A DNA stretch of 64,000 nt from Nitrosomonas sp. (GTDB lineage: Bacteria; Pseudomonadota; Gammaproteobacteria; Burkholderiales; Nitrosomonadaceae), in contig JAIETK010000022.1 of assembly GCA_019745325.1 (NCBI GenBank), positions 1-64,000 on the forward strand. Reading direction: 5' to 3'. Below are positions 1 through 64,000 of the stretch, one piece after another. Within the stretch, counting starts at the first letter, position 1. Each line of letters begins with the position of its first letter. A program made the translations under genes and the position numbers. The notes under the pieces were generated by a model. It was given only the letters and a program-made list of their open reading frames with translations. It ran no database searches and was not told where the DNA came from.

Positions 1-74
1 ATCATCGCCAACAGGAAAAGTCAGCTGATGCAGCTTGACTCAGACCAAACAGTCTCCGGAAAACCCGGGGCGAT

Positions 75-3000
75 TCACGCGGCTGCTTCCGCTTCGGAAT
101 AGGCGACCGCAATCGTTTCGCCGCCGGAGAATTCGATCAATTCAACATCGGTCAGCGTGTCGGTTTCACCCGCCGCGTTGGTTAGCGTGATTTGCGTGCC
201 GGCGATGGCGATGCGGTAATCCGCCGGTTGTCCGTCCTGGAAGGCGCGGTCGAAGCCGAAACCGCCGTTCAAACGGTCGCTGCCGCTGCCGCCGGTTAAT
301 TGGTCATTGCCTGCGCCGCCGAAAACGATGTCCTGCCCGGCGTCGCCCGAGGTGCGATCATCGCCGCCGAGGCTGCCGACTGTGTCGTTGCCGCCGCCGC
401 CGGATAGCGTGTCGTCGTCCGCGCCGAGGACGATGAACTGATTCTGATCGTCGCCCGCGGCGAAATTTTGTCCGCTGCCGCCGGTCACCTGCACAGCGCC
501 GACGATCGATGCGAATGCAACATTGTCCAGTTGGATAACGGTGCCGGGAGGCAATTGCCGGGCGTCGATCACCAGCAGATTGCCGGTTGCGCCGGCGCCT
601 GCCGGACTGCCGATGAGAATCGGCAATGCTGGCGGTCGATCGCCGGTAACGCTTGGTGTGATGGTATAGACGCTGACCGGATCGCTGCCGGGCAGTTGCG
701 CTAGGAATTGCCGTGCTTGCGCCGCCAAGTCGCTGGCCGCGTTACTGCTCAATCCGCCGATTTGCGCCAGAGCCGCAATCGCGCTTGCCTCGGCTTGCGC
801 CAAGCCCAGCGCCTCCGGCCGCCCGGTGACGTTCAATCCGGCGCCGGTTGGCAGGCTGACCGTCAATAAAGGATTGCCCGCCGCATCCGCCGCCAGCGGA
901 ATATCCGCGTAGTCGCGGAATAACGAATCGGGATCTTCCTGCCGGGAGGACTCAACGGCCGAAACGACAGTGACGACAGTGCCGTCCGCTTGAGTCGTTG
1001 TCGTGGTGGCCGCGCCGTCGGTCGTTGTGGATGTGGCGGTACCGTCATTGTTACTGCTGCCTCCGCCACCGCCACCGCTTGAAGAAGTGGGGATCGATAC
1101 GGTAATGCCGTTGCCGCCGGTATCGGCAATCGTGACCGCGGCATCCGCACCCGCCGCCCAATCCTCGGCAGCGGCCAGATTGTAGGCCGTCGCATCGGTG
1201 GAAGCCGTGCCCGCTTTGTTGAGCAGCAGATTGACCGCGGCCTTGTCGGTGCTGCTCAAAGTGAGGGTGAACGTTGTGCCGGAGGTGATTTCAACATCGG
1301 CGGTATCGGTCAGTGTGTAGGTGCCGCCGCCCTCGCCGGTGAAGGTGAATTGGGAGGCGTCGATATCGTTGGCCGCGCCGCTGGCTTTCAAGAATCCCGA
1401 TCCGGTCACGGTCAGCGCGCCGGTGCCGGTATTGTAGGCGGCCGATGTGATCGCGGGGGCGGCGACACTCGATGCGGTGATGCCATTGCCGGTTAGATCG
1501 GCCACGGCTACCGCCGCGCTGGCGCCCGCCGCCCAATCCTCGGCGGCGGCCAGGTTATAAGTCGTGCCGCCGGTGGAAGCGGTGCCGTTTTTATTGACGA
1601 TCTGATTGACAGCGGCTTTGTCGGTGCTGCTCAATGTCACGGTGAATGCTGTGCCGGAGGTGATCTCGACATCGGCGGAATCGGTCAATGTATAGGTATC
1701 GCCGCCTTCGCCGGTGAAGGTGAATTTCGATACATCGATATCATTAGCCGCACCGCTGCTTTTCAGCAAGCCGGTACCGGTGACCGCCAATGCGCCGGTG
1801 CTGGCGTTATAGGTGGCCGATGTGATCGCGGGTACGGCTACGTTGGATGCGGTGATGCCGTTGCCGGTGGCGTCGGCGGTATCGCCGGTGGTGGCATTCG
1901 TATTCCAATCATCCGCCGCCGCCAGATTGTAAGTAGTTCCGCCGGTCGAAGCAGCACCGTTCTTGTTGACGATCTGGTTGATGGCTGCTTTGTCGGTGGC
2001 GCTAAGTGTGACCGTAAAGGCTGTGCTGGAGGTGATCTCGACATCGACGGAATCGGTCAGTGTATAAGTACTGCTGCCTTCGCCGGTGAAGGTGAACTTC
2101 GACGCATCGATGTCGGCCCCGCCGCCATTGGCTTGCAGATTGGTGCCGGTTACGGCCAGCGATCCGGACGAGGCATCGTAAGTGGCCGAGGTGATGCGCG
2201 GATTGATTGACACCGTAACCGCATTGACGGCATCGCTGATATCGGTGGCGGCATCGGCGGCGCTCAACCAATTATCGGCGGCCGCCAGATTGTAGGTCGA
2301 ACCGCCGGACGACGTCGTTCCGGTTTGATCCAGTAAGGCGTCGACGGCGGTTTTGTCTGCTCCCGATAAGGTAACGCTGAACGACGTGCTGGAAGTGATC
2401 TCGACATCCGATGCGCTGGTGATGGTGTAGGTGGCGCTTGCGGTTCCGCCGGTCAAGGTCAGCGTGGAAATATCGATGTCGTTGCTGGCGCCGGTCTTTT
2501 TGAAAAGATTGCTGCCGGTAACAACCAGAATGCCGGTATCGGAATCGTAAGTGGCCGACGTGATTGTTGGCGTCTGCACATTGCTGACGGTGATGCCGTT
2601 GCCGGTCAGATCGGCGACCGTGATCGAAGCCGCGGTGCCGGCCATCCAGTCTTCAGCCGCCGCGATATTGTAGGTCGTGGCGCTGGAAGATGTTGTGCCG
2701 TTCTTGTTCAACAATCCGCGTACTGCCAACTGGTCGTCCGCATTGAGCGTGACGCTGAAGGCAGTGGCCGACGTCACGTCGACAGACGAAGAGGTCAGCG
2801 TATAACTGCCGCCTTCACCCGTCAGCGTCAGCAGTGAAACCGTCACATCGTTGCTGGCGCCGCTGTTGGCAACAAAGTTGGTGCCGCTGACCGTCAGCAC
2901 GTTAGTACTGGCGTCGAATGTAGCGGAAGTAATGGCGGGTGCGGCGTAGTTGCTGACGGTGATGCCGTTGCCGGTGGTGTCGGCGACGGCAACGGCGCTG

Positions 3001-5321
3001 TCCGCGCCTGCCGCCCAATCCTCGGCGCCAGCCAGATTATAGGTGGTGTTGCCGGCCGATGACGTACCGTCTTTATTCAGCAACGCCTCGACGCTGATTA
3101 AATCCGCGCCGGTCAGTGTCACCGAAAACGAAGTTCCCGACGTGATTTCTACATTCGTTGCACTGGTCAATGTGTAGGTTGCGCCGCCCTCGCCGGTGAA
3201 CGTCAGCTTGGATAAATCGATATCGTTGGTTGCGCCGCTTTTCTGCAAGAAGCCGGTGCCGGTAACGGTCAGCACATTGCTGTTGTAATCGTAGGTGGCC
3301 GAGGTGATCGCCGGTGCCGCGACATTCGAGACAGTGATGCCGTTGCCGGTGGTATCGGCGACGACGGCGGCGCTGTCCGCGCCAGTTGCCCAGTCTTCCG
3401 CCGCAGCCAGGTTGTAGGTGGTGCCGCTCGTGGAGGAAGAGCCGTTCTTGTTGATGAATTGGTTGACCGCAGCTTTGTCGGTAGCGCTCAACGTGATGGT
3501 GAACGCCGTGCCGGAAGTGATTTCGACATCGCTGCTGTCGGTTAGCGTATAAGTTGTGCCGCCTTCGCCGGTGAATGTGAACTTGGACGCCACGATATCG
3601 TTGGTCGCGCCGCTGGCTTTCAGGAAACCGGAACCGGTGACTACTAAGGTGCCGCTGCTGGCGTCGTACGTGGCGGATGTGATTGCCGGTGTCGCGACGC
3701 TGGATGCGGTGATGCCGTTGCCGGTGGTGTCGGCGACCACGACAGCAGCATCCGCACCGGCGGCCCAGTCTTCTGCCGCCGCCAGGTTGTAGGTGGTGCC
3801 GCCGGTGGAGCTGGTGCCGTTTTTGTTGACGATCTGGTTGACTGCGGCTTTGTCGGTGGCGCTCAATGTGATGGTGAATGCCGTGCCGGAGGTGATTTCG
3901 ACATTGGCGGAATCGGTCAGCGTATAAGTATCGCCGCCTTCGCCGGTAAACGTGAATTTGGATGCGACGATGTCATTGGCGGCGCCGCTGGCTTTCAGCA
4001 AGTCGCTGCCGGTGACTGCCAAGGCACCGGTGCTGGCGTCGTACGTGGCGGAGGTGATCGCGGGTGCTGCAACATTCGAAACCGTGATGCCGTTGCCGCT
4101 GGTGTCGGCAATACTGGTGTTGCCGATGACCGTGTTCCAGTCGTCCGCCGCGGCCAGATTGTACGTGGCGGCATCGGTCGAGCTGGTGCCGTTTTTGTTG
4201 ACGATCTGGTTGACGGCGGCTTTGTCGGTGCTGCTCAAGGTGACGGTGAATGACGTGCCGGAAGTAATTTCGACGTCGCTGGTATCGGTCAGCGTATAGG
4301 TCGAACCGCCTTCGCCGGTGAACGTCAGCAGCGACGCATCGATATCGTTGGTTGCGCCGCTGGCTTTGACCAGGTTCGCGCCGGTAACGGTCAGCGTGCC
4401 GGTGCTGGCGTCATACGTGGCGGAAGTGATCGTGGGTGTTTGCACGTTGCTGACGGTAATGCCGTTGCCGGTGGTGTCGGCGTTGCCGCTTTGCGCCGGA
4501 TTCCAATCCGCTGCCGCGGCGATATTGTAGGTGGTGCTGCCGACCGAGGACGTGCCGTTCTTGTTCAGCAAGCCTTCGACATTGAGCTGGTCGGCGGTAT
4601 TCAACGGTACGGTGAATTGCGTGGCGGAATCGAGCTCGACGTTCGACGACGTGAGGGTGTAGGTGGCACCGCCTTGGCCGGTCAATGTCAGTTTCGAGAC
4701 ATCGATATCGTTGGTTGCACCGGACGTGGCGGTCATGTTGGTGCCGGTGACAACCAGCGAATTGGTGCTGGCGTCGTAAGTGGCTGAAGTAATGACCGGC
4801 GGCACCACCGCGGTGGAAATATCGATATCGTCGATGGTCAATTCCACCGCGCTGCCGAATACGAAGCGGATTTCGTCGATATTGTTGAAGGCCGAATTGA
4901 AACTCAAGGTACCGCTGTATAACGAGCCGATATTGCTCAACTGGGTGTAGCTGATATTACCGGTGGAATCGTTGGCGGTCATATTGACCGCCTCGGTGGA
5001 CACGATCAAACCGCCGTCGCGATAACCGGCGACCGTCAACGAGGTGGATGCGCCGCTCGGGCCGTTGTCGAAGTTGAATGAATTCAGCTTGAAATCCGAA
5101 CCATCGGCGGATTTGAAGTAAAAACCGGTTACTGAAGCGCCGCCGTAATTGAGCAGGATCGACCGTCCGCCGGATTGATTCAGCAGTACGGCCATATCGC
5201 TGTTGCTGACATTCGCGATATCGATCGAACTGCCGGAACCGAATGTCCATCCGTCGTAGGTCGCGGAGGTAACGGATGTATTATTGACGAGCGATCCGCT
5301 ATTGAAATTGGTAACAGTCAT
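75..5321 (-). CDS. Giant RTX-type secreted repeat protein (type I secretion substrate)
   Basis: This 1748-residue, Gly/Ser/Thr/Ala/Asp-rich protein has no N-terminal signal peptide. Residues 1-170 form a unique head. Residues about 174-1408 hold ten tandem copies of a domain of about 123 residues, each opening with PAITSATYDAS. A Gly/Ser and Thr-rich linker follows, then a unique region. Residues about 1633-1694 carry RTX nonapeptides (GGGGNDTV, GGAGNDQL, GGSGSDRL) that bind calcium in this family. The short C-terminus ending in AEAAA is where type I secretion signals lie. The start is well supported by AGGAGGT six bases before the ATG. Inferred role: exported surface adhesin or S-layer-like protein. 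No type I secretion genes lie in the window. The Sel1-repeat gene is upstream on the same strand, 78 bases away. Confidence 0.9.
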   Translation of the reverse strand: MTVTNFNSGSLVNNTSVTSATYDGWTFGSGSSIDIANVSNSDMAVLLNQSGGRSILLNYGGASVTGFYFKSADGSDFKLNSFNFDNGPSGASTSLTVAGYRDGGLIVSTEAVNMTANDSTGNISYTQLSNIGSLYSGTLSFNSAFNNIDEIRFVFGSAVELTIDDIDISTAVVPPVITSATYDASTNSLVVTGTNMTATSGATNDIDVSKLTLTGQGGATYTLTSSNVELDSATQFTVPLNTADQLNVEGLLNKNGTSSVGSTTYNIAAAADWNPAQSGNADTTGNGITVSNVQTPTITSATYDASTGTLTVTGANLVKASGATNDIDASLLTFTGEGGSTYTLTDTSDVEITSGTSFTVTLSSTDKAAVNQIVNKNGTSSTDAATYNLAAADDWNTVIGNTSIADTSGNGITVSNVAAPAITSATYDASTGALAVTGSDLLKASGAANDIVASKFTFTGEGGDTYTLTDSANVEITSGTAFTITLSATDKAAVNQIVNKNGTSSTGGTTYNLAAAEDWAAGADAAVVVADTTGNGITASSVATPAITSATYDASSGTLVVTGSGFLKASGATNDIVASKFTFTGEGGTTYTLTDSSDVEITSGTAFTITLSATDKAAVNQFINKNGSSSTSGTTYNLAAAEDWATGADSAAVVADTTGNGITVSNVAAPAITSATYDYNSNVLTVTGTGFLQKSGATNDIDLSKLTFTGEGGATYTLTSATNVEITSGTSFSVTLTGADLISVEALLNKDGTSSAGNTTYNLAGAEDWAAGADSAVAVADTTGNGITVSNYAAPAITSATFDASTNVLTVSGTNFVANSGASNDVTVSLLTLTGEGGSYTLTSSSVDVTSATAFSVTLNADDQLAVRGLLNKNGTTSSSATTYNIAAAEDWMAGTAASITVADLTGNGITVSNVQTPTITSATYDSDTGILVVTGSNLFKKTGASNDIDISTLTLTGGTASATYTITSASDVEITSSTSFSVTLSGADKTAVDALLDQTGTTSSGGSTYNLAAADNWLSAADAATDISDAVNAVTVSINPRITSATYDASSGSLAVTGTNLQANGGGADIDASKFTFTGEGSSTYTLTDSVDVEITSSTAFTVTLSATDKAAINQIVNKNGAASTGGTTYNLAAADDWNTNATTGDTADATGNGITASNVAVPAITSATYNASTGALAVTGTGLLKSSGAANDIDVSKFTFTGEGGDTYTLTDSADVEITSGTAFTVTLSSTDKAAVNQIVNKNGTASTGGTTYNLAAAEDWAAGASAAVAVADLTGNGITASSVAAPAITSAAYNTGTGALTVTGSGFLKASGAANDIDASQFTFTGEGGGTYTLTDTADVEITSGTTFTLTLSSTDKAAVNLLLNKAGTASTDATAYNLAAAEDWAAGADAAVTIADTGGNGITVSIPTSSSGGGGGGSSNNDGTATSTTTDGAATTTTTQADGTVVTVVSAVESSRQEDPDSLFRDYADIPLAADAAGNPLLTVSLPTGAGLNVTGRPEALGLAQAEASAIAALAQIGGLSSNAASDLAAQARQFLAQLPGSDPVSVYTITPSVTGDRPPALPILIGSPAGAGATGNLLVIDARQLPPGTVIQLDNVAFASIVGAVQVTGGSGQNFAAGDDQNQFIVLGADDDTLSGGGGNDTVGSLGGDDRTSGDAGQDIVFGGAGNDQLTGGSGSDRLNGGFGFDRAFQDGQPADYRIAIAGTQITLTNAAGETDTLTDVELIEFSGGETIAVAYSEAEAAA
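1095..4800 (-). repeat. Ten tandem domain repeats of about 370 bp inside the RTX gene
   Basis: Ten direct repeats of about 370 bp (about 123 codons) run without interruption. Their starts lie near 4800, 4438, 4072, 3694, 3316, 2944, 2572, 2203, 1834 and 1465. Each unit carries the same landmarks in order: ITSATYD, VTG, FTGEGG.TYTLT, VEITSGT.FTVTLS, NKNGTSS, YNLAAAEDW and TGNGITVS. The third, fourth and ninth units look the most alike and the sixth to eighth are more divergent, which suggests repeated internal duplication. These are coding repeats, not a CRISPR array. Confidence 0.92.
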
Positions 5322-5399
5322 GTTGCACCTCCTATAAGAATCGGCAGTTGCGCTTCAATCGTTGGCATTGAATTCACCCGGCCGCAAAAAAAAAACGGT

Positions 5400-6416
5400 T
5401 TAATCCAGTTGTAAGTGCTGCGCAACCTTACGATCGAGCTCGGCTAGCCAAGTGGGCGGCATTACGACGAGGATTTGCTGGCGGATCGCCCGGGCGGCGG
5501 CCACTTCTTCCGCATCCATGGATCGTTGTATCGCGGCGGAAATCCATACGTACGCTTTGGCCAGATGCGCCGCCGGGAGCAGGCTGGTTGCCGCATCGGC
5601 TTCCGTGGTGAAAAAATGTTTACCTGCCTGAAAATAGGCTGGAATATATTTGAGCGCGGCGGCTTGCTCGAAAAGCTGCCGGGCCTGTTCCGCATCATGC
5701 CCGCTGATCACACCTTGCGTCAGCATCATGCCTAAATGATAAAAGGCTTCCGCGGATTGCTTTTGCGCCGCTGCCAGGAACCACTGGTAAGCTTCTTGAG
5801 GATTGCGCACGCTGGAGTCGCCGTACAGATAAAACTTGCCCATCCAGAGTTGCGCAGGCGTCGATCCTTGCAACGCCGCGGGACGACAAAGTTCCAATGC
5901 TTGGAGGGGGTTTTTGGCTATGCCGTTTCCGGTCATCAGCAAATTGCCGAGATGGCAGTAGGAATTCAGGTGTCCGGCTTGCGCGGCTTTCTGAAACCAT
6001 TGAGCGGCCGCTACGGGATCGGCCGGGCGGTGTACGCCTTCCTCGAAGCACAAGCCGGTCATGTGCTGCGCCGCCGGAATGTTATTTTGCGCCGCTTGCT
6101 CGAACCACTCACAGGCGATTTCGCGGTCGGCGGCGCGCCCCCAGCCATTCTGGTAAAACAGCGCCAAAGTAAATTGCGCCAGCGGCTGGCGGCCGTTCAC
6201 GGCGGCGGCGCGATACTGGTCGAAGGCGTTGCCGTAATCTCCGGCTGCAAGCAACGACTGCGCGGTTTGCAAATCCTGATCGTCATTGAGCGTCGCATCG
6301 GCTGAAGGTGTGACCCCCGCGAAGGCGTTGGACAGGAAAGTTGCGGCGCAGAAGATTATCCAAAATGCTTGGATCGTTTTTTCAATGCTGTATGGCCGGG
6401 TATGGTGGTTTTTCAT
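5400..6416 (-). CDS. Exported Sel1-like repeat (TPR-type) protein
   Basis: A protein of 338 residues from the chosen ATG, which is preceded by AGGAAA. An upstream in-frame start at 6467 would put 17 residues before the hydrophobic signal sequence and is less likely. The N-terminus (MKNHHTRPYS, then a hydrophobic stretch ending near SNAFAG) looks like a signal peptide. The mature part holds several Sel1-like repeats of about 36 residues with the pattern A...GLCFEEG...AAQWFQKAA...A...LG.L...G. This repeat family folds as alpha-solenoids and scaffolds protein complexes. It lies between the tail-collar protein and the RTX protein on the same strand, so co-expression is possible. The partner is unknown. 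Confidence 0.85.
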   Translation of the reverse strand: MKNHHTRPYSIEKTIQAFWIIFCAATFLSNAFAGVTPSADATLNDDQDLQTAQSLLAAGDYGNAFDQYRAAAVNGRQPLAQFTLALFYQNGWGRAADREIACEWFEQAAQNNIPAAQHMTGLCFEEGVHRPADPVAAAQWFQKAAQAGHLNSYCHLGNLLMTGNGIAKNPLQALELCRPAALQGSTPAQLWMGKFYLYGDSSVRNPQEAYQWFLAAAQKQSAEAFYHLGMMLTQGVISGHDAEQARQLFEQAAALKYIPAYFQAGKHFFTTEADAATSLLPAAHLAKAYVWISAAIQRSMDAEEVAAARAIRQQILVVMPPTWLAELDRKVAQHLQLD

Positions 6417-6443
6417 CGTTTCCTGAAGCGGATTGGAACGGCT

Positions 6444-6484
6444 GATCAGGGGCGAGGGAGAACCCATCTGCTCCGGCCCTGATC
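6444..6484. terminator. Inverted repeat between mdpB-like and Sel1 genes
   Basis: GATCAGGG at 6444-6451 and its exact complement CCCTGATC at 6477-6484 can form an 8-bp stem with a 25-base loop, just after the stop of the tail-collar gene. There is no clear T-run, so it may be a weak terminator, an attenuator or chance. Confidence 0.35.
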
Positions 6485-6515
6485 AACGCGGTCCAATCGT
6501 ATATTCCGGTTGAAA

Positions 6516-7241
6516 TTACGGGCGCGTCGGATAAACGCCTTGCCAAGCGATGATGCAATTCACCACGGTATACGGCGGCATGATCGAGAAAGGCTGGGAA
6601 TTGCCGGTCGAACCGATGCTGACATTGGTGCTGGTCGTGGTGGTGATGTTGAGCCCGCTCAGCGTGGTTTCGATCGAAGCCGCATTCATGCTGACGTTTG
6701 GCGCGGCGGCGGAGTAATTCGAGTTTAATCCCTTGGCGTTGGCCAGCGAATTGCCGCCGGCGTTTTTCTGATCGGCATCGCTATTCACCGCTTTCAATGT
6801 CGATGTGGCGCTGGCGCCCGGCGCGACCGCTGACGTGGATGCCGAAGTGGCGGCGGCCGTATGACTGTGCGCCGGCAAGTTATTGACGGTTAACGCAGCG
6901 CTTTCCGCGCCGCCGGTCTGTCCCAGCGTAAACATCGAACCGCCCGGATGCTGCCCGCGGTGCACCGGCACTCTGCCGCGCATGTCGGGCAGTGCGAAAG
7001 TCGTGGTGCCGTTGCCGCCGTAAGTGTTGCCGATCAGAGAAAAAAGCGCGTTGTACTGGCTGACGGGTAATATTTGCCCGTCGCATTGCAACCAGCCGTC
7101 GGGCGCAAAATTAAACGCCACGTAACTGATTTCCCCTACAAATGGATCCATACCGGCGCTGGCGCTGCCCGGTGTTGTGGTCCAAAGCGCCAGAGCAGCG
7201 GTAAGAGATAAGAAATTTTGTGTTGGTTTTGTGCATCGCAT
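6516..7241 (-). CDS. Exported phage tail collar domain protein (MdpB / microcystin-dependent-protein family)
   Basis: A protein of 241 residues. A signal peptide ends near SASAG. It is followed by the typical start of this family, MDPFVGEISYVAFNFAP.GWLQCDGQ, and by LFSLIGNTYGGNG, FALPDMRGRVPVHRG and the NLPAHSHTA segment. The family shares the tail collar fold of phage short-tail fibres and occurs as single chromosomal genes in many bacteria. Exact roles are unsettled. The last part (about residues 120-215) is a Ser/Thr/Ala/Asn-rich low-complexity insert before the closing NSQPFSIMPPYTVVNCIIAW motif. No other phage genes are nearby, so this is not a prophage. It lies upstream of the Sel1 and RTX genes on the same strand. 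Confidence 0.88.
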   Translation of the reverse strand: MRCTKPTQNFLSLTAALALWTTTPGSASAGMDPFVGEISYVAFNFAPDGWLQCDGQILPVSQYNALFSLIGNTYGGNGTTTFALPDMRGRVPVHRGQHPGGSMFTLGQTGGAESAALTVNNLPAHSHTAAATSASTSAVAPGASATSTLKAVNSDADQKNAGGNSLANAKGLNSNYSAAAPNVSMNAASIETTLSGLNITTTTSTNVSIGSTGNSQPFSIMPPYTVVNCIIAWQGVYPTRP

Positions 7242-7410
7242 AAATAATTTCCTTTGTGCTCAAATGAAATGATTAATTTTTTGTGTAACCTTCTTTTGCT
7301 GACTACTATCGTAGCAGCGCAATAATCTGGTCATAGTGTTGGAATAAGATGCTTTTGGCCTTCAATTCCACTGGAAGCAGATATTAATTCGGTGAATCTT
7401 GAATCGATAA

Positions 7411-7553
7411 GGAAGTGCTGATTAATTGACTGCACGAGCGAATTGCTTCGTTGCGTGGTACTCACTCCTTCGCCTATCAGATTGATATGTCCCGGTTGTT
7501 GCGTTCCGTGCGCCTCGCCCTTCATCACGTTCGTTGAATTAATCAGCGCTTCC
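7411..7553. mobile_element. MITE-like element, full copy 1
   Basis: A 143-bp non-coding element bounded by terminal inverted repeats GGAAGTGCTGATTAATT and AATTAATCAGCGCTTCC, 16 of 17 positions complementary. It is flanked on both sides by ATAA, a probable 4-bp target duplication. Its interior matches the second full copy at 41341-41492 (TGCACGAGCG, CTTCGTTGC, GATATGTC.CGGTTG, GTGCGCCTCG). It fills most of the 511-base gap between the tail-collar gene and hsdR; the rest of that gap shows no gene. Confidence 0.8.
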
Positions 7554-7752
7554 ATAAACGGCCACCCCAACTTAAATACACGATGTACTGATGTTAAGAT
7601 GTCAGGATGATGAAATTGAATGATCTGAAAGACTGAGCAGAGTGTTGGGAGCAGATCAGGGTTGCGTCACTGGTATAGAGCTATTCCCATTAATGGCGAT
7701 GAAACAATCAATGCCTGTAAAATTAACAAATTGAACTTTCCGAATCATCCCG

Positions 7753-10700
7753 ATGACAGCAACAGAAACCCGAATTGAGCAAGATCTGATCGCTAAGCTT
7801 GAAGCGCTCAAATATACCTATCGTCCGGATATCCGTGATCGTGAAGCACTGGAAAAAAATTTCCGTGAGAAATTCGAGGCACTTAATCGCGTCAAGCTGA
7901 CGGATTCGGAATTCTCCAGGCTGAGGGATGAAATTGTTAACGCCGACGTTTTCGCTGCCGCCCGGCATCTGCGTGAAAAGAACGGATTCGAGCGCGATGA
8001 CGGCACGCCGCTGTACTACACGCTTGTCAACATCAAAGACTGGTGCAAGAACAGCTTCGAGGTTATCAATCAACTGCGCATCAATACCGACTACAGCCAC
8101 CACCGCTATGATGTGATCTTGCTCATCAATGGCGTGCCGGTGGTGCAGATCGAGCTGAAAGCGCTTGCCATCAGCCCACGCCGGGCCATGCAGCAGATCG
8201 TCGATTACAAGAACGACCCTGGCAATGGCTACAGCAAAACCCTGCTGTGCTTCTTGCAACTGTTCATCGTCAGCAATCACTCAGACACTTGGTACTTTGC
8301 CAACAACAACAACCGCCATTTCAGTTTCAACGCCGACGAACGTTTTTTGCCGTTCTATCAGTTCGCAGGTGAGGACAACACTAAGATCACTCATCTGGAC
8401 AGCTTTGCTGACAAATTCCTCGCCAAGTGCACGCTGGGCGAGATGATCAGCCGTTACATGGTGTTGGTGGCCAGCGAGCAGAAATTGCTGATGATGCGCC
8501 CGTATCAAATCTATGCCGTCAAGGCCATTGTCGAGTGCATCCACCAGAACTGCGGCAACGGCTACATTTGGCACACTACCGGCAGCGGCAAAACACTCAC
8601 CTCGTTCAAAGCATCGACTCTGCTCAAGGACAATCCAGACATTGACAAATGCCTGTTCGTGGTGGATCGCAAGGATCTCGACCGGCAGACGCGGGAAGAA
8701 TTCAACAAGTTTCAGGAAAAGTGCGTCGAAGAAAACACCAATACCGAAACACTGGTAAGGCGGCTGCTCTCGGACGACTACGCCGATAAGGTGATTGTCA
8801 CCACCATCCAGAAGCTCGGCCTGGCACTCGATGGCAACAATAAAAAGAATTATCTGGCCCGGCTGGAACCGCTGCGCCAGCAGCGCATGGTTTTCATCTT
8901 CGACGAATGCCACCGCTCGCAATTCGGCGAGAACCACAAGGCCATTAAAGAATTCTTCCCCAACGCGCAGTTGTTCGGCTTCACCGGCACGCCGATCTTC
9001 GACGACAACGCCAGCTATCAGCAGATCGAAGGCCAGCAGGCATCCTTCAAAACCACGGCGGACATCTTCCAGCAGCAACTGCATGCCTACACCATCACCC
9101 ACGCCATCGAAGACCGCAACGTGTTGCGCTTCCATGTGGATTACTACAAACCCGAGGGCAACCACCCCACCCCTTCGGGGCACCCCTCCAGAGGAGGGGA
9201 ATCACCCCGCCCTAATTCCCCTCCTTTGGAGGGGTGGCAGGCGAAGCCGGACAGGGTGGTGCCAACCAAACGCGCCATTGTCGAGGCGATTCTGGCCAAG
9301 CACGATGCCGCCACCAACGGACGCAAGTTCAATGCCGTGCTGGCCACGGCTTCGATCAACGACGCGATTGAATACCACGCGCTGTTCAAGACTGTGCAGG
9401 TAGAAAAACAGGCCCAGATTGAGTCAGTGGGCGGTGATTTCCAGCCGCTCAACATTGCCTGCGTCTTTTCCCCGCCCGCCGAGGGCAACAAGGACGTGCA
9501 GCAGATCCAGGAAGACCTGCCGCAGGAAAAGGCCGACAACGAACAAGCGCCAGACGAGAAGAAAGCCGCGCTCAAAGCTATAATCGCCGACTACAACGCC
9601 CGCTTTGGCACTAACCACAGCATTGGCGAATTCGACCTCTACTATCAGGACGTGCAAAAGCGCATCAAGGATCAGCAATATCCCAACCAGGATTTGCCCC
9701 ACGCACAGAAGATCGACATCGTCATCGTGGTGGATATGCTGCTCACCGGCTTCGATTCCAAGTATTTGAACACGCTGTACGTGGATAAGAACCTCAAGTA
9801 CCACGGGCTGATTCAGGCGTTCTCGCGCACCAATCGCGTGCTTAACGACACCAAGCCCTACGGTAATATTCTCGACTTCCGCCAGCAGCAAGACGCCGTG
9901 GACACCGCCATCGGCCTCTTTTCCGGCGAAGCCGCCAAACCTGCCAAGGAGATTTGGCTGGTGGACAAAGCCCCGGTGGTGATCGGCAAGCTGCAAACCG
10001 CGGTACAAAGCTTAAGTGACTTCATGCAATCGCAGGGATTGGAGAACAAACCGGAGGCGTTACCCAACCTCAAAGGCGACGCCGCGCGCAGCCAGTTCAT
10101 CAACCTGTTCAAGGAAGTGCAGCGCCTCAACACCCAACTCGACCAGTATACCGATCTGACGGACGAGCATAAGGCCAGCATCGAGCAGGTGCTGCCCAGG
10201 GAACAGTTGCAGGGTTTCAAGGGCGTGTACCTCGACACCGCCCAGCGCCTGAAGGAAAAGCAGGATAAACGAGACGACAGTACGCCGCCAGAAGTGCAAC
10301 AGCTCGATTTCGAGTTCGTGTTGTTTGCCAGCAGCGTGATCGATTACGACTACATCATGGCGCTGATTGCCCGCTACGCCAGCCAAATGCCAGGTAAGCA
10401 GAAGATGAGCCGCGCCGAGTTGATTGGTTTGATTCAGTCCGACGCCAAACTCATCGACGACCGGGATGCGCTCACTGAATATATCGATAGTCTCAACACC
10501 GACAAACCTCATACCGTGCAAGGTATTCGAGAAGAATACGCCCAATACAAGGTCGCCAAAACCAACCAAGCCATTGCCGAGGTGGCTGCCAAACACGGCC
10601 TTGCTACCGCCGCCCTGCAAGATTTTGTCGACGGCATCCTGCGCCGGATGGTGTTCGATGGCGATCAACTCAGCGAGCTGTTCGCCCCGCAGGAACTAGG

Positions 10701-10812
10701 CTGGAAAGCCCGCACCAAGGCGGAGCTGGCGCTGATGGAAGACCTGATTCCGCTGTTTAAAAAACTCGCCCAGGGGCGCGAGGTTTCGGGACTGGAGGCT
10801 TATGAGCAGTAA
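7753..10812 (+). CDS. hsdR: Type I restriction enzyme R subunit (endonuclease/translocase)
   Basis: A protein of 1019 residues, the length of EcoR124-type HsdR. An N-terminal nuclease domain carries YDVILLINGVPVVQIELK (D120, E134, K136), a PD-(D/E)XK site. The superfamily 2 translocase follows: Walker A TTGSGKT with K280, DECH at 384-387, FGFTGTP, then LLTGFDSK and QAFSRTNR. It cleaves DNA after ATP-driven translocation once recruited to HsdM/HsdS. Residues about 470-503 (GNHPTPSG through KPDRVV) are encoded by an in-frame copy of a GC-rich palindromic repeat, placed between translocase segments where relatives are expected to have only a short loop. The frame is intact and the protein may still work. 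It is first in the locus; R before S and M is not the commonest order. Confidence 0.95.
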   Translation: MTATETRIEQDLIAKLEALKYTYRPDIRDREALEKNFREKFEALNRVKLTDSEFSRLRDEIVNADVFAAARHLREKNGFERDDGTPLYYTLVNIKDWCKNSFEVINQLRINTDYSHHRYDVILLINGVPVVQIELKALAISPRRAMQQIVDYKNDPGNGYSKTLLCFLQLFIVSNHSDTWYFANNNNRHFSFNADERFLPFYQFAGEDNTKITHLDSFADKFLAKCTLGEMISRYMVLVASEQKLLMMRPYQIYAVKAIVECIHQNCGNGYIWHTTGSGKTLTSFKASTLLKDNPDIDKCLFVVDRKDLDRQTREEFNKFQEKCVEENTNTETLVRRLLSDDYADKVIVTTIQKLGLALDGNNKKNYLARLEPLRQQRMVFIFDECHRSQFGENHKAIKEFFPNAQLFGFTGTPIFDDNASYQQIEGQQASFKTTADIFQQQLHAYTITHAIEDRNVLRFHVDYYKPEGNHPTPSGHPSRGGESPRPNSPPLEGWQAKPDRVVPTKRAIVEAILAKHDAATNGRKFNAVLATASINDAIEYHALFKTVQVEKQAQIESVGGDFQPLNIACVFSPPAEGNKDVQQIQEDLPQEKADNEQAPDEKKAALKAIIADYNARFGTNHSIGEFDLYYQDVQKRIKDQQYPNQDLPHAQKIDIVIVVDMLLTGFDSKYLNTLYVDKNLKYHGLIQAFSRTNRVLNDTKPYGNILDFRQQQDAVDTAIGLFSGEAAKPAKEIWLVDKAPVVIGKLQTAVQSLSDFMQSQGLENKPEALPNLKGDAARSQFINLFKEVQRLNTQLDQYTDLTDEHKASIEQVLPREQLQGFKGVYLDTAQRLKEKQDKRDDSTPPEVQQLDFEFVLFASSVIDYDYIMALIARYASQMPGKQKMSRAELIGLIQSDAKLIDDRDALTEYIDSLNTDKPHTVQGIREEYAQYKVAKTNQAIAEVAAKHGLATAALQDFVDGILRRMVFDGDQLSELFAPQELGWKARTKAELALMEDLIPLFKKLAQGREVSGLEAYEQ
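9161..9261 (+). repeat. GC-rich palindromic element, copy 1 (translated inside hsdR)
   Basis: About 101 bp beginning ACCACCCCACCCCTTCGGGG and ending in GACAGGGTGGT. Inside are inverted pairs CCCCTCC/GGAGGGG in two places. It shares its ends and core with copies at 10838, 11377 and 12710, all in the same orientation. Here it is read in frame within hsdR. Confidence 0.85.
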
Positions 10813-10837
10813 AACCATCTCGTTCACTACAACGTCT

Positions 10838-10940
10838 ACCACCCCGCCCCTGCGGGGCACCCCTCCACGGGAGGGGAATTTTTGGGTCTTTCCCCTCCTG
10901 TGGAGGGGTGGCAGGCAAAGCCTGGCGGGGCGGTTTTACC
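10838..10940 (+). repeat. GC-rich palindromic element, copy 2 (intergenic)
   Basis: A copy of the RM-locus palindromic element directly after hsdR, opening ACCACCCCGCCCCTGCGGGG and closing GGCGGGGCGGTTTTACC. A further tail-end fragment (CGGGGTGGTCTTG) follows at 10971-10983, right before the DUF559 start codon. The gap from 10813 to 10983 contains only these repeats. Confidence 0.85.
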
Positions 10941-10983
10941 TCGCATGGAGAGGTGATGGACGAAACATGACGGGGTGGTCTTG

Positions 10984-11505
10984 ATGCGGAAAACGGCTCG
11001 TTATATGACATTGCCGTACAATCCGGCACTCAAACAACGCGCCAGGGAGTTACGGCGAGCGGGTAATTTGTCTGAAGTGTTGTTGTGGAATCAAGTCAAG
11101 AGCGGCCAATTTTCAGGGTTGGATTTTGATCGGCAGAAGATCATCGGCAATTATATTGTCGATTTTTATTGCGCTGAAAAAGCGGTCGTGATTGAGATAG
11201 ATGGTGGCAGTCATGATCACAAGGTGGAATATGATGCTCAACGGGATGCATATTTAATGAGTCTGGATTTGACTGTCATCCATTTGTTGGATAAGGACGT
11301 GAAAAATAATTTATCGGGAGTGATGCAATTTCTTTTACAACACCCGGCTTTGACCGCTCCGCCTCGGGGCAAAGCGACCACCCCGCCCCTGCGGGGCACC
11401 CCTCCACAGGAGGGGAATTCTGGGCGGCATTCCCCTCCTGTTGAGGGGTGGCAGGCGAAGCCTGACGGGGTGGTTTTACCGCCTTCGGAGGGAAACGATG
11501 CGTGA
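10984..11505 (+). CDS. DUF559 (Vsr/MTJ-like) small endonuclease-fold protein
   Basis: 173 residues from the ATG; an in-frame GTG at 10975 and an ATG at 11005 are alternatives. Residues 10-115 match the DUF559 family: LPYNPALKQRARELRR, LSEVLLWNQVKS, FDRQKIIGNYIVDFYC and VVIEIDGGSHD, ending in VIHLLDKDV. These carry the D...E-x-D core of a restriction-endonuclease-like fold related to Vsr. No reaction has been settled for this family, to my knowledge. The last 45 or so residues (TTPPLRGTPPQEGN, SPPVEGWQAKPDGVV) are not part of the domain but a translated copy of the palindromic element. The stop overlaps the hsdS start. DUF559 genes being embedded in this repeat raises the idea that the enzyme and the repeat are functionally linked. 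Confidence 0.85.
   Translation: MRKTARYMTLPYNPALKQRARELRRAGNLSEVLLWNQVKSGQFSGLDFDRQKIIGNYIVDFYCAEKAVVIEIDGGSHDHKVEYDAQRDAYLMSLDLTVIHLLDKDVKNNLSGVMQFLLQHPALTAPPRGKATTPPLRGTPPQEGNSGRHSPPVEGWQAKPDGVVLPPSEGNDA
11377..11480 (+). repeat. GC-rich palindromic element, copy 3 (C-terminus of the DUF559 gene)
   Basis: The best-preserved copy: it opens ACCACCCCGCCCCTGCGGGG, contains CCCCTCC..AGGAGGGG and CCCCTCCTGTTGAGGGG hairpins, and closes GACGGGGTGGTTTTACC. It is translated as the C-terminal tail of the DUF559 protein. The ribosome-binding site of hsdS (GGAGG) lies just beyond it. Confidence 0.87.
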
Positions 11506-12784
11506 GCAAAGAAAGCAGGCATTGCTGCCCAAACTGCGCTTTCCTGAGTTTCGGGAGGCGGGGGAGTGGGAGGAAAAACTGCTGGGTGCGGTTTGTGATA
11601 TGCAGGCTGGTAAATTTGTTTCAGCCTCGGAGATATTAGATAAGCCAGCCAAAGAACACTATCCATGTTTTGGCGGCAACGGTCTACGTGGCTACACCAA
11701 GTCGTTCAACCAGTCTGGTCGATATTCGCTTATCGGTCGTCAGGGCGCACTTTGTGGAAATGTAAATTTAGTTGAAGGTAATTTCTACGCCACTGAACAT
11801 GCCGTTGTAACCACGACTAAACTGGGAATTAGAACAGACTGGCTTTTCTACAATCTCTGCCTACTAAACTTGAATCGTTTTGCTACAGGCCAAGCGCAAC
11901 CCGGACTTTCGATCGACGTTCTTGAGAAGGTTAATTGTGCAGTTCCGAAGGACGAGAAGGAACAACAAAAAATCGCTGACTGCCTGTCTTCCATTGACGA
12001 GCTTGTTACCCTGGAGACGCAAAAGCTCGATACGCTCAAGACTCATAAAAAAGGGCTGATGCAGCAGCTTTTCCCCGCCGAAGGCGAAACCCTGCCCAAG
12101 CTGCGCTTTCCTGAGTTTAGGGATGCGAGGAAGTGGGAGGAGCGTGAACTGGGGCCGCTGACAACAAAAGTCGGCAGCGGTATCACGCCGATGGGTGGCG
12201 ATAAAAACTACAAAACAAAAGGGCGCCCGTTTGTGCGAAGTCAAAATGTCGGTTGGGGCGAACTGATCTTGAATGACGTGGCATTTATTGACGAAGAAAC
12301 ACACCAGTCCTTCGACTCCACTGAAATCAAAGTATCCGACGTTCTTCTCAACATTACTGGCGCATCCATCGGACGAAGCGCAGTGGCCGATTCGCGCATT
12401 GCCGGAGGAAACGTCAATCAGCACGTCTGTATTATTCGAGTTAAACAGGACAAATTAAGTCCCACTCTGCTAAACCATTTTCTAATTTCAGAACGCGGCC
12501 AGAAGCAAATTGACAGTTTTCAGGCTGGCGGGAACAGACAAGGGCTGAATTTTGCACAAATTTGGTCATTCGTGGTTCCGCTGCCGCCGACCGAGCACGA
12601 GCAGCGCAGGGTCGCTGACTGCCTCACTTCCCTCGACGAACTGATCACCGCCCAAACCCAAAAACTCGCCGCGCTCAAAGCCCATAAAAAAGGATTGATG
12701 CAGCAGCTATTCCCCTCCGTTGGAGGGGTGGACGGCGAAGCCGGACGGGGTGGTCGCCCCGTAGTGGATGGGGCGCAAGGATGA
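11498..12784 (+). CDS. hsdS: Type I restriction-modification specificity subunit S
   Basis: 428 residues from ATG 11498, preceded by GGAGGGAAACG. It has the HsdS architecture of two target recognition domains, each opening LPKLRFPEFR, and each followed by a conserved helical spacer. The two spacers are near-identical (ADCLSSIDELVTLETQKL...HKKGLMQQLFP and ADCLTSLDELITAQTQKL...HKKGLMQQLFP), as expected for a pseudo-twofold subunit that sets the DNA target. Sequence specificity cannot be read from the sequence. The C-terminus (SVGGVDGEAGRGGRPVV) is encoded by half of the palindromic element and is an add-on. It overlaps the DUF559 gene by 8 bases and the DUF1016 gene by 4 (ATGA), so it is translationally coupled. 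Confidence 0.95.
   Translation: MREQRKQALLPKLRFPEFREAGEWEEKLLGAVCDMQAGKFVSASEILDKPAKEHYPCFGGNGLRGYTKSFNQSGRYSLIGRQGALCGNVNLVEGNFYATEHAVVTTTKLGIRTDWLFYNLCLLNLNRFATGQAQPGLSIDVLEKVNCAVPKDEKEQQKIADCLSSIDELVTLETQKLDTLKTHKKGLMQQLFPAEGETLPKLRFPEFRDARKWEERELGPLTTKVGSGITPMGGDKNYKTKGRPFVRSQNVGWGELILNDVAFIDEETHQSFDSTEIKVSDVLLNITGASIGRSAVADSRIAGGNVNQHVCIIRVKQDKLSPTLLNHFLISERGQKQIDSFQAGGNRQGLNFAQIWSFVVPLPPTEHEQRRVADCLTSLDELITAQTQKLAALKAHKKGLMQQLFPSVGGVDGEAGRGGRPVVDGAQG
12710..12757 (+). repeat. GC-rich palindromic element, half copy 4 (C-terminus of hsdS)
   Basis: A right-hand half of the element: TTCCCCTCCGTTGGAGGGG followed by GGCGAAGCCGGACGGGGTGG, matching the last half of copies 1-3. It is read in frame as the last 20 or so residues of HsdS. 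Confidence 0.8.
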
Positions 12785-13776
12785 ACGCATTGACCACATT
12801 TCACGCCGACATCAAAAACATCCTCGAGCAGGCGAGGAGCAAGGCGCGTTCAGCGGTGAACGCCGCGATGGTCGAAGCCTACTGGCAGATTGGGCAACGG
12901 ATCGTAGAAGAAGAGCAGCTTGGGCAGCACAAAGCCCAATACGGTAAACGGCTGATCGAAGACCTCTCGGCAGCGTTGATGGCGGATTTCGGCAAGGGTT
13001 TTTCCTATGCCAATCTGTATAACTGCCGCCAGTTTTACCTGACCTTTCCCGATCAGGAGATTCTCTACACGCTGTGTAGAGAATTGAGCTGGAGCCACCT
13101 GCGCTTGATCATGCGGGTCGATTCGCCGCAAGCCATTGACTATTATTGCCGCGAAACCAGAGAGCAAAACTGGACGGTACGCCAACTGGAGCGCAATATC
13201 AAAAGCCAGAGTTTTCAGCGCCTGCTTTCAACCCAGACCCCGCCATCGCCGGCACAGAGCGCCTCTGCCCACCTGGAATTTATCAAAGACCCTTATGTGC
13301 TGGAATTCTTGCAATTGCCGGAAACTGGCGAGGTAAAAGAAAGCCGACTGGAGCAGGCGATTATTGATGAGCTGCAAAAGTTTCTGCTGGAACTGGGCAA
13401 GGGTTTCTCGTTTGTGGCAAGGCAGATGCGTATCAGCACCGAAACCAGTCATTTTTATCTCGACCTGGTGTTCTACAACTACTTACTCAAGTGTTTTGTC
13501 ATTATTGACCTGAAGACCGGCAAGCTTAGCCATCAGGACATTGGCCAAATGGATATGTATGTGCGCATGTTCGACGATCTTAAGCGGGGTGAAGACGACA
13601 ACCCCACCATTGGCATTATTCTTTGCGACAGCAAGGATGAAACCGTCGTTAAATACTCGGTGATCAAGGAGAGTCAGCAACTTTTCGCTTCCAAGTATCA
13701 GCGCATACTTCCGACCGAAGCGGAATTGATTGCCGAAATTGAGCGGGAGAAGCGGTTGATTGAGGGAGGCGCATGA
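12781..13776 (+). CDS. DUF1016 / YhcG-type PDDEXK nuclease-domain protein
   Basis: 331 residues. The N-terminal part (HADIKNILEQARSKA, EAYWQIGQRIVEEEQ, LSWSHLRLIMRVDS) is the helical DUF1016 N domain. The C-terminal part carries SHFYLDLVFYN, FVIIDLKTGKL and MDMYVRMFD, a PD-(D/E)XK-like nuclease core. The YhcG family often sits inside type I RM loci; its job there is not settled and a nuclease or regulatory role is inferred. It starts on the ATGA overlap with hsdS, so it belongs to the same transcript. Full length, no visible defect. Confidence 0.88.
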   Translation: MNALTTFHADIKNILEQARSKARSAVNAAMVEAYWQIGQRIVEEEQLGQHKAQYGKRLIEDLSAALMADFGKGFSYANLYNCRQFYLTFPDQEILYTLCRELSWSHLRLIMRVDSPQAIDYYCRETREQNWTVRQLERNIKSQSFQRLLSTQTPPSPAQSASAHLEFIKDPYVLEFLQLPETGEVKESRLEQAIIDELQKFLLELGKGFSFVARQMRISTETSHFYLDLVFYNYLLKCFVIIDLKTGKLSHQDIGQMDMYVRMFDDLKRGEDDNPTIGIILCDSKDETVVKYSVIKESQQLFASKYQRILPTEAELIAEIEREKRLIEGGA

Positions 13777-13841
13777 CGTCACCGGAAATGGCGGCAACTA
13801 TCGAGGAATGCTGGGTAGTTCATATATGCGAATAAGATAAA

Positions 13842-13884
13842 AAATGACTGAACAAGATCAAAAACAACTGGGCAACACCCTGTG
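13842..13884 (+). repeat. Duplicated 5' end of hsdM (truncated copy)
   Basis: 43 bases that match hsdM 15042-15084 at all but one position and include its start codon and first 13 codons (MTEQDQKQLGNTL). They sit between the DUF1016 gene and rhuM. The copies are direct repeats exactly 1200 bp apart and flank rhuM. No long frame follows this copy, so it is a dead remnant. Confidence 0.9.
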
Positions 13885-13899
13885 CGGCGAGGTGCTGGG

Positions 13900-14937
13900 A
13901 TGACTAAACACCCCCCCGCAGGCCAACTACTGATCTACCAGACCGAAGACGGCCGCTTGAAAGTCGAAGCCCGGCTAGAGCATGAGACCCTGTGGCTGAC
14001 CCAGCAGCAGATGGCGGATTTGTTTCAGACCAGCCAGCAGAACGTCAGCCTGCATGTGCAGAATGTCTATGAAGAAGGAGAGTTGCGGCAGGAGGCAACT
14101 CACAAGGATTTCTTGTTGGTTCGCCAGGAGGGGGCAAGGCAGGTGTCGCGCCAGGTGGCACACTACAACCTGGACATGATCCTCTCGGTTGGCTATAGGG
14201 TGAAAAGCGCGGTGGCGACGCGCTTTCGCATCTGGGCGACGCAAACCTTGCGCGAATACATCGTCAAAGGCTTTGTGCTGGACGACGAGCGCCTGAAAAA
14301 CCCCGATCAACCCTTTGATTATTTTGATGAGCTGTTGCGGCGCATTCAGGATATCCGCACGTCCGAGCGTCGCTTTTACCAAAAAATCACTGATATTTAC
14401 GCCACCAGTATCGATTACGATCCCACTCAGCCGCAGAGCATCGCCTTTTTTCAAACAGTGCAAAACAAGATGCATTGGGCGATTACAGGACAAACGGCTG
14501 CAGAAATCATTCATGCACGCGCCGACAAAAACCAGCCCAATATGGGACTGACTAATTGGCGGGGCGGCAAGGTGCGCAAGGCCGATGTGAGTATTGCCAA
14601 GAATTACCTGAACGCCGACGAGTTGGTGGCGCTCAATAATCTGGTGGAGCAATATCTGGTGTTCGCCGAAGGCCAAGCCATGCGCCGCGTGCCCATGACC
14701 ATGAACGATTGGATTAGCAAGTTGCACGGTTTTCTGACCATCAACGACCGCGACATCCTGAATCACGCCGGAAAAATCTCCCACGACATGGCTAAAGCTT
14801 TCGCCGAAGCACAATACGAGCAATACAATACGGCCAGGATCAATCAATCTGATACGCTGGAAGCCGATTTTGACCGCGTGATCAAACAACTACCGGCTGC
14901 ATCTCGCAGGAAACCCAAAAACAAGGGCAAAGCATGA
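13900..14937 (+). CDS. RhuM family protein
   Basis: 345 residues from ATG 13900; a GTG at 13882 in the same frame falls inside the duplicated hsdM sequence and is less likely. It matches the RhuM family throughout: HETLWLTQQQMADLFQTS at the N-terminus, a helix-turn-helix-like segment, YNLDMILSVGYRVKS, RFRIWATQTLREYIVKGF and the C-terminal HAGKISHDMAKAFAEAQYE. RhuM was named from a Salmonella pathogenicity island. Homologues are frequent in type I RM loci and mobile regions, and the function is unknown. The gene lies between a dead and a live copy of the hsdM start, so it probably arrived as a cassette that split or duplicated the M gene end. Confidence 0.88.
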   Translation: MTKHPPAGQLLIYQTEDGRLKVEARLEHETLWLTQQQMADLFQTSQQNVSLHVQNVYEEGELRQEATHKDFLLVRQEGARQVSRQVAHYNLDMILSVGYRVKSAVATRFRIWATQTLREYIVKGFVLDDERLKNPDQPFDYFDELLRRIQDIRTSERRFYQKITDIYATSIDYDPTQPQSIAFFQTVQNKMHWAITGQTAAEIIHARADKNQPNMGLTNWRGGKVRKADVSIAKNYLNADELVALNNLVEQYLVFAEGQAMRRVPMTMNDWISKLHGFLTINDRDILNHAGKISHDMAKAFAEAQYEQYNTARINQSDTLEADFDRVIKQLPAASRRKPKNKGKA

Positions 14938-15000
14938 TCAATAAGTTCCATCTAACCGGATTGGCCACTTTGCATTTTGGAATGCAGTACGTTGCGAAAT

Positions 15001-15017
15001 GTGACGCAGTGCGTCAC
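15001..15017. promoter_or_regulatory. Perfect palindrome upstream of hsdM
   Basis: GTGACGCA-G-TGCGTCAC is an exact 8+8 inverted repeat around one central base, 27 bases before the hsdM start codon. Its position and symmetry suit a repressor operator controlling the methylase. The regulator is not identified. Confidence 0.5.
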
Positions 15018-15043
15018 GAATGTTGCGCCATTGAGGAAATCAA

Positions 15044-16654
15044 ATGACCGAACAAGATCAAAAACAACTGGGCAACACCCTGTGGAGCATTGCCGACCAA
15101 TTACGCGGTGCGATGAACGCGGACGATTTTCGCGACTATATGCTGTCCTTCCTGTTCCTGCGCTATTTATCGGACAACTACGAGACGGCGGCGCAAAAGG
15201 AGCTGGGGCCGGATTATCCGAAACTGGAAGCCGGTGATCGCCGCACGCCTCTGGCGCTATGGTATGCGCAGAACCCGGACGATACCGTTGAATTTGAAAA
15301 ACAGATGCGCCGCAAGACGCATTATGTGATCCAGCCTGCCTACCTGTGGGGCAGCATCGTGGAAATGGCGCGTACACAGAATAATGAATTGCTGCACACC
15401 CTGCAAAATGGCTTCGATTACATTGAGAATGAGTCCTTTGCCAGCACCTTTGGCGGATTGTTTTCCGAGATCAACTTGAATTCGGAAAAACTGGGCAAGG
15501 GCTATCCCGAACGTAATGCCAAGCTCTGCACCATCATCGGCAAGATTGCCGAGGGATTGGCGCAGTTCTCCACCGGTAAGGACACGCTGGGCGATGCTTA
15601 CGAGTATCTGATCGGCCAGTTTGCCGCCGGTTCCGGCAAGAAAGCGGGCGAGTTCTACACGCCACAGCAGATTTCCAGCATTTTGTCCGGCATTGTCACG
15701 TTGGATAGTCAGGAACCCGCCACCGGTACCAAGAAGCAACTGGAAAGCGTGCTTGATTTTGCCTGCGGTTCCGGCTCATTGCTGCTCAATGTACGTCATC
15801 GGCTCGGCCCGCACGGCATCGGCAAAATCTTTGGGCAGGAAAAGAACATTACCACCTACAATCTGGCGCGCATGAACATGCTGCTGCACGGGGTAAAGGA
15901 TTCGGAGTTCGAGATTTATCACGGCGATACGCTTACCAACGACTGGGATTGGCTGCGCGAAACCAATCCGGCCAAGATGCCGAGATTCGATGCGGTGGTG
16001 GCCAATCCGCCCTTCAGCTACCGTTGGGAGCCGCTTGATGCGCTGGGTGAAGATATGCGCTTCAAGAATTACGGCCTGGCACCGAAATCCGCTGCCGATT
16101 TCGCCTTTTTGCTGCACGGCTTCCACTACCTGAAACCTGAAGGCGTCATGGCTATCATCCTGCCACACGGCGTGTTGTTCCGTGGCGGGGTGGAAGAACG
16201 TATCCGCACCAAACTACTGAAAGACGGCCATATCGACACGGTGATCGGTTTGCCCGCCAATCTGTTTTTCTCGACAGGTATCCCAGTCTGTATTCTTGTT
16301 TTGAAGAAGTGTAAAAAGCCGGACGATGTGCTGTTTATCAATGCTAGCGAACACTTCGAGAAAGGCAAACGGCAGAACCGCTTGCTGCCGGAACATATCG
16401 GCAAGATTGTTTCCACTTACCAATTTCGCAAGGAAGAAGAGCGCTACGCCCGGCGGGTGCCGATGGATGAAATAGTGAGTAATGATTACAACCTGAACAT
16501 TTCGCGCTATATCAGCACTGCAAGGCAGGAAGAAGAGGTGGATTTGGCGTTGGTGCATAACGAGTTGACGGAATTGGAAAAACGGATCAAGGAAAATACC
16601 GGGAAACACAATGAATTTCTCAAGGAACTCGGGCTGCCACCATTGCCGCAGTGA
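15044..16654 (+). CDS. hsdM: Type I restriction-modification DNA adenine methyltransferase M subunit
   Basis: 536 residues, full length. The N-terminal helical domain opens TEQDQKQLGNTLWSIADQLRG. The catalytic domain has the S-adenosylmethionine site FACGSG at 239-244 (a variant of DPACGSG) and the N6-adenine motif NPPF at 321-324, followed by KSAADFAFLLHGFHYL. It methylates adenine at the HsdS-defined target and forms the core of the restriction complex. Weak AGGAAA at -12. A GTPase gene begins 12 bases after its stop, so transcription probably continues. The M gene is last in the set, and its 5' end is duplicated before rhuM. Confidence 0.95.
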   Translation: MTEQDQKQLGNTLWSIADQLRGAMNADDFRDYMLSFLFLRYLSDNYETAAQKELGPDYPKLEAGDRRTPLALWYAQNPDDTVEFEKQMRRKTHYVIQPAYLWGSIVEMARTQNNELLHTLQNGFDYIENESFASTFGGLFSEINLNSEKLGKGYPERNAKLCTIIGKIAEGLAQFSTGKDTLGDAYEYLIGQFAAGSGKKAGEFYTPQQISSILSGIVTLDSQEPATGTKKQLESVLDFACGSGSLLLNVRHRLGPHGIGKIFGQEKNITTYNLARMNMLLHGVKDSEFEIYHGDTLTNDWDWLRETNPAKMPRFDAVVANPPFSYRWEPLDALGEDMRFKNYGLAPKSAADFAFLLHGFHYLKPEGVMAIILPHGVLFRGGVEERIRTKLLKDGHIDTVIGLPANLFFSTGIPVCILVLKKCKKPDDVLFINASEHFEKGKRQNRLLPEHIGKIVSTYQFRKEEERYARRVPMDEIVSNDYNLNISRYISTARQEEEVDLALVHNELTELEKRIKENTGKHNEFLKELGLPPLPQ

Positions 16655-16666
16655 TAAGATACCTGA

Positions 16667-17896
16667 ATGATGAAAGGAGAAGATTCAAAAAACTGGACGG
16701 ACTACTGGGAGCAACTGCGCACTGCATTGCTTGAACCCAAGGTCGATCCGGCATTGCTGGAAGCGTCGTTGCGCGAAGCGCGCGCGAAGATGCCGGTGCC
16801 GGTGCTGTGGCTGCTGGGTAAAACTCAATCCGGTAAGACCTCGATCATCCGCGCGCTGACCGGTAGCGAAACTGCCGAGATCGGCAACGGGTTCCAGCCG
16901 TGCACGCGCAGTTCACGCGTTTACGATTTTCCGGCGGAAGCGCCGCTCGTCAAATTTCTCGATACGCCGGGTTTGGGCGTGGTGGCTTACGACCCAAGCG
17001 ACGATATGCAGTATTGCGAAGCGCAAGCGCACTTGCTGGTGGCGGTGATGAAAGTGGCGGATTCCGATCCGGCAGCGATATTCGAGGTGTTGCATAACAT
17101 TCGCGGGCGTCACCCGGAGTGGCCGGTGCTGCTGGTGCAAACCGGCTTGCACGATTTGTATCCGGACGGTTTTAAGCACGCGCAACCGTGGCCTTTCGGA
17201 TCCGAGCCGTTGCCGGAAGCCGTGCCGCAGGATTTGCGCCGCGCGATTCGAGCGCAACGCGAAGCCTTGCAGCCGTTGCCGGGATTTGCAGCCGTAAACT
17301 GGGTGGCGGTCGATCTGACCTTGCCCGAGGACGGTTTCGAGCCGCCGGATTACGGTCTGGAAGCGCTATGGCAAGCGATTGAGTCGCTGACATCGCTGGG
17401 TTTGCAGCACCAGCTGGGCGGCGATCAGGAAGTGCAGGATTTATACGCGCGCACCGCGCATTCGCACATCGTCGGTTTTGCGCTGGTGGCCGCGGGCTTG
17501 GGCGCTTTGCCGGTGGTAGATCTGGTCGCGGTATCGGCGGTGCAGGCGAAGTTGTTGCATAGTTTGGCGTTACTTTACGGACAGCGCTGGGATCGCAGTA
17601 CGGTCACTGAGTTTCTGGGACTGGCGGGCGCCGGAATTGCGTCCAGTTATGTGGCGCGCTGGCTCAGCCGCGCGGTGGTGAAGGTGATCCCGTTCTGGGG
17701 CCAAACGATCGGCGCGGTGTGGGGCGCGAGTTCCAGCGGCGCGACTACTTACGCATTGGGCAAAATCGCGATTTATTTTTTCGAGCGGCGCAAGAATGGC
17801 TTGAATGTTGATGCCGATACTTTGCGCCGGATTTACGCCGAAGAGCTGGAGCGCGGTGCTGCCGTGCTGAAAAGCCGGTTACGGGGGCAAGCCTAG
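16667..17896 (+). CDS. Membrane-associated GTPase with DUF697-like C-terminus
   Basis: 409 residues. The G domain has a P-loop GKTQSGKT at 51-58 and the G3 motif DTPGLG; the G4 position reads LVQTGLHD rather than NKxD, so base specificity is uncertain. Beyond residue 265 hydrophobic helices (HIVGFALVAAGLGALPVVDL, FLGLAGAGIASSYVARW, and a Gly-rich third) resemble the DUF697/YcjF membrane domain. GTPases of this type are linked to envelope stress in enterobacteria, but no role is proven here. It begins 12 bases after hsdM and its TAG stop abuts the next ATG, so the two GTPase genes are translationally linked. Confidence 0.8.
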   Translation: MMKGEDSKNWTDYWEQLRTALLEPKVDPALLEASLREARAKMPVPVLWLLGKTQSGKTSIIRALTGSETAEIGNGFQPCTRSSRVYDFPAEAPLVKFLDTPGLGVVAYDPSDDMQYCEAQAHLLVAVMKVADSDPAAIFEVLHNIRGRHPEWPVLLVQTGLHDLYPDGFKHAQPWPFGSEPLPEAVPQDLRRAIRAQREALQPLPGFAAVNWVAVDLTLPEDGFEPPDYGLEALWQAIESLTSLGLQHQLGGDQEVQDLYARTAHSHIVGFALVAAGLGALPVVDLVAVSAVQAKLLHSLALLYGQRWDRSTVTEFLGLAGAGIASSYVARWLSRAVVKVIPFWGQTIGAVWGASSSGATTYALGKIAIYFFERRKNGLNVDADTLRRIYAEELERGAAVLKSRLRGQA

Positions 17897-19450
17897 ATGA
17901 AATCGACGCTCGCGCGAATCGATCCGTTACGGTTGCTGGTATTCATTTTGATGCTATTGCCGGTAGTGGCCTTGCTCGGTTTTGGTTTTTTCTGGCTATG
18001 GCAAAGCGGCAACTTGCAATATTGGCTGATTGCCTTGGTGATATGCGGCAGCTTGGGCTACGGCTTGCAGTATTGGCTGGTGCGGCAACAGCGGCAATTG
18101 CTGAATGCGCCCGTGACAGCGCCGAATCCGCAGTGGCCGCCGAATGCGGATGCGGTCTGGCAACGGGTGGAAGTGCTTGCCGAAACCTGTAATCCGCAGG
18201 ACTGGCCGCTGGAGGAAGGCACCTGGATGCTGGCATTGGGGCAGAAGACATTGGAGACGGTCGCGCATAGCTATCATCCGGATGTGGAAAAACCTTTACT
18301 AGAACTGACGATTCCGCACACCTTGCTGATCATCGAACGCGCGAGCCGCGATTTGCGCCGTGATTTCGCCGAAAAAATCCCGTTCAGCACGCGCCTGACT
18401 ATTGGTGATTTTTTCCGGATTCAGCGCTGGAAGGCAAAGGCAGAAAAAGTTATCGATATCTACCGCGCCGGCAGCATCCTTATTAATCCGCTCAATGCGT
18501 TGCTGGGCGAAGCATGGCGGCATTTGCGCGAGCGCAGCTTCGATCAGGCCAGGGACGAATTGCACCGCTGGCTATTGCGGGCGTATGTGTGCAAGGTCGG
18601 TTACTACGCGATCGATTTGTACAGCGGGCGCTTGACGTTGACGGATGAAGCCTCGATCGAATCAACGACGCCGGAGTCCAAAACGGACCTGGAGCAAGCG
18701 AAAGAAGCGGCGGCGACGGCGACAGAGCCATTGCGGATTCTGGTGCTCGGCAGAACGAATGCGGGCAAGTCGAGTTTGATCAACGCCTTGTTCGGCAACC
18801 TGGCAACTGCTGCCGGTCAATCGCCGGATACCACGCAATCCTTGAAACCGTTTGTGCTGGCGCGCGAAGGATTCACCCAAGCGCTGGTTTTTGATAGCCC
18901 CGGGTGCGATAGCACCGGGTTCGATCCAGCGCAAATGCTGGCAGCCGCGAGAAACGCCGATTTGATCTTGTGGGTCAGCGCGGCCAATCGCCCGGACCGG
19001 CAGCGCGAACGCGAATGCCTGGACCAATTGCGATCCGCGCAAGCGGCGTGGACCGACCGGCGCTCGCCGCCGCTGCTGGTGGCCGCCAGCTTTATCGACC
19101 GGTTGCGTCCGGTGAATGAATGGCGGCCGCCGTATGATTTAACCCGGCCGTCGAATACCAAGTCACTGAATATCAACGCCGCGATACAGGCGATTGCCGC
19201 CGATCTGGCAGTTCCGGTTGAAAAAGTGATTCCGGTCTGTTTATTGAAAGACAAAGTTTATAATGTCGACGATACCTTATGGGCGGCGATTCTGAACCAT
19301 CACGACGAAGCGTTGCGGGTGCGCATGATGCGCTGCCTGGACGCCAGAAAACGCGCTGAGGATTGGGAAATGCTGCGGCGGCAGATGCTCGATGCCGGCC
19401 GGTTTTTGCGGAATCTGCCGGAGATGCTGGGGAAACGTACCGGGCCGTGA
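17897..19450 (+). CDS. Membrane-anchored GTPase (Era/EngA-like G domain)
   Basis: 517 residues. Two transmembrane helices near residues 10-60 are followed by a helical domain to about residue 260. A G domain then has P-loop GRTNAGKS at 285-292, G3 DSPGCD and Leu/Val-rich beta strands (ADLILWVSAANRPD). Such proteins are annotated as YeeP-like or ribosome-binding-type GTPases, but the membrane anchor makes ribosome work unlikely. It directly follows the other GTPase without a spacer, suggesting that the two act together at the inner membrane. Full length, same GC-rich style as its neighbours. Confidence 0.8.
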   Translation: MKSTLARIDPLRLLVFILMLLPVVALLGFGFFWLWQSGNLQYWLIALVICGSLGYGLQYWLVRQQRQLLNAPVTAPNPQWPPNADAVWQRVEVLAETCNPQDWPLEEGTWMLALGQKTLETVAHSYHPDVEKPLLELTIPHTLLIIERASRDLRRDFAEKIPFSTRLTIGDFFRIQRWKAKAEKVIDIYRAGSILINPLNALLGEAWRHLRERSFDQARDELHRWLLRAYVCKVGYYAIDLYSGRLTLTDEASIESTTPESKTDLEQAKEAAATATEPLRILVLGRTNAGKSSLINALFGNLATAAGQSPDTTQSLKPFVLAREGFTQALVFDSPGCDSTGFDPAQMLAAARNADLILWVSAANRPDRQRERECLDQLRSAQAAWTDRRSPPLLVAASFIDRLRPVNEWRPPYDLTRPSNTKSLNINAAIQAIAADLAVPVEKVIPVCLLKDKVYNVDDTLWAAILNHHDEALRVRMMRCLDARKRAEDWEMLRRQMLDAGRFLRNLPEMLGKRTGP

Positions 19451-19472
19451 AACAGCTTAGGCCGATGATTGA

Positions 19473-20234
19473 ATGAAACGGATCGCTATCTTCTTTTCTA
19501 TACTGCTGACATTGGGACTGGTGCTGATTGCCGCGACACCGCACCGCGCGCAGGCGCAATATTGGTGGAACGCCAGCCGCGAACCGGCCGGCATCGCGCC
19601 CGATCCGCTGACGACGCCGGAAGCGATTGTGCAGGTTTATGGTGCAAGAGCGTTTAGCTGGCGCGGCTATTTCGGCATCCACACCTGGATCGCGGTCAAA
19701 CCCACGGCGGCGGAGTCGTTCACGATATACGAAGTGATCGGCTGGATGCAACGGCGCAAATTGCCGGTGGTGGTGATTTACGACAATGTGCCCGACCGGC
19801 GCTGGTACGGCAATATGCCCGAGCTGCTGCTGGACAAACGCGGCGAAGGGGTGGATGCGCTGATTGCGAAAATCGACGAAGCGGCGCGCAGCTATCCCTA
19901 TCCAAAAAATTATACGATCTGGCCGGGTCCGAATTCCAATACTTTTGTTGCGTGGATTTCGCGTGCTGTGCCGGAGTTGCAATTGGATTTGCCGCCGACG
20001 GCGATCGGCAAGGATTATTTGGGTTACAAATTGATCGGTCAGGCGCCGAGCGGCAGCGGTTTTCAGGTTTCGCTGTTCGGTTTGATGGGAGTGCTGGTCA
20101 GCGAGATCGAAGGCATCGAATTTAATTTTCTCGGCTTATCGTTCGGTGTCGATCTCGATCCGCCGGCGATCAAGCTGCCGCTGGTCGGGCGCAAGGAACT
20201 GAATGGCTGGTTTCAATCTGCGGTCGAAAATTGA
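19473..20234 (+). CDS. DUF3750 family exported protein
   Basis: 253 residues with an N-terminal signal sequence ending near HRAQA. The body has the pattern typical of DUF3750: VQVYGARAFSWRGYFGIHTWIAVKP, YEVIGW, then YPYPKNYTIWPGPNSNTFVAWI and FQVSLFGLMGVLVS. The conserved HTW and PGPNSNTF segments suggest a papain-like or NlpC-type fold, but this is inference and the function is unknown. It starts 22 bases after the second GTPase and closes the run of genes begun at hsdR. Confidence 0.8.
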   Translation: MKRIAIFFSILLTLGLVLIAATPHRAQAQYWWNASREPAGIAPDPLTTPEAIVQVYGARAFSWRGYFGIHTWIAVKPTAAESFTIYEVIGWMQRRKLPVVVIYDNVPDRRWYGNMPELLLDKRGEGVDALIAKIDEAARSYPYPKNYTIWPGPNSNTFVAWISRAVPELQLDLPPTAIGKDYLGYKLIGQAPSGSGFQVSLFGLMGVLVSEIEGIEFNFLGLSFGVDLDPPAIKLPLVGRKELNGWFQSAVEN

Positions 20235-20272
20235 GCGGTGACTTGCATATACAATCAGGTGCGGTTCTTCAA

Positions 20273-20293
20273 TTGATAATTATTCTTATTCAT
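20273..20293. promoter_or_regulatory. Putative Fur box before fbpA
   Basis: TTGATAATTATTCTTATTCA lies about 60 bases before the fbpA start and resembles the 19-bp Fur consensus GATAATGATAATCATTATC. Most matches are in the left half (GATAAT) and the right half is degenerate. The location before an iron importer supports it. Confidence 0.55.
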
Positions 20294-20353
20294 TCTATAG
20301 TAGCAGTCATAGGGCAGTCCGGTATTTCAACATTTTTTGCTTGGAAATCTTTC

Positions 20354-21367
20354 ATGTTAAGTCAAATAAAATCCCGTTTTTCGATTGCGTTTTTTTTCCT
20401 GCTTTCTATCGTGGCGGTATGTCCGGTTCATGCGGAAGAAGTAGTCGTTTATTCCGCACGTATCGAACAGCTCATCAAGCCGATGTTCGATGCGTTTACC
20501 AAGGAAACCGGTATCAAAGTCAAATACACGACCGACAATGAAGGCGCGTTGCTGGCGCGGCTCGAAGCCGAAGGGAAAAACACGCCGGCTGATATGTTGA
20601 TTACCGCGGATGCCGGTAATCTTTGGGCGGCTTCGCAGGCCGGATTATTGAAACCGGTCAAGTCGGAGGTGCTGGAAAGCAATATCCCGGCGCATTTGCG
20701 CGATCCGGCCAATGAATGGTTCGGTTTGTCGATCCGGGCGCGGACGTTGATTTACAACACCAAGAAAGTGAAACCCGAAGAGCTGTCGACTTACGAGGAT
20801 CTGGCCGATCCTAAGTGGCGCAAGCGTTTGTGTTTGCGCACTTCGAAGAAAGTTTACAACCAATCGCTGGTCGCCATGATGATCGCCGAGCATGGCGAAG
20901 CCAAGACCGAAGAAATCGTGAAAGGCTGGGTGGCCAATCTGGCGACCGATCCTTTATCCGATGACACCCGAGCTTTGGAATTCGTTGCCGCCGGTAAATG
21001 CGATGTGACCATCGTCAATACCTATTATTTTGGCCGGTTGATGAGCAAGGATCCTAAGCTGCCGCTGGCGGTTTTCTGGCCGAATCAGAATGACGGCGGC
21101 GTGCATGTCAATATTTCCGGTGCCGGTGTGACCCGTCATGGCCGACATGAAGCCGCAGCGATCAAGCTGCTCGAATTTCTGTCATCGGACAAAGCGCAAA
21201 ATCTTTTTGCCGATGTGAACATGGAATATCCGGTCAATCCGAAGATTGCAGCGGATCCGTTTGTCGCGGCGTGGGGTGAATTCAAGCAAAATCCGATGAA
21301 TCTGGCGAAAGCGGGTGAGTTGCAAACGGCTGCCGTGAAACTGATGGATCGTGCAGGTTATCGCTAA
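20354..21367 (+). CDS. fbpA: Ferric iron ABC transporter, periplasmic binding protein
   Basis: 337 residues from ATG 20354 (GGAAA upstream). A longer frame reaching back to 20231 would run through the regulatory region and is rejected. The signal peptide cleaves after VHA at residue 27. The mature protein opens EEVVVYSARIEQLIKPMFDAF and carries the tandem tyrosines Y224-Y225 (NTYYFG) that bind Fe(III) in FbpA/FutA proteins, with SDDTRALEFVAAGKCDVTIV before them. It delivers periplasmic ferric iron to FbpB/FbpC. Probably Fur regulated, given the site upstream. Confidence 0.93.
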   Translation: MLSQIKSRFSIAFFFLLSIVAVCPVHAEEVVVYSARIEQLIKPMFDAFTKETGIKVKYTTDNEGALLARLEAEGKNTPADMLITADAGNLWAASQAGLLKPVKSEVLESNIPAHLRDPANEWFGLSIRARTLIYNTKKVKPEELSTYEDLADPKWRKRLCLRTSKKVYNQSLVAMMIAEHGEAKTEEIVKGWVANLATDPLSDDTRALEFVAAGKCDVTIVNTYYFGRLMSKDPKLPLAVFWPNQNDGGVHVNISGAGVTRHGRHEAAAIKLLEFLSSDKAQNLFADVNMEYPVNPKIAADPFVAAWGEFKQNPMNLAKAGELQTAAVKLMDRAGYR

Positions 21368-21405
21368 GCTCGCGATAAACCACCGCATCCTCAAGCAGTT
21401 GCAGC

Positions 21406-23070
21406 GTGTCTAATCGTGATGCTTCTTCCGGCGGGAAACTGCCGGTGCTGTTTTCCCGTTATCGCTTTTCCGCTTTCTGGCGCCTGGCGCCTTTTATCGT
21501 AGCTGCGCTGGTTTTGGCGCCGGTGGCTGTGGTGGTGTCGTCTTTACTGACGCCTGCTGGCGATGTCTGGCGGCATCTGTTGGAAACCACGCTGCCGGAT
21601 TTATTAATCAATACTTTCTGGCTCGCCGCAGGCGTTATCAGCGGCACTGCGGTGATCGGTATCGGTTTGGCCTGGTTTACTGCAGTCTATGAATTTCCCG
21701 GACGGCGTTTTTTTTCCTGGGCGCTGCTGTTGCCGATGGCCATGCCGGCCTATGTAACCGCTTTCGTGGCATTGGGGCTGTTTGATTTCACCGGTCCGGT
21801 GCAAACGACCTTGCGTGCTTGGCTGGATTCCGATTTATCGTGGTTTCCGGAAATCCGCGGCCGGGCGGGCGTGATCCTGGTGATGACCTTGGCTTTTTAT
21901 CCGTACGTCTATTTACTGGCAAGAAATGCTTTTTTGAGCCAAGGCAAGCGCTCATTGGAAGTCGCTCAATCCTTGGGTTTAAACAAAATGCAGGGGTTTT
22001 TCAAAGTGGCGTTGCCGATGGCCCGTCCTTGGATTGCCGGCGGTCTGATGCTGGTGCTGATGGAAACCCTGGCGGATTTCGGCACGGTGGCGGTGTTTAA
22101 TTACAATACCTTTACCACCGCGATTTACAAAGCATGGTTCAGCATGTTTTCCTTGCAAGCGGCTTCGCAACTGGCTTCCTTGTTGATTATCATCGTTTTT
22201 GTGGTGATTGTGCTGGAACAGCAATTCCGCGCGCGCATGCGCTACGCGGAATCCAAGCGCACCGCGCGCGCGCAGCGGATCGCATTGAACGGCTGGCATG
22301 CTGCGCTGGTTAGCGGATTCATGTTCAATGTGCTGTTTCTGGCTTTTTTGCTGCCGGTCATGCAATTGAGCTACTGGGCGATCGATTCGTTTTCGCATGA
22401 TTATGATTTTGCCCGTTATCTGGATTTTTTGTGGCATTCGCTGTCGTTGTCCGGCATGGCGGCGCTAATAATTTGTACGGTGGTGATCGCCATGGTTTAT
22501 GCGGCGCGGCGGTACCCAAGCGCCGCGACGAAAAATGCTGTGCGCATCGCGACCATCGGTTATGCGTTACCCGGCGCGGTTCTGGCGATCGGTGTTTATC
22601 TGCCGTTGACGTGGCTGGATGCGCAACTCAGCGAATGGGCGCTGGATTGGTTTCAGATTGATACCGGGCAAATCTTTCAAGGCACACTGGTTGCAATGTT
22701 GATCGCCTATATGATCCGCTTCATGGCGGTCAGCCACTATCCGGTTGACAGCGCGATGCAGCGGATAACCCCGAGTATCGATGAAGCGGCGATGAGTCTG
22801 GGCGTGCATGGCTGGGCGATGATCCGGAAAATCCATGCGCCGATCCTGAAACCGGGCATTTTTACTGCGGCGGCGCTGGTGTTCGTCGATGTCATGAAGG
22901 AGATGCCGATCACGCTGATGACCCGTCCGTTCGGATGGGATACACTGGCTGTCCGTATTTACGAAATGACCTCCGAAGGGCAGTGGGAGCAAGCGGCATT
23001 GCCTGCGGTGACGCTGGTGCTGGCGGGTTTAATACCGATTTTTTTGTTGATGCGCCAAACTGAAAAATAA
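21406..23070 (+). CDS. fbpB: Ferric iron ABC transporter, fused permease
   Basis: 554 residues with about twelve transmembrane helices in two homologous halves. Each half carries the EAA loop of importers: SLEVAQSLGLNKMQGFFKVALPMARPW in the first and IDEAAMSLGVHGWAMIRKIHAPI in the second. This double-permease layout is the FbpB/FutB type. The start is a GTG without a strong ribosome-binding site, so it could be a little downstream. It follows fbpA by 38 bases and precedes fbpC by 4, one operon. Confidence 0.92.
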   Translation: MSNRDASSGGKLPVLFSRYRFSAFWRLAPFIVAALVLAPVAVVVSSLLTPAGDVWRHLLETTLPDLLINTFWLAAGVISGTAVIGIGLAWFTAVYEFPGRRFFSWALLLPMAMPAYVTAFVALGLFDFTGPVQTTLRAWLDSDLSWFPEIRGRAGVILVMTLAFYPYVYLLARNAFLSQGKRSLEVAQSLGLNKMQGFFKVALPMARPWIAGGLMLVLMETLADFGTVAVFNYNTFTTAIYKAWFSMFSLQAASQLASLLIIIVFVVIVLEQQFRARMRYAESKRTARAQRIALNGWHAALVSGFMFNVLFLAFLLPVMQLSYWAIDSFSHDYDFARYLDFLWHSLSLSGMAALIICTVVIAMVYAARRYPSAATKNAVRIATIGYALPGAVLAIGVYLPLTWLDAQLSEWALDWFQIDTGQIFQGTLVAMLIAYMIRFMAVSHYPVDSAMQRITPSIDEAAMSLGVHGWAMIRKIHAPILKPGIFTAAALVFVDVMKEMPITLMTRPFGWDTLAVRIYEMTSEGQWEQAALPAVTLVLAGLIPIFLLMRQTEK

Positions 23071-23074
23071 TCGT

Positions 23075-24130
23075 ATGGGTAATGCGCTGTTGCAACTGAT
23101 AAATATCCGCCAGGCCTATGGCGCGCAGGGGGTTATTCATGATTTGTCGCTGACTTTGCAGCAAGGGCAAATCGGTTGTTTACTAGGCCCGAGCGGTTGC
23201 GGAAAAACCACGGCGTTGCGTTGCATTGCCGGATTTGAACCGGTATCGGCGGGAGAAATTTTGCTGAACGGCGTGTGCGTCAGCAGTTCCGGGCATCTAG
23301 TGCCGCCGGAACGCAGGCAGATCGGCATGGTATTTCAGGATTATGCATTGTTCCCGCATCTCGACGTGGCTGCAAATATCGGTTTCGGCTTGCACCGGTT
23401 AACCAAAAACGAACGCGAGCAGCGCGTTGAAGAGATGCTGCACGTCGTTCATCTCGCGTCTGTCGCGAAAAAATATCCGCATGAGCTTTCGGGAGGGCAG
23501 CAGCAACGCGTGGCGCTGGCGCGGGCGCTAGCGCCGAAACCGGCGTTATTGTTGCTGGACGAGCCTTTTTCCAATCTCGACGTCAGTTTGCGCGAACGCT
23601 TGAGCATGGAAGTCCGCGAGATTCTCAAACAGCAGAAAATAACCGCGATTCTGGTAACGCACGATCAAGCCGAAGCCTTTGCAATCGCGGATGAAATCGG
23701 CGTGATGAGCCACGGCGCAATGCAGCAATGGGACACCGCTTTTAATTTATACCATCATCCGGCCAACCGGTTTGTCGCTGATTTTATCGGTCAAGGGGTC
23801 TTTGTTACCGGCACGGTGAAGAATCCGCAACAAGTTGAAATCGAACTCGGGGTGATTGCCGGTGAGATTCCATCGCATTGCGCGCCGGGAGATCGCGTGG
23901 AAGTCTTGCTGCGGCCGGATGATGTTGTTCACGATGACACCAGTCCGTTACAAGCGGTTATTGTCAGCAAGGCATTCCGCGGCGCGGAAATTCTGTACAC
24001 GTTGCGCCTTGCCGGCGGGGCGCGGATTCTGGCGTTAGTTCCCAGCCATCACAATCATCCGATTGGCGAGAAAATCGGCATCAAACTTGAAACGCATCAT
24101 CTGGTGGTTTTTCCGCAATCGTTACCGTGA
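23075..24130 (+). CDS. fbpC: Ferric iron ABC transporter, ATP-binding protein
   Basis: 351 residues. Walker A GPSGCGKTT at 38-46, Q-loop MVFQDYALFPHL, ABC signature LSGGQQQRVALARAL near residue 140, Walker B LLLLDEP, and switch histidine in LVTHDQAEAF. The C-terminal 110 residues form the TOBE domain of the CUT1/ferric family. It powers iron import through FbpB. The gap of 223 bases to trxA contains no gene. Confidence 0.93.
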   Translation: MGNALLQLINIRQAYGAQGVIHDLSLTLQQGQIGCLLGPSGCGKTTALRCIAGFEPVSAGEILLNGVCVSSSGHLVPPERRQIGMVFQDYALFPHLDVAANIGFGLHRLTKNEREQRVEEMLHVVHLASVAKKYPHELSGGQQQRVALARALAPKPALLLLDEPFSNLDVSLRERLSMEVREILKQQKITAILVTHDQAEAFAIADEIGVMSHGAMQQWDTAFNLYHHPANRFVADFIGQGVFVTGTVKNPQQVEIELGVIAGEIPSHCAPGDRVEVLLRPDDVVHDDTSPLQAVIVSKAFRGAEILYTLRLAGGARILALVPSHHNHPIGEKIGIKLETHHLVVFPQSLP

Positions 24131-24353
24131 TGCTGAGCGGTTCCGCAACCAGTGTTGACAAATTCGCACACTGAGCCGCCGGATAAAATTTTTAGAGTAA
24201 GTGTACTTCCCTTTTCGCAGTTTTTTCTATAGCATTGCCAATTCGTGTTAATACCTTTCTTTTATAGCTTTTTTCCAAGCGATCAAGTAAACCCGGCTCA
24301 GTGATAATACTGAGGTAGCTATTCCTGAAACTAATAATTTAAAAGAGGATTTT

Positions 24354-24680
24354 ATGAGTCAGCATATTCATTATGTAACCGATGCGAATTTCGAGGCGGA
24401 AGTCTTGCAGTCGACAATTCCTGTGTTAGTGGATTATTGGGCGGAGTGGTGCGGCCCTTGTAAAATGATAGCCCCGATTCTTGACGAAATCGCAAATGAA
24501 TACGGCGATCGCTTGAAAGTGGCCAAACTCAATATTGACGAAAATCAATTGACACCGCCCAAATACGGCATTCGCGGAATTCCGACACTGATGCTGTTCA
24601 AAAACGGCAATATTGAGGCGACGAAAGTGGGCGCGCTCTCTAAATCGCAATTAACCGCGTTCATCGATAGTCATATTTAA
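24354..24680 (+). CDS. trxA: Thioredoxin 1
   Basis: 108 residues with the active site WCGPC at 32-36 and the cis-proline segment GIPTLMLF near residue 77. General cytoplasmic disulfide reductase. AAGAGG lies before the ATG. The order trxA-rho-rpmE is common in betaproteobacteria. A divergence from E. coli Trx1 is seen at [10 protein letters not shown], but no key residue is lost. Confidence 0.96.
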
Positions 24681-24822
24681 CTCGCTGATTATATTGAATA
24701 GTGAGTTTAGTGAACCAGGCTCCGATGTAGGCCACGATCATAATTAACGCTTTCCCGTCTGTAACAGCTTTCCTTCCAGCACTTATCTTTAATACGTAAA
24801 TCCCCTTTTTTCGAGCTCCTTC

Positions 24823-26082
24823 ATGCGCTTATCTGATCTTAAAAATTTACACGTCACCGAATTAGTAAAAATGGCTATCGAAAACGAAATTGACGGAGCC
24901 AATCGAATGCGAAAGCAGGACTTGATTTTCGCATTGCTGAAGAATCAAGCTAAGAAGGGCGAAAATATTTACGGACACGGGACTCTGGAAGTGCTGCAGG
25001 ACGGATTTGGTTTTTTACGTTCTCCGGATACTTCGTACCTTGCCGGCCCCGACGACATTTACATTTCTCCAAGCCAGATCCGCCGGTTTAATTTGCATAC
25101 CGGGGATTCGATCGACGGCGAGATCCGTCCGCCCAAGGACGGTGAACGCTATTTCGCGCTGGTCAAGGTGGATAAAGTCAATAATGAGCCGCCGGAAAAC
25201 TCCAAGCAAAAAATTCTGTTTGAAAATCTGACGCCGCTTTTCCCGGATGAACGGCTGATGCTGGAACGTGATATCAAGGCGGAAGAAAATATTACCGGCC
25301 GGATCATTGATTTGATCGCGCCGATCGGCAAAGGACAGCGCGGTTTGCTGGTGGCCAGCCCGAAATCGGGTAAAACCGTCATGCTGCAACACATTGCGCA
25401 CGCCATTGCGGCCAATTATCCGGATGTAATCCTGATTGTGTTGCTGATCGATGAACGTCCCGAGGAAGTGACCGACATGATCCGTTCCGTTAGAGGCGAA
25501 GTGATTTCTTCGACCTTCGATGAAGCTGCGACACGGCATGTGCAGGTTGCGGAAATGGTGATCGAGAAAGCCAAACGCTTGGTTGAACATAAAAAAGATG
25601 TGGTGATTCTGCTCGATTCGATTACCCGTTTGGCGCGCGCGTATAACACCGTGGTGCCGGCTTCCGGCAAAGTGCTGACCGGCGGTGTCGATGCCAATGC
25701 CTTGCAACGGCCCAAACGCTTTTTCGGCGCCGCCCGTAATGTCGAGGAAGGCGGCTCGCTGACCATTATCGCAACGGCGCTGATCGATACCGGTTCGCGC
25801 ATGGACGATGTGATTTATGAAGAATTCAAAGGCACCGGTAATATGGAAATCCATCTGGACCGGCGCATGGCCGAGAAACGCATTTATCCGGCGATTAACG
25901 TGAATCGCTCCGGCACCCGCCGCGAAGAATTGTTGATTCCGCCCGAAGTGCTGCAAAAAATATGGGTATTGCGCAAATTGTTGCACCCGATGGATGATAT
26001 GGATGCGATGTCGTTTCTGCTGGATAAAGTCAAGGCGACCAAGAACAATTCCGATTTTTTTGATTCCATGCGGCGGGTATGA
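24823..26082 (+). CDS. rho: Transcription termination factor Rho
   Basis: 419 residues, the standard Rho length. The N-terminal RNA-binding domain starts [18 protein letters not shown] and carries the cold-shock-like [29 protein letters not shown]. The ATPase core has P-loop ASPKSGKT (K184), [24 protein letters not shown] and the Q/R-loop segment [19 protein letters not shown]. It forms a hexameric helicase that ends transcription. The 142-base upstream gap probably carries its own leader and control, which cannot be resolved by eye. Confidence 0.97.
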
Positions 26083-26179
26083 GTTTGGACCGCGGCAGTT
26101 GCACCGGCATCCGCAATAAAGGATAATACACGACTTTTTAATTTTCCCTTTCGGGGATCAGTCATCGAGGAAGTAGCAA

Positions 26180-26392
26180 ATGAAAGCAGAAATTCATCCA
26201 GATTATCAAGAGATAACGGTTACTTGCAGTTGCGGCAGCGTATTTCAGACACGCTCTACTATGGGTAAAAATTTGAGCATCGAAGTATGTTCGCAATGTC
26301 ATCCGTTTTATACCGGAAAACAGAAAATTGTGGACACTGCCGGCCGGGTTGAGAAATTCCGCCAAAAATACGGTCAACTCGCAGGCAAGTAA
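26180..26392 (+). CDS. rpmE: 50S ribosomal protein L31 (zinc-binding form)
   Basis: 70 residues. C16, C18, C37 and C40 keep the zinc site, so this is the C+ form of L31. The [10 protein letters not shown] start, [24 protein letters not shown] and the VEKFRQKYG end are diagnostic. It binds the large subunit at the central protuberance. The start codon follows GAGGAAG. It follows rho as in many relatives. Confidence 0.97.
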
Positions 26393-26408
26393 TTTTTCCT
26401 GATTCAGC

Positions 26409-26443
26409 TTAAGCCGGATCAGCGAAAGTTTGGATCGGCTTAA
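26409..26443 (+). terminator. Hairpin after rpmE
   Basis: TTAAGCCGG at 26409-26417 pairs with TCGGCTTAA at 26435-26443, a 9-bp stem (one G-T pair), directly after rpmE and overlapping the stop of the convergent cupin gene. No long T-run follows; probably a shared terminator. Confidence 0.5.
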
Positions 26444-26748
26444 TAATGAATCGCCAGCCAAATCGTTTCCTGATCGGGATCCGTCCAAGAAACCCGATGC
26501 TTTTTATGAGAGGGGATATTGATGAAATCACCCTCTCCAAGCTGTATCGACGTTTGATCGTCGAACGATAGTACTGCTTGTCCTTTCAAAACCATGACCC
26601 ATTCGTGTTGCGCCTGATCGTACCAAGGCGATTGCTGGCCTTTTGATACGATGCGCTCGATCTTGATCGAATTGCTTTCGATCAATGTCTCAAAAATTTC
26701 GCCGGATAAATCGCGCGGAATCGCTGAAAAAATATTTTGTAGTGTCAT
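26440..26748 (-). CDS. Small cupin-domain protein
   Basis: 102 residues from the inner ATG (MTLQNIFSAIP); an ATG 10 codons upstream at 26778 is possible. It is a single cupin barrel: HEWVMVLKGQAVLSF, then LGEGDFINIPSHKKHRVSWTDP, ending TIWLAIHY. The conserved histidines of the two cupin motifs (H in QHEW and in KHRV) could hold a metal ion. Substrate unknown. It is divergent from the SDR gene and convergent with rpmE. Confidence 0.8.
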   Translation of the reverse strand: MTLQNIFSAIPRDLSGEIFETLIESNSIKIERIVSKGQQSPWYDQAQHEWVMVLKGQAVLSFDDQTSIQLGEGDFINIPSHKKHRVSWTDPDQETIWLAIHY

Positions 26749-26846
26749 AAAATACTCGCTGGATTGCTGAATTAACAAGCATTGGTTTATTGTATCCCGG
26801 ATTTCTCCGGCAAGATCGGCAACACGCGTTGAAGAAAGGACAAATT

Positions 26847-27659
26847 ATGCAACGAATTGCATTGGTGACCGGCGCATCGAGCGGAATCGGCAGAGCCACG
26901 GCCGGCTTGCTGGCGCAACAGGGTTTTTATGTGTTTGCAATGGCGCGCCGGGAAGAGCGGCTGGAGCAGATCCGTTCGGATAATATCGAGCCGCTGCCGC
27001 TCGATGTCACCGATATCGCAGCGGTCAACGCGGCGGTGGCGCATGTCATCGCGACCAAAGGCCGTATCGACGTACTGGTCAACAATGCCGGTTACGGCCA
27101 GCTGGGCACGCTCGAATGCGTCTCGATGGAAGCCGCGCACCGCCAGTTCGAAGTGAACGTATTCGGCTATGCGCATTTTATTCAGGCTGTTCTGCCGCAT
27201 ATGCGCGAACAACGGTCGGGATGTATCGTCAATATTTCTTCGGTTCTCGGAAAAATATCACTGCCGGGCTTTGGCTGGTACGCTGCATCGAAACATGCCG
27301 TCGAAGCATTGTCGGAAACGCTGCGCGGCGAAGTCAAAGCACTGGGGATTGACGTTGTCGTCATCGCGCCCGGTCTGATTAAAACCGAATTCGCGGAGAA
27401 GGAATTCGCGTTGCTCGAAACCGTTCAGCACCCGCCGGTGTACCGTAAAATCCTCGACGGTTTGCGCCGGCTGCTTGCCGGCGAGCCGCAGGCGCCCGGT
27501 CCGGAAATCATCGCCAATGCGATCCTGAAAGCCGTAACCCGGTCAATTCCGCCGGTCCGGCATGCATTGCCGTGGGATTCGAAAGCCGCCGTGATTTCCC
27601 GCTGGTTGTTAGGCGCGCGGCTGTTTGCCTGGGCGGTGCGCAAGCAAATGAGAATTTGA
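26847..27659 (+). CDS. Short-chain dehydrogenase/reductase (SDR family)
   Basis: 270 residues from ATG 26847, preceded by GAAAGGA; an upstream GTG frame is rejected. Cofactor motif TGASSGIG at 8-15, NNAGYG, ISSVLGK and the catalytic pair Y145 and K149 (YAASK). It is a classical SDR oxidoreductase using NAD(P)H. The C-terminal region with an Arg-rich end (AVRKQMRI) resembles SDRs acting on lipids or ketones, but the substrate cannot be told. Stand-alone gene. Confidence 0.88.
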   Translation: MQRIALVTGASSGIGRATAGLLAQQGFYVFAMARREERLEQIRSDNIEPLPLDVTDIAAVNAAVAHVIATKGRIDVLVNNAGYGQLGTLECVSMEAAHRQFEVNVFGYAHFIQAVLPHMREQRSGCIVNISSVLGKISLPGFGWYAASKHAVEALSETLRGEVKALGIDVVVIAPGLIKTEFAEKEFALLETVQHPPVYRKILDGLRRLLAGEPQAPGPEIIANAILKAVTRSIPPVRHALPWDSKAAVISRWLLGARLFAWAVRKQMRI

Positions 27660-27718
27660 TTGTTTCAGGGAAAATCAGAAATTAATCAGGATACGATTCA
27701 ATAACAACTGGTACAAAT

Positions 27719-27753
27719 CAGGCTGCTTGAGCAGGAGGAATTCAAGCAGCCTG
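27719..27753. terminator. Bidirectional hairpin between the SDR gene and a secreted protein gene
   Basis: CAGGCTGCTTGA at 27719-27730 and TCAAGCAGCCTG at 27742-27753 form a perfect 12-bp stem with an 11-base loop between two convergent genes. T-runs are weak on both sides. Confidence 0.65.
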
Positions 27754-27760
27754 GCCACTG

Positions 27761-28156
27761 TTATTTCACGCTGCAGGTACTTGTTGTCTGCGCAACAGTA
27801 AATCCTTGCTCGTTGATGAGTTGCCCGGTGACTCGCCCGCCTTGGATGAAAGACCGGCTGATGCGTGTTGCTCCGTTAGTAATATCCTTAGTGCTGCTAT
27901 CGAAATCGAATTCGATTTCATCTCCAACCGTCGCTTTCGCTTCGGATTCTTTAACATTGTCACCCGATACGATTTTGGCAATATAGTTGCCGGAAACCAT
28001 ATTATTGCCATCAACTGAAACCTTCGACCGGTCCGCTTTTTTTTCGCATTTCACGCGAATGTTTGCGGCATTCGCATCAGCTGCGGGTAGTGATGTGAAA
28101 AATACTGCCATTACTGCGGATAAAGCGGTTGAAGTTTTTAGAATCGTGGATTTCAT
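27761..28156 (-). CDS. Small exported protein of unknown function
   Basis: 131 residues. The first 31 form a signal peptide (MKSTILKTS, hydrophobic core, ADANA). The mature part of about 100 residues begins ANIRVKCEKKADRSKVSV and ends TTSTCSVK. It has two cysteines placed near its two ends (CEKK and TSTC), which could form one disulfide. The composition (many Ser, Thr, Asp, Lys; beta-rich pattern) suggests a compact beta protein in the periplasm or outside. GGAGAAA lies before the ATG. Not recognised. Confidence 0.72.
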   Translation of the reverse strand: MKSTILKTSTALSAVMAVFFTSLPAADANAANIRVKCEKKADRSKVSVDGNNMVSGNYIAKIVSGDNVKESEAKATVGDEIEFDFDSSTKDITNGATRISRSFIQGGRVTGQLINEQGFTVAQTTSTCSVK

Positions 28157-28589
28157 CGTTATTTCTCCATCAAAGATTAAATGAATTAGAAGTTAATGAT
28201 TGCTGCTTCAGTTAATTTATGTGTGATTATTTCCCACACAGAGTGCACTATATGCGGGAAATTTTTACACGTCAAGATATTTGTGTAAATAATTCCCACA
28301 ATTTTGTGGAAATTAATGCCTATTTAAGCGTGCAACTTCGATGAATGCGCATAAGAACTGGATATCAAGAAGTTTGTCGAGAACAAATATATCTGGAGTA
28401 GCGGCTGTCTATTTAATAGGCAGCCATGTACAATGCCACTTAAATGCCCTTGTAAATCCTGTCCTACCGAGACCCAATTTCTTTCAAGTCAACGGTTATT
28501 GCGTGAACAGACTGTTGACGTTTCATTGAAACCCTTCGATAAGTCCAAAAATCTGCCAGGCGCATATTCAATATTTCTAGAGAGGTTAT
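28157..28589. other. Intergenic segment with clustered inverted repeats, no convincing gene
   Basis: A 433-base gap between divergent genes. The left 160 bases are AT-rich and hold several symmetric motifs: TGTGTG/CACACA (28220-28240), ATTTCCC/GGGAAAT (28229-28262) and CCACAA/TTGTGG (28296-28309). Short frames near 28341 and 28433 lack ribosome-binding sites and family features. Probably a control region of the flanking genes. Confidence 0.5.
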
Positions 28590-29339
28590 ATGTGCTGGAG
28601 TGGAGAAGCGTCGGCGGTGTTAGCAGTGGCCGGCATTGCGAGTACCGTTTATTTTTACCGGAAAGGTGAATCCGGCGTGTTATGCGCCGCGCTGGCGTAC
28701 TTTTCGTTGATGGAATTGCTGCAAGCGTACACATACACGGTGATCGATCAATGCCAGGATCCCAGAAATCAGATTGCGACTTTTCTGGGATATATGCATA
28801 TCGCGTTCCAGCCCTTTTTTGTCAATGCAGTAGCGATGCATTTCATCCATGAAGACTTGCGCCGCCGCATCGCTCCGGTTGTTTACACGTTGTGCGCCGC
28901 CGCCGCGATCATCTTTATGATGCGGATTTATCCGTTCGATTGGGTCGTCTACTGTTTCGAAAGAAACTACACCATGACATTCTTCACCAGCGCAAAATTC
29001 ACCATGCCTTTCTGCGGCGAGCAGATTTGCTCGACTTCCGGCGATTGGCATATCGCCTGGGCCATTCCCGCCAACGGTAATGTCTTCATGGGAAATGTTT
29101 ACGGTTACGCCGCTTTTGTGCTGCCTTTACTGTACGGGTCTTGGAAAATGGTGAGCTATCACTTCGTGTCGGGGCCGTTGCTGGCGTACATGACCACTAA
29201 CGACTTGAACGAAGGGGTAGCGGTCTGGTGCTTGTATTCCATCGGATTGCTGTTACTGATGATTAAAACCCCGGTGCGGAAATATTTGTACGTCAAAAGC
29301 TGGTACGGATTGCCGCTGCCGAAATTCCTGCGTGCATAA
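28590..29339 (+). CDS. Multi-pass membrane protein of the MCWS type (DUF5765-like)
   Basis: 249 residues opening MCWSGEAS, with about seven hydrophobic helices. The middle contains CFERNYTMTFFTSAKFTMPFCGEQICSTSGDWHIAW, whose cysteines face the non-cytoplasmic side if the helices alternate. The MCWS start and ELLQ in helix two (FSLMELLQAYTY) recur in a family I recall as DUF5765; the assignment is from memory and the function is unknown. GAGAGG precedes the ATG. It is convergent with the VOC gene, and a MITE fragment lies between them. Confidence 0.7.
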   Translation: MCWSGEASAVLAVAGIASTVYFYRKGESGVLCAALAYFSLMELLQAYTYTVIDQCQDPRNQIATFLGYMHIAFQPFFVNAVAMHFIHEDLRRRIAPVVYTLCAAAAIIFMMRIYPFDWVVYCFERNYTMTFFTSAKFTMPFCGEQICSTSGDWHIAWAIPANGNVFMGNVYGYAAFVLPLLYGSWKMVSYHFVSGPLLAYMTTNDLNEGVAVWCLYSIGLLLLMIKTPVRKYLYVKSWYGLPLPKFLRA

Positions 29340-29354
29340 TGAGCCTCTGTTTCC

Positions 29355-29391
29355 AACGCAGCAAATCGCTCGCGCAGGCAATTAATCAGAT
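29355..29391. mobile_element. MITE-like element, partial copy (supplies a stop codon)
   Basis: The minus strand reads GATTAATTGCCTGCGCGAGC then GATTTGCTGCGTT, matching the first 37 bases of the MITE interior at 7411. The outer GGAAGCG end has diverged. The TAA stop of the VOC gene at 29382-29384 lies inside this match. Confidence 0.65.
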
Positions 29392-29786
29392 TCGCTGACG
29401 TTAGTCCACTCCGCACACTGGATAACCACGCGGTACCCGTCATGATCCTCGAAAGTCCGGCCATCCCGTTCCCAATAGGGATTCAGGGAAGAAACTCGCT
29501 TGAAACCGGCATCGAGCATCGCCTGGCAACGCGATTCCCATGCATCGCGGTTGGGAAGATAGAAGACCAGCAGGTCTTCAGGTGTAGGAGCCGGTGCAAC
29601 CGGATGGGTGCGGCAGTAGGTAAATTCGATATGATAACCTGCACCGGGAAGGCCGAGCATCACACCGTCGAAGCCGTCGTGATCGTCAAAATGACCGACC
29701 CGGACAAGCCCGAGACCGGCCTGATACATCGCATCGCTGCGGGCGAGATCGCTGACGGGCCGGGCTACCCGGAAATGTGCATACAT
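29382..29786 (-). CDS. VOC-fold protein (glyoxalase/bleomycin-resistance superfamily)
   Basis: 134 residues with paired beta-alpha-beta-beta-beta modules. The start MYAHFRVARPVSDLARSDAMYQAGLGLVRVG, FDGVMLGLPGAGYHIEFTY and the ending DHDGYRVVIQ are typical of small VOC proteins, and H33-like and E residues are placed to bind a metal. The reaction is unknown. The last codons (NVSESD and the stop) lie in a MITE fragment, so the true ancestral C-terminus may have been different. Confidence 0.82.
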   Translation of the reverse strand: MYAHFRVARPVSDLARSDAMYQAGLGLVRVGHFDDHDGFDGVMLGLPGAGYHIEFTYCRTHPVAPAPTPEDLLVFYLPNRDAWESRCQAMLDAGFKRVSSLNPYWERDGRTFEDHDGYRVVIQCAEWTNVSESD

Positions 29787-29832
29787 AGTGGTGTTTCGCT
29801 CTTACGTCTGATTCATCAAATTTAAAATGCCA

Positions 29833-30246
29833 TCAAACAAAAGTTGCTGGCGATACCGCAAACCGTTCGCCCAATGCCCGGATCTGGCGGATGTTGAGTT
29901 CGCGTTTGCCGGATAGGATTTCCGAGACGACGCCTTGGCTGCCGATTTCCGTTAAATCCCCTTGTTTAAGCCCATGCTGTTGCATGAGGAATTTGAGCGC
30001 ATCGATACCGGTTGTATCGGCTAACCGGTGATGCTGCGCTTCGTAATCCTCGATCAAATCGCCAACAATAGCGGGCAAGCTCATCGCCGGGTGATTTTCA
30101 TCCCCGGATGCTTCCTCCAGCAAGGCTTCCAGTAGCGCAGTCATGCGCTCATAGTGCGTCTCATCGCGAATGGGTGCGATATCGGTTTGATTGCGGAACT
30201 GTTCCCAAGCGGGTAGCAGATGCTTCATATCAATGGATACTGTCAT
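29833..30246 (-). CDS. HigA-like XRE-type antitoxin/regulator without a HigB partner
   Basis: 137 residues. The N-terminal half is acidic and helical (YERMTALLEALLEEA). The C-terminal half has a helix-turn-helix: IDALKFLMQQHGLKQGDLTEIGSQGVVSEILSGKRELNIRQIRALGERF, as in HigA-type antitoxins with an HTH at the C-terminus. Such genes normally follow a higB toxin, but the gene upstream encodes an aspartic-protease-fold protein instead, so it is an orphan or works with another partner. It begins 36 bases after that gene and could be co-transcribed. Confidence 0.82.
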   Translation of the reverse strand: MTVSIDMKHLLPAWEQFRNQTDIAPIRDETHYERMTALLEALLEEASGDENHPAMSLPAIVGDLIEDYEAQHHRLADTTGIDALKFLMQQHGLKQGDLTEIGSQGVVSEILSGKRELNIRQIRALGERFAVSPATFV

Positions 30247-30281
30247 GATTTCCGGGCTTGGATGCGCGGTATGAGCTTAGA

Positions 30282-30662
30282 TCACTTCGCTAAAGCTACT
30301 GGGTAATTTGGATGCTGAGGATTCACAATCAAAGCCTGCTGACGAGGATCGATTATCAAATCCATTGCTTCCAAGGGAATAACGCCCAGTAGCGGTTCAT
30401 TACCCAGTACAACCGCCTCGGTTACATAAGTGCGATTCTCAAACGCTATCTCGATTGGCGCGATTTTCGGCACCTTGATTTGATGCCCATCCGCGAGCGT
30501 TACCATTTGCCGGCCAACTTCGGTAATATCAAAACCAAGCTGTAAGGCAATTTCCTCGGTCACGCACATAAAAGTCGCTCCCGTATCCACCAATGCACTC
30601 ATTTCTACAACTTGGCGGTTAAAAAGGTTGGTTAATTTGAGTTTTGCGTGGATTGACTGCAT
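30282..30662 (-). CDS. Retropepsin-like aspartic protease (clan AA)
   Basis: 126 residues with the single active-site motif of retropepsins, SALVDTGATFMCV, followed by MVTLADGHQI and VVLGNEPLLGVIPLEAMDLIIDP. These proteins act as dimers, one DTGA per subunit. The substrate is unknown. Similar small proteases are scattered among bacteria, often near toxin-antitoxin genes. It is followed by the orphan HigA-like gene at 36 bases and preceded by hicAB at 117 bases on the same strand. Confidence 0.82.
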   Translation of the reverse strand: MQSIHAKLKLTNLFNRQVVEMSALVDTGATFMCVTEEIALQLGFDITEVGRQMVTLADGHQIKVPKIAPIEIAFENRTYVTEAVVLGNEPLLGVIPLEAMDLIIDPRQQALIVNPQHPNYPVALAK

Positions 30663-30779
30663 TTTGTTGCTCTTGGCAGTTTGACAGATTTCAGTTTATC
30701 ACGGCCCAAACAGATCCATAGATTACGAACCCAATCGATTAATTCTTCTTTCGTAACCTTTTTCTTGCGACAAAAAATT

Positions 30780-30992
30780 TCAAGCAAACTGAAGTCTTCG
30801 TCCTTTGGGTTCGGGAATTGGATCACCGAACTCTTTTGCGGTATCGATCCAAATACCGATGGCTTCCTGAGCGCTCGACAATGCTGATTCATAAGTGTCG
30901 CCGTGTGCCATGCAACCGGGAAGCTCAGGAATTTCCGCTACAAAAACATCGTCTTCAGTGCTCCAGTAAATAATCACTTCATATTTATACAT
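30780..30992 (-). CDS. hicB: HicB-family antitoxin
   Basis: 70 residues with the short HicB fold: YKYEVIIYWSTEDDVFVAEIPELPGCMAHGDTYESALSSAQEAI and the C-terminal PIPEPKGRRLQFA. It lacks a separate DNA-binding domain, typical of the short subfamily. It should neutralise the HicA toxin encoded just upstream. Its ATG overlaps the end of hicA by 8 bases, so synthesis is coupled. Confidence 0.88.
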   Translation of the reverse strand: MYKYEVIIYWSTEDDVFVAEIPELPGCMAHGDTYESALSSAQEAIGIWIDTAKEFGDPIPEPKGRRLQFA

Positions 30993-31245
30993 CGCTTATT
31001 TCTCCCAAGCGGTAACGTAAGATAACTGTGCGGACCTGACGAACCTGATAAGGTTTGGCTTTGCTTCCTTGCTTTTGCAGATTGATTCGTTCTTCAACAC
31101 CATCTCGCCTAAAAATATGATGACTCCACCTGACATGCTCTTCAAAGGCAAAGTGTAACAAAAGTGCTCGTAAATCGGAAAAATCGATATTGGCGTCCGA
31201 GCGGCCTTCAAGGATGCGCCGAAGCAATTTATCGTGTGTTTCCAT
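30985..31245 (-). CDS. hicA: HicA-family mRNA interferase toxin
   Basis: 86 residues from ATG 31245 (AAGGAA upstream); a GTG at 31299 gives a longer, less likely form. It is a double-stranded-RNA-binding-like fold: LLRRILEGRSDANIDFSDLRALLLHF, the SHHIF segment with the catalytic histidine (H42-H43) and AKPYQVRQVRTVILRYRLG. HicA cleaves mRNA and is inhibited by HicB. The usual glycine before SHH is a tryptophan here (W40), which might weaken RNA binding and is worth testing. It precedes hicB. Confidence 0.87.
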   Translation of the reverse strand: METHDKLLRRILEGRSDANIDFSDLRALLLHFAFEEHVRWSHHIFRRDGVEERINLQKQGSKAKPYQVRQVRTVILRYRLGEISDV

Positions 31246-31312
31246 CTGCGCTTTGTTCCTTGTAAAAAATTCCAATTCGTCAATTGAGTCGGATTGCACG
31301 TAACAACAACGA

Positions 31313-31419
31313 TGGATGTTTATTGTTGGGATTCATGCCTCACTCCCACCTATGAGCTGATTGCCATTGTCGATCCTGGATGGCGCAAGCTTATCCAGGC
31401 TACTTGCTAACCTACGAGC
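31313..31419. repeat. Dispersed intergenic repeat, copy A
   Basis: Shares GTTGGGATTCATGCCTCACT and ATCCTGGATGGCGCAAGCTT ATCCAGGCTACTTG with copy C (33099-33198), and its first arm with copies B and D. A CCTGGAT/ATCCAGG hairpin lies at its right. It occupies most of the gap between hicA and the small lipoprotein gene. Confidence 0.7.
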
Positions 31420-31492
31420 TTTGAATGAATATTGACATGGTTCGTCACAGATCAAGGATTGCGATGGTTTTATTGCATTCCGGGTACCTCAT

Positions 31493-31756
31493 TCAACGCA
31501 GTCTTTGGGACATGCAGCTACCATAGGTATTAGGAACACCATAACGAAATGCTCCGGCACATTGTTGCGAAAGGCCAATTTGTTGGTTCAACTGCGCAAT
31601 ACAGTCTGAGAATTTCGGTGAATCATATTTGAAACCCAGTTTGTAGCAATAGTTGACCATGCTTCGCCGTTGCTCCTCGACAGACACACAACCCGACATG
31701 ATGACAACAACACCAACCATAACACTCAATTTCCAGACTGGACATTTACTGCTCAT
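31493..31756 (-). CDS. Small lipoprotein of unknown function
   Basis: 87 residues with a lipoprotein signal: a hydrophobic core then IMSGC, where the cysteine would be acylated. The mature part of about 65 residues has four further cysteines (NYCYK, SDCIA, QQCAG, GSCMS), all likely to be in disulfides in the periplasm. Not recognised. It stands alone among repeats. Confidence 0.68.
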   Translation of the reverse strand: MSSKCPVWKLSVMVGVVVIMSGCVSVEEQRRSMVNYCYKLGFKYDSPKFSDCIAQLNQQIGLSQQCAGAFRYGVPNTYGSCMSQRLR

Positions 31757-31952
31757 GACAACACCCCGCTTCGTAGACTGATGCGGGAACTATGCCTCAA
31801 TCCAGATGAACACATCGTGAACCTGTGGGAAAAGATGTAATGGTCAATAATCCCGGATACGATTTAAAGTTGTTGCATGAGAAACCTTGAAGAAGTGTTC
31901 ATTGGAGAAGCAACGGAGTCTTGCTCTCCGGACGGGAGTTTAGCCCGTAGGT

Positions 31953-32042
31953 GATGGGTTGGATCAAATGAAACCCAACGGTTGGCGGTTTCGTTGATGC
32001 TGAGTTATTGTTGAGGTTCGTGTCTTACTCCAACCTAACGGC
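31953..32042. repeat. Dispersed intergenic repeat, copy B (most complete)
   Basis: It opens GCCCGTAGGTGATGGGTTGG and closes CCAACCTAACGGC, roughly inverted ends. Its interior AACCCAACGGTTGGCGGTTT and GTTGAGGTTCGTG are shared with copies A, C and D. A palindromic intergenic element. The gap from 31757 to 32047 otherwise shows no gene. Confidence 0.65.
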
Positions 32043-32047
32043 AAAGC

Positions 32048-32761
32048 TCAAACGTGCCACGAAGTAGCGTCAGCTGGAATTATTTGTTCGATATCGATTA
32101 TGCTTCCGATGGCGGCAAGCAGCAGAAAGCTAACAAAGAAAGCAATAGCAAAAATCACCCGTAGCGGGCCAACCCGCTCATGCGCAACAGTGAATCCACT
32201 ATCTCTGTCCCAACTGGTTATGCCGTTCTTTGTCAATTTGTTATACGACACTAAAAGAGTGATGAAGCTGACGAGTGGAAATCCAATACCCATACCGCGC
32301 CACCAAACCTTAAAACTTCTTGAGAAAGCAGTTGAATAATCCGGTGTCTCTCCTGACGGTGGAATAAGGCGGATCTTGAAAAGCCACTTGCCAGGCGTTG
32401 TGCCCGTTGTTGAAAGGAATAACGATTCGATGAACACCCAAGCAAAAAATACGGCAAGCCCAAACAATTGATCAAATTGACCACTATTCTGCTCGCTGAA
32501 AGCGTCTGGATAAAGGAAGCTGATGACTATGCCACTCACGATGGAGATCAAGTAGAGGTCGAACATACGCGCCCAGTATCGAACCCACGGGCGAATTTGG
32601 GCAACAGAAGCGGTAGCCTGTATTGGCATGGGCGAAGTAGTGGACAAAACTACATTGGGTTCTTGCACAGTTTCCTGATCCGTGGCTTCCAGAGCTGCTC
32701 CGCAATGCCTGCAAAACTTCGCATCATCTATTATTTCCTTGCCACATTGCGTACAAAACAT
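32048..32761 (-). CDS. Zinc-ribbon and RDD-domain membrane protein
   Basis: 237 residues from ATG 32761, preceded by GAGGGAAAA. An N-terminal zinc ribbon MFCTQCGKEIIDDAKFCRHCG uses C3, C6, C17 and C20. After a linker comes an RDD domain (WVRYWARMFDLYLISIVSGI) with about four transmembrane helices and GTTPGKWLFKIRL. RDD proteins may move ions or small molecules across membranes; the exact job is unknown. A longer start at 32818 is possible but lacks a ribosome-binding site. Confidence 0.82.
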   Translation of the reverse strand: MFCTQCGKEIIDDAKFCRHCGAALEATDQETVQEPNVVLSTTSPMPIQATASVAQIRPWVRYWARMFDLYLISIVSGIVISFLYPDAFSEQNSGQFDQLFGLAVFFAWVFIESLFLSTTGTTPGKWLFKIRLIPPSGETPDYSTAFSRSFKVWWRGMGIGFPLVSFITLLVSYNKLTKNGITSWDRDSGFTVAHERVGPLRVIFAIAFFVSFLLLAAIGSIIDIEQIIPADATSWHV

Positions 32762-32948
32762 CGAATTTTCCCTCTGCTCCAATGCGATGATTAAAATCGC
32801 AAGTTCAAAATACCGCAATATAATACGTCATAAATGAAATCTAAAATATGGCGGTTTATGGCGCTTTCTGATACTTCCAACTAATTGATCAATTTAGCTT
32901 TGTCATCATGCCAAATTTATTTCGTTCTTCAAGTTTGGGAACGTAACG

Positions 32949-33097
32949 CTATCGATGCATAGCCAATCTGATTTTCTCCAGCACGCGCAAAACTGTCTAT
33001 TTCGGCGTTTCAATATTCAACCGCATAAAACCGCGGCTCTCGGTTCCGAATTGCACGCTGGGATTCAGGCCGATACCGGCTTGGTGGATGATGAGGC
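32949..33097 (-). pseudogene. Broken C-terminal fragment of a MalY/PatB-type (OvoB-like) aminotransferase
   Basis: The minus strand reads IIHQAGIGLNPSVQFGTESR then GFMRLNIETPK, closely matching FIHEAGVGLNPGVQFG and GFMRLNIGAPRK of the intact ovoB at 34406. A TAG stop interrupts it where ovoB has RKT, and the frame ends at a second TAG (32949). Upstream sequence stops being similar at about 33097, exactly where repeat copy C begins. It is therefore a truncated, decayed duplicate. The remaining gap to 33215 is repeat. Confidence 0.8.
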
Positions 33098-33098
33098 C

Positions 33099-33198
33099 CA
33101 ACGGTCGGCTGTTTTGTGGATGTTGGAGTGCGTGCTTCACCCTATCTGCGAGTTGTTGATCCTGGATGACGCAAGCTTATCCAGGCTACTTGTGAGGT
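33099..33198. repeat. Dispersed intergenic repeat, copy C
   Basis: Contains TGGATGTTGGAGTGCGTGCT and ATCCTGGATGACGCAAGCTT ATCCAGGCTACTTG, the long arm shared with copy A. It truncates the aminotransferase pseudogene at 33097. Confidence 0.7.
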
Positions 33199-33214
33199 AA
33201 AGGATTTAAACGTA

Positions 33215-33451
33215 TTACCGGGTATTTTGAATATCCCAAATAATCGTGTCGGCACTGAAATCTTGACCATGCGGCCATGCAATTCCATGATGCGCCGGGC
33301 GAACCATACGGAAATATGATTCATTCATGAGCTCCTTGAACGCGCTTCCATTCAAATAGGGCTTTACATCAAAAATACCCGAAATCCCGCTGTTTGTCTG
33401 AATCTCGATTCGATAATCCTCTAGGGGAACAGCTTTCATGATCTTATCCAT
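33215..33451 (-). CDS. DUF2442 family protein
   Basis: 78 residues: VPLEDYRIEIQTNSGISGIFDVKPYL, the usual DUF2442 pattern, then FSADTIIWDIQNTR. These small proteins pair with DUF4160 genes, and the pair is suspected to be a toxin-antitoxin module, although that is not proven. It follows the DUF4160 gene by 12 bases. ATG at 33451; an inner ATG at 33439 is possible. Confidence 0.82.
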   Translation of the reverse strand: MDKIMKAVPLEDYRIEIQTNSGISGIFDVKPYLNGSAFKELMNESYFRMVRPAHHGIAWPHGQDFSADTIIWDIQNTR

Positions 33452-33462
33452 AATTTTTCACT

Positions 33463-33732
33463 CTATCGCAATGGCTCGATTTTAAACAACGGCTCACCCG
33501 AGACTGCTAGTTTCCAATCCGCCATTAACTCATCCCTGTGAATTTCAATCCATGCCTGAACCAATTTCATTTTCGCTGGCGGCAAGCCACCGTTGAGTAT
33601 TGTGCCATCTTCAATAGTAATAGTCGCTGCGTAGTCACCGTACTCGGCATGAATATGCGGGATGTTATGTTTCTTGTTGTCGTAAAAGTACATCAAGATC
33701 AAAATTCCATAAAACATAGAAATGGTAGGCAT
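33463..33732 (-). CDS. DUF4160 family protein
   Basis: 89 residues: MPTISMFYGILILMYFYDNKKHNIPHIHAEYGDYAATITI is the DUF4160 start, with PHIHAEY conserved, and the end has AWIEIHRDELMADW. Small basic/acidic protein in an operon with DUF2442. Function is unproven; a toxin-antitoxin role is inferred from context near hicAB. GGAAG precedes the ATG. Confidence 0.82.
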   Translation of the reverse strand: MPTISMFYGILILMYFYDNKKHNIPHIHAEYGDYAATITIEDGTILNGGLPPAKMKLVQAWIEIHRDELMADWKLAVSGEPLFKIEPLR

Positions 33733-33800
33733 TAGAAAACTTCCTTCATAGGTATACCGAAGTTTTGCTTGTGGGTTGATTAAATCATATTAAACTCAAA

Positions 33801-33856
33801 ACAGTTGACGATTTCGTTGATGTTGGGGTTCGTGCCTCACCCCATCCTACGGGCTT
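33801..33856. repeat. Dispersed intergenic repeat, copy D
   Basis: CAGTTGACGATTTCGTTGAT then GTTGGGGTTCGTGCCTCACC and CATCCTACGGGC, the short arm shared with copies A-C. It ends four bases before the stop codon of the next minus-strand gene. Confidence 0.6.
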
Positions 33857-33859
33857 GTT

Positions 33860-34327
33860 TTAGAGATTATTAATGCCGTTTTCAAGAAAATATTGATTCC
33901 ATTCATTCATACATTCTTCTGCGAGTGAGAAACAGCATTCTTCACCACGTTCAGTTGTTATTTGAGCATTTTTAAGACATGCTTCTGCCATCATCCCAGG
34001 GGGGCCGATTGTCATAACTGTGCTTAGTTTAAAGTTGATTGGGATTGAATCTTCCCATTGCTTTGCTGTTAATTTGCGATGCTTGATCGTTTGGCAAATT
34101 TGATCACAGATTTTTAGCGCGGAACTTTCTTTGATAAATTTGTTGACCTGAGTGAAGGATTTGCATTCTGGATCTTCATTGATGATCCAATCTTTAAGGT
34201 GATAGCAAAGTATGAAAAAAGTATACAACTCAACTTCAATATTTCCACCATACTCTGGATAAATGCCCTCACGAATGTGTTTAAGTTTATTAAACTGATA
34301 TTGAACGATGGCGTGATAATATTCCAA
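33860..34327 (-). CDS. Hypothetical helical protein (HEPN-like in pattern)
   Basis: 155 residues from a TTG start with a strong GGAGGG five bases upstream. Mostly helical, without signal peptide. FILCYHLKDWIINEDPECKSF resembles the segment of many small defence-island proteins that read CYHL.DWI, and the fold might be HEPN-like; this is a guess from pattern. Two adjacent cysteines (EECCFSLAEEC) lie near the C-terminus. AT-richer than its ovoB neighbour, hinting at transfer. Not firmly recognised. Confidence 0.6.
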   Translation of the reverse strand: MEYYHAIVQYQFNKLKHIREGIYPEYGGNIEVELYTFFILCYHLKDWIINEDPECKSFTQVNKFIKESSALKICDQICQTIKHRKLTAKQWEDSIPINFKLSTVMTIGPPGMMAEACLKNAQITTERGEECCFSLAEECMNEWNQYFLENGINNL

Positions 34328-34405
34328 GTTCCCTCCTCATTATGTTTTTGAGTATAATTATAAATGGAATTAAGAATTTAAAAATCAATTTCCTATAGAA
34401 TTTAT

Positions 34406-35569
34406 CTATCTCCTTTCTTTTATATTTTTCAACACCCCCAAAACTGTTTTCCTCGGTGCCCCAATATTCAACCGCATAAACCCGCTGCCTTCCTGCCCGA
34501 ATTGCACACCGGGATTCAGGCCGACACCGGCTTCGTGGATGAAAAAATGTTTCAATTGCGCGTCGGTCATGTGCCATTCGCGGCAGTCGAGCCATAACAG
34601 GTAGGTGCCTTCGGCTTGGATTACGTGCATGTCCGATAAATGTTCTGCGACGAAGTTTTCAACGCTGGTGCGGGTGTCTTGCAGGTAATTCAGCAATGCG
34701 GTGAGCCAGGCTTCGCCATCGCGGTAGGCGGCTTCGAACGCGGCAACGCTGAACGGATTGGAGGCGCTGACGTGGAATTGGGTGAAGATTTGCGTGACGG
34801 CGTTGCGCACGGTTTTGTCGGGAATGATCAGCGCGGATAGATTCAAGCCGGGGATGTTGAAGGTTTTGCTTGGCGCGGCGGCGGTGATCAGGTTGCCGTT
34901 ATCGCCGGTGATGGCGGCCAGCACATGGTGCCGGTGGCCGGGGTAGATCAGGTCGTGGTGGATTTCATCGGAAAACACGATCAGGTTGTGGCGGGTGGCG
35001 ATTTGTTGCACTTGCTGCAATTCTTCCGGCGACCACACGCGCCCGACCGGGTTGTGCGGCGAACACAGCAGCAGCAGTTTGGCTTGCCGGGCGCAGTGTT
35101 CCAGGTGATCGAAGTCGATGGTGTAACGGCCGTTGTCGAGGCGCAACGGATTCTGAATCAGCTTGCGCCCGGTTTGTGTGACGGCGGAGAAGAACGGGAA
35201 ATACACCGGCGGCTGGACGATGACGGCTTCGCCGGGTTGCGTGAACGCCATTACGGCGGCGTTGATCGACGGCACCACGCCGGGGCACATCACGATCCAG
35301 TCGCGTTGCACTGCCCAGCCGTGCCGCCGTTGCAGCCAATCGATCAGCGCGTCAAATAGGCAATCGGGAAATACGGTGTAACCGTAGATCGGATGCTTGG
35401 CTCGCTCGATCAGTGCCTGAGTAACCGCGGGCGGAGCGGCGAAGTCCATGTCCGCCACCCACGCCGGGATGACATCGGCCTTGCCGAACACCGCCAGGCG
35501 GCTGTCGTATTTGACGCTGTGAGTTCCTTCGCGATTGATTTCCCGGTCGAAATCGAACGCGTCGCTCAA
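34406..35569 (-). CDS. ovoB: PLP-dependent C-S lyase of the MalY/PatB type, probable ovothiol sulfoxide lyase OvoB
   Basis: 387 residues from TTG 35569. The family start DFDREINREGTHSVKYDSR, WVADMDFAAPPAV, the CSPHNPVGRVW segment and the PLP lysine motif SKTFNIPGL are intact. Such lyases cut C-S bonds. In ovothiol A synthesis OvoB cleaves the sulfoxide made by OvoA to give 4-mercaptohistidine. The TTG start overlaps the ovoA stop as TTGA, so translation is coupled and the pairing is strong support for OvoB rather than a general cystathionine beta-lyase. A decayed copy of its 3' end is at 32949-33097. Confidence 0.85.
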   Translation of the reverse strand: MSDAFDFDREINREGTHSVKYDSRLAVFGKADVIPAWVADMDFAAPPAVTQALIERAKHPIYGYTVFPDCLFDALIDWLQRRHGWAVQRDWIVMCPGVVPSINAAVMAFTQPGEAVIVQPPVYFPFFSAVTQTGRKLIQNPLRLDNGRYTIDFDHLEHCARQAKLLLLCSPHNPVGRVWSPEELQQVQQIATRHNLIVFSDEIHHDLIYPGHRHHVLAAITGDNGNLITAAAPSKTFNIPGLNLSALIIPDKTVRNAVTQIFTQFHVSASNPFSVAAFEAAYRDGEAWLTALLNYLQDTRTSVENFVAEHLSDMHVIQAEGTYLLWLDCREWHMTDAQLKHFFIHEAGVGLNPGVQFGQEGSGFMRLNIGAPRKTVLGVLKNIKERR

Positions 35570-37680
35570 GCGATACGCTCCCAGAGGGTGACTTCCGCCA
35601 GCGTGTGCTGGAATTTGCGTTTGGTCTCGCGGATCACGAACGGCACCGCTTGCGGGCCTTGGATCAGGCGGAAGTGCGGGCCGAGCATTTCTTTCAGGCC
35701 GTCGAGGGTGGTGAAGTTCTCGCCGTCGCGTTTGAAGCCGCCGACCCACGCTTCTTTCTTGGTGTGTTCGGTGAGCCAGGTATACGGCGACGTGATCATC
35801 AGCAAGCCGCCGATGTTGATGCGCGTGTGGATGCTGTTGAGCAACTTGGCCGGATCGTACAGGCGGTCGATCAGGTTGGCGGCGAGGATCAGGTCGTAGC
35901 CGGTGAAAATCGGTTTCAGATTACAGGCGTCGCCCTGGAAAAACTCGACCTTGTGCTTGACGTGATCAAGCCCGAGATTGGTCAGCGTGCGTTCCTTGTA
36001 CGATACTAGCTCGCCTTCGTCGGTCAGCGTGTAGCGCAAAATGCCTTGCTGCGCCAATTGCACGCCTTGGCCGATGAAGCGCGCGGAAAAATCGACGCCG
36101 GTGACGTGATCGAACACGGTGGCCAGCTCGAAAGTCGAGCGGCCGGAGGCACAGCCCAAATCGAGCGCAGTGCGTTTAGGCCGATTGCCCATCGCGGCAA
36201 TGGCGATTTCCGCCAAGGCTTTGGAGAAATTCGGCACGTCGAAATACGTATCGCCGTAATGAAACTCGGCGTATTCCGACAGCAATTTGTCGGTTTCGTA
36301 GTTGGAGCCCGGCAGCGTGGCTGGCGCATCCGACACCACATAGCGGAAGCCGGCGTGCTGGAAGAAATGGCGGCGGAAGGCATAGCGCGAACTGCGTAGC
36401 GATTCGTTGCCGCAGGCGATCCACGAGCCGCCTTTGATCAGATTGTGCTGGTTGTCGAACGTCGGCGTGGTGAAGTCGTCGTACAGCGGATGCACGTCGA
36501 AACCTTCGAACGGGTACGTCGGCGTTTCGGTCCATTGCCAGACGTTGCCGGTGATGTCGAAAAACTCGCCTTGCGCAAATTCGGTGACCGGACAGCTCGA
36601 CGCATAATAATCCAGGTGCAAATTGCCGGTTGCCTTGCGGTCATGCGGCACTTCGTCCAGACCTGCAATGTCGTACAGCCGATACCATTCGTCTTCGGTC
36701 GGCAGCCGTACCGGTTGCTTGGTCGTTTCGGCTTTCCAGTTACAGAACGCTTTGGCTTCGTGATAATTAACCTCGACCGGCCAGTCCCACGGCATCGGCA
36801 CTTCCTCGGTCATCAGACGCAGATACCAGTCGCTACCTTTTTTGACCCAAAACGTCGGATGCTCGGCTTGCGTGAATTGCCGCCACGAGCGGCCTTCTTC
36901 CGGCCAGTAACTGCCGGTGCGGTAGCCGCCAGCTTCGACGAACGCCAGAAACTCTTGGTTGCTGACAAGATATTTGCTGGCTTGAAAAGCGATGATGTCG
37001 GCGGTGTGCAGGCCGTATTCGTTATCCCAGCCGTAATGCTGATGATTGGTTTTGGTTTTATGCAGCGTGATTGATCCGGCGGCAACATTAATCAGTGAAT
37101 TCTGCGGCGCGGCGCCGGATGTGCGGCACGGTTGCCAATCCGGGTGTGGTTGCACGAAATGCAGCGCATGCTGGCGGATCAGCACCGACGACGTTTCCAG
37201 GTGGATGCGTTCATGCTCGACACCCATCACAATCGGCCACCACGAGCTTTCCCAGGTGATCGGCAGGCTTAGCGGCAGCGTGGAGATGAGGTTGTTGACT
37301 ATCGCGCGCATGGTTTTGCGGTAGGCGCGCACTTCGTCGACGGTCGGCCAGTCGTAGTGCGTGCTGTCGAGATCGTCCCAGCTCATTTCATCGACGCCGA
37401 CGGCGAAAATCGATTCCAATCGCGGGTTGATACGTTCGGTAATCAGTCCGGAGAGAATCAGCTTGTTGACGAAGAATGTCGCGGTATGACCCAGATAAAA
37501 AATCAGCGGATGGCGCAACGAGATCGGTTTTTTATAGTACGCTTCGTCGGTGCGCAGTGTTTCGAAAAGTTGCTCGTAGCGATCCAGCGTGGTGTGGAAA
37601 TAACTGCGGATTTCTTCACGCTTCAGGTTGATGTCGTCGCCATCGAGCAGAGGTGTTCTTTGGAATAAAAGTTGTGGCAT
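35566..37680 (-). CDS. ovoA: 5-histidylcysteine sulfoxide synthase / 4-mercaptohistidine N-methyltransferase OvoA
   Basis: 704 residues with the full OvoA architecture: a DinB-like domain (about 20-170), an FGE-sulfatase domain (about 200-430, ITLHKTKTNHQHYGWDNEYG, GNVWQWTET, KGGSW) and a C-terminal methyltransferase (about 470-704, LDLGCASGRST). The iron site HX3HXE is H156, H160, E162 (EHERIHLE). The iron domain joins cysteine and histidine with oxygen to give the sulfoxide, and the methyltransferase methylates the mercaptohistidine ring nitrogen. Product: ovothiol A, a thiol antioxidant. It is followed by ovoB. Confidence 0.93.
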   Translation of the reverse strand: MPQLLFQRTPLLDGDDINLKREEIRSYFHTTLDRYEQLFETLRTDEAYYKKPISLRHPLIFYLGHTATFFVNKLILSGLITERINPRLESIFAVGVDEMSWDDLDSTHYDWPTVDEVRAYRKTMRAIVNNLISTLPLSLPITWESSWWPIVMGVEHERIHLETSSVLIRQHALHFVQPHPDWQPCRTSGAAPQNSLINVAAGSITLHKTKTNHQHYGWDNEYGLHTADIIAFQASKYLVSNQEFLAFVEAGGYRTGSYWPEEGRSWRQFTQAEHPTFWVKKGSDWYLRLMTEEVPMPWDWPVEVNYHEAKAFCNWKAETTKQPVRLPTEDEWYRLYDIAGLDEVPHDRKATGNLHLDYYASSCPVTEFAQGEFFDITGNVWQWTETPTYPFEGFDVHPLYDDFTTPTFDNQHNLIKGGSWIACGNESLRSSRYAFRRHFFQHAGFRYVVSDAPATLPGSNYETDKLLSEYAEFHYGDTYFDVPNFSKALAEIAIAAMGNRPKRTALDLGCASGRSTFELATVFDHVTGVDFSARFIGQGVQLAQQGILRYTLTDEGELVSYKERTLTNLGLDHVKHKVEFFQGDACNLKPIFTGYDLILAANLIDRLYDPAKLLNSIHTRINIGGLLMITSPYTWLTEHTKKEAWVGGFKRDGENFTTLDGLKEMLGPHFRLIQGPQAVPFVIRETKRKFQHTLAEVTLWERIA

Positions 37681-37905
37681 ATTGTAATTTTTGACAGTTC
37701 TCTCATTAGTTTGACCGGTATTATAACGCCATGCACTTTTCAGGCGTTATCAAATCGGGACAAAAGTCACTTTTGCTGACCGGAATACAGCATAATTGGC
37801 AATAAAACTGATAAAACCATGCTGTTTTGAAGGAAATAAGCGATGTTTAGAGTAATTAACCGTATTTTAGTTTAATGACATTTTTCTAAATTGCAACAAC
37901 CCGCC

Positions 37906-38595
37906 ATGAATGAAGTCACGCTCGTTTTGGTCTGCAAGCGGCCCGCGCCGGGGGTTGGTAAGCAAAGATTGGCGGCAAAGCTGGGGCAGGAAACCGCGTA
38001 TCGGATTGCGGAAGCGTTATTGGCGTGCGCATTGGAGGACGCGGCTGAGTGGCCGGGACCGGTGGTGATCGCGCCTGCCGGGGCGGCTGATGCGGATTGG
38101 GCGCGTTCGTTACCAATCTCTCGTTCTATGGCGGTCGCGGTATTACCGCAGGAAACGGGTAATCTCGGACAGCGGTTGAACGCGTTGGACCAGACTTTGC
38201 GAATGCAGGGGAGGGAACATTTGTTTTTTATCGGCAGCGACGCGCCGGGATTGCTTGCAAGCGATTATGCAGCGGCGCGGGATGCATTGCAGCATGCGGA
38301 TGTGGCGTTAATTCCTGCAGCTGATGGCGGCGTGGTGCTGATGGCGAATCGCAAGCCTTGGCCGGATATGTCCGCGTTGCCCTGGAGCTCGAACCGGTTG
38401 GAGGAAGCGTTGACCGGACTTTGCCGTCGGGCCGGGTGTTCGGTAAGCGCGGTTGGGCATGGTTACGACGTGGATGAATGGCACGACGTGGTAAAGCTGG
38501 CGGCATTGCTGCGGCAGGATCAGCGGCCTGCGCGGCGGGCATTGCTGCAAATGGTCAGCCGCATTCTTTCAGAGAAGGATGTGCAGGATGCCTGA
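37906..38595 (+). CDS. TIGR04282-type glycosyltransferase of an arsenosugar-like cluster (DUF2064)
   Basis: 229 residues from ATG 37906; a TTG at 37891 is less likely. Cofactor-like start TLVLVCKRPAPGVGKQRLAAKLG, FFIGSDAPGLLASDYAAA and AADGGVVLMA are the DUF2064/TIGR04282 marks. Those proteins are nucleotidyl- or glycosyltransferase-fold enzymes that in cyanobacteria and proteobacteria sit with ArsM in arsenosugar loci. The acceptor is not proven. Its stop overlaps the next gene by 8 bases, so the two are coupled. Confidence 0.82.
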   Translation: MNEVTLVLVCKRPAPGVGKQRLAAKLGQETAYRIAEALLACALEDAAEWPGPVVIAPAGAADADWARSLPISRSMAVAVLPQETGNLGQRLNALDQTLRMQGREHLFFIGSDAPGLLASDYAAARDALQHADVALIPAADGGVVLMANRKPWPDMSALPWSSNRLEEALTGLCRRAGCSVSAVGHGYDVDEWHDVVKLAALLRQDQRPARRALLQMVSRILSEKDVQDA

Positions 38596-39277
38596 TTTCA
38601 GCATCGTGATACCGTGTTATCGCGATGAAGCGCCGTTGGCGCGCTTGTTGGGACAATTGCGGCGGTTGCCGCATCAACCTCGCGAAATCATCATCGTCGA
38701 CGCGGCGGACAGCCGCCATTGCGCGCAGCTTTGTGAACAATCGGCGGCAACAAGATTGACCGGTGAACCGTGCCGTGGCCGGCAGCTTGGCATCGGCGCG
38801 GCAAAAGCCCAAGGCGATGTGTTATGGTTTTTGCACGCCGATGCGCAATTGTCCGCCGATCCGTTGGCGGCGATGGCCGCGGCGATTCAGCGCGGTGCTG
38901 TCGGCGGTTATTTCCGTTTCCGCTTCGCTGAACCGCGCGCGTGGCCGGCTTCGATCCTGGAACCGGCGATCGCGTTGCGTTGCCATATCGGGATACCTTA
39001 TGGCGATCAGGGAATTTTCATGCGCCGGGCGGTTTATCATCAAGCGGGCGGTCATGCGCCGTGGCCGCTGTTCGAGGAAGCGCCTTTAGTGCAAGCAGCC
39101 AGGCGGTTAGGGCGGTTTGCGGCGTTAGCGGAACCGATTTTTGTCGATTCACGCCGCTGGCAACGCGACGGCTGGTGGCGGCGCAGTTTGAACAACCGCC
39201 TGCTGGCGTTGAGATTTATGAGCGGTGCGGCGCCGCAGGACTTGGCCGCGCGTTACCATTCTAAAAATGACTCGTGA
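38588..39277 (+). CDS. TIGR04283-type family 2 glycosyltransferase
   Basis: 229 residues from ATG 38588, with AAGGA upstream; ATG 38579 is an alternative. GT-A fold: FSIVIPCYRDEAPLARLL, IIIVDAADSRHC and FLHADAQL, the DxD-like metal motif being HAD. PYGDQGIFMRRAVY and the EEAPLVQAARRLG end match TIGR04283, the usual partner of TIGR04282 in arsenosugar loci. It would transfer a sugar. Overlaps the previous gene and is followed by arsM after 40 bases. Confidence 0.83.
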   Translation: MPDFSIVIPCYRDEAPLARLLGQLRRLPHQPREIIIVDAADSRHCAQLCEQSAATRLTGEPCRGRQLGIGAAKAQGDVLWFLHADAQLSADPLAAMAAAIQRGAVGGYFRFRFAEPRAWPASILEPAIALRCHIGIPYGDQGIFMRRAVYHQAGGHAPWPLFEEAPLVQAARRLGRFAALAEPIFVDSRRWQRDGWWRRSLNNRLLALRFMSGAAPQDLAARYHSKNDS

Positions 39278-39317
39278 ATGACATAATGACAAAAATTGCT
39301 TAATTGAGAGGTCGATC

Positions 39318-40364
39318 ATGCAAGAAGCGGTGCAAAAATATTACGGTGAAACGCTGACAAACAGCCAGGATTTACAGACCAATGCGTGTTGCACCGATGC
39401 TGCGTTGCCGCATTTTGTCAAACCGCTGCTGGCGCGGGTGCATGCCGAAGTGAAAGCGCGTTATTACGGTTGCGGTCTGGTGCTGCCGGAGCTTCTGGAA
39501 GGATTGACGATCCTTGACTTAGGTTGCGGTGCCGGGCGTGATGTCTACGTGCTGTCGCAACTGGTTGGGGAAAAGGGACAAGTGATCGGCGTGGATATGA
39601 CGGAGGCGCAACTGGCGATTGCGCGAAAACACGAGCCATATCATCGCAAAGCATTCGGCTACAAACGCGGGAATGTGCGTTTTCTGCACGGCGATATCGA
39701 GCGCTTGGACGAGCTTGAACTGGCCGATGCCAGCGTGGATTTGATCGTGTCGAATTGCGTCATCAATCTGGCGCCGGATAAAGCGGCGGTATTGCGCGAA
39801 GCGTTCCGCGTGCTGAAGCTGGGCGGCGAATTATATTTTTCCGATGTTTACAGCGACCGGCGCATTCCGGCGGATTTGACGCGCGACCCGGTGCTGTACG
39901 GCGAATGCCTGAGCGGCGCGTTGTATTGGAACGATTTTTTACAGCTGGCGCGGAACAGCGGTTTCACCGACCCGCGCCTGGCCGACGACCGGCCGGTTAC
40001 GATTGATAATCCGGAATTAATTGAGAAAACCGGCAATATCCGCTTTTACTCGGCGACTTACCGGCTGTTTAAACTGCCGGGTCTGGAATTGGCCTGCGAA
40101 GATCACGGGCAATCCGTGGTGTATCGCGGCACCATCCCGCACCATGCGCATGCTTTCCGGCTGGATAAGCATCATTTCATCGAAACCGGCAGACAATTCC
40201 CGGTGTGCGGCAATACCTGGCGCATGTTGCACGATACGCGATTTATCAAGCATTTTGATTTTTACGGTGATTTTGACCGGCATTTTGGTATTTTTCCCGA
40301 CTGCGGCATGGGTATGCCTTTCGCCGAGACTGCGGCGGAACAACAGCAAAGCGGGTGTTGTTGA
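39318..40364 (+). CDS. arsM: ArsM-like arsenite methyltransferase
   Basis: 348 residues. The SAM-binding LDLGCGAGRDVYVLS follows an N-terminal cysteine pair (NACCTD), with VDLIVSNCVINLAPDK and VLREAFRVLKLGGELYFSDVYSDRR, the ArsM core. Cysteines in NACC and SNCV are placed where ArsM binds As(III). An additional C-terminal segment of about 130 residues has further cysteines and ends QQSGCC. It should methylate trivalent arsenic; methylated arsenicals then feed arsenosugar formation. GAGAGG precedes the ATG. Confidence 0.85.
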   Translation: MQEAVQKYYGETLTNSQDLQTNACCTDAALPHFVKPLLARVHAEVKARYYGCGLVLPELLEGLTILDLGCGAGRDVYVLSQLVGEKGQVIGVDMTEAQLAIARKHEPYHRKAFGYKRGNVRFLHGDIERLDELELADASVDLIVSNCVINLAPDKAAVLREAFRVLKLGGELYFSDVYSDRRIPADLTRDPVLYGECLSGALYWNDFLQLARNSGFTDPRLADDRPVTIDNPELIEKTGNIRFYSATYRLFKLPGLELACEDHGQSVVYRGTIPHHAHAFRLDKHHFIETGRQFPVCGNTWRMLHDTRFIKHFDFYGDFDRHFGIFPDCGMGMPFAETAAEQQQSGCC

Positions 40365-40366
40365 GT

Positions 40367-41314
40367 ATGGAAGCGGCAGGGTTACCCGTTGGCGGCGGTC
40401 AGCAATCGCGATCCAAGCATTGGTATGTAACGGCGGATGATAAGCCGCGCGGCTTTATCCGTGCGCATGCACTGGAAGAATTGTGGTTTCATACCGGCAC
40501 GGCCTGTAATTTGTCGTGTCCGTTTTGTCTGGAAGGCTCCAAGCCCGGCGATGGCCGCTTGCAATTGATGCGTTTTGACGATGCCAAGCCTTATATTGAT
40601 GAAGCGTTGACGCTGGGCATCAAGCAATTTTCCTTTACCGGCGGCGAGCCGTTTGTAAACAAGGATTTGATTCATATTCTGGATTATGCGTTGCAGCATC
40701 GGCCCTGCATGGTATTGACCAACGCCACCGAGCCCTTGATGAAGCGCCTGCCGCAATTGCGCGCTTTGCTCGAACATCCGCAGCCGTTGCATTTCCGTAT
40801 CAGTCTCGATCATTTTTTGGCGGAAGAGCATGACAAAAATCGCGGGGCGGGCATGTTTGCACTGGCGCTGGAAGGGCTGAAGGCACTACATGCGATGGGC
40901 TTCGGCGTTTCCGTAGCCAGCCAGAAAATTGCCGGAATGTCGCCCGGAAAAGCCGCGCAATGCTTTGCGGAAGTGTTCCGTAATGCCGGTTTGCCGGTGG
41001 ATCTGTCGCGCATCGTGTTTCCCGAGTTTTATCCGCCGGGTATTACCGTAGCCGCGCCGCAGATCACGCAAAGCTGCATGACCGACTACCAGACTGAAAA
41101 AACGCGCCGCGGATTTATGTGTGCGTTCAGCCGCATGGTGGTGAAAAGTGAAGGAAAATGCCAAGTGTATGCCTGCACGCTGGTCGATGACGATGCCGAC
41201 TACGCGCTCGGAGGAACTCTGGCGGAGAGCTTGCAAGTATCGGTTAGCATGAAACATCACCGTTGCTATAGTTGTTTTCAGTTTGGTGCGACTTGCAGTG
41301 AAATGAAACGGTAA
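40367..41314 (+). CDS. Radical SAM enzyme of the arsM cluster (not the usual ArsS)
   Basis: 315 residues from ATG 40367, three bases after the arsM stop; a GTG at 40355 overlaps arsM. The radical SAM motif CNLSCPFC uses C47, C51 and C54. FSFTGGEPFVNKD is the GGE motif, and the C-terminus has extra cysteines (CMTDYQ, FMCAFSRM, CQVYAC, CYSCFQFGATC) that may bind a second cluster. In arsenosugar loci this slot holds ArsS, which opens differently (CNLACxHCH-type). Here the motif is followed by LEGSKPGDGRLQLM, more like a SPASM/twitch enzyme. The reaction is unknown. Confidence 0.83.
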   Translation: MEAAGLPVGGGQQSRSKHWYVTADDKPRGFIRAHALEELWFHTGTACNLSCPFCLEGSKPGDGRLQLMRFDDAKPYIDEALTLGIKQFSFTGGEPFVNKDLIHILDYALQHRPCMVLTNATEPLMKRLPQLRALLEHPQPLHFRISLDHFLAEEHDKNRGAGMFALALEGLKALHAMGFGVSVASQKIAGMSPGKAAQCFAEVFRNAGLPVDLSRIVFPEFYPPGITVAAPQITQSCMTDYQTEKTRRGFMCAFSRMVVKSEGKCQVYACTLVDDDADYALGGTLAESLQVSVSMKHHRCYSCFQFGATCSEMKR

Positions 41315-41319
41315 ATGAC

Positions 41320-41510
41320 AATGCCAGTGACAGCCGTTTGGGAAGCGCTGATTAATTGGCTATACGAGCGCATCACTTCGTTGCACGGCACCCGCTCCCT
41401 CGTCTATCTTGTTGATATGTCTCGGTTGCTACGTTTCGTGCGCCTCGTGCGCCTCGTGCTTCATCTCGTTCGCCGAATTAATAAGCGCTTCCTTCAGTTT
41501 CACTGGCATT
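41320..41510. mobile_element. MITE-like element, full copy 2, inside a split hairpin
   Basis: The element itself is 41341-41492 (152 bp): GGAAGCGCTGATTAATT at the left and AATTAATAAGCGCTTCC at the right. Outside it, AATGCCAGTGA (41320-41330) and TCACTGGCATT (41500-41510) are exact complements; without the MITE they would form an 11-bp hairpin just after the radical SAM gene stop, a likely terminator. The 265-base gap holds this and no gene. Confidence 0.75.
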
Positions 41511-41579
41511 TCGTACTTCTGAATGCGGCGGCGCTCGAAGTCAGACGCTGCCAAATCTACTGATTGCGATTACAAACGG

Positions 41580-43280
41580 TTAAAATTCCTCCCAATCTTC
41601 GCCGGTGCCGGTCGCGGCTTTACGAGGTTTTGCAGGTGCGGCTGCAAGTGCAATTGCTGCCGGTGCTTTTTTGGTTGCTGGTCCGCGGTTAGGCAGTTTG
41701 GCAATATTCGTAGCGTGATTGCTTCTTTTTACCGGTGCGATCGTTGCCGCATGACTATTCGCCAGTTTGAAGGTGCTGACCGCATGTGTTAGCGCCTGCG
41801 CCTGTTCTTGCATCGATTCTGCGGCAGCGGCCGCTTCTTCAACCAGCGCGGCATTTTGTTGCGTGACTTCGTCCATCTGCGTGACCGCTTGATTGACTTG
41901 TTCGATACCGGAACTTTGTTCTTGCGATGCCGCCGATATTTCGCTCATGATGTCGGTAACGCGCTTGACGGCAGTGACGATTTCCTCCATGGTGGTTCCC
42001 GCTTCGTCGACCTTGCTGACCGAATCGCTGATCAATTCCTTGATTTCTTTCGCCGCCGCGGCTGACCGTTGCGCCAGCGTGCGCACTTCGGTTGCCACCA
42101 CCGCAAAACCCCGGCCTTGCTCGCCGGCGCGCGCCGCTTCCACCGCAGCATTCAAAGCCAGGATATTGGTCTGGAAGGCAATACCGTCGATTACGCTGAT
42201 AATATCAACGATTTTATGCGAGCTTTCATTGATCGATTTCATCGTATGCACGACTTGTCCGACCACTTCGCCGCCTTTCACTGCAACTTCCGACGCGCCA
42301 GCTGCCAATTGATTGGCTTGGCGTGCATTATCCGCGTTTTGTCTCACGGTCGATGTCAGTTCTTCCATGCTGGAAGCGGTTTCTTCCAGGCTGGATGCTT
42401 GTTCTTCCGTGCGTTGACTCAAATCCGAGTTACCTGAAGCGATTTCACCCGATGCGGTTACGATCTGATCCGTTCCCGAACGAACCTTACCTACCAGATC
42501 GATCAAGTTGTCGTTCATTTCTTTCAGCGCTTGCAGCAAACGGCCCGTTGACGATTTGGTCGAGGTCACGACGATGTTTGAAGTCAGATCGCCGGCAGCT
42601 ACTTTATGCGCAATCTCGATTGCTTCATCCAGTGGCGCGACGATGGAACGCAACAACAGGAAACCGAACGTAATTGCCAGCAGAATGCTTGCCGCAATGG
42701 CTGCGATCGAGATCATCGAAATGGTTTCAAAGCTGCTTTGTGAATCGGAATACTGATGGGAAGCCAATGTTCCTTGCAAATCCAGCAATGCGAATACCGT
42801 ATCGCGCAGCGCATTGAATTTTGGCGTGGTATCGGTTTCCAGATTTTTTGCGGCTGCTTCAAATTCTCCGGCGATGGCGAGCTGAAATGTTTTATTCATC
42901 GACTGAACGTATTGCACATGCTGTTCGCCTTTTATTTTTGTCAAGGTTTCCTCTTCCGGCAGTAAGCTGGTGCCCAGGTATTTCGCCCAGACACTTTCGT
43001 TTTGTTTTACCAGTCTGTTGGCTTCTTCTGCTAAAGCGCCGGCGGTTGCGCTATTGTTCACTTGCGTTGCGATTCTGCCTTTTTCGCGGACTTGGTACCA
43101 CACATCGAGGATTGTGCCGAGCTGCACCGCCGGCATCATGCGGTCTTCGTAGACCGATTGAACGGTGTGATTCGATTGATTGAATCCGTATAAACCGTAC
43201 GCGCCAATACTCACCATCAGTACCGACAGGATACTCATGACCAGCATTAAGCGAAATTTAATCGATGTTTCTGTAAACAT
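41580..43280 (-). CDS. Methyl-accepting chemotaxis protein
   Basis: 566 residues. A first transmembrane helix (about 10-32) is followed by a 4-helix-bundle-type sensor ([27 protein letters not shown], about 33-190), a second helix ([23 protein letters not shown]), HAMP and a cytoplasmic signalling domain with the hairpin [38 protein letters not shown]. The end DWEEF resembles the tethering pentapeptide that binds CheR/CheB. It senses an unknown ligand in the periplasm. cheW lies upstream by 36 bases. Confidence 0.93.
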
Positions 43281-43316
43281 GGTTTTCTCCTCTAAAAGAT
43301 TAATTTGGTGTGTGCT

Positions 43317-43829
43317 TTAGTTAAAATTTGATCCAATCAAACCCATATCGCTGCTGCTCATCATTTTTTCGATGTCGATCAAGATCAACATGCGCTCATC
43401 GACGGTTCCCAGTCCCATGATGTATTCGGTATCGATGATCGAGCCCAAGCCCGGTGTCGGGCGGATCTGCTCGTCTTCCAGCGTGAGCACATCGGAAACG
43501 CCATCAACCACCATGCCCATCACACGTCCGGCTACATTCAGAATGATGACCACCGTAAATTGGTCGTATTGCGCCTGGCCTAGATCGAATTTAATCCGCA
43601 TATCGATGATTGGGACGATGATTCCGCGCAAGTTCACCACCCCTTTGATAAATTCCGGTGAATTGGCAATTTGCGTGATTGCGTCATAGCCGCGGATCTC
43701 TTGCACCTTCAGAATTTCGATTCCATATTCTTCATGTCCAAGCCGGAAAGTCAGAAATTCATTCGCGACCGGCTTGGTCACTGGGGGGTTAGGGTGAACT
43801 GCATTCATAGTTTGCGGTTGCGGCATCAT
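43317..43829 (-). CDS. cheW: Chemotaxis coupling protein CheW
   Basis: 170 residues: [54 protein letters not shown] is the CheW fold. It couples receptors to the CheA kinase. GGAGAAAT precedes ATG 43829. It lies upstream of a receptor gene and no cheA is in the window. Confidence 0.93.
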
Positions 43830-44179
43830 AGATATTTCTCCTGGTTATTTTTCAACATATCAGCTTAATAAATGACCGAAGTGCTCCACGAAATTGTCCG
43901 AAGCTATCGCCGGAATTTTTCGCGGCTACCTGCCGATGGCACGTTGAAAAGATTTCATTGCGCATCAGCACGAGTGACCGAACGATACGTTATTGGGCAG
44001 GATAAAATGTTGAGAGAATGTAAACTCTTTGTAAAAAATGGATTCAAATCCGGGTTTTTTCGATCCCGGTCTGTCTTCTTTGCTTGTCTGGTTTGTGTTG
44101 CAATGGCTTTTTACAACGATAGGGATCGGCCGTAGTAAACTGAACCGACCGGTGAAAAACCAAATGGTATGAGGTTTAT
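43830..44179. other. Intergenic segment with one weak ORF
   Basis: 350 bases between divergent genes. A frame at 43872-44135 (87 codons, plus strand) has no ribosome-binding site and no family marks, so it is not called. No clear promoter was found. Confidence 0.4.
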
Positions 44180-46348
44180 ATGAGGAAACGCGGGTGGATC
44201 GTTTTATTGCTGGGATTGGCGGTCGGCTGTTTCTTGATCTTCGACGGAGGCCGGTTTTTCAGTCTCGAAATGCTGAAAGACGGCCGGGATGATTTGTTGC
44301 AAGCTTATCAGCGGCAACCGCTGCTGGTGATCGGTATTTATTCGGCGGTTTATGTCGTCATGGCGGCTTTGTCGTTTCCCGGCGCTGCAGTGATGACCCT
44401 GGCCGGCGGGGCGATTTTCGGCGTGTGGGTGGGGGTGCCGGTGGTTTTAATCTCGGCCACCGTTGGCGCCACATTGGCATTCTGGATGGCGCGGTATTTG
44501 TTGCGGGATATCGTCCAGCGGCGCTTCGGCGACCGTCTGGAAGCGATCAACAAGGGTCTGGAACGCGACGGCGTGTTTTATTTATTTTCGCTGCGGCTGG
44601 CGCCGGTTTTTCCATTTTTTCTGATCAATTTGCTGATGGGATTGACCGCGATGCGGACCGGTACATACTTCCGGGTCAGTCTGGCCGGCATGTTCGCCGG
44701 AACCGCCATATACGTTAACGCGGGTACGCAATTGGCGGCGATTACACAGCTATCGGATGTGATGTCGCCGGAGATGATCGTTTCGTTCACGTTGCTGGCG
44801 TTGTTTCCGTTGCTGGCGCGCTGGGGTATCGGGTTGATTAAAACCCGGCGGTTGTTTGCGCGCTGGCCGAAGCCAGCCCGCTTTGACCGGAATCTGGTGG
44901 TGATCGGCGCCGGTGCCGCCGGATTGGTCAGTGCCTATGTTGCCGCTGCAACTCGCGCCAAGGTAACATTGATCGAACGCCACAAGATGGGCGGTGATTG
45001 CCTCAATTATGGTTGCGTGCCATCCAAGGCGTTGATTCGTAGCGCGACGTTTTTGCAACAGGCAAAGCATGCCGCTTCGCTGGGAATTCAACGAGCCGAT
45101 GTGACTTACGATTTCGCTGATGTGATGGCGCGGGTGCAGCGGATTGTCAAAACCGTCGAGCCGCATGATTCAGTGGAACGCTACACCAGCCTCGGCGTGG
45201 AAGTGCTGCACGGCGATGCAACCATCGTATCGCCGTGGTCGGTGGAAGTGAACGGTCAAACACTGACCACGCGCGCCATCGTCATTGCCAGCGGCGCCCG
45301 CCCGGTGGTGCCGGACATTCCCGGATTGCAAGCCGTGCGTTATTACACTTCCGATACCGTTTGGACAATGACCGAGCGGCCGCAACGGTTGATCGTGCTG
45401 GGCGGCGGCCCGGTCGGGTGCGAATTGGCGCAGGCTTTTGCACGGCTCAGTTGCAATGTCACGCAGGTTGTTCGCAGCGATTTGTTGCCGCGTGAAGATA
45501 CGGATGCCGTGGCGCTGGTTAAAGCGGCGTTGCAAGCCGATGGTGTGACCCTGTTGACGCATACCGAGACGCTGTGTTGCGAGCAGCAAGCCAACGCGCA
45601 ATACTTGGCGGTACGTAAGCAAGACGGCGAAGAAATGAAACTGCCGTTTGACGCGCTGTTATGCGCGGTTGGCCGGGTTGCGCGTACCGAAGGTTTCGGC
45701 CTGGAGCAGCTCGGCATAACCGTTTCGCCGCAGCACACCATCGAAACCAACGGTTGGCTGCAAACCGTCTATCCGAATATCTACGCGTGCGGCGACGTTG
45801 CCGGCCCGTATCAGTTTACGCACACCGCCGCGCATCAGGCCTGGTATGCTTCAGTCAACGCCTTGTTCAGCTCGATTAAACGCTTCAAGGCCGATTATTC
45901 GGTGATTCCGCGGGTGACTTTCACCGATCCGGAAGCGGCGCGGGTTGGCTTGTCGGAAAACGAAGCGCAAGCGCGGCATATCGCTTACGAAGTGACGCGC
46001 TTTGATCTTTCTGAGCTGGGTCGGGCGATTACCGACGAGGCCGCGCACGGTTTCGTGAAAGTGCTGACCGTACCGGGCAGCGATCGCATCCTTGGTGTCA
46101 GTATCGTCAGCAGGCATGCCGGCGACATGCTGGCGGAATTCGTGCTGGCGATGAAACATGGCCTGGGTTTAAATAAGATTCTAAGCACCATTCACGCTTA
46201 CCCGACCTGGCCGGAAGCGAATAAATACGCAGCGGGCGCATGGAAACGCGCGCATGCGCCGCAATGGCTGCTGAAATGGCTGGAGAAATATCATGCACGG
46301 CGGCGGGGAAAGACCGCAACGCCTGCAGATTCCCAGGGGGAGCGCTGA
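44180..46348 (+). CDS. TVP38/VTT-domain and pyridine nucleotide-disulfide oxidoreductase fusion
   Basis: 722 residues. Residues 1-225 are a TVP38/TMEM64 (VTT) membrane domain (SFPGAAVMTLAGGAIFGVWVG, FYLFSLRLAPVFPFFLINLLMG). From residue 236 a two-dinucleotide-binding flavoprotein runs to the end: FAD motif VIGAGAAGLVSAYVA, redox pair C274/C279 (GGDCLNYGCVPSK), NAD site VLGGGPVGCELAQAF, and the dimerisation domain with HAYPTWPEANK. It resembles mercuric reductase or lipoamide dehydrogenase, but lacks MerA vicinal C-terminal cysteines, so mercury is unlikely. The stop codon is inside a MITE fragment. Confidence 0.88.
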   Translation: MRKRGWIVLLLGLAVGCFLIFDGGRFFSLEMLKDGRDDLLQAYQRQPLLVIGIYSAVYVVMAALSFPGAAVMTLAGGAIFGVWVGVPVVLISATVGATLAFWMARYLLRDIVQRRFGDRLEAINKGLERDGVFYLFSLRLAPVFPFFLINLLMGLTAMRTGTYFRVSLAGMFAGTAIYVNAGTQLAAITQLSDVMSPEMIVSFTLLALFPLLARWGIGLIKTRRLFARWPKPARFDRNLVVIGAGAAGLVSAYVAAATRAKVTLIERHKMGGDCLNYGCVPSKALIRSATFLQQAKHAASLGIQRADVTYDFADVMARVQRIVKTVEPHDSVERYTSLGVEVLHGDATIVSPWSVEVNGQTLTTRAIVIASGARPVVPDIPGLQAVRYYTSDTVWTMTERPQRLIVLGGGPVGCELAQAFARLSCNVTQVVRSDLLPREDTDAVALVKAALQADGVTLLTHTETLCCEQQANAQYLAVRKQDGEEMKLPFDALLCAVGRVARTEGFGLEQLGITVSPQHTIETNGWLQTVYPNIYACGDVAGPYQFTHTAAHQAWYASVNALFSSIKRFKADYSVIPRVTFTDPEAARVGLSENEAQARHIAYEVTRFDLSELGRAITDEAAHGFVKVLTVPGSDRILGVSIVSRHAGDMLAEFVLAMKHGLGLNKILSTIHAYPTWPEANKYAAGAWKRAHAPQWLLKWLEKYHARRRGKTATPADSQGER

Positions 46349-46378
46349 TTAATTGGCTGCACGAGCGATTTGTCGCAT
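46339..46378. mobile_element. MITE-like element, partial copy (supplies a stop codon)
   Basis: GGAGCGCTGATTAATTGGCT then GCACGAGCGATTTGTCGCAT matches the left end of the MITE, and it stops at 46378 before the next gene. The TGA stop of the flavoprotein fusion (46346-46348) is the TGA in GCGCTGATTAATT. Confidence 0.7.
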
Positions 46379-46382
46379 TTCC

Positions 46383-47243
46383 CTAATTCACAAAAATCTC
46401 CGATACATTTTCCATTTTGCCATTGATCATTTCGCTGAAGGTCTGGTCGACGCTGGCATTCGGCAGGCGCTTGATCAGCACTTTATCGCCCATGTTTCCC
46501 GATTCCCTGAGTTGCAGGCGATAGCGCGAGTGCTCTTGCATCGGAATCGCGACAGATGATTGCAGCACGAGCGCTTCACGCTGCCCGGGCAATGTAACAT
46601 TGCCGATGGATTTGAATTGCACGGCGTTATCCAGGTCGGCGATGTAGATCGCGCGTTTGGAGAGTTCACCGAGTACGTAGTAATTCCAGAAAGTCTGATT
46701 AGCGCCGAAACGGATGAAAAATTTGCGCGCGGCAGGATCCAGCTTGTCAGAGCACAATCCTTGCGCATCGGCAGTAATGTTCATTTGCAGAATGAACGCG
46801 GGTTTTATGAGCAGATCCTTGCGATCCAGGATGCTTGCCAGCGGTTCGACCGCCATATCCGCCCATGAGTCTTCCGCAACCGTGGCGCCGCCGTGCAGCA
46901 ATTGTTTGTCTGGATCATCTCGGTTGATTGCGCGATTATTGAAAAAAAGTATTGCTTGATCGGGCGGCGCGCCAGGCGCTGTGTAGCGCAGAAAATTGGG
47001 ATCCTTGGCAAAAACTTTGAATGTCAGCGTCAGATTGTCGGCGGCATGAAGGCGCAGAATATCGATATTGCCATGATCAAAATAAACCGCCACACCGCTT
47101 TCGGAAGATTTGAGCAGCAAGCCGGCATTGCGCAGCATCGCGGTACTGGATGAAGTCGGAACGAATTCGAGCATTTTGCAACTGTGCCCTGAGAAATAGG
47201 CGTGTTCGACGGTGATGCTGAAGAGCGGACGGTAGGTACCCAT
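46383..47243 (-). CDS. Unknown protein in a DUF4255 operon
   Basis: 286 residues, without signal peptide; mixed alpha/beta, with the start YRPLFSITVEHAYFSGHSCK. Repeated phrases such as LPNASVDQTFSEMINGKMENVSEIFVN and LQLRESGNMGDKVLIKRLP suggest a beta-rich body. Not recognised by name. It lies 34 bases after the DUF4255 (Pvc16-like) gene; in extracellular contractile injection systems DUF4255 genes neighbour sheath and base proteins. A structural or adaptor part for such a particle is inferred, not shown. Confidence 0.68.
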   Translation of the reverse strand: MGTYRPLFSITVEHAYFSGHSCKMLEFVPTSSSTAMLRNAGLLLKSSESGVAVYFDHGNIDILRLHAADNLTLTFKVFAKDPNFLRYTAPGAPPDQAILFFNNRAINRDDPDKQLLHGGATVAEDSWADMAVEPLASILDRKDLLIKPAFILQMNITADAQGLCSDKLDPAARKFFIRFGANQTFWNYYVLGELSKRAIYIADLDNAVQFKSIGNVTLPGQREALVLQSSVAIPMQEHSRYRLQLRESGNMGDKVLIKRLPNASVDQTFSEMINGKMENVSEIFVN

Positions 47244-47276
47244 AGTCTGATCAGTCCATGATTTGTTACATCACGA

Positions 47277-47846
47277 TTATTTAACAAGCGGTTTAGGTTC
47301 GCCAACAACCGCGGTACGGCCCACGACATCTTCGGCGTCGAAAGCCACCATGCGGACGCGATAGAGAATCGAAGGGAGATATTTGCCGCCCAAAGCACCC
47401 CACAAATTGCTCAAGTCCTGAATGGAAAGATTTTCGATATCCAAAATCAGCTTTTCTACGCGGGCATCGAGTTCAGGCACCGTTTGACGATTGATTACAT
47501 GGTTTTTCTGAAAAAAACTGATGGTGCTGGATAGGAACTTTAATGCTTCGGGATAGTTATTGCCGGTGAAATTGGCTGTCATCATCAAGTAGATATTGAA
47601 ATAGAGCGGCAGGCTGCTTTGCACCTCGCGATCGCCGACTTCGTGAAGATTGACGTTGCGGAACGGCACCGCATCCTTCTCGATATTGACCAGAAAAATG
47701 ACCAGCTTGTTATTGACATTGGCGGCGACGGTGCCGTCCATTTCCAGTAAATTGGAAACTACCACCACGTCTTCGCCGAGATTATAAATACGGCGGAAAT
47801 GCTGATTCAGTTGTGTTGCGAGCAGTTGTACGGTCACATTGATCAT
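47277..47846 (-). CDS. DUF4255 / Pvc16-like protein
   Basis: 189 residues. VQLLATQLNQHFRRIYNLGEDVVVVSNLLEMDG, NVNNKLVIFLVNIEKDA and LPLYFNIYLMMTANFT are typical of the DUF4255 (Pvc16 N-terminal) family, tail-tube terminators of extracellular contractile injection systems. No sheath, tube or baseplate gene is in the window, so it is either a solitary relic or part of a reduced system. It lies 29 bases after the ATPase gene and 33 before the unknown gene, an operon. Confidence 0.8.
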   Translation of the reverse strand: MINVTVQLLATQLNQHFRRIYNLGEDVVVVSNLLEMDGTVAANVNNKLVIFLVNIEKDAVPFRNVNLHEVGDREVQSSLPLYFNIYLMMTANFTGNNYPEALKFLSSTISFFQKNHVINRQTVPELDARVEKLILDIENLSIQDLSNLWGALGGKYLPSILYRVRMVAFDAEDVVGRTAVVGEPKPLVK

Positions 47847-47875
47847 AGCGGAATGCAGTAAAAGAGTGGAGAAGG

Positions 47876-49387
47876 TTAACGCCGTTTTCGCCCGAGCAGC
47901 GAGCCGAGCAAGCCGCGCGTGATTTCACGCACGATTGAAGAGCCGACGGAACGGGCTGCGCTTTTTGCAAAGGCATCGATCATTCCTTCGCGCCGCCCGC
48001 CGCGTTTACCGGTCGAACCCAGCAATAAATCACCCAGACCGGACAGTACGCCTGTATCTGTGGCATCGGCAGGATCAGCGGTTTTGGAAGAATCGCCGAC
48101 GGTGCTTTCTACACCAGCGCGTGCTTGCAGGATTTCATACGCGCTTTCACGGTCGATTGCCTGATCGTAGACGCCGGCTACGAGCGAGGATTGCATCAAT
48201 TGCAGGCGTTCCTGCGTTGATATTGGGCCGGTCTGGCTGGCAGGCGGCAAGATAAAAGCGCGCTGCGTGACGCCTGGCGTGCCGTCGGCATCGAGAAACG
48301 AAACCAACGCTTCGCCGACGGACAGTTCCAGAATCGCTTGTTTGACGTTTAGCTGCGGATTCGAGCGCATGGTCTCCGCGATGGCGTTGACCGCTTTTTG
48401 ATCGCGCGGGGTAAATGCGCGCAATGCGTGTTGAATGCGGTTGCCGAGTTGCGCCAGGATCTTTTCCGGGATATCCAGCGGGTTTTGCGTGACAAAAAAG
48501 ATGCCGACCCCTTTGGAGCGAATCAGGCGCACGACTTGTTCGATCTTTTCCAGTAATGCAGGCGAGGCCATATTGAAAAGCAGATGCGCTTCGTCAAAGA
48601 AAAATACCAGCTTGGGCTTGTCGCGATCGCCGCATTCCGGCAGCTGGTCGTATAACTCGGATAACAGCCATAACAGGAAACAACTATACAGCCGTGGCGA
48701 GTTGAGTAGTTTTTCGGCAGCGAGGATATTGATGACGCCTTGACCGTCGATGGTTTGCATCAAATCGTCGATAGCGAGCATCGGTTCGCCGAAGAAGCGG
48801 TCGCCGCCTTGCGTTTCGATTTGCAGCAAGGCTCGCTGAATCGCGCCGATCGAAGCGGATGACACGTTGCCGTATTGTGTTTTAAGCGTATCCGCATTCT
48901 CGCCGGCAAACTGCAGCAATGCCCGCAGATCTTTCAAGTCGAGCAGCAATAAGCCGTGATCGTCGGCTACTTTGAATACCAGTGATAATACGCCTTCCTG
49001 GGTTTCGTTCAGGTTCAGCAGGCGCGAGAGCAGCAACGGCCCCATGTCGGAAATCGTAGCGCGGAGCGGGTGGCCGTTTTCCTGTAATACATCCCATAGC
49101 GTCACCGGAAAGCCGTGCCAACGGGGTTCGCTCAGTTGCAGTTTTTCCAGGCGCGCCCGCAGTTTCTCCGATAGCGATCCGGGCTTGCTGATGCCGGTCA
49201 AATCGCCTTTGATATCGGCCATGAACACCGGCACGCCGATACTGGAAAAGCTTTCCGCCATTTTTTGCAGCGTCACGGTCTTGCCGGTGCCGGTTGCACC
49301 GGTAATACAGCCGTGCCGCGTGGCCATCGCGGGTAAGAGTGTTAATTCCGCAGTATTGGTTGAGGCGATGATCAATGAATTTACCAT
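47876..49387 (-). CDS. HerA/YjgR-type ATPase (DUF853)
   Basis: 503 residues. P-loop [17 protein letters not shown], then [35 protein letters not shown] (Walker B) and [32 protein letters not shown], the signature of YjgR. The C-terminal domain ends in a short Arg-rich tail (LLGRKRR). YjgR is a HerA-FtsK-type ATPase of unknown substrate, perhaps DNA or protein pumping. It is the first gene of the operon with DUF4255. Confidence 0.88.
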
Positions 49388-49544
49388 CTAGTCTATTAAA
49401 AAACACTACCGTGACATAATTGTATGTCAAACTCCGGTAAAGACAATAAAAAACATGTTCGTGGATAGAGACCATGCGGTACGCGTGAAAGAGTCTGGAG
49501 TGCGATGAACAGCGCGGATTGATTAATTGCCGGATAAAAAACGT

Positions 49545-50543
49545 ATGAATAAAAAGTTGATTTGCGGCGATATTGGCGGCACCAAAACTTTATTGCAATT
49601 GGTTGAGATAACCGATGACAATGGACAAGAATGCTTAATCCGGCACTATCATAGCGCCGATTTCACCTCCTTTTCAGAGATTCTGAGGGATTTTCTGAGT
49701 CAAGCCGGGATTTCCAATCAACCGCATGCGGCTTGTTTTGCGGTAGCGGGACCGATTACCGGTCAGCAGGTGGCATTGACGAATTTATCCTGGCAATTCA
49801 GCAGCGCAAGCCTCTCGGCGGAATTTTCAATTCCCGCCGTAAAGCTGCTCAATGATTTTGAAGCCATTGCGCTGGCAATTGAACATGTGTTACCCAGCGA
49901 TTTACTGACACTGCAAGCCGGGCAAGCGCATCCGCAAGCCACGCGGGTTGTCTTGGGCGCGGGCACCGGCATGGGCGTGGCATGGTTAGCGTGGTTGCAC
50001 GATCGCTATCACGCCTTGCCGACAGAAGCGGGGCATATGGATTTCGCGCCGGTTGATCCGCTGCAGATTAAATTATTGGAGTCGCTCCAACACCGGCTCG
50101 GTCATGTGTCGGTCGAACGTTTATTATCCGGTTCCGGATTGACCAATATATTTAAGTTCTTGCAACAGAACGATGGCGGCGATTTCCATCCGGTTCCCGT
50201 TGAGCTTGAAGAAGATAGCGGCGCGGCCATCACATCGCTGGCGCTGATGCAACATCACCCGGTGGCGATTCAATCGCTGGAACTGTTCGCCGCGATTTAT
50301 GGGGCGTATGCCGGTAATCTGGCGTTGGCGGGATTATGCCGCGGCGGTGTTTATGTGGCCGGCGGGATCGCGCCCAAAATTGCCGATGTGTTGTGTTCAG
50401 GCGGTTTTATCAAGGCATTTTGCGCCAAAGGACGGTTTTCCGCATTAATGCACGAAATCCCGGTACATATCGTTACCAATCCGCAAGTTGGCCTGTTAGG
50501 CGCGCAACAAGAAGCGCAACGGCTGCTTAACCGGTCTTGTTAA
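49545..50543 (+). CDS. glk: Glucokinase
   Basis: 332 residues from ATG 49545; an upstream TTG frame is rejected. The start MNKKLICGDIGGTKTLLQL holds the phosphate loop of the ASKHA fold, NLSWQFSS and NDFEAIALAIEHVLP follow, and GAGTGMGVAWL and TEAGHMDFAP complete the Glk marks. It phosphorylates glucose with ATP. It lies before glycogen phosphorylase, suggesting glucan use or storage. Confidence 0.9.
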   Translation: MNKKLICGDIGGTKTLLQLVEITDDNGQECLIRHYHSADFTSFSEILRDFLSQAGISNQPHAACFAVAGPITGQQVALTNLSWQFSSASLSAEFSIPAVKLLNDFEAIALAIEHVLPSDLLTLQAGQAHPQATRVVLGAGTGMGVAWLAWLHDRYHALPTEAGHMDFAPVDPLQIKLLESLQHRLGHVSVERLLSGSGLTNIFKFLQQNDGGDFHPVPVELEEDSGAAITSLALMQHHPVAIQSLELFAAIYGAYAGNLALAGLCRGGVYVAGGIAPKIADVLCSGGFIKAFCAKGRFSALMHEIPVHIVTNPQVGLLGAQQEAQRLLNRSC

Positions 50544-50634
50544 TCAAGCTCTGACAGACTCTTAGTGGCTTGATGGGTGATATGCGATAAACTTGGCGTT
50601 TGCCGATCATTATTTTTAGTTTTGGAGAATTCGA

Positions 50635-53190
50635 ATGTTTCCGCGCACTGCTTTTACCGTTACTGTAAACCCTAAGATACCGCCGCGGCTCAAGCGATTG
50701 GAGGAACTGGCCAATAATCTCTGGTATAGCTGGGATCGAGCGACACGCACGCTATTTTCCCGGCTGGATCCGGTTTTGTGGGAAGCAGTCGGACATAATC
50801 CGAAAGCTTTTTTGAAGCGCGTCGATGAGTCGGTGTTGCTGAAGGCAACGGAAGACCGCATTTTTATGGCATCGTATAACAGTATTCTGTCTACCTACGA
50901 TTCTTATCACGATGCGCCGTCTGCGTTGAATGGCTCTAAAAGTTTAAGCCCGCAGGATCAGGTCGCTTATTTCTGTTTCGAATTCGGTTTTCACGAAAGC
51001 TTGCCGATCTATTCAGGCGGCTTGGGTATTTTGGCCGGCGACCATTGCAAAGCGGCAAGCGATTTGCATTTGCCTTTTGTCGCGATTGGCCTGCTCTACC
51101 GTCAAGGCTATTTCTTTCAAACGATCGACCGGCTTGGCAATCAGCAAGTGACGTATACCGTGTCGGATTTCGGAGATCTGCCGGTGACGCCGGTGATGCA
51201 TCCGGACGGTTCTCCCATGCAAATCGAAGTGCCGCTGCCGGGCCGTCCGGTCATCGCAAAAGTCTGGCAAGTCAGGATCGGTCATGTCATGTTGTATTTG
51301 CTGGATACCGATTTACCGGAAAATTCGCCGCAGGATCGGAATATCACGCACAATTTGTACGGCGGTGACAAGGCCATGCGCATCGAGCAAGAGATCATTC
51401 TGGGCATGGGCGGCGTGCGCGCGTTGCATGCGCTGGGGATTGAACCGACCGTTTGGCATATCAACGAGGGTCATGCGGCGTTCATGATTCTGGAACGCAT
51501 CCACAATCTGGTGCAGCAGGGCCTGGATTTCGCCAGCGCTTTGGAAAGCGTGGCGGTCAACACGGTTTTTACGACGCATACCGCTGTTCCGGCCGGACAC
51601 GATCATTTTCCTGCGGAAATGATGCAGACCTACTTCGATAGTTTCTACCGCGATTTGCATATTTCTTACGATGAGTTCATGGCATTGGGACACATTCCCG
51701 GAAGTCCTGATTTTAATATGACCGCCCTGGCAATTCATGGATCGCGCACGCATAACGGCGTCAGCAAGATTCACGGGGGCGTTTCCGCGGATATTTGCCG
51801 GGATTTATGGCCGCAAATCGAACCGGAAGAGAATCCGATCAGCTATATCACCAACGGCGTGCATGTGCCGACGTTTCTGGCGCAGGAATGGGCGGATTTG
51901 TTCGATCGCTATTTGGGGTACGAATGGCGCAATAAAATGTGCGATGACGACTATTGGTCGCGTATTGATGCGATACCGGATCATTTGTTTTGGAGCGTGC
52001 GGCAGTCGTTGAAATCGCAAATGTTTTACGGCATCCGTTCGCGCATTGCCGAGCAAAATGCCAGAAATCGCGGTTCCGAAGCGCATCTCGACCGGCTGTT
52101 GAAGTTTGTCGATCCGATCAATCCCAGTGTGCTGACGATTGGATTCGCACGCCGTTTTGCGACTTATAAGCGCGCGGCTTTGTTGTTCGAAAATCTCGAT
52201 TGGTTGCGGAGAATCGTGCTTGATCAGGAACGGCCGGTATTGCTGATTTTTGCCGGTAAAGCACATCCGGCGGATGTGCCGGGTCAGGATTTGATTCGCC
52301 GCATCAGTCAGATTGCCAATTTCCCCGAATTCGAGGGGAGATTGCTGTTAATCGAAGGCTACGACTTGCGCCTTGCCCGGCGGCTGGTCGCCGGTGTCGA
52401 TGTCTGGCTCAATAATCCGATTTATCCGCTGGAAGCCAGCGGCACTTCCGGCATGAAAGCGGGAATCAACGGCGCGATTAATTTGAGCGTGCTCGACGGC
52501 TGGTGGGGGGAAGGTTACGACGGCAAGAACGGCTGGGCGATCAAGCCGGGTCCGGAAGATATGGAAGGCGTAGTCCGCGATAAAGAAGAAAGCCGCGCAT
52601 TGTATGAAATTTTGCAGGATCAGGTTGTGCCGTTGTTCTACAACTACGGCAAGCTCGGCTACTCGTCCAATTGGGTGAAAATGGCCAAGCATTCGATGAA
52701 GTCGCTATTGCCTCGATATAACGCCACCCGCATGGTCGACGAGTATGTCAGCAAATTTTACCGTTCCGCCAGCAAAAAAGGAGCATCATACGCTGCGGAT
52801 GATTTTTCCGGCGCTAGAAATATCGCGGCATGGAAAGCCAAGATCAGGCAAGCTTGGCCCGGAGTATCGCTGAGGCGTTTGGATACACCCGTTGAGCGGA
52901 TCTATTTCGACGAAACATTGGATTTCAAAGTGGCGGTTAAGCTGAACAATCTGGCTCCCGGAGATGTGGTCGTCGAATTGTTGATTTGCCGTCAGTTCAA
53001 GACCACCCGGCTCGGTAATTTTCAGCATTTTCAATTGGAATGTACCGGCATGCAGGATTCCGGCGAGCATTTGTTTGAGCTCAAGCTTACGCCGGAATTG
53101 TGCGGGAAACAGGAATATTTCATCCGGGTTTATCCGTACCATTCGCTGCTGACGCATCCGCTGGAAATGGGATTGATGGTGTGGTTGTGA
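50635..53190 (+). CDS. glgP: Alpha-glucan (glycogen) phosphorylase
   Basis: 851 residues. N-terminal DUF3417-type region (PPRLKRLEELANNLWYSWDRATRTLFSRLDP), ILAGDHCKAASDLHLPFV, EIILGMGGVRALHALGIEPTVWHINEGHAAF, and the PLP segment EASGTSGMKAGINGAINLSVLDGWW. It is the shorter, DUF3417-type phosphorylase of bacteria, which releases glucose 1-phosphate from glucan. GGAGAA precedes the ATG. A pair with glk. Confidence 0.93.
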   Translation: MFPRTAFTVTVNPKIPPRLKRLEELANNLWYSWDRATRTLFSRLDPVLWEAVGHNPKAFLKRVDESVLLKATEDRIFMASYNSILSTYDSYHDAPSALNGSKSLSPQDQVAYFCFEFGFHESLPIYSGGLGILAGDHCKAASDLHLPFVAIGLLYRQGYFFQTIDRLGNQQVTYTVSDFGDLPVTPVMHPDGSPMQIEVPLPGRPVIAKVWQVRIGHVMLYLLDTDLPENSPQDRNITHNLYGGDKAMRIEQEIILGMGGVRALHALGIEPTVWHINEGHAAFMILERIHNLVQQGLDFASALESVAVNTVFTTHTAVPAGHDHFPAEMMQTYFDSFYRDLHISYDEFMALGHIPGSPDFNMTALAIHGSRTHNGVSKIHGGVSADICRDLWPQIEPEENPISYITNGVHVPTFLAQEWADLFDRYLGYEWRNKMCDDDYWSRIDAIPDHLFWSVRQSLKSQMFYGIRSRIAEQNARNRGSEAHLDRLLKFVDPINPSVLTIGFARRFATYKRAALLFENLDWLRRIVLDQERPVLLIFAGKAHPADVPGQDLIRRISQIANFPEFEGRLLLIEGYDLRLARRLVAGVDVWLNNPIYPLEASGTSGMKAGINGAINLSVLDGWWGEGYDGKNGWAIKPGPEDMEGVVRDKEESRALYEILQDQVVPLFYNYGKLGYSSNWVKMAKHSMKSLLPRYNATRMVDEYVSKFYRSASKKGASYAADDFSGARNIAAWKAKIRQAWPGVSLRRLDTPVERIYFDETLDFKVAVKLNNLAPGDVVVELLICRQFKTTRLGNFQHFQLECTGMQDSGEHLFELKLTPELCGKQEYFIRVYPYHSLLTHPLEMGLMVWL

Positions 53191-53236
53191 ATTTCTGATT
53201 AAATAACCGCTGGATGTAACAGTAGGAGACTTGCTA

Positions 53237-53617
53237 ATGAATCATAATCCTGTCGGCTGGTTTGAAATCTATGTGCAAGATATGACGCGTGCCAAACAAT
53301 TCTATGAGTCGGTGTTTCAGACCAAACTCGAACATTTGCAAACGCCTGCGGATATGCCGGTCGAGCTGTGGAGTTTTCCGATGATCGAGAATGCCATGGG
53401 TGCGCCCGGCGCATTGGTCAAAATGGCGGATGGTCCTTCTGGCGGCAATTGCGTGCTGGTGTATTTTTCGTGCGTTGACTGTGCTGTCGAAGCTGAGCGG
53501 GCAGTATCATCGGGCGGAGAAATTGTGCAAGCTAAAATGCCGATCGGTCAATATGGCTTTATCGCGATGATCCGCGATACCGAAGGCAATATGATCGGGT
53601 TGCACTCGATGCAGTAG
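53237..53617 (+). CDS. VOC-family protein
   Basis: 126 residues from ATG 53237 (AGGAG upstream; a TTG at 53231 is an alternative). MNHNPVGWFEIYVQDMTRAKQFYESVFQTKLE and GPSGGNCVLVYFSCVDCAVEAERAVSSGGEIVQAKMPIGQYG show the double VOC module, as in small predicted lactoylglutathione-lyase-like enzymes. Substrate unknown. Confidence 0.85.
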   Translation: MNHNPVGWFEIYVQDMTRAKQFYESVFQTKLEHLQTPADMPVELWSFPMIENAMGAPGALVKMADGPSGGNCVLVYFSCVDCAVEAERAVSSGGEIVQAKMPIGQYGFIAMIRDTEGNMIGLHSMQ

Positions 53618-53626
53618 CTGGTAATC

Positions 53627-53654
53627 GCAAGCCCGCTGCGAGCAACGGGCTTGC
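53627..53654. terminator. Bidirectional terminator-like hairpin
   Basis: GCAAGCCCG at 53627-53635 and CGGGCTTGC at 53646-53654 form a perfect 9-bp stem with a 10-base loop, between the convergent VOC and globin genes. Confidence 0.7.
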
Positions 53655-53668
53655 TGATTGCGAGGTGT

Positions 53669-54235
53669 TTATTTGTTGCGAATACCGGCACGGTTTTGTT
53701 CCAGCGCTTTGGCGATTGCTTTGATGTCGGCTTTGCTGACGCCCGCTAACGCGGCTTGCTCACTGATGATCTGAATGAATCTGCTGATGGTCCGGTCCGG
53801 AATGTTCCGGCCTTTATGAATCTTCGGCATCGAACCGCGGCATTTGTGCCCGGATTCTACGACCGCGCCGCTATGCGGTGATGAGCCTCCTAAATCATGA
53901 TCCAGCATCATCGCCAGACATTGCTCGATGTCGTCCGGTGTGACGGTCAAATTACCGAAGAATGCGACAATTTCTCCATCAGCGAGCAAAGCGGGAACGG
54001 CAAAGTTATGCAAAAACGCCAGGATACCGTGATAGCCTCCCAGCCTTGATGCAACCGAATCACTTTTTATAACCAGTCTTGGTACGTCGGTGGTGCTATC
54101 TTCCATTTGCTGCCCGCTTGTTCTGGTTGTATTCGCCATTACCAAGCCGATGCCGTCAATGGCGACTAAAGCGCAAATTAAGGCAACGGCAAGATATTTG
54201 ATCCACTCGGTTGTGTGTCTGGATGTCATAGTCAT
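53669..54235 (-). CDS. Exported or membrane-anchored truncated haemoglobin (group 1-like)
   Basis: 188 residues from ATG 54235, preceded by AGGAGAGG. A hydrophobic segment (about 13-34) acts as a signal or anchor, and then a group-1-type globin: SRLGGYHGILAFLHNFAVPALLADGEIVAFFGNL, and GSMPKIHKGRNIPD with the proximal histidine at H140. Haem binding and oxygen or nitric oxide handling are inferred. An exported location is unusual for this family. A longer reading to 54343 lacks a ribosome-binding site. The C-terminus (IAKALEQNRAGIRNK) is typical. Confidence 0.83.
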   Translation of the reverse strand: MTMTSRHTTEWIKYLAVALICALVAIDGIGLVMANTTRTSGQQMEDSTTDVPRLVIKSDSVASRLGGYHGILAFLHNFAVPALLADGEIVAFFGNLTVTPDDIEQCLAMMLDHDLGGSSPHSGAVVESGHKCRGSMPKIHKGRNIPDRTISRFIQIISEQAALAGVSKADIKAIAKALEQNRAGIRNK

Positions 54236-54513
54236 GATTTCCTCTCCTGTTGATGAGTTTTGAGTTTTTCCCAAATCAGCCTTGCCGGGTTTCTGATTGG
54301 CAAGTACTGAAACTGCTTGAGAAGCTCCAGCAAGCGGTTTCAATACTCAATACGCAGGGATTTGAATTTTGGATGCAAACGGCCGTAGGAATGTTGAAAA
54401 TTTCTTGCGGTGATAGTGTGAGAGGAGAGTTATCTTAGATCAATAAGATAAATGATCAAATTGGCTTTTCAAAGTACACGGTTACGATTCAGTCCAAACC
54501 GGTTGTCTAAGCG

Positions 54514-54852
54514 TTATTCACCGAACGCATTTTTAATCCACTCGATTTTATGGCCATCGTTACCCGACAGCAGCAATGCATCAAACCGGCAAGGCGGTTC
54601 GCTGTTGATTGCTGACAGATAATGCCGCGCGGTGCGTAGCAGTTTGGCTTGTTTGGCCGGGGTGATGCTGGCGGCGGCACCGCCAAATGCGTCGTTTGAT
54701 CGCATGCGGACTTCGATAAATACCAATGTGTCATGATCGCGCATGATCAGATCGATTTCTCCAAAGCGGCAGCGGTAATTTTGGGCTAGAAGCACTAATT
54801 GCTGTCGTTGCAAAAAAGCGATGGCGATTTTCTCGGCATCACTGCCTTTCAT
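54514..54852 (-). CDS. YraN family (UPF0102) nuclease-like protein
   Basis: 112 residues from ATG 54852, overlapping the lpoA stop. FGEIDLIMRD and FIEVRMRS form the PD-(D/E)XK-like pattern (E32, D34, E47; R49 in place of the usual Lys or Arg). KQAKLLRTARHYL ends it. A predicted nuclease of unknown role. Same order as yraM-yraN in E. coli. Confidence 0.88.
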   Translation of the reverse strand: MKGSDAEKIAIAFLQRQQLVLLAQNYRCRFGEIDLIMRDHDTLVFIEVRMRSNDAFGGAAASITPAKQAKLLRTARHYLSAINSEPPCRFDALLLSGNDGHKIEWIKNAFGE

Positions 54853-55963
54853 CTTCGCTGATATTCTCGGGAGTTGTGATGAGCTGCACTTTACCTTGCG
54901 TAAATTGCGCCGGGATGGGTTCACGCACGAATAGACTGGGCGGGGTGAAGCGGATGTTTCCGGTAACGCCGTCGAATGCGATCTGGCCGGCTGAGTGCCA
55001 TTGCAACAAGTTGGTCATGAGACGGAAAGCATCGATGCCTAAGGCATAGAGGCGTTCCATTTCGGTGCTTCTGGAATTGCTGCCGGTATGGCGGTAGGCC
55101 ATTACAGCGGCATGATCGGGTTGCAGCAGCCATGGCATGTCGAGAAACCGGATACCTTCTAAATCGCTATTGAGAAGAAAGTTGGCGGTACCGGTAAAAA
55201 TCTGCGAAGTGGCATAAACCGGGGTTTCCGGATCGATATAAGGGCGGATGATGCGCGATTTGGTTGCGTCCAGAGCCAGAAAAACCAACCGTTCTTCGCC
55301 AGCGGTTAAATCCCGCAGTTGCTGTAAAAGAACCGGATTGTCGGTATAACGGTATAATTGCGAGGTGTAGCCGTATTCTTCTTGCCATCGCTGCATGAAA
55401 GCATTTTGCAGGCGTCTGGATAAGGCACTGTCATCTCCGATGACGACGGCATGGTTTCTGCCGCCGCTCATCGCTGCCAATTTTGCGATTTGATTGGCTT
55501 CGGTATCCGTTTGTAAACCGAAGAGATAAAGGTTGCCCGGCAAGGGTGTACTGGAATCAACCGTGTTTAATGTTAATGTGGGAACTGCCAAAGCCTCGCT
55601 GGAAGCGATCGCGGAAACACCGTCCCGGGTGAGCGGACCCACTACAAATAACGCGCCGGAAGCGATCGCGTGGTGATAATTCATGAGAATATCGAGCGGT
55701 TCGTCGCTGGTTGCATATAACCGGATGGTATACGGCAATGCCTGTCCGCGCTGCGCGGCGGCTTCAAATCCATCTTTAACGACATTGGCCGCTTCCGCAA
55801 ACGACGGCGATTCCAGCGGCAATATCAATGCGATATGGGACACAATCACCGGGCCGGCGGCTATGCCGGACAGCGGGGATTCTTCCTGTCCGGTGGCCAA
55901 TACTGCCTGGTTGCCGTATATTGCCAGAAACAGTGCCAGGAAAATCGAAAAGCAACGTGTCAT
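54839..55963 (-). CDS. LppC/LpoA-like penicillin-binding protein activator (periplasmic-binding fold)
   Basis: 374 residues from ATG 55963; longer starts at 55993 and 56014 are possible. A signal peptide (MTRCFSIFLALFLAIYG) leads to a periplasmic-binding fold: HIALILPLESPSFAEAANVVKDGFEAA, ALFVVGPLTRDGVSAIASS and VVIGDDSALSRRLQNAF. It lacks the N-terminal TPR part of E. coli LpoA. It would activate a cell-wall synthase. It overlaps yraN by 14 bases and is divergent from rsmI, as in E. coli. Confidence 0.82.
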   Translation of the reverse strand: MTRCFSIFLALFLAIYGNQAVLATGQEESPLSGIAAGPVIVSHIALILPLESPSFAEAANVVKDGFEAAAQRGQALPYTIRLYATSDEPLDILMNYHHAIASGALFVVGPLTRDGVSAIASSEALAVPTLTLNTVDSSTPLPGNLYLFGLQTDTEANQIAKLAAMSGGRNHAVVIGDDSALSRRLQNAFMQRWQEEYGYTSQLYRYTDNPVLLQQLRDLTAGEERLVFLALDATKSRIIRPYIDPETPVYATSQIFTGTANFLLNSDLEGIRFLDMPWLLQPDHAAVMAYRHTGSNSRSTEMERLYALGIDAFRLMTNLLQWHSAGQIAFDGVTGNIRFTPPSLFVREPIPAQFTQGKVQLITTPENISEDERQ

Positions 55964-55965
55964 GG

Positions 55966-56832
55966 ATGAAAATGATGCTGGAAAAGAGTGCATTATATGT
56001 GGTTGCCACCCCAATAGGAAATTTAAGCGATATCAGTTTGCGCGCCTTGGAGGTGTTGACGGGGGTCGATGCGATTGCTGCGGAGCATGTGCAAAATTCC
56101 GCGCATTTGTTGGCGAAGCATCATATCACCGCAAAATGGATCCGGTTACATCAGCATAATGAAAGCGCGGCTGCCGAAAAAATATTGTCGCTGTTGCAAG
56201 CCGGAGAGCGTGTAGCGTTAGTGACTGACGCCGGTACACCGGGCATTTCCGATCCGGGTGCGATTCTGGTGCAACGCGTGCGCGAGGGCGGTTATCGGGT
56301 TATTCCAATTCCGGGCGCCAATGCGGCAGTTTGCGCGTTATCCGCAGCGGGTATCAGCGATCCCCATTTTTTGTTTTATGGTTTCTTGCCGGCAAAATCC
56401 GGGTTACGCAAACGTGCGCTAACCGACATGAAGTCATACCTATTTACACTGATATTTTACGAAGCGCCGCATCGTATTCTGGAGTCGGTAACGGATATGA
56501 TCGAAGTGTTTGGCGAAAACAGGAAAATAACCATAGCCCGGGAGCTGACCAAGCTGTTTGAAACAATTTATTGCGGAACATTGGCAGAAACGCTTGCCTG
56601 GTTGCGAGCGGATAGCAATCAGCAAAAGGGGGAGTTCGTGTTGCTGCTGTCAGGTGCGGAGATGACGGAAGAACCGGGTATCAGCGAAGATGCCAGGCAT
56701 ACCTTATCATGCTTGCTGGCGGAACTGCCGCTGAAGCAATCGGTGAAACTGGCCGCTGAAATTACCGGTGAAAATAAAAATGCGCTGTATCAATTAGCAT
56801 TGAATCTAAAATCCGGCGAACCTGGGTTTTAA
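55966..56832 (+). CDS. rsmI: 16S rRNA 2'-O-ribose methyltransferase RsmI
   Basis: 288 residues. LYVVATPIGNLSDISLRALEVL, ALVTDAGTPGISDPGAILV, VIPIPGANAAVCALSAAGI and GFLPAKSGLRKRAL are RsmI marks. It methylates C1402 of 16S rRNA with SAM. The start is uncertain: ATG codons at 55966, 55972 and 55975 precede LEKSALYVV. Only two bases separate it from the divergent lpoA start. Confidence 0.92.
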   Translation: MKMMLEKSALYVVATPIGNLSDISLRALEVLTGVDAIAAEHVQNSAHLLAKHHITAKWIRLHQHNESAAAEKILSLLQAGERVALVTDAGTPGISDPGAILVQRVREGGYRVIPIPGANAAVCALSAAGISDPHFLFYGFLPAKSGLRKRALTDMKSYLFTLIFYEAPHRILESVTDMIEVFGENRKITIARELTKLFETIYCGTLAETLAWLRADSNQQKGEFVLLLSGAEMTEEPGISEDARHTLSCLLAELPLKQSVKLAAEITGENKNALYQLALNLKSGEPGF

Positions 56833-56880
56833 GCTTGCGTACGTTATAATGAGGCTGATTAACACTGCCCGGAATCGATC

Positions 56881-57921
56881 TTGACTACCATTACCATTAC
56901 CCGGCCTGACGATTGGCACTTGCACTTGCGCGATGGTGAACAAATGCGTGCGGTATTGCCGCATACCGCAAGACAATTCGGCCGAGCCATTGTCATGCCC
57001 AACTTACGGCCGCCGGTAGTTTCAGTCGATCAGGCTTCGGCGTACCGGCAGCGCATACTGTCGGCATTACCGGATGCATTAGTATCCCAGTTTGAACCTT
57101 TGATGACGTTGTATCTGACCGATAACACCCCGGTTGCGGAGATTATCCGGGCAAAGGAAAGCGGCGTGGTGCATGCGGTGAAATTATATCCGGCTGGCGC
57201 AACGACGAATTCGGATGCCGGGGTGACCGATATTATGAAGTGCTATGCGGTTCTGGAGATGATGGAGGCGCAGGATTTGCCGCTGCTGCTGCACGGTGAA
57301 GTGACCGATTCCGCTGTCGATGTGTTCGATAGAGAGAAAGTTTTTATCGATCGGGTATTGCTGCCGCTGACACAACGGTTTCCTCATTTGCGCATGGTCT
57401 TCGAACATGTCACTACGCGCGACGCAGTTCAGTTTGTTAAAGAATCATCGCATCCGATTGCGGCCACGATTACCGCGCATCATCTGTTATTGAATCGTAA
57501 TGCGATTTTTCAGGGTGGAATTCGTCCGCACCATTATTGCCTGCCGGTATTGAAACGTGAGATTCACCGCAAGGCTCTGCTGGATGCGGCTATAAGCGGC
57601 AATCCCAAGTTTTTTCTGGGCACCGATAGCGCGCCGCATTCGCTGTCGAGTAAAGAAAATGCTTGTGGTTGTGCCGGGATTTATACTGCGCATGCTGCAA
57701 TCGAGTTTTATGCAACGGCATTTGAGCAAGCCGGCGCTTTGGATAGACTGGAGCCTTTTGCCAGTTTCCACGGAGCTGATTTTTACCGGTTGCCGCGCAA
57801 TCAGGGGACTATCACACTGAATAAAGAGACCTGGACAGTCCTGCAGCATTTTGACTTTGCGGATGAGCGATTAATACCGCTTTATGCCGGCAACGCGTTG
57901 ACCTGGAAAATGGCATCGTAA
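56881..57921 (+). CDS. pyrC: Dihydroorotase
   Basis: 346 residues from a TTG start with GGAA upstream. Zinc ligands H13 and H15 (WHLHLRDG), the carbamylated lysine segment VHAVKLYPAGATTNSD, LLLHGEVTD and FEHVTTRDA show a class II PyrC. It closes carbamoyl-aspartate in pyrimidine synthesis. All key residues appear intact. Confidence 0.94.
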   Translation: MTTITITRPDDWHLHLRDGEQMRAVLPHTARQFGRAIVMPNLRPPVVSVDQASAYRQRILSALPDALVSQFEPLMTLYLTDNTPVAEIIRAKESGVVHAVKLYPAGATTNSDAGVTDIMKCYAVLEMMEAQDLPLLLHGEVTDSAVDVFDREKVFIDRVLLPLTQRFPHLRMVFEHVTTRDAVQFVKESSHPIAATITAHHLLLNRNAIFQGGIRPHHYCLPVLKREIHRKALLDAAISGNPKFFLGTDSAPHSLSSKENACGCAGIYTAHAAIEFYATAFEQAGALDRLEPFASFHGADFYRLPRNQGTITLNKETWTVLQHFDFADERLIPLYAGNALTWKMAS

Positions 57922-57930
57922 CCCGGGCGT

Positions 57931-58299
57931 TTACCAATGTTTTAATAACCGGTTCCAGCGATATAACAATTTTGCGAAGCCATTATAAGCCGCTTGAGCA
58001 AGTTGCCGGATGACCGGAAATTGTAGCAACTTTGCCAACCAGCGTTGTTTGGGTGATTGCCGCCAGAGATGAATGAATGCATCGATACCGGTGCTGATTG
58101 CGCCATCGCTATCTTTAACGTGCAATCGCTCACGGACTTGTTCCAGCGAACTGTTTACTTCCGCGATGGCCTTTGGATTGGTGTGTACATCGATCCACTC
58201 GATATCATCAACCCCACATCGTTCAAGATGTTGGCGTTGGCTTTCTATCCCCGCTTTGCAGATCGGACAGGCGCTGTTGTAATACACTTTTTTGTGCAT
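57931..58299 (-). CDS. DCC family (DUF393) thiol-disulfide oxidoreductase-like protein
   Basis: 122 residues: VYYNSACPICKAGIESQRQHLER has the CxxC pair C11/C14 and the DUF393 start. GIDAFIHLWRQSPKQRWLAKLLQFPVIRQLAQAAYNGFAKLLYRWNR is the usual tail. The redox role is unproven. It is convergent with pyrC, and a perfect hairpin lies 51 bases upstream of its start. Confidence 0.85.
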   Translation of the reverse strand: MHKKVYYNSACPICKAGIESQRQHLERCGVDDIEWIDVHTNPKAIAEVNSSLEQVRERLHVKDSDGAISTGIDAFIHLWRQSPKQRWLAKLLQFPVIRQLAQAAYNGFAKLLYRWNRLLKHW

Positions 58300-58349
58300 T
58301 CCGGTTGGTTTTTGTCAGGTAGATGGCGAGCATTAGTATACCCTGCATC

Positions 58350-58375
58350 ACTGACAACTTGGTTAAGTTGTCAGT
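58350..58375. promoter_or_regulatory. Perfect inverted repeat upstream of the DCC gene
   Basis: ACTGACAACTT, loop GGTT, AAGTTGTCAGT: an 11-bp perfect stem. It may be a terminator of the upstream membrane-protein gene (no T-run) or an operator of the DCC gene. Confidence 0.5.
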
Positions 58376-58394
58376 TCCGAGTCGTTGATAGGAA

Positions 58395-58742
58395 TTAATG
58401 CAACCTTGTGTGCCGTTCTATCGTCGGATGCAGTTGATGGGGGTCGTTGGTATTCTTCTTTTGCCAGAATAACTTATAGGCACAGAAGGCTCCGATGAAA
58501 AAAGCAATGATGGTCAGTAAGATTGGGGATGGAGTGGGTATTTCGAGATACCAGTACCACCATTCAAGAGCCGTAAGGAGAATAAAAATGGAAGGTGCAA
58601 TGATTAAGGGGAGGATGTCGCTATCGATCAATTTGTTAAGTTTTTGATGGATGTATTGGCGGCATTTGATAAAAAAATTGTTTGCACGCGTTGGATGTTT
58701 TTGGGGTCTCGATTTGATAATTTTTAGACGCAATTTTGGCAT
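58395..58742 (-). CDS. Small membrane protein of unknown function
   Basis: 115 residues from ATG 58742 (a longer start at 58793 is possible). A basic N-terminus (PKLRLKIIKSRPQKHPT), then two hydrophobic helices (LPLIIAPSIFILLTALEWWYWYL and ILLTIIAFFIGAFCAYKLF), then a His-rich tail (QLHPTIERHTRLH). No family recognised. AT-rich. Moderately supported by length and pattern only. Confidence 0.5.
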   Translation of the reverse strand: MPKLRLKIIKSRPQKHPTRANNFFIKCRQYIHQKLNKLIDSDILPLIIAPSIFILLTALEWWYWYLEIPTPSPILLTIIAFFIGAFCAYKLFWQKKNTNDPHQLHPTIERHTRLH

Positions 58743-59341
58743 AAGTATAATTGTATTAAATTGTTGAAATATTATAGAAATGCGATTCAACATATGAATC
58801 GCTCGCAGAGACAGTTATCGGTATCGGAGGTTAAAAATTTATAGCCGGAGACATTTTTGGCATATTTTCTGAAAATGCTGTCAATCACTCAATTTTTCTT
58901 GACATTTCAAGTCATCCACAGGCTAATGACAAAACAGATACTGCTTCTTTGTCTACCGCTATGGGTAAAGAAGACTGCATAACAGTATGAAATGTAATAT
59001 TTAATTAAAACGTTAAGTAGTTAATTTAAGATAGAATCTCGTTTTCTAATTGGTTTACAGCATTTATAAAGAGAATATTCACAAAGTTATCCACAGATCT
59101 GTGAATAATTAAAAGAATCTCAATTGAAATAGAACGGTACGTTACTTTTTGAATGGCTAGATGCGCGACTTGCAACGATATCAATGCGTGCGCCGGTGAG
59201 ATACTGGTATGAAACTTTGAAAGCTGTGGAAAGAACTTATGACATTCTGAATCTTAAATATCCATCCTTGATATCCAATTTTCAGAATGACGCGGATTAA
59301 AAATTAATGTGCGTAGTATGGATTTTTACGATACCAGGAAT
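58743..59341. other. AT-rich intergenic region with DnaA boxes, no gene seen
   Basis: About 600 bases without a convincing frame. The middle (58960-59070) is very AT-rich. DnaA-like boxes occur at 58912-58920 (TCATCCACA) and in a cluster at 59075-59108. The rest shows nothing recognisable. Confidence 0.5.
59075..59108. promoter_or_regulatory. Cluster of three DnaA boxes
   Basis: ATATTCACA (59075-59083, one mismatch), TTATCCACA (59087-59095, perfect) and TGTGAATAA (59100-59108, perfect on the other strand) within 34 bases. A fourth weak box is at 58912. The AT-rich stretch just to the left could unwind. No dnaA gene is near. Confidence 0.6.
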
Positions 59342-59431
59342 TGGTGCCCGGGGCCGGAATCGAACCGGCACGGGCGGTTTAGGCCCGAGGGATTTTAAGT
59401 CCCTTGTGTCTACCAATTTCACCACCCGGGC
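59342..59431 (-). tRNA. tRNA-Leu (anticodon TAA)
   Basis: The minus strand folds as a long-variable-arm leucine tRNA: acceptor GCCCGGG/CCCGGGC with discriminator A and an encoded CCA. The anticodon stem AGGGA/TCCCT holds CTTAAAA, giving anticodon TAA. T-arm GGTTCGATTCC is intact. It is last in the three-tRNA operon. Confidence 0.96.
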
Positions 59432-59437
59432 AAAAAA

Positions 59438-59511
59438 TGGAGGCGGGGGTCGGAATCGAACCGGCGTAGACGGCTTTGCAGGCCGCTGCATGACCACTCT
59501 GCCACCCCGCC
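59438..59511 (-). tRNA. tRNA-Cys (anticodon GCA)
   Basis: Acceptor GGCGGGG/CCCCGCC with discriminator T and encoded CCA. Anticodon loop CTGCAAA gives GCA. T-arm GGTTCGATTCC intact. Six bases from the leucine tRNA. Confidence 0.96.
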
Positions 59512-59614
59512 ATATTGCATAGCTATAAAATTATTTGTAGCCCTAAAGAATAATCTGTAGAGACTATGCGGTTTCCGACAAAACTATCTTACAAGAGCCA
59601 TTTTCTATAGAAAA

Positions 59615-59689
59615 TGGAGCGGGAAACGAGGCTCGAACTCGCGACCCCAACCTTGGCAAGGTTGTGCTCTACCACTGAGCTATTCCCGC
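59615..59689 (-). tRNA. tRNA-Gly (anticodon GCC)
   Basis: Acceptor GCGGGAA/TTCCCGC with encoded CCA. Anticodon loop TTGCCAA gives GCC. D-arm AGCTCAGTGGTAGAGC and T-arm AGTTCGAGCCT are intact. First gene of the tRNA operon. Confidence 0.96.
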
Positions 59690-59737
59690 GCGATGAAGTT
59701 ACCGAAAGATTTGTATCACTTCAGAAACAAAGGGTGG

Positions 59738-59765
59738 ATTATAGAGATGCTGTGCGTTTTGTCAA
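59738..59765 (-). promoter_or_regulatory. Sigma-70 promoter of the tRNA operon
   Basis: Minus strand TTGACA, 16-base spacer, TATAAT, both hexamers perfect. It lies 49 bases before tRNA-Gly, so transcription should start about 40 bases upstream of it. A strong promoter as expected for stable RNA. Confidence 0.85.
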
Positions 59766-59881
59766 GAAATGCAGATTGTTTGATGCGTGTTAATCGACTG
59801 TATGCAGTCACTTTCGAGAAGAACAATTTGGGTATCGTGTAAAATGATAATGAAGAGCAATTTATGAAAATGATATGAAGT

Positions 59882-60163
59882 ATGCAACCAAGTGTGATTA
59901 TTAATCAGCACCGGAATACCGCAATTATCGTAGCAACCAGCGGTAAAGGCGTTGTTGTGATTAAACTAGGTAAAGGAAAGCTGACGGTAACGACATTATC
60001 TCAAAAAGCAATTGCCGATCAAGGCTATGCAGTGAGTAATTATTCACCTAAGCAGGCGGCGGAGCGATATTTGAAACACGGTGCCGGTGTTAGCGAGAAG
60101 GCTAGAAAATATTTGGAAAAAATCGCGTCCAGCGGTTTTACTGAGGGACTGGATTTTGTTTAG
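59882..60163 (+). CDS. Small hypothetical protein
   Basis: 93 residues: QPSVIINQHRNTAIIVATSGKGVVVIKLGKGKLTVTTLSQ, then a helical end (YSPKQAAERYLKHGAGVSEKARKYLEKI). Basic, cytoplasmic, no known family. The ribosome-binding site is weak. The codon use looks real. Confidence 0.55.
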   Translation: MQPSVIINQHRNTAIIVATSGKGVVVIKLGKGKLTVTTLSQKAIADQGYAVSNYSPKQAAERYLKHGAGVSEKARKYLEKIASSGFTEGLDFV

Positions 60164-60323
60164 TCCGGGCATTTAATTTTGCGGCTTGAGATTCATTGTT
60201 TATAAAGATCTCTGTTTTCAACATAATTACCAGCAGATTTCATCATTCTCCAGATTTGTTTTTTTAGGATTCTCCGGTGTGTTTTTAGAATTGCCGAGAC
60301 TAGGGTAAGGAAGTAATAGAAAA

Positions 60324-60734
60324 ATGACCAATGTATTAAGAACGTGTACTATGCTGTTGCTGATTGCTCTGATCAGTACAATGTCAGCATGCTCAGTGTT
60401 TATGGCTGCCAAACAGCCGGAAAAAAAAGACCTAAGCCTACTGAAGGAAGGCGTGTCTCGAGCGGTATTGATTTCCGAGTTCGGAGCACCGGTTGTGAGC
60501 GAGTATAAAGATGGAAAAAGGTACGAAATTTTTAAATTCGTGCAGGGTTATAGCACCGGCGCGAAAGCCGGGCGGGCGTTTTTACACGGCGCTGCAAGTA
60601 TCGCTACGTTAGGGTTATGGGAGCTTTTTGGAACGCCTACGGAAATAACTTTTAACGGCGATGAAATGGCTTTTCAAGTCAGCTACGATGAGAATGATAC
60701 TGTTGATGAAATCGCCATGATTAAAAAAGAATGA
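60324..60734 (+). CDS. Lipoprotein of unknown function
   Basis: 136 residues. The lipobox MSAC follows a hydrophobic core (MLLLIALISTMSAC). The body has LLKEGVSRAVLISEFGAPVVSEYKDGKRYEIFKF, like SmpA/BamE-type folds, and FQVSYDENDTVDEIAMIKKE. Assignment to the BamE-like superfamily is a guess from the G-pattern (GxxxxxVxxxFGxP). Confidence 0.72.
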   Translation: MTNVLRTCTMLLLIALISTMSACSVFMAAKQPEKKDLSLLKEGVSRAVLISEFGAPVVSEYKDGKRYEIFKFVQGYSTGAKAGRAFLHGAASIATLGLWELFGTPTEITFNGDEMAFQVSYDENDTVDEIAMIKKE

Positions 60735-60782
60735 TTCATAAGCCGACTTCGAAGAATTCTTTCAACAAAACCGCGCCATAAA

Positions 60783-60810
60783 AACAAAGCCGGCAAAAAC
60801 CGGCTTTGTT
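60783..60810. terminator. Strong bidirectional terminator
   Basis: AACAAAGCCGG and CCGGCTTTGTT, a perfect 11-bp stem with a 6-base loop (CAAAAA). TTTT follows on the minus strand. It serves the convergent lipoprotein and Cys-rich genes. Confidence 0.85.
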
Positions 60811-60838
60811 CGGAAAAAACGACTGAGAATCGTTGCGA

Positions 60839-61120
60839 CTAGCTACATTTTCCTGTTTCAGAACCGTCTGCATTGGTTTCTGTGCCGTCATCCTTCACGC
60901 AGGTGTTTTGGCAAACACCAGATTTCTTACATGCTTTTCCTGCGGGCAGGCTTTTCTTTTCAATACAGGCTCCTTCTACCAAATAACAAACCTGGTTTTC
61001 TCCGCATGCGCTTTTACCATCTTTTTCAGTTTCCAAGCTACATGCCGCAAATGCCTGATTTGAGAAAACAATAAGGGCAATTACGAATACTAAGGAATTC
61101 AATGCTCTTCTAAACAACAT
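60839..61120 (-). CDS. Small exported cysteine-rich protein
   Basis: 93 residues from ATG 61120, with AAGGGGGG upstream. The signal peptide ends SNQAFA. The mature 66 residues have nine cysteines: ACSLE, ACGEN, VCYLV, ACIEK, ACKKSGVCQNTC and KCS, so disulfide-knotted. Not recognised; a toxin-like or metal-binding role is only a guess. Confidence 0.72.
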   Translation of the reverse strand: MLFRRALNSLVFVIALIVFSNQAFAACSLETEKDGKSACGENQVCYLVEGACIEKKSLPAGKACKKSGVCQNTCVKDDGTETNADGSETGKCS

Positions 61121-61319
61121 GTTACCCCCCTTCTTTAGTGTGTGAACAAAACATGATTGATCGCATATTGGCGAAAATGGTGGAAAAAATTTAATGCCGC
61201 GCAATTTTCTAGCTCATTCCGCCGAATCATTTCTAATTTGCTTTTCACATTCCGGTGTCAAGCAAAAGCAATTCTACCGGTAAGATCGAACCAGGCATAG
61301 AGGGGAGTGTGGCGTATTA

Positions 61320-61712
61320 TTATTGACCGCATGCTATCCGCCATTCTTTCTCATCCATACTTTGATCTTGAATCTTCTCCCACTTCTGCGGTTGGCTATA
61401 GGATCGAACAAGATCGCCTTTTTCCATGTTCCAGCTGAAATATGAAAACGCGAGGGTTCGCATTTGTTCTTCCTCGCAATCAAATTCACGCCGGACTTTT
61501 TCCGATAGGTAAGTGGCTCCCAAGGTTCTTTGTTCAATTTTGTAATCGAGTAAAATCCACATTTTCACTCGATTGCTTGCTTTCCGGATGGAAGCAAGAT
61601 CAGCGTAGATCGTATAGCCGCCTTTATCGGGGGTTTCGCCGATAAGAGTCCACTGTGCAAGTGCTTCGGTGCTGATAAAGGCGAATGCTAGCGCGAGTAA
61701 TATTTTTTTCAT
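61320..61712 (-). CDS. Surface-adhesin E-like exported protein
   Basis: 130 residues from ATG 61712 (MKKILLALAFAFISTEALAQW, a signal peptide). WTLIGETPDKGGYTIYADLASIRKASNRVKMWILLDYK and the double-acidic FDCEEEQ/MRTLAFSYFSW pattern match the small Adhesin_E (PF16747-like) family. The real role is unclear. A longer start to 61814 lacks a ribosome-binding site. Confidence 0.75.
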   Translation of the reverse strand: MKKILLALAFAFISTEALAQWTLIGETPDKGGYTIYADLASIRKASNRVKMWILLDYKIEQRTLGATYLSEKVRREFDCEEEQMRTLAFSYFSWNMEKGDLVRSYSQPQKWEKIQDQSMDEKEWRIACGQ

Positions 61713-61822
61713 TCTGGATTCTGGCTTTTTGTTAGGGTGGGTTTTCAATAATGTAACGGATCGGCATTGGCAATAATTTTGAACAATGCATTTACTGAGA
61801 ACCGTTTTGTTCACTTATGCAA

Positions 61823-61881
61823 GGATGCGAGTACCGCGTAACGAAGTGATTCGCTCGTGCAGTCAATTAATCAGCGTTTCC
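61823..61881. mobile_element. MITE-like element, partial copy
   Basis: The minus strand begins GGAAACGCTGATTAATTGAC and continues TGCACGAGCGAATCACTTCG to GTACTCGCATCC, i.e. one end and about 59 bases of the element. The other end is missing. Confidence 0.7.
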
Positions 61882-61993
61882 CTAGCGGATTCTTACATTA
61901 TGATCCTACAAATGCAAACAATGATGATTCGATAGGGATTGTAGTAAACTCCATTCCTGAGTTGCTCAGGCAAATATTATGAGAAGGAATCTT

Positions 61994-62320
61994 ATGCATC
62001 GGACATTTTTTGTTTTTGCGATCTTTATAACTTTATTGTCGGGGTGCGTTGCATCGAAAGAGATATTTCTTGCGGATGGAACCCGGGGCCATAACATCAA
62101 CTGCAGCGGCGCCGGAAAGAACTATAGCAACTGCTTGGAAAAAGCCGGCGAGATCTGCGGTACTCGCGGTTACCACATCCTCGATCAGGCCGGCAACATT
62201 GTTTCATTTTCCGGAGCATTGCGCGAACTTAATGCCAGTCCAAGGACCGCTTCGGTCGGTTATATCTCTCAGTCGGGTTCGGTAATTAATCGTAATTTAT
62301 TGGTTAAATGCAAAGAATAG
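61994..62320 (+). CDS. Small lipoprotein
   Basis: 108 residues from ATG 61994 (GAAGGAA upstream; ATG 61979 is an alternative). Lipobox LLSGC. The mature part has CSGAGKNYSNCLEKAGEICGTRGYHIL, a short segment common in small lipoproteins of proteobacteria, and ends VKCKE. Four cysteines in disulfide-compatible spacing. Role unknown. Confidence 0.75.
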   Translation: MHRTFFVFAIFITLLSGCVASKEIFLADGTRGHNINCSGAGKNYSNCLEKAGEICGTRGYHILDQAGNIVSFSGALRELNASPRTASVGYISQSGSVINRNLLVKCKE

Positions 62321-62435
62321 CGTAACGCAGCGGACTCTCTTGTTTTTGACCGGCGGTGAAAATTAGCCGGTGTTTTTTCCAAGCAATCACATAGATTTTC
62401 TGGTTTTTACGAAAACCGCGCTGGTGCGTATTGCG

Positions 62436-63959
62436 CTACGGTTCTTGGTGCATCATTTCTTGCAGTGTCTTCGCGAGCGTGAACAAAATCAGCGACGCAA
62501 CGCCGGACAAGATCACGAAGATCATGAAAAATTCGTACAAACTGGTGATTTCAAAGCCCAGAAAAGCGGATGTTACACCTGAGGCAGAGTCGGGATACAA
62601 AGCGCTGAGAATACCCGCCAGCTTACTCGCTGCCGCCAGCGATAAAAACCACACGCCCATCAGCAACGATGCAAACTTGGCTGGCGCCAGTTTTACCACC
62701 ATCGCCAAACCGATCGGTGACAGGCACAATTCCCCGATGGTGTGCAACAGATACAGGCTGAATAACCACATCATGCTGACTTTGACGGTTGGATCCAGGT
62801 CTTTAACGCCGAAGGCGATCACCAAGTAACCTGTGGATAAAAACAAAAGTCCCAGCGCATGTTTGGCGGGGGACGACGGCTCGATGTTGCGTTGTCCCAG
62901 GAATGTCCAGAGCATGGCAAACAGCGGCGCCAATACGACGATCAATACCGCATTGATCGATTGGAAAAAACTCGCGGGAATTTCTGTTCCGGAAAAACTT
63001 CGATCGGTTTGTTCAGCGGCAAAGAAAGTGAGCGATGCGCCGGCTTGTTCGAAAGCTGCCCAGAAGAAAATCACAAAAAAAGCCAGAATGTAAATCACCG
63101 CGATCCGTTGCTTTTCGATGGATGTCAGCGTTTTGTCGGTAATGATCGCTGCCGGACCAGCAATGCTGACGGTGAAAATGCCGGATCCAATGATGCCGGA
63201 ACCCGTCAGGAAATAAAAACCGCAGAATAATAGAATCGAGATGCAAGCCCAAAGCAGCACTTGCCGCCACTGCGGTTGGGATGCGGTAGTGTGATTGTTG
63301 TTGATCGCTTTTTTCTGCGGCGCCAGACCAATGCCTTCGCCGCCGGGCGTGACGAGATACCGGTTCTTGAGCAACTCAAACGACGCGATGCTGATGATCA
63401 TGCCGATACCGGCAGCGAGAAAACCCCATTTGAAATCGGCCGGGTTGCCGGTTTCGCCGAAGCCGCCGCACACCAGCGGCGCGAAAAATGCGCCAAGGTT
63501 GATGCCCATGTAGAAGATGGTAAATGCGGCATCGACACGCTTGTCGCCCTCGGGATAAAGTTGTCCGACCATGGTCGAGATGTTCGGTTTGAAAAAGCCA
63601 TTGCCGAAAATCAACAATCCCAATCCGAGGAATAACAGCGGCTGCGCAACAGCCAGATGACCGTAATTCGATGCCGACAGAAACATGCAGAAATGGCCTG
63701 CCGCCATCAAGATGCCCCCGGCTAGAATGGACTTGCGGTTACCCCAGTAGCGGTCGGCGACATAGCCGCCGATCAGTGGCGTCAGATAAACCAAACCGAT
63801 ATAGCTGCCATAAATTTCCGAGGCGTATACTTTGTCGAACAGCAGTGCCTTGATCATGAACAAAGTGAAAATGGCGCGCATCCCGTAATAACTGAAGCGT
63901 TCCCACATTTCGGTGAAAAACAAAAGATATAAGCCTTTCGGGTGGCTTGTTGAATTCAT
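62436..63959 (-). CDS. POT/PTR-family proton-dependent oligopeptide transporter
   Basis: 507 residues, about 14 transmembrane helices. The start NSTSHPKGLYLLFFTEMWERFSYYGMRAIFTLFMI includes the ERFSYYG motif of POT carriers (E..ER), and TPLIGGYVADRYWGNRKSI is the conserved loop. FYMGINLGAFFAPLVCG follows. It imports di- and tripeptides with protons. The upstream end is only 41 bases from the window edge, so its promoter cannot be judged. Confidence 0.92.
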   Translation of the reverse strand: MNSTSHPKGLYLLFFTEMWERFSYYGMRAIFTLFMIKALLFDKVYASEIYGSYIGLVYLTPLIGGYVADRYWGNRKSILAGGILMAAGHFCMFLSASNYGHLAVAQPLLFLGLGLLIFGNGFFKPNISTMVGQLYPEGDKRVDAAFTIFYMGINLGAFFAPLVCGGFGETGNPADFKWGFLAAGIGMIISIASFELLKNRYLVTPGGEGIGLAPQKKAINNNHTTASQPQWRQVLLWACISILLFCGFYFLTGSGIIGSGIFTVSIAGPAAIITDKTLTSIEKQRIAVIYILAFFVIFFWAAFEQAGASLTFFAAEQTDRSFSGTEIPASFFQSINAVLIVVLAPLFAMLWTFLGQRNIEPSSPAKHALGLLFLSTGYLVIAFGVKDLDPTVKVSMMWLFSLYLLHTIGELCLSPIGLAMVVKLAPAKFASLLMGVWFLSLAAASKLAGILSALYPDSASGVTSAFLGFEITSLYEFFMIFVILSGVASLILFTLAKTLQEMMHQEP

Positions 63960-64000
63960 GGCTTCGATGAATGAATAAAGCGATCAAAAGCGCAGATACT

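Follow-up and report, generated by a model that had tools for sequence, protein, structure and literature searches.

DUF559 nuclease genes and in-frame palindromes at restriction-modification loci: probable parts of one mobile element

Rickettsia palindromic elements were reportedly described by Ogata (2000, 2002). As at the locus studied here, these palindromes, of about 150 bp, lie in frame in protein genes, and the excerpted text of the review PMC10969869 mentions no nuclease partner. In REP/REPIN sequences with their RAYT enzymes (REPtrons), palindromic units form inverted doublets, singlets and arrays, the repeats flank a gene for a dedicated enzyme and the hairpins carry compensatory changes, all as found here (PMC3116915 and PMC3733652, in excerpt), while CGTC repeats apparently have no dedicated transposase (PMC3733652, same excerpt). 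Among nucleases, a DUF559 gene has been placed in the EDxHD family (excerpt of PMC9403480). VsrA of Caulobacter has, like the protein studied here, a DUF559 domain and a Vsr-like fold, and it is required for the SOS response of cells without the cytosine methyltransferase (PMC12907096, in excerpt), which suggests that the DUF559 nuclease is active there. It was proposed as a mismatch-repair enzyme and not as a mobile element; the excerpt mentions neither palindromes nor in-frame insertion, and the strings "palindrom" and "homing" occur 0 times in the main text of PMC12907096. Finally, HsdR of Methylococcus capsulatus carries a GIY-YIG nuclease domain in frame, as here, with a close homolog that lacks it (PMC1564403, in excerpt).

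The window, that is, the whole stretch of 64,000 nucleotides analysed, contains a type I restriction-modification (RM) locus with the following features.

7753–10812, plus strand: HsdR, restriction subunit of type I (1019 aa), in which copy 1 lies (open reading frame list; Pfam HSDR_N, SWI2_SNF2, T1R_D3-like and EcoR124_C)
9161–9260, plus strand: copy 1, full palindrome, 100 bp, in frame in HsdR at about residues 470–503, peptide about HPTPSGHPSRGGESPRPNSPPLEGWQAKPDRV
10838–10934, plus strand: copy 2, a full 97-bp palindrome lying after the HsdR stop (10812) and before DUF559
10939–10982, plus strand: decayed right-half-like copy directly upstream of DUF559 (family D2)
10984–11340, plus strand: DUF559 nuclease core, 119 aa, within an open reading frame at 10984–11505 that has copy 3 as its tail
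about 11353–11370, plus strand: possible short left-end-like remnant in the gap between DUF559 and copy 3 (weak, read by eye)
11377–11474, plus strand: copy 3, a full 98-bp palindrome that forms the translated tail of the DUF559 reading frame
11498–12784, plus strand: HsdS, type I specificity subunit, with ATG at 11498 (Pfam Methylase_S on the longer reading frame)
12709–12754, plus strand: copy 4, right half alone, translated as the HsdS tail (FPSVGGVDGEAGRGG...)

The initial annotation had described four GC-rich copies in the same direction within 3.6 kb. Between 9161 and 12754, three of these are indeed full palindromes of about 100 bp, while copy 4 is a right half only; the full copies are near-palindromes, and their direction rests on the asymmetric right arm. 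Translation of three copies, inside HsdR and as the tails of DUF559 and HsdS, was confirmed, and the HsdR frame is kept, with the reading frame at 7753–10812 unbroken despite copy 1. The DUF559 stop (11503–11505) overlaps the HsdS start within ATGCGTGA, and the open reading frame list gives a longer HsdS version with a TTG start at 11441. The native internal repeat of HsdS has CAGCT-TTCCCC in common with copy 4. With up to 3 mismatches, the core hairpin matched 13 times in the window against 0.05 expected, which is not chance. Across the 3.02-Mb genome, the 7 matches with up to 2 mismatches all fall at this locus and the reversed control pattern gave 0, and the DUF559 search matched one gene only, at 10984. 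Thus, a genome-wide count gave no palindrome beyond the window locus, and the suspected link to DUF559 genes is the part that held, in other genomes.

The repeat unit reads AATTCCCCTCC-nnn-GGAGGGGTG-small hairpin-CGGGGTGGT, with ends AATTCCCC...GGGGTGGT, and the GTAG tetranucleotide found at the foot of REP/REPIN units is absent from it. Inverted doublets of this hairpin-capable unit occur in two arrangements, either as unit, DUF559 and inverted unit, or as a standalone inverted pair of about 100 bp. Both hairpins of 37 distinct units were paired throughout (100% of 407 cells). Changes on both sides were seen in 32 cells, every one in the small hairpin, compared with 8.5 in shuffles and 0–1 in slid controls. 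Several frames of the unit are mostly free of stops. Full palindromes had a mean of 3.5 of 6 frames open versus 2.5 when shuffled (n = 18, shuffled for composition only), so openness in all frames is suggestive only. Rfam 15 gave 6 matches up to E 5 in 8900–13000, none above the gathering score (best 22.5 bits vs. 62).

DUF559 relatives were found 245 times in named genomes, and the best 80 of these 245 were kept as the locus set. A palindrome was present within 600 bp of DUF559 in all 80 loci, upstream in 79, downstream in 64 and on both sides in 63. Near DUF559, 290 hairpins lay in 90 kb; beyond 1.5 kb, the count was 73 in 506 kb, and in control segments 21 in 247 kb. The link between palindrome and DUF559 is strong, and it supports the earlier proposal of a selfish in-frame palindrome tied to DUF559 at an RM locus. 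Of the 61 genomes covered in the genus, four (G000, G002, G003 and G017) have the DUF559 subfamily (E 1e-28 to 1e-30), all of them with the palindrome, and three others (G007, G012 and G084) have exact palindrome matches without that subfamily. As an exception, G331 (locus L162, with a partial DUF559 at 69%) lacks the palindrome within 600 bp. The window palindrome matched in 18 of 398 Pseudomonadota genomes, outside G000 with one mismatch and once each (twice in G224), and its reversed control in 3; it is so rare there that co-occurrence across these genomes is not a suitable test. RM genes were detected by tblastn in 59 of the 80 loci, and in 29 of the 33 full-length loci compared with a single one of 20 equally sized control segments; DUF1016 and RhuM neighbors match PADLOC candidate systems. 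Locus L042, with a stop codon in DUF559, is counted in the 80 and left out of the tree and of alignment A4.

DUF559 lies in frame inside a longer reading frame at 32 of the 80 loci. After removal of the near-duplicates L043, L049 and L074, 29 non-redundant reading frames were left, and 26 of these hosts are RM proteins by Pfam (HsdR 12, N6_N4_Mtase 6, Type_ISP_C 5 and Methylase_S 2 among the 29). The RM host class varies between HsdR, HsdS, Mod, ISP and MmeI, the Pfam methylase families seen are of N6/N4 types, and the host at L051 is an N6-methylase. Other DUF559 genes sit in frame in PheT, ValS (that of Paludibacter included), MetH and HrpA, where domains of the host flank the insert on either side. 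A start codon at the aligned Met1 was present in 0 of 35 in-frame cases and in 31 of 45 free genes; the 35 include L028, L062 and L070, placed by context, without which the count is 0 of 32. GTG, TTG or ATG, mostly a palindrome-derived GTG, occurs from 12 codons upstream to 3 downstream of this position in 30 of the 35, so an in-frame DUF559 may use an internal start. No Hint/intein family was among the 17 Pfam families matched by the 29 reading frames, and with no splicing domain found, the insert should stay in the host protein.

Empty and filled alleles both exist. Copy 1 is absent from HsdR of loci L083–L087 and from that of L002, a close empty site; as the initial annotation had anticipated, relatives without the element also lack the segment. 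The HsdR of G136, about 89% identical in DNA and 89–97% in amino acids to the filled gene, lacks DUF559. A clean and precise junction had also been expected, and this did not hold: compared with L002, native sequence of about 30 bp, or some 10 codons, is replaced and no target-site duplication is seen, at this one site. Clean insertion of copy 1 was thereby ruled out, and the target-site duplication and clean insertion expected of a MITE of a DDE transposon did not show in the same single comparison. GGGAATT, TTCCCC and GAAGCCGG are common to the three sites examined, where homology is short (6–8 nt).

The predicted fold of the DUF559 catalytic domain is that of Vsr and of the homing endonuclease I-Bth0305I, i.e., the fold of the EDxHD (Vsr-like) homing enzymes. 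Residues D60, E71, D73, H77, D84 and R87 are invariant in the 48 sequences of alignment A4, which compares DUF559 proteins with each other (the window protein and those of 47 among the 80 loci). On the DUF559 tree, insertion-site labels form clusters and yet span phyla, with 14 changes against a shuffled mean of 33. No DUF559 was found in plasmids at E 1e-20, nor a palindrome at E 1e-5, and phages gave one weak DUF559 match (36.8% identity), so neither looks like the usual carrier; viral contigs gave 6 DUF559 relatives, and in E. coli genomes the palindrome was absent at E 1e-5.

Distant DUF559 subfamilies have palindromes of their own. In 16 of 20 loci chosen by hand from the Pseudomonadota survey results, upstream and downstream flanking repeats exceeded the 95th percentile of 540 within-locus controls. 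An earlier version with cross-locus controls put 20 of 34 other-subfamily loci above the 95th percentile; since such controls mix related palindromes, the within-locus test is the better one. In a Bacteroidota-centered sample, 22 of the best 30 exceeded the 95th percentile (169 controls), 8 fell below it and only 9 passed the 99th. A CCCTCTCCC palindrome in at least 3 copies goes with DUF559 in 398 Pseudomonadota genomes (36/61 vs. 48/337, Fisher 9e-13, from lists copied by hand and with kinship ignored except in one family, where the counts are 5/5 vs. 3/11). At least 100 CCCTCTCCC-type copies occur in 11 genomes; with the query used, DUF559 was found at E 1e-15 in 4 and not in the other 7 (G428 with 497 copies, G499 295, G451 208, G472 142, G265 132, G314 107 and G335 105). 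In Laspinema, lone palindromes are spread and mostly outside long reading frames, with only one of 12 places (L197, among L189–L200) seemingly in a real gene as judged by reading frame length; thus, coding insertion is not everywhere the rule.

The reading preferred here, with a probability of about 0.62, is that DUF559 and the palindrome together make up a single selfish mobile element, in which a nuclease of homing type is paired with coding palindromes that resemble REPINs and no splicing is involved. From the sequences, this element looks like one that enters other genes, above all those of restriction enzymes, and keeps the reading frame. DUF559 would be a Vsr-like (EDxHD/PD-(D/E)XK) endonuclease of homing type that recognizes target DNA and cuts or nicks it at or close to a sequence resembling a unit end. 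Short homology would then guide repair of the break, and the element would be copied in, a process that may have replaced the roughly 30 bp of HsdR. The standalone inverted pair would be a non-autonomous REPIN-like copy, mobilized in trans. Because several of its frames are mostly free of stops, a unit inserted in frame would not disable the host protein, which would gain either a flexible linker or, with the nuclease, an additional domain; the host enzyme could stay active with no need of splicing. It is put forward more tentatively, at somewhat less than an even chance, that all DUF559 proteins are engines of a separate class of mobile elements, each lineage with its own palindrome, including the CCCTCTCCC type of many proteobacteria, and spreading by invading proteins in frame without splicing, even essential tRNA synthetases.

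A true REPtron-like system, in which DUF559 would act like a RAYT on single-stranded hairpins at the fork and doublets of about 100 bp would be excised and integrated with no homing repair, is unlikely, even though the inverted doublets, singlets and tandem arrays resemble those of REPINs (PMC3116915, in excerpt), distant DUF559 genes have other palindromes and the small hairpin covaries; the predicted fold is Vsr/EDxHD and not HUH Y1, and the sole close empty site is a replacement rather than a simple insertion. It appears distinctly improbable that DUF559 is an accessory defense nuclease of RM systems with the palindromes as their recombination or regulatory sites. The RM enrichment and the PADLOC-like neighbors are what such a role would predict, but inserts also occur in PheT, ValS, MetH and HrpA, the RM class is not constant, palindromes flank distant subfamilies too, and those of Laspinema lie mostly outside long reading frames.

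Even lower odds are given to a role in very-short-patch mismatch repair, in which DUF559, in line with the proposal for VsrA, would be a nuclease linked to DNA methyltransferases and the palindromes would be incidental. The DUF559 domain of VsrA and its functional dependence on a cytosine methyltransferase (PMC12907096, in excerpt) point that way, as do the predicted Vsr-like fold and the many methyltransferases among hosts and neighbors, but the methylases here are of N6/N4 types, the words on palindromes and homing are missing from that main text, and bracketing palindromes, start-less in-frame insertion and tRNA synthetase inserts would be left unexplained. That ordinary GC-rich terminators or repeats gather in RM islands, with DUF559 hitchhiking, would fit the genomes that have palindromes without DUF559; it is very improbable against a palindrome at every one of the 80 loci, in-frame translation, loss of the start codon, the within-locus controls and the Rfam result. 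Hardly any weight falls on the palindrome being a structured RNA with a guiding or regulatory role for DUF559: the hairpin covaries, but DNA hairpins explain the pairing equally well, many units are translated, units flank the gene on either side in opposite orientation and also occur in tandem, and no Rfam family matched above its gathering score.

As a two-part element, the system would give a likely job to DUF559, a family still named "protein of unknown function", and a candidate enzyme for GC-rich palindromic repeats whose mobilizer is unknown; the CGTC repeats of PMC3733652 are other repeats that raise the same question. It would also be a route by which a nuclease gene lives inside essential or defensive enzymes without an intron or intein. 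No description of a DUF559–palindrome system was found among the open-access entries listed on DUF559, DUF3800, RAYT, Rickettsia, EDxHD and HsdR.

Compared with known systems, the REPtron partner is an HUH Y1 tyrosine transposase, whereas the gene bracketed here encodes a predicted Vsr-like DUF559 nuclease; unlike in REPtrons, the units are often translated in frame within genes and are low in copy number in most of the 34 genomes counted. In contrast to the EDxHD homing endonuclease I-Bth0305I (PMC3943268, in excerpt), no intron or intein is seen, the ends are palindromic and DUF559 is translated as a host-protein domain. The insert in Methylococcus capsulatus HsdR has a different nuclease fold and is called a unique insertion, with no mention of palindromes in the excerpt of PMC1564403. 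Inteins also place a nuclease in frame within essential enzymes, but no splicing domain was found here. The likeness to Rickettsia elements drawn in the initial annotation applies to the palindrome in frame in protein-coding genes, and goes as far as an analogy: hosts here are mostly RM enzymes from many phyla, and the element has its own nuclease gene, which can itself be the insert, translatable inside the host protein.

The locus is a type I RM locus with the gene order hsdR, DUF559, hsdS, DUF1016 (YhcG), RhuM-family and hsdM by Pfam, and PADLOC models matched these genes both as components of type I RM and as defence candidates. Within 3.6 kb of the window, three full palindromes and one right half were located:

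9161-9260, full palindrome, copy 1, inside HsdR
10838-10934, full palindrome, copy 2, between HsdR and DUF559
11377-11474, full palindrome, copy 3, DUF559 tail
12709-12754, right half only, copy 4, HsdS tail

The core palindrome pattern has 13 matches in the window versus 0.05 expected, and none was found outside the locus when the entire G000 genome (3.02 Mb, 99.98% complete) was searched with up to two mismatches; this genome contains a single DUF559 gene. Among named relatives, Nitrosomonas sp. SJ634 (locus L002) has the closest DUF559, 98% identical, and the window is itself presumed to belong to Nitrosomonas. In addition, the DUF1016 (YhcG) and RhuM-family genes between hsdS and hsdM (12781-14937) were found again beside DUF559 at other loci.

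The right half of the palindrome reads AATTCCCCTCC-nnn-GGAGGGGTG-[small hairpin]-CGGGGTGGT, and two halves tail to tail make one full palindrome. A frequent layout at DUF559 loci is unit, DUF559, inverted unit. The sequence of the small hairpin varies with its pairing kept (CCC/GGG, GTC/GAC, TCC/GGA, GCT/AGC and others): among 37 distinct units, pairing was found in 100% of cells, with 32 double changes versus 8.5 in shuffles and 0-1 in slid controls. Since pairing is kept while the sequence changes, the ability of the unit to fold, either as DNA or as RNA, seems to be selected for. Units also occur in tandem in a Laspinema genome with 78 unit matches (G091), where one segment (L190, C8:59800-63000) carries four 42-bp units in a row and one further unit.

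The DUF559 query was scanned against GTDB genomes, and the best 80 of 245 relatives (66-98% identity) were kept. The palindrome lies within 600 bp of DUF559 in all 80 loci, which span Pseudomonadota, Thermodesulfobacteriota, Cyanobacteriota, Bacteroidota, Chlorobiota, Spirochaetota, Bacillota and others. In the genus sample of 61 genomes, the window-type DUF559 subfamily is present in four, all with the palindrome. Exact palindrome matches without this subfamily were found in G007, G012 and G084, at hsdS in G084 and G007; the single two-mismatch matches in G011, G065, G071 and G076 are likely background. The sole exception named is G331, where a palindrome was sought at a partial DUF559 (69%) and not found. 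Beside the palindrome at hsdS in G007 (L188, C27:152000-157500), there is a broken hsdR of this HsdR family, matching residues 1-88 and 602-1019 with one stop.

DUF559 lies within a longer ORF in 32 of the 80 loci, with no fewer than 75 residues on its N-terminal side and 50 on its C-terminal side. Pfam on 29 non-redundant in-frame ORFs gave HsdR in 12, N6_N4_Mtase in 6, Type ISP in 5 and HsdS in 2. By Pfam the L051 ORF is an N6-methylase, that of L055 had no Pfam match other than DUF559, and that of L078 only a weak MTES_1575 besides DUF559; L040 was grouped with the latter two by exclusion, and is similar to L078, which was matched by the Mod query in tblastn. Further in-frame ORFs include RM methylases of Eco57I type (L275 and L278) and MmeI type (L280). 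In 13 HsdR loci compared, the insertion site is immediately upstream of WHTQGSGKS, which we take to be the Walker A motif. A Chitinophagales HsdR (L065, 1469 aa) has palindrome peptides at four places, DUF559 at one of them, and carries GIY-YIG at yet another place (ORF 4513-8919, aa 275-343); another DUF559-carrying HsdR has GIY-YIG at a different place (L066, ORF 1458-5447, aa 941-1012). In G111, which has DUF559 in HsdR, some 3.9 kb with further ORFs separates the matches to one type ISP gene (L212, C9:250001-262350, 3663-7546). An aligned start codon was found in 0 of 35 in-frame DUF559 versus 31 of 45 free ones. The in-frame copies have lost their own start codon, and GTG codons inside the palindrome may serve as an internal start.

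DUF559 insertion is not limited to RM proteins. Four hosts have their own domains on both sides of it, and PheT, ValS and HrpA were also identified by NCBIfam:

Non-RM hosts of in-frame DUF559 (identity to ours)
PheT, 994 aa, genome G699, 63%
ValS, 1026 aa, genome G105, 33-34%
MetH, 1115 aa, genome G105, 33-34%
HrpA, 1589 aa, genome G093, 39%

The ValS break was located between residues 205 and 211 of 1gax, and the PheT break between residues 190 and 201 of 3pco. Among 395 genomes around G115, ORFs of at least 699 aa were found at 6 of 15 near-full-length DUF559 matches with at least 54% identity, a count that takes in G115, the sample centre, G118, known beforehand, and G873. In the 1142-aa ORF of G873 (L273, 3125-6550 minus), repeated palindrome peptides flank DUF559 with no other Pfam domain. 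The palindrome is also in frame at aa ~174 of a G091 ORF (L197, C55:165800-168800, ORF 1206-1997 minus), in the linker of what by eye resembles a LuxR-type regulator.

By tblastn with RM queries, an RM gene is present in 59 of the 80 loci, some of which end early at contig ends. In full-length loci the proportion is 29/33, versus 1/20 control segments (hand-placed, 12.35 kb, from five of the same genomes). A tree of the DUF559 from 79 loci plus the window's own groups by insertion site, with 14 changes versus a shuffled mean of 33, and a single site spans phyla, with forks poorly resolved. Either homing or transfer of the filled gene would be expected to give this pattern.

Copy 1 is absent from the HsdR of L083-L087. 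The closest empty site, in L002, reads GAGGGTAAGAACAAACCGAAGCCGGGCGAGGCGCTGGCCAA at the position of the window's palindrome, with about 30 bp replaced between the two, and shares GAAGCCGG with the right arm of the element. At the position of CAGCTATTCCCC in the element tails, the internal repeat native to HsdS reads CAGCTTTTCCCC, and a G136 HsdR without DUF559 has GGGAATTTATTAAATGAATC in common at the right junction. From these three sites, we hypothesize that insertion sites resemble unit ends; alternatively, the common GGGAATT at the G136 junction could be a scar.

Other DUF559 of Nitrosomonas and of other Pseudomonadota have their own, different flanking palindromes, of types CCCCCC...GGGGGG, CCTCCCCC...GGGGGAGG and CCCTCTCCC...GGGAGAGGG. 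In a set of 20 hand-picked distant loci (32-44% identity to ours, 27 control positions per locus), 16 were above the pooled 95th percentile of controls (Mann-Whitney p 9e-10) and L221, L225, L226 and L235 were not. The same held for 22 of the best 30 loci in a Bacteroidota-centred sample, relative to the 95th percentile of controls. At least three CCCTCTCCC palindromes were found in 36 of 61 DUF559 genomes versus 48 of 337 others; no DUF559 was found in 7 of 11 genomes with at least 100 copies, at a cut-off tuned to relatives of the window protein.

Regarding known systems, an intein was rejected since the Hint domain is absent by Pfam from the 29 in-frame ORFs, and a classic MITE was rejected at the single junction compared. 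A RAYT system was also rejected: the enzyme is different, and the GTAG foot that belongs to REPIN/RAYT is absent from the units here. The only precedent found for an in-frame nuclease insertion in HsdR is a GIY-YIG nuclease reported in 2006 (PMC1564403). The element, for which association, structure and reading frame were observed and we infer movement and cleavage, would act like a cross of REPIN/RAYT and a homing endonuclease, and its short form would behave like the Rickettsia palindromes.
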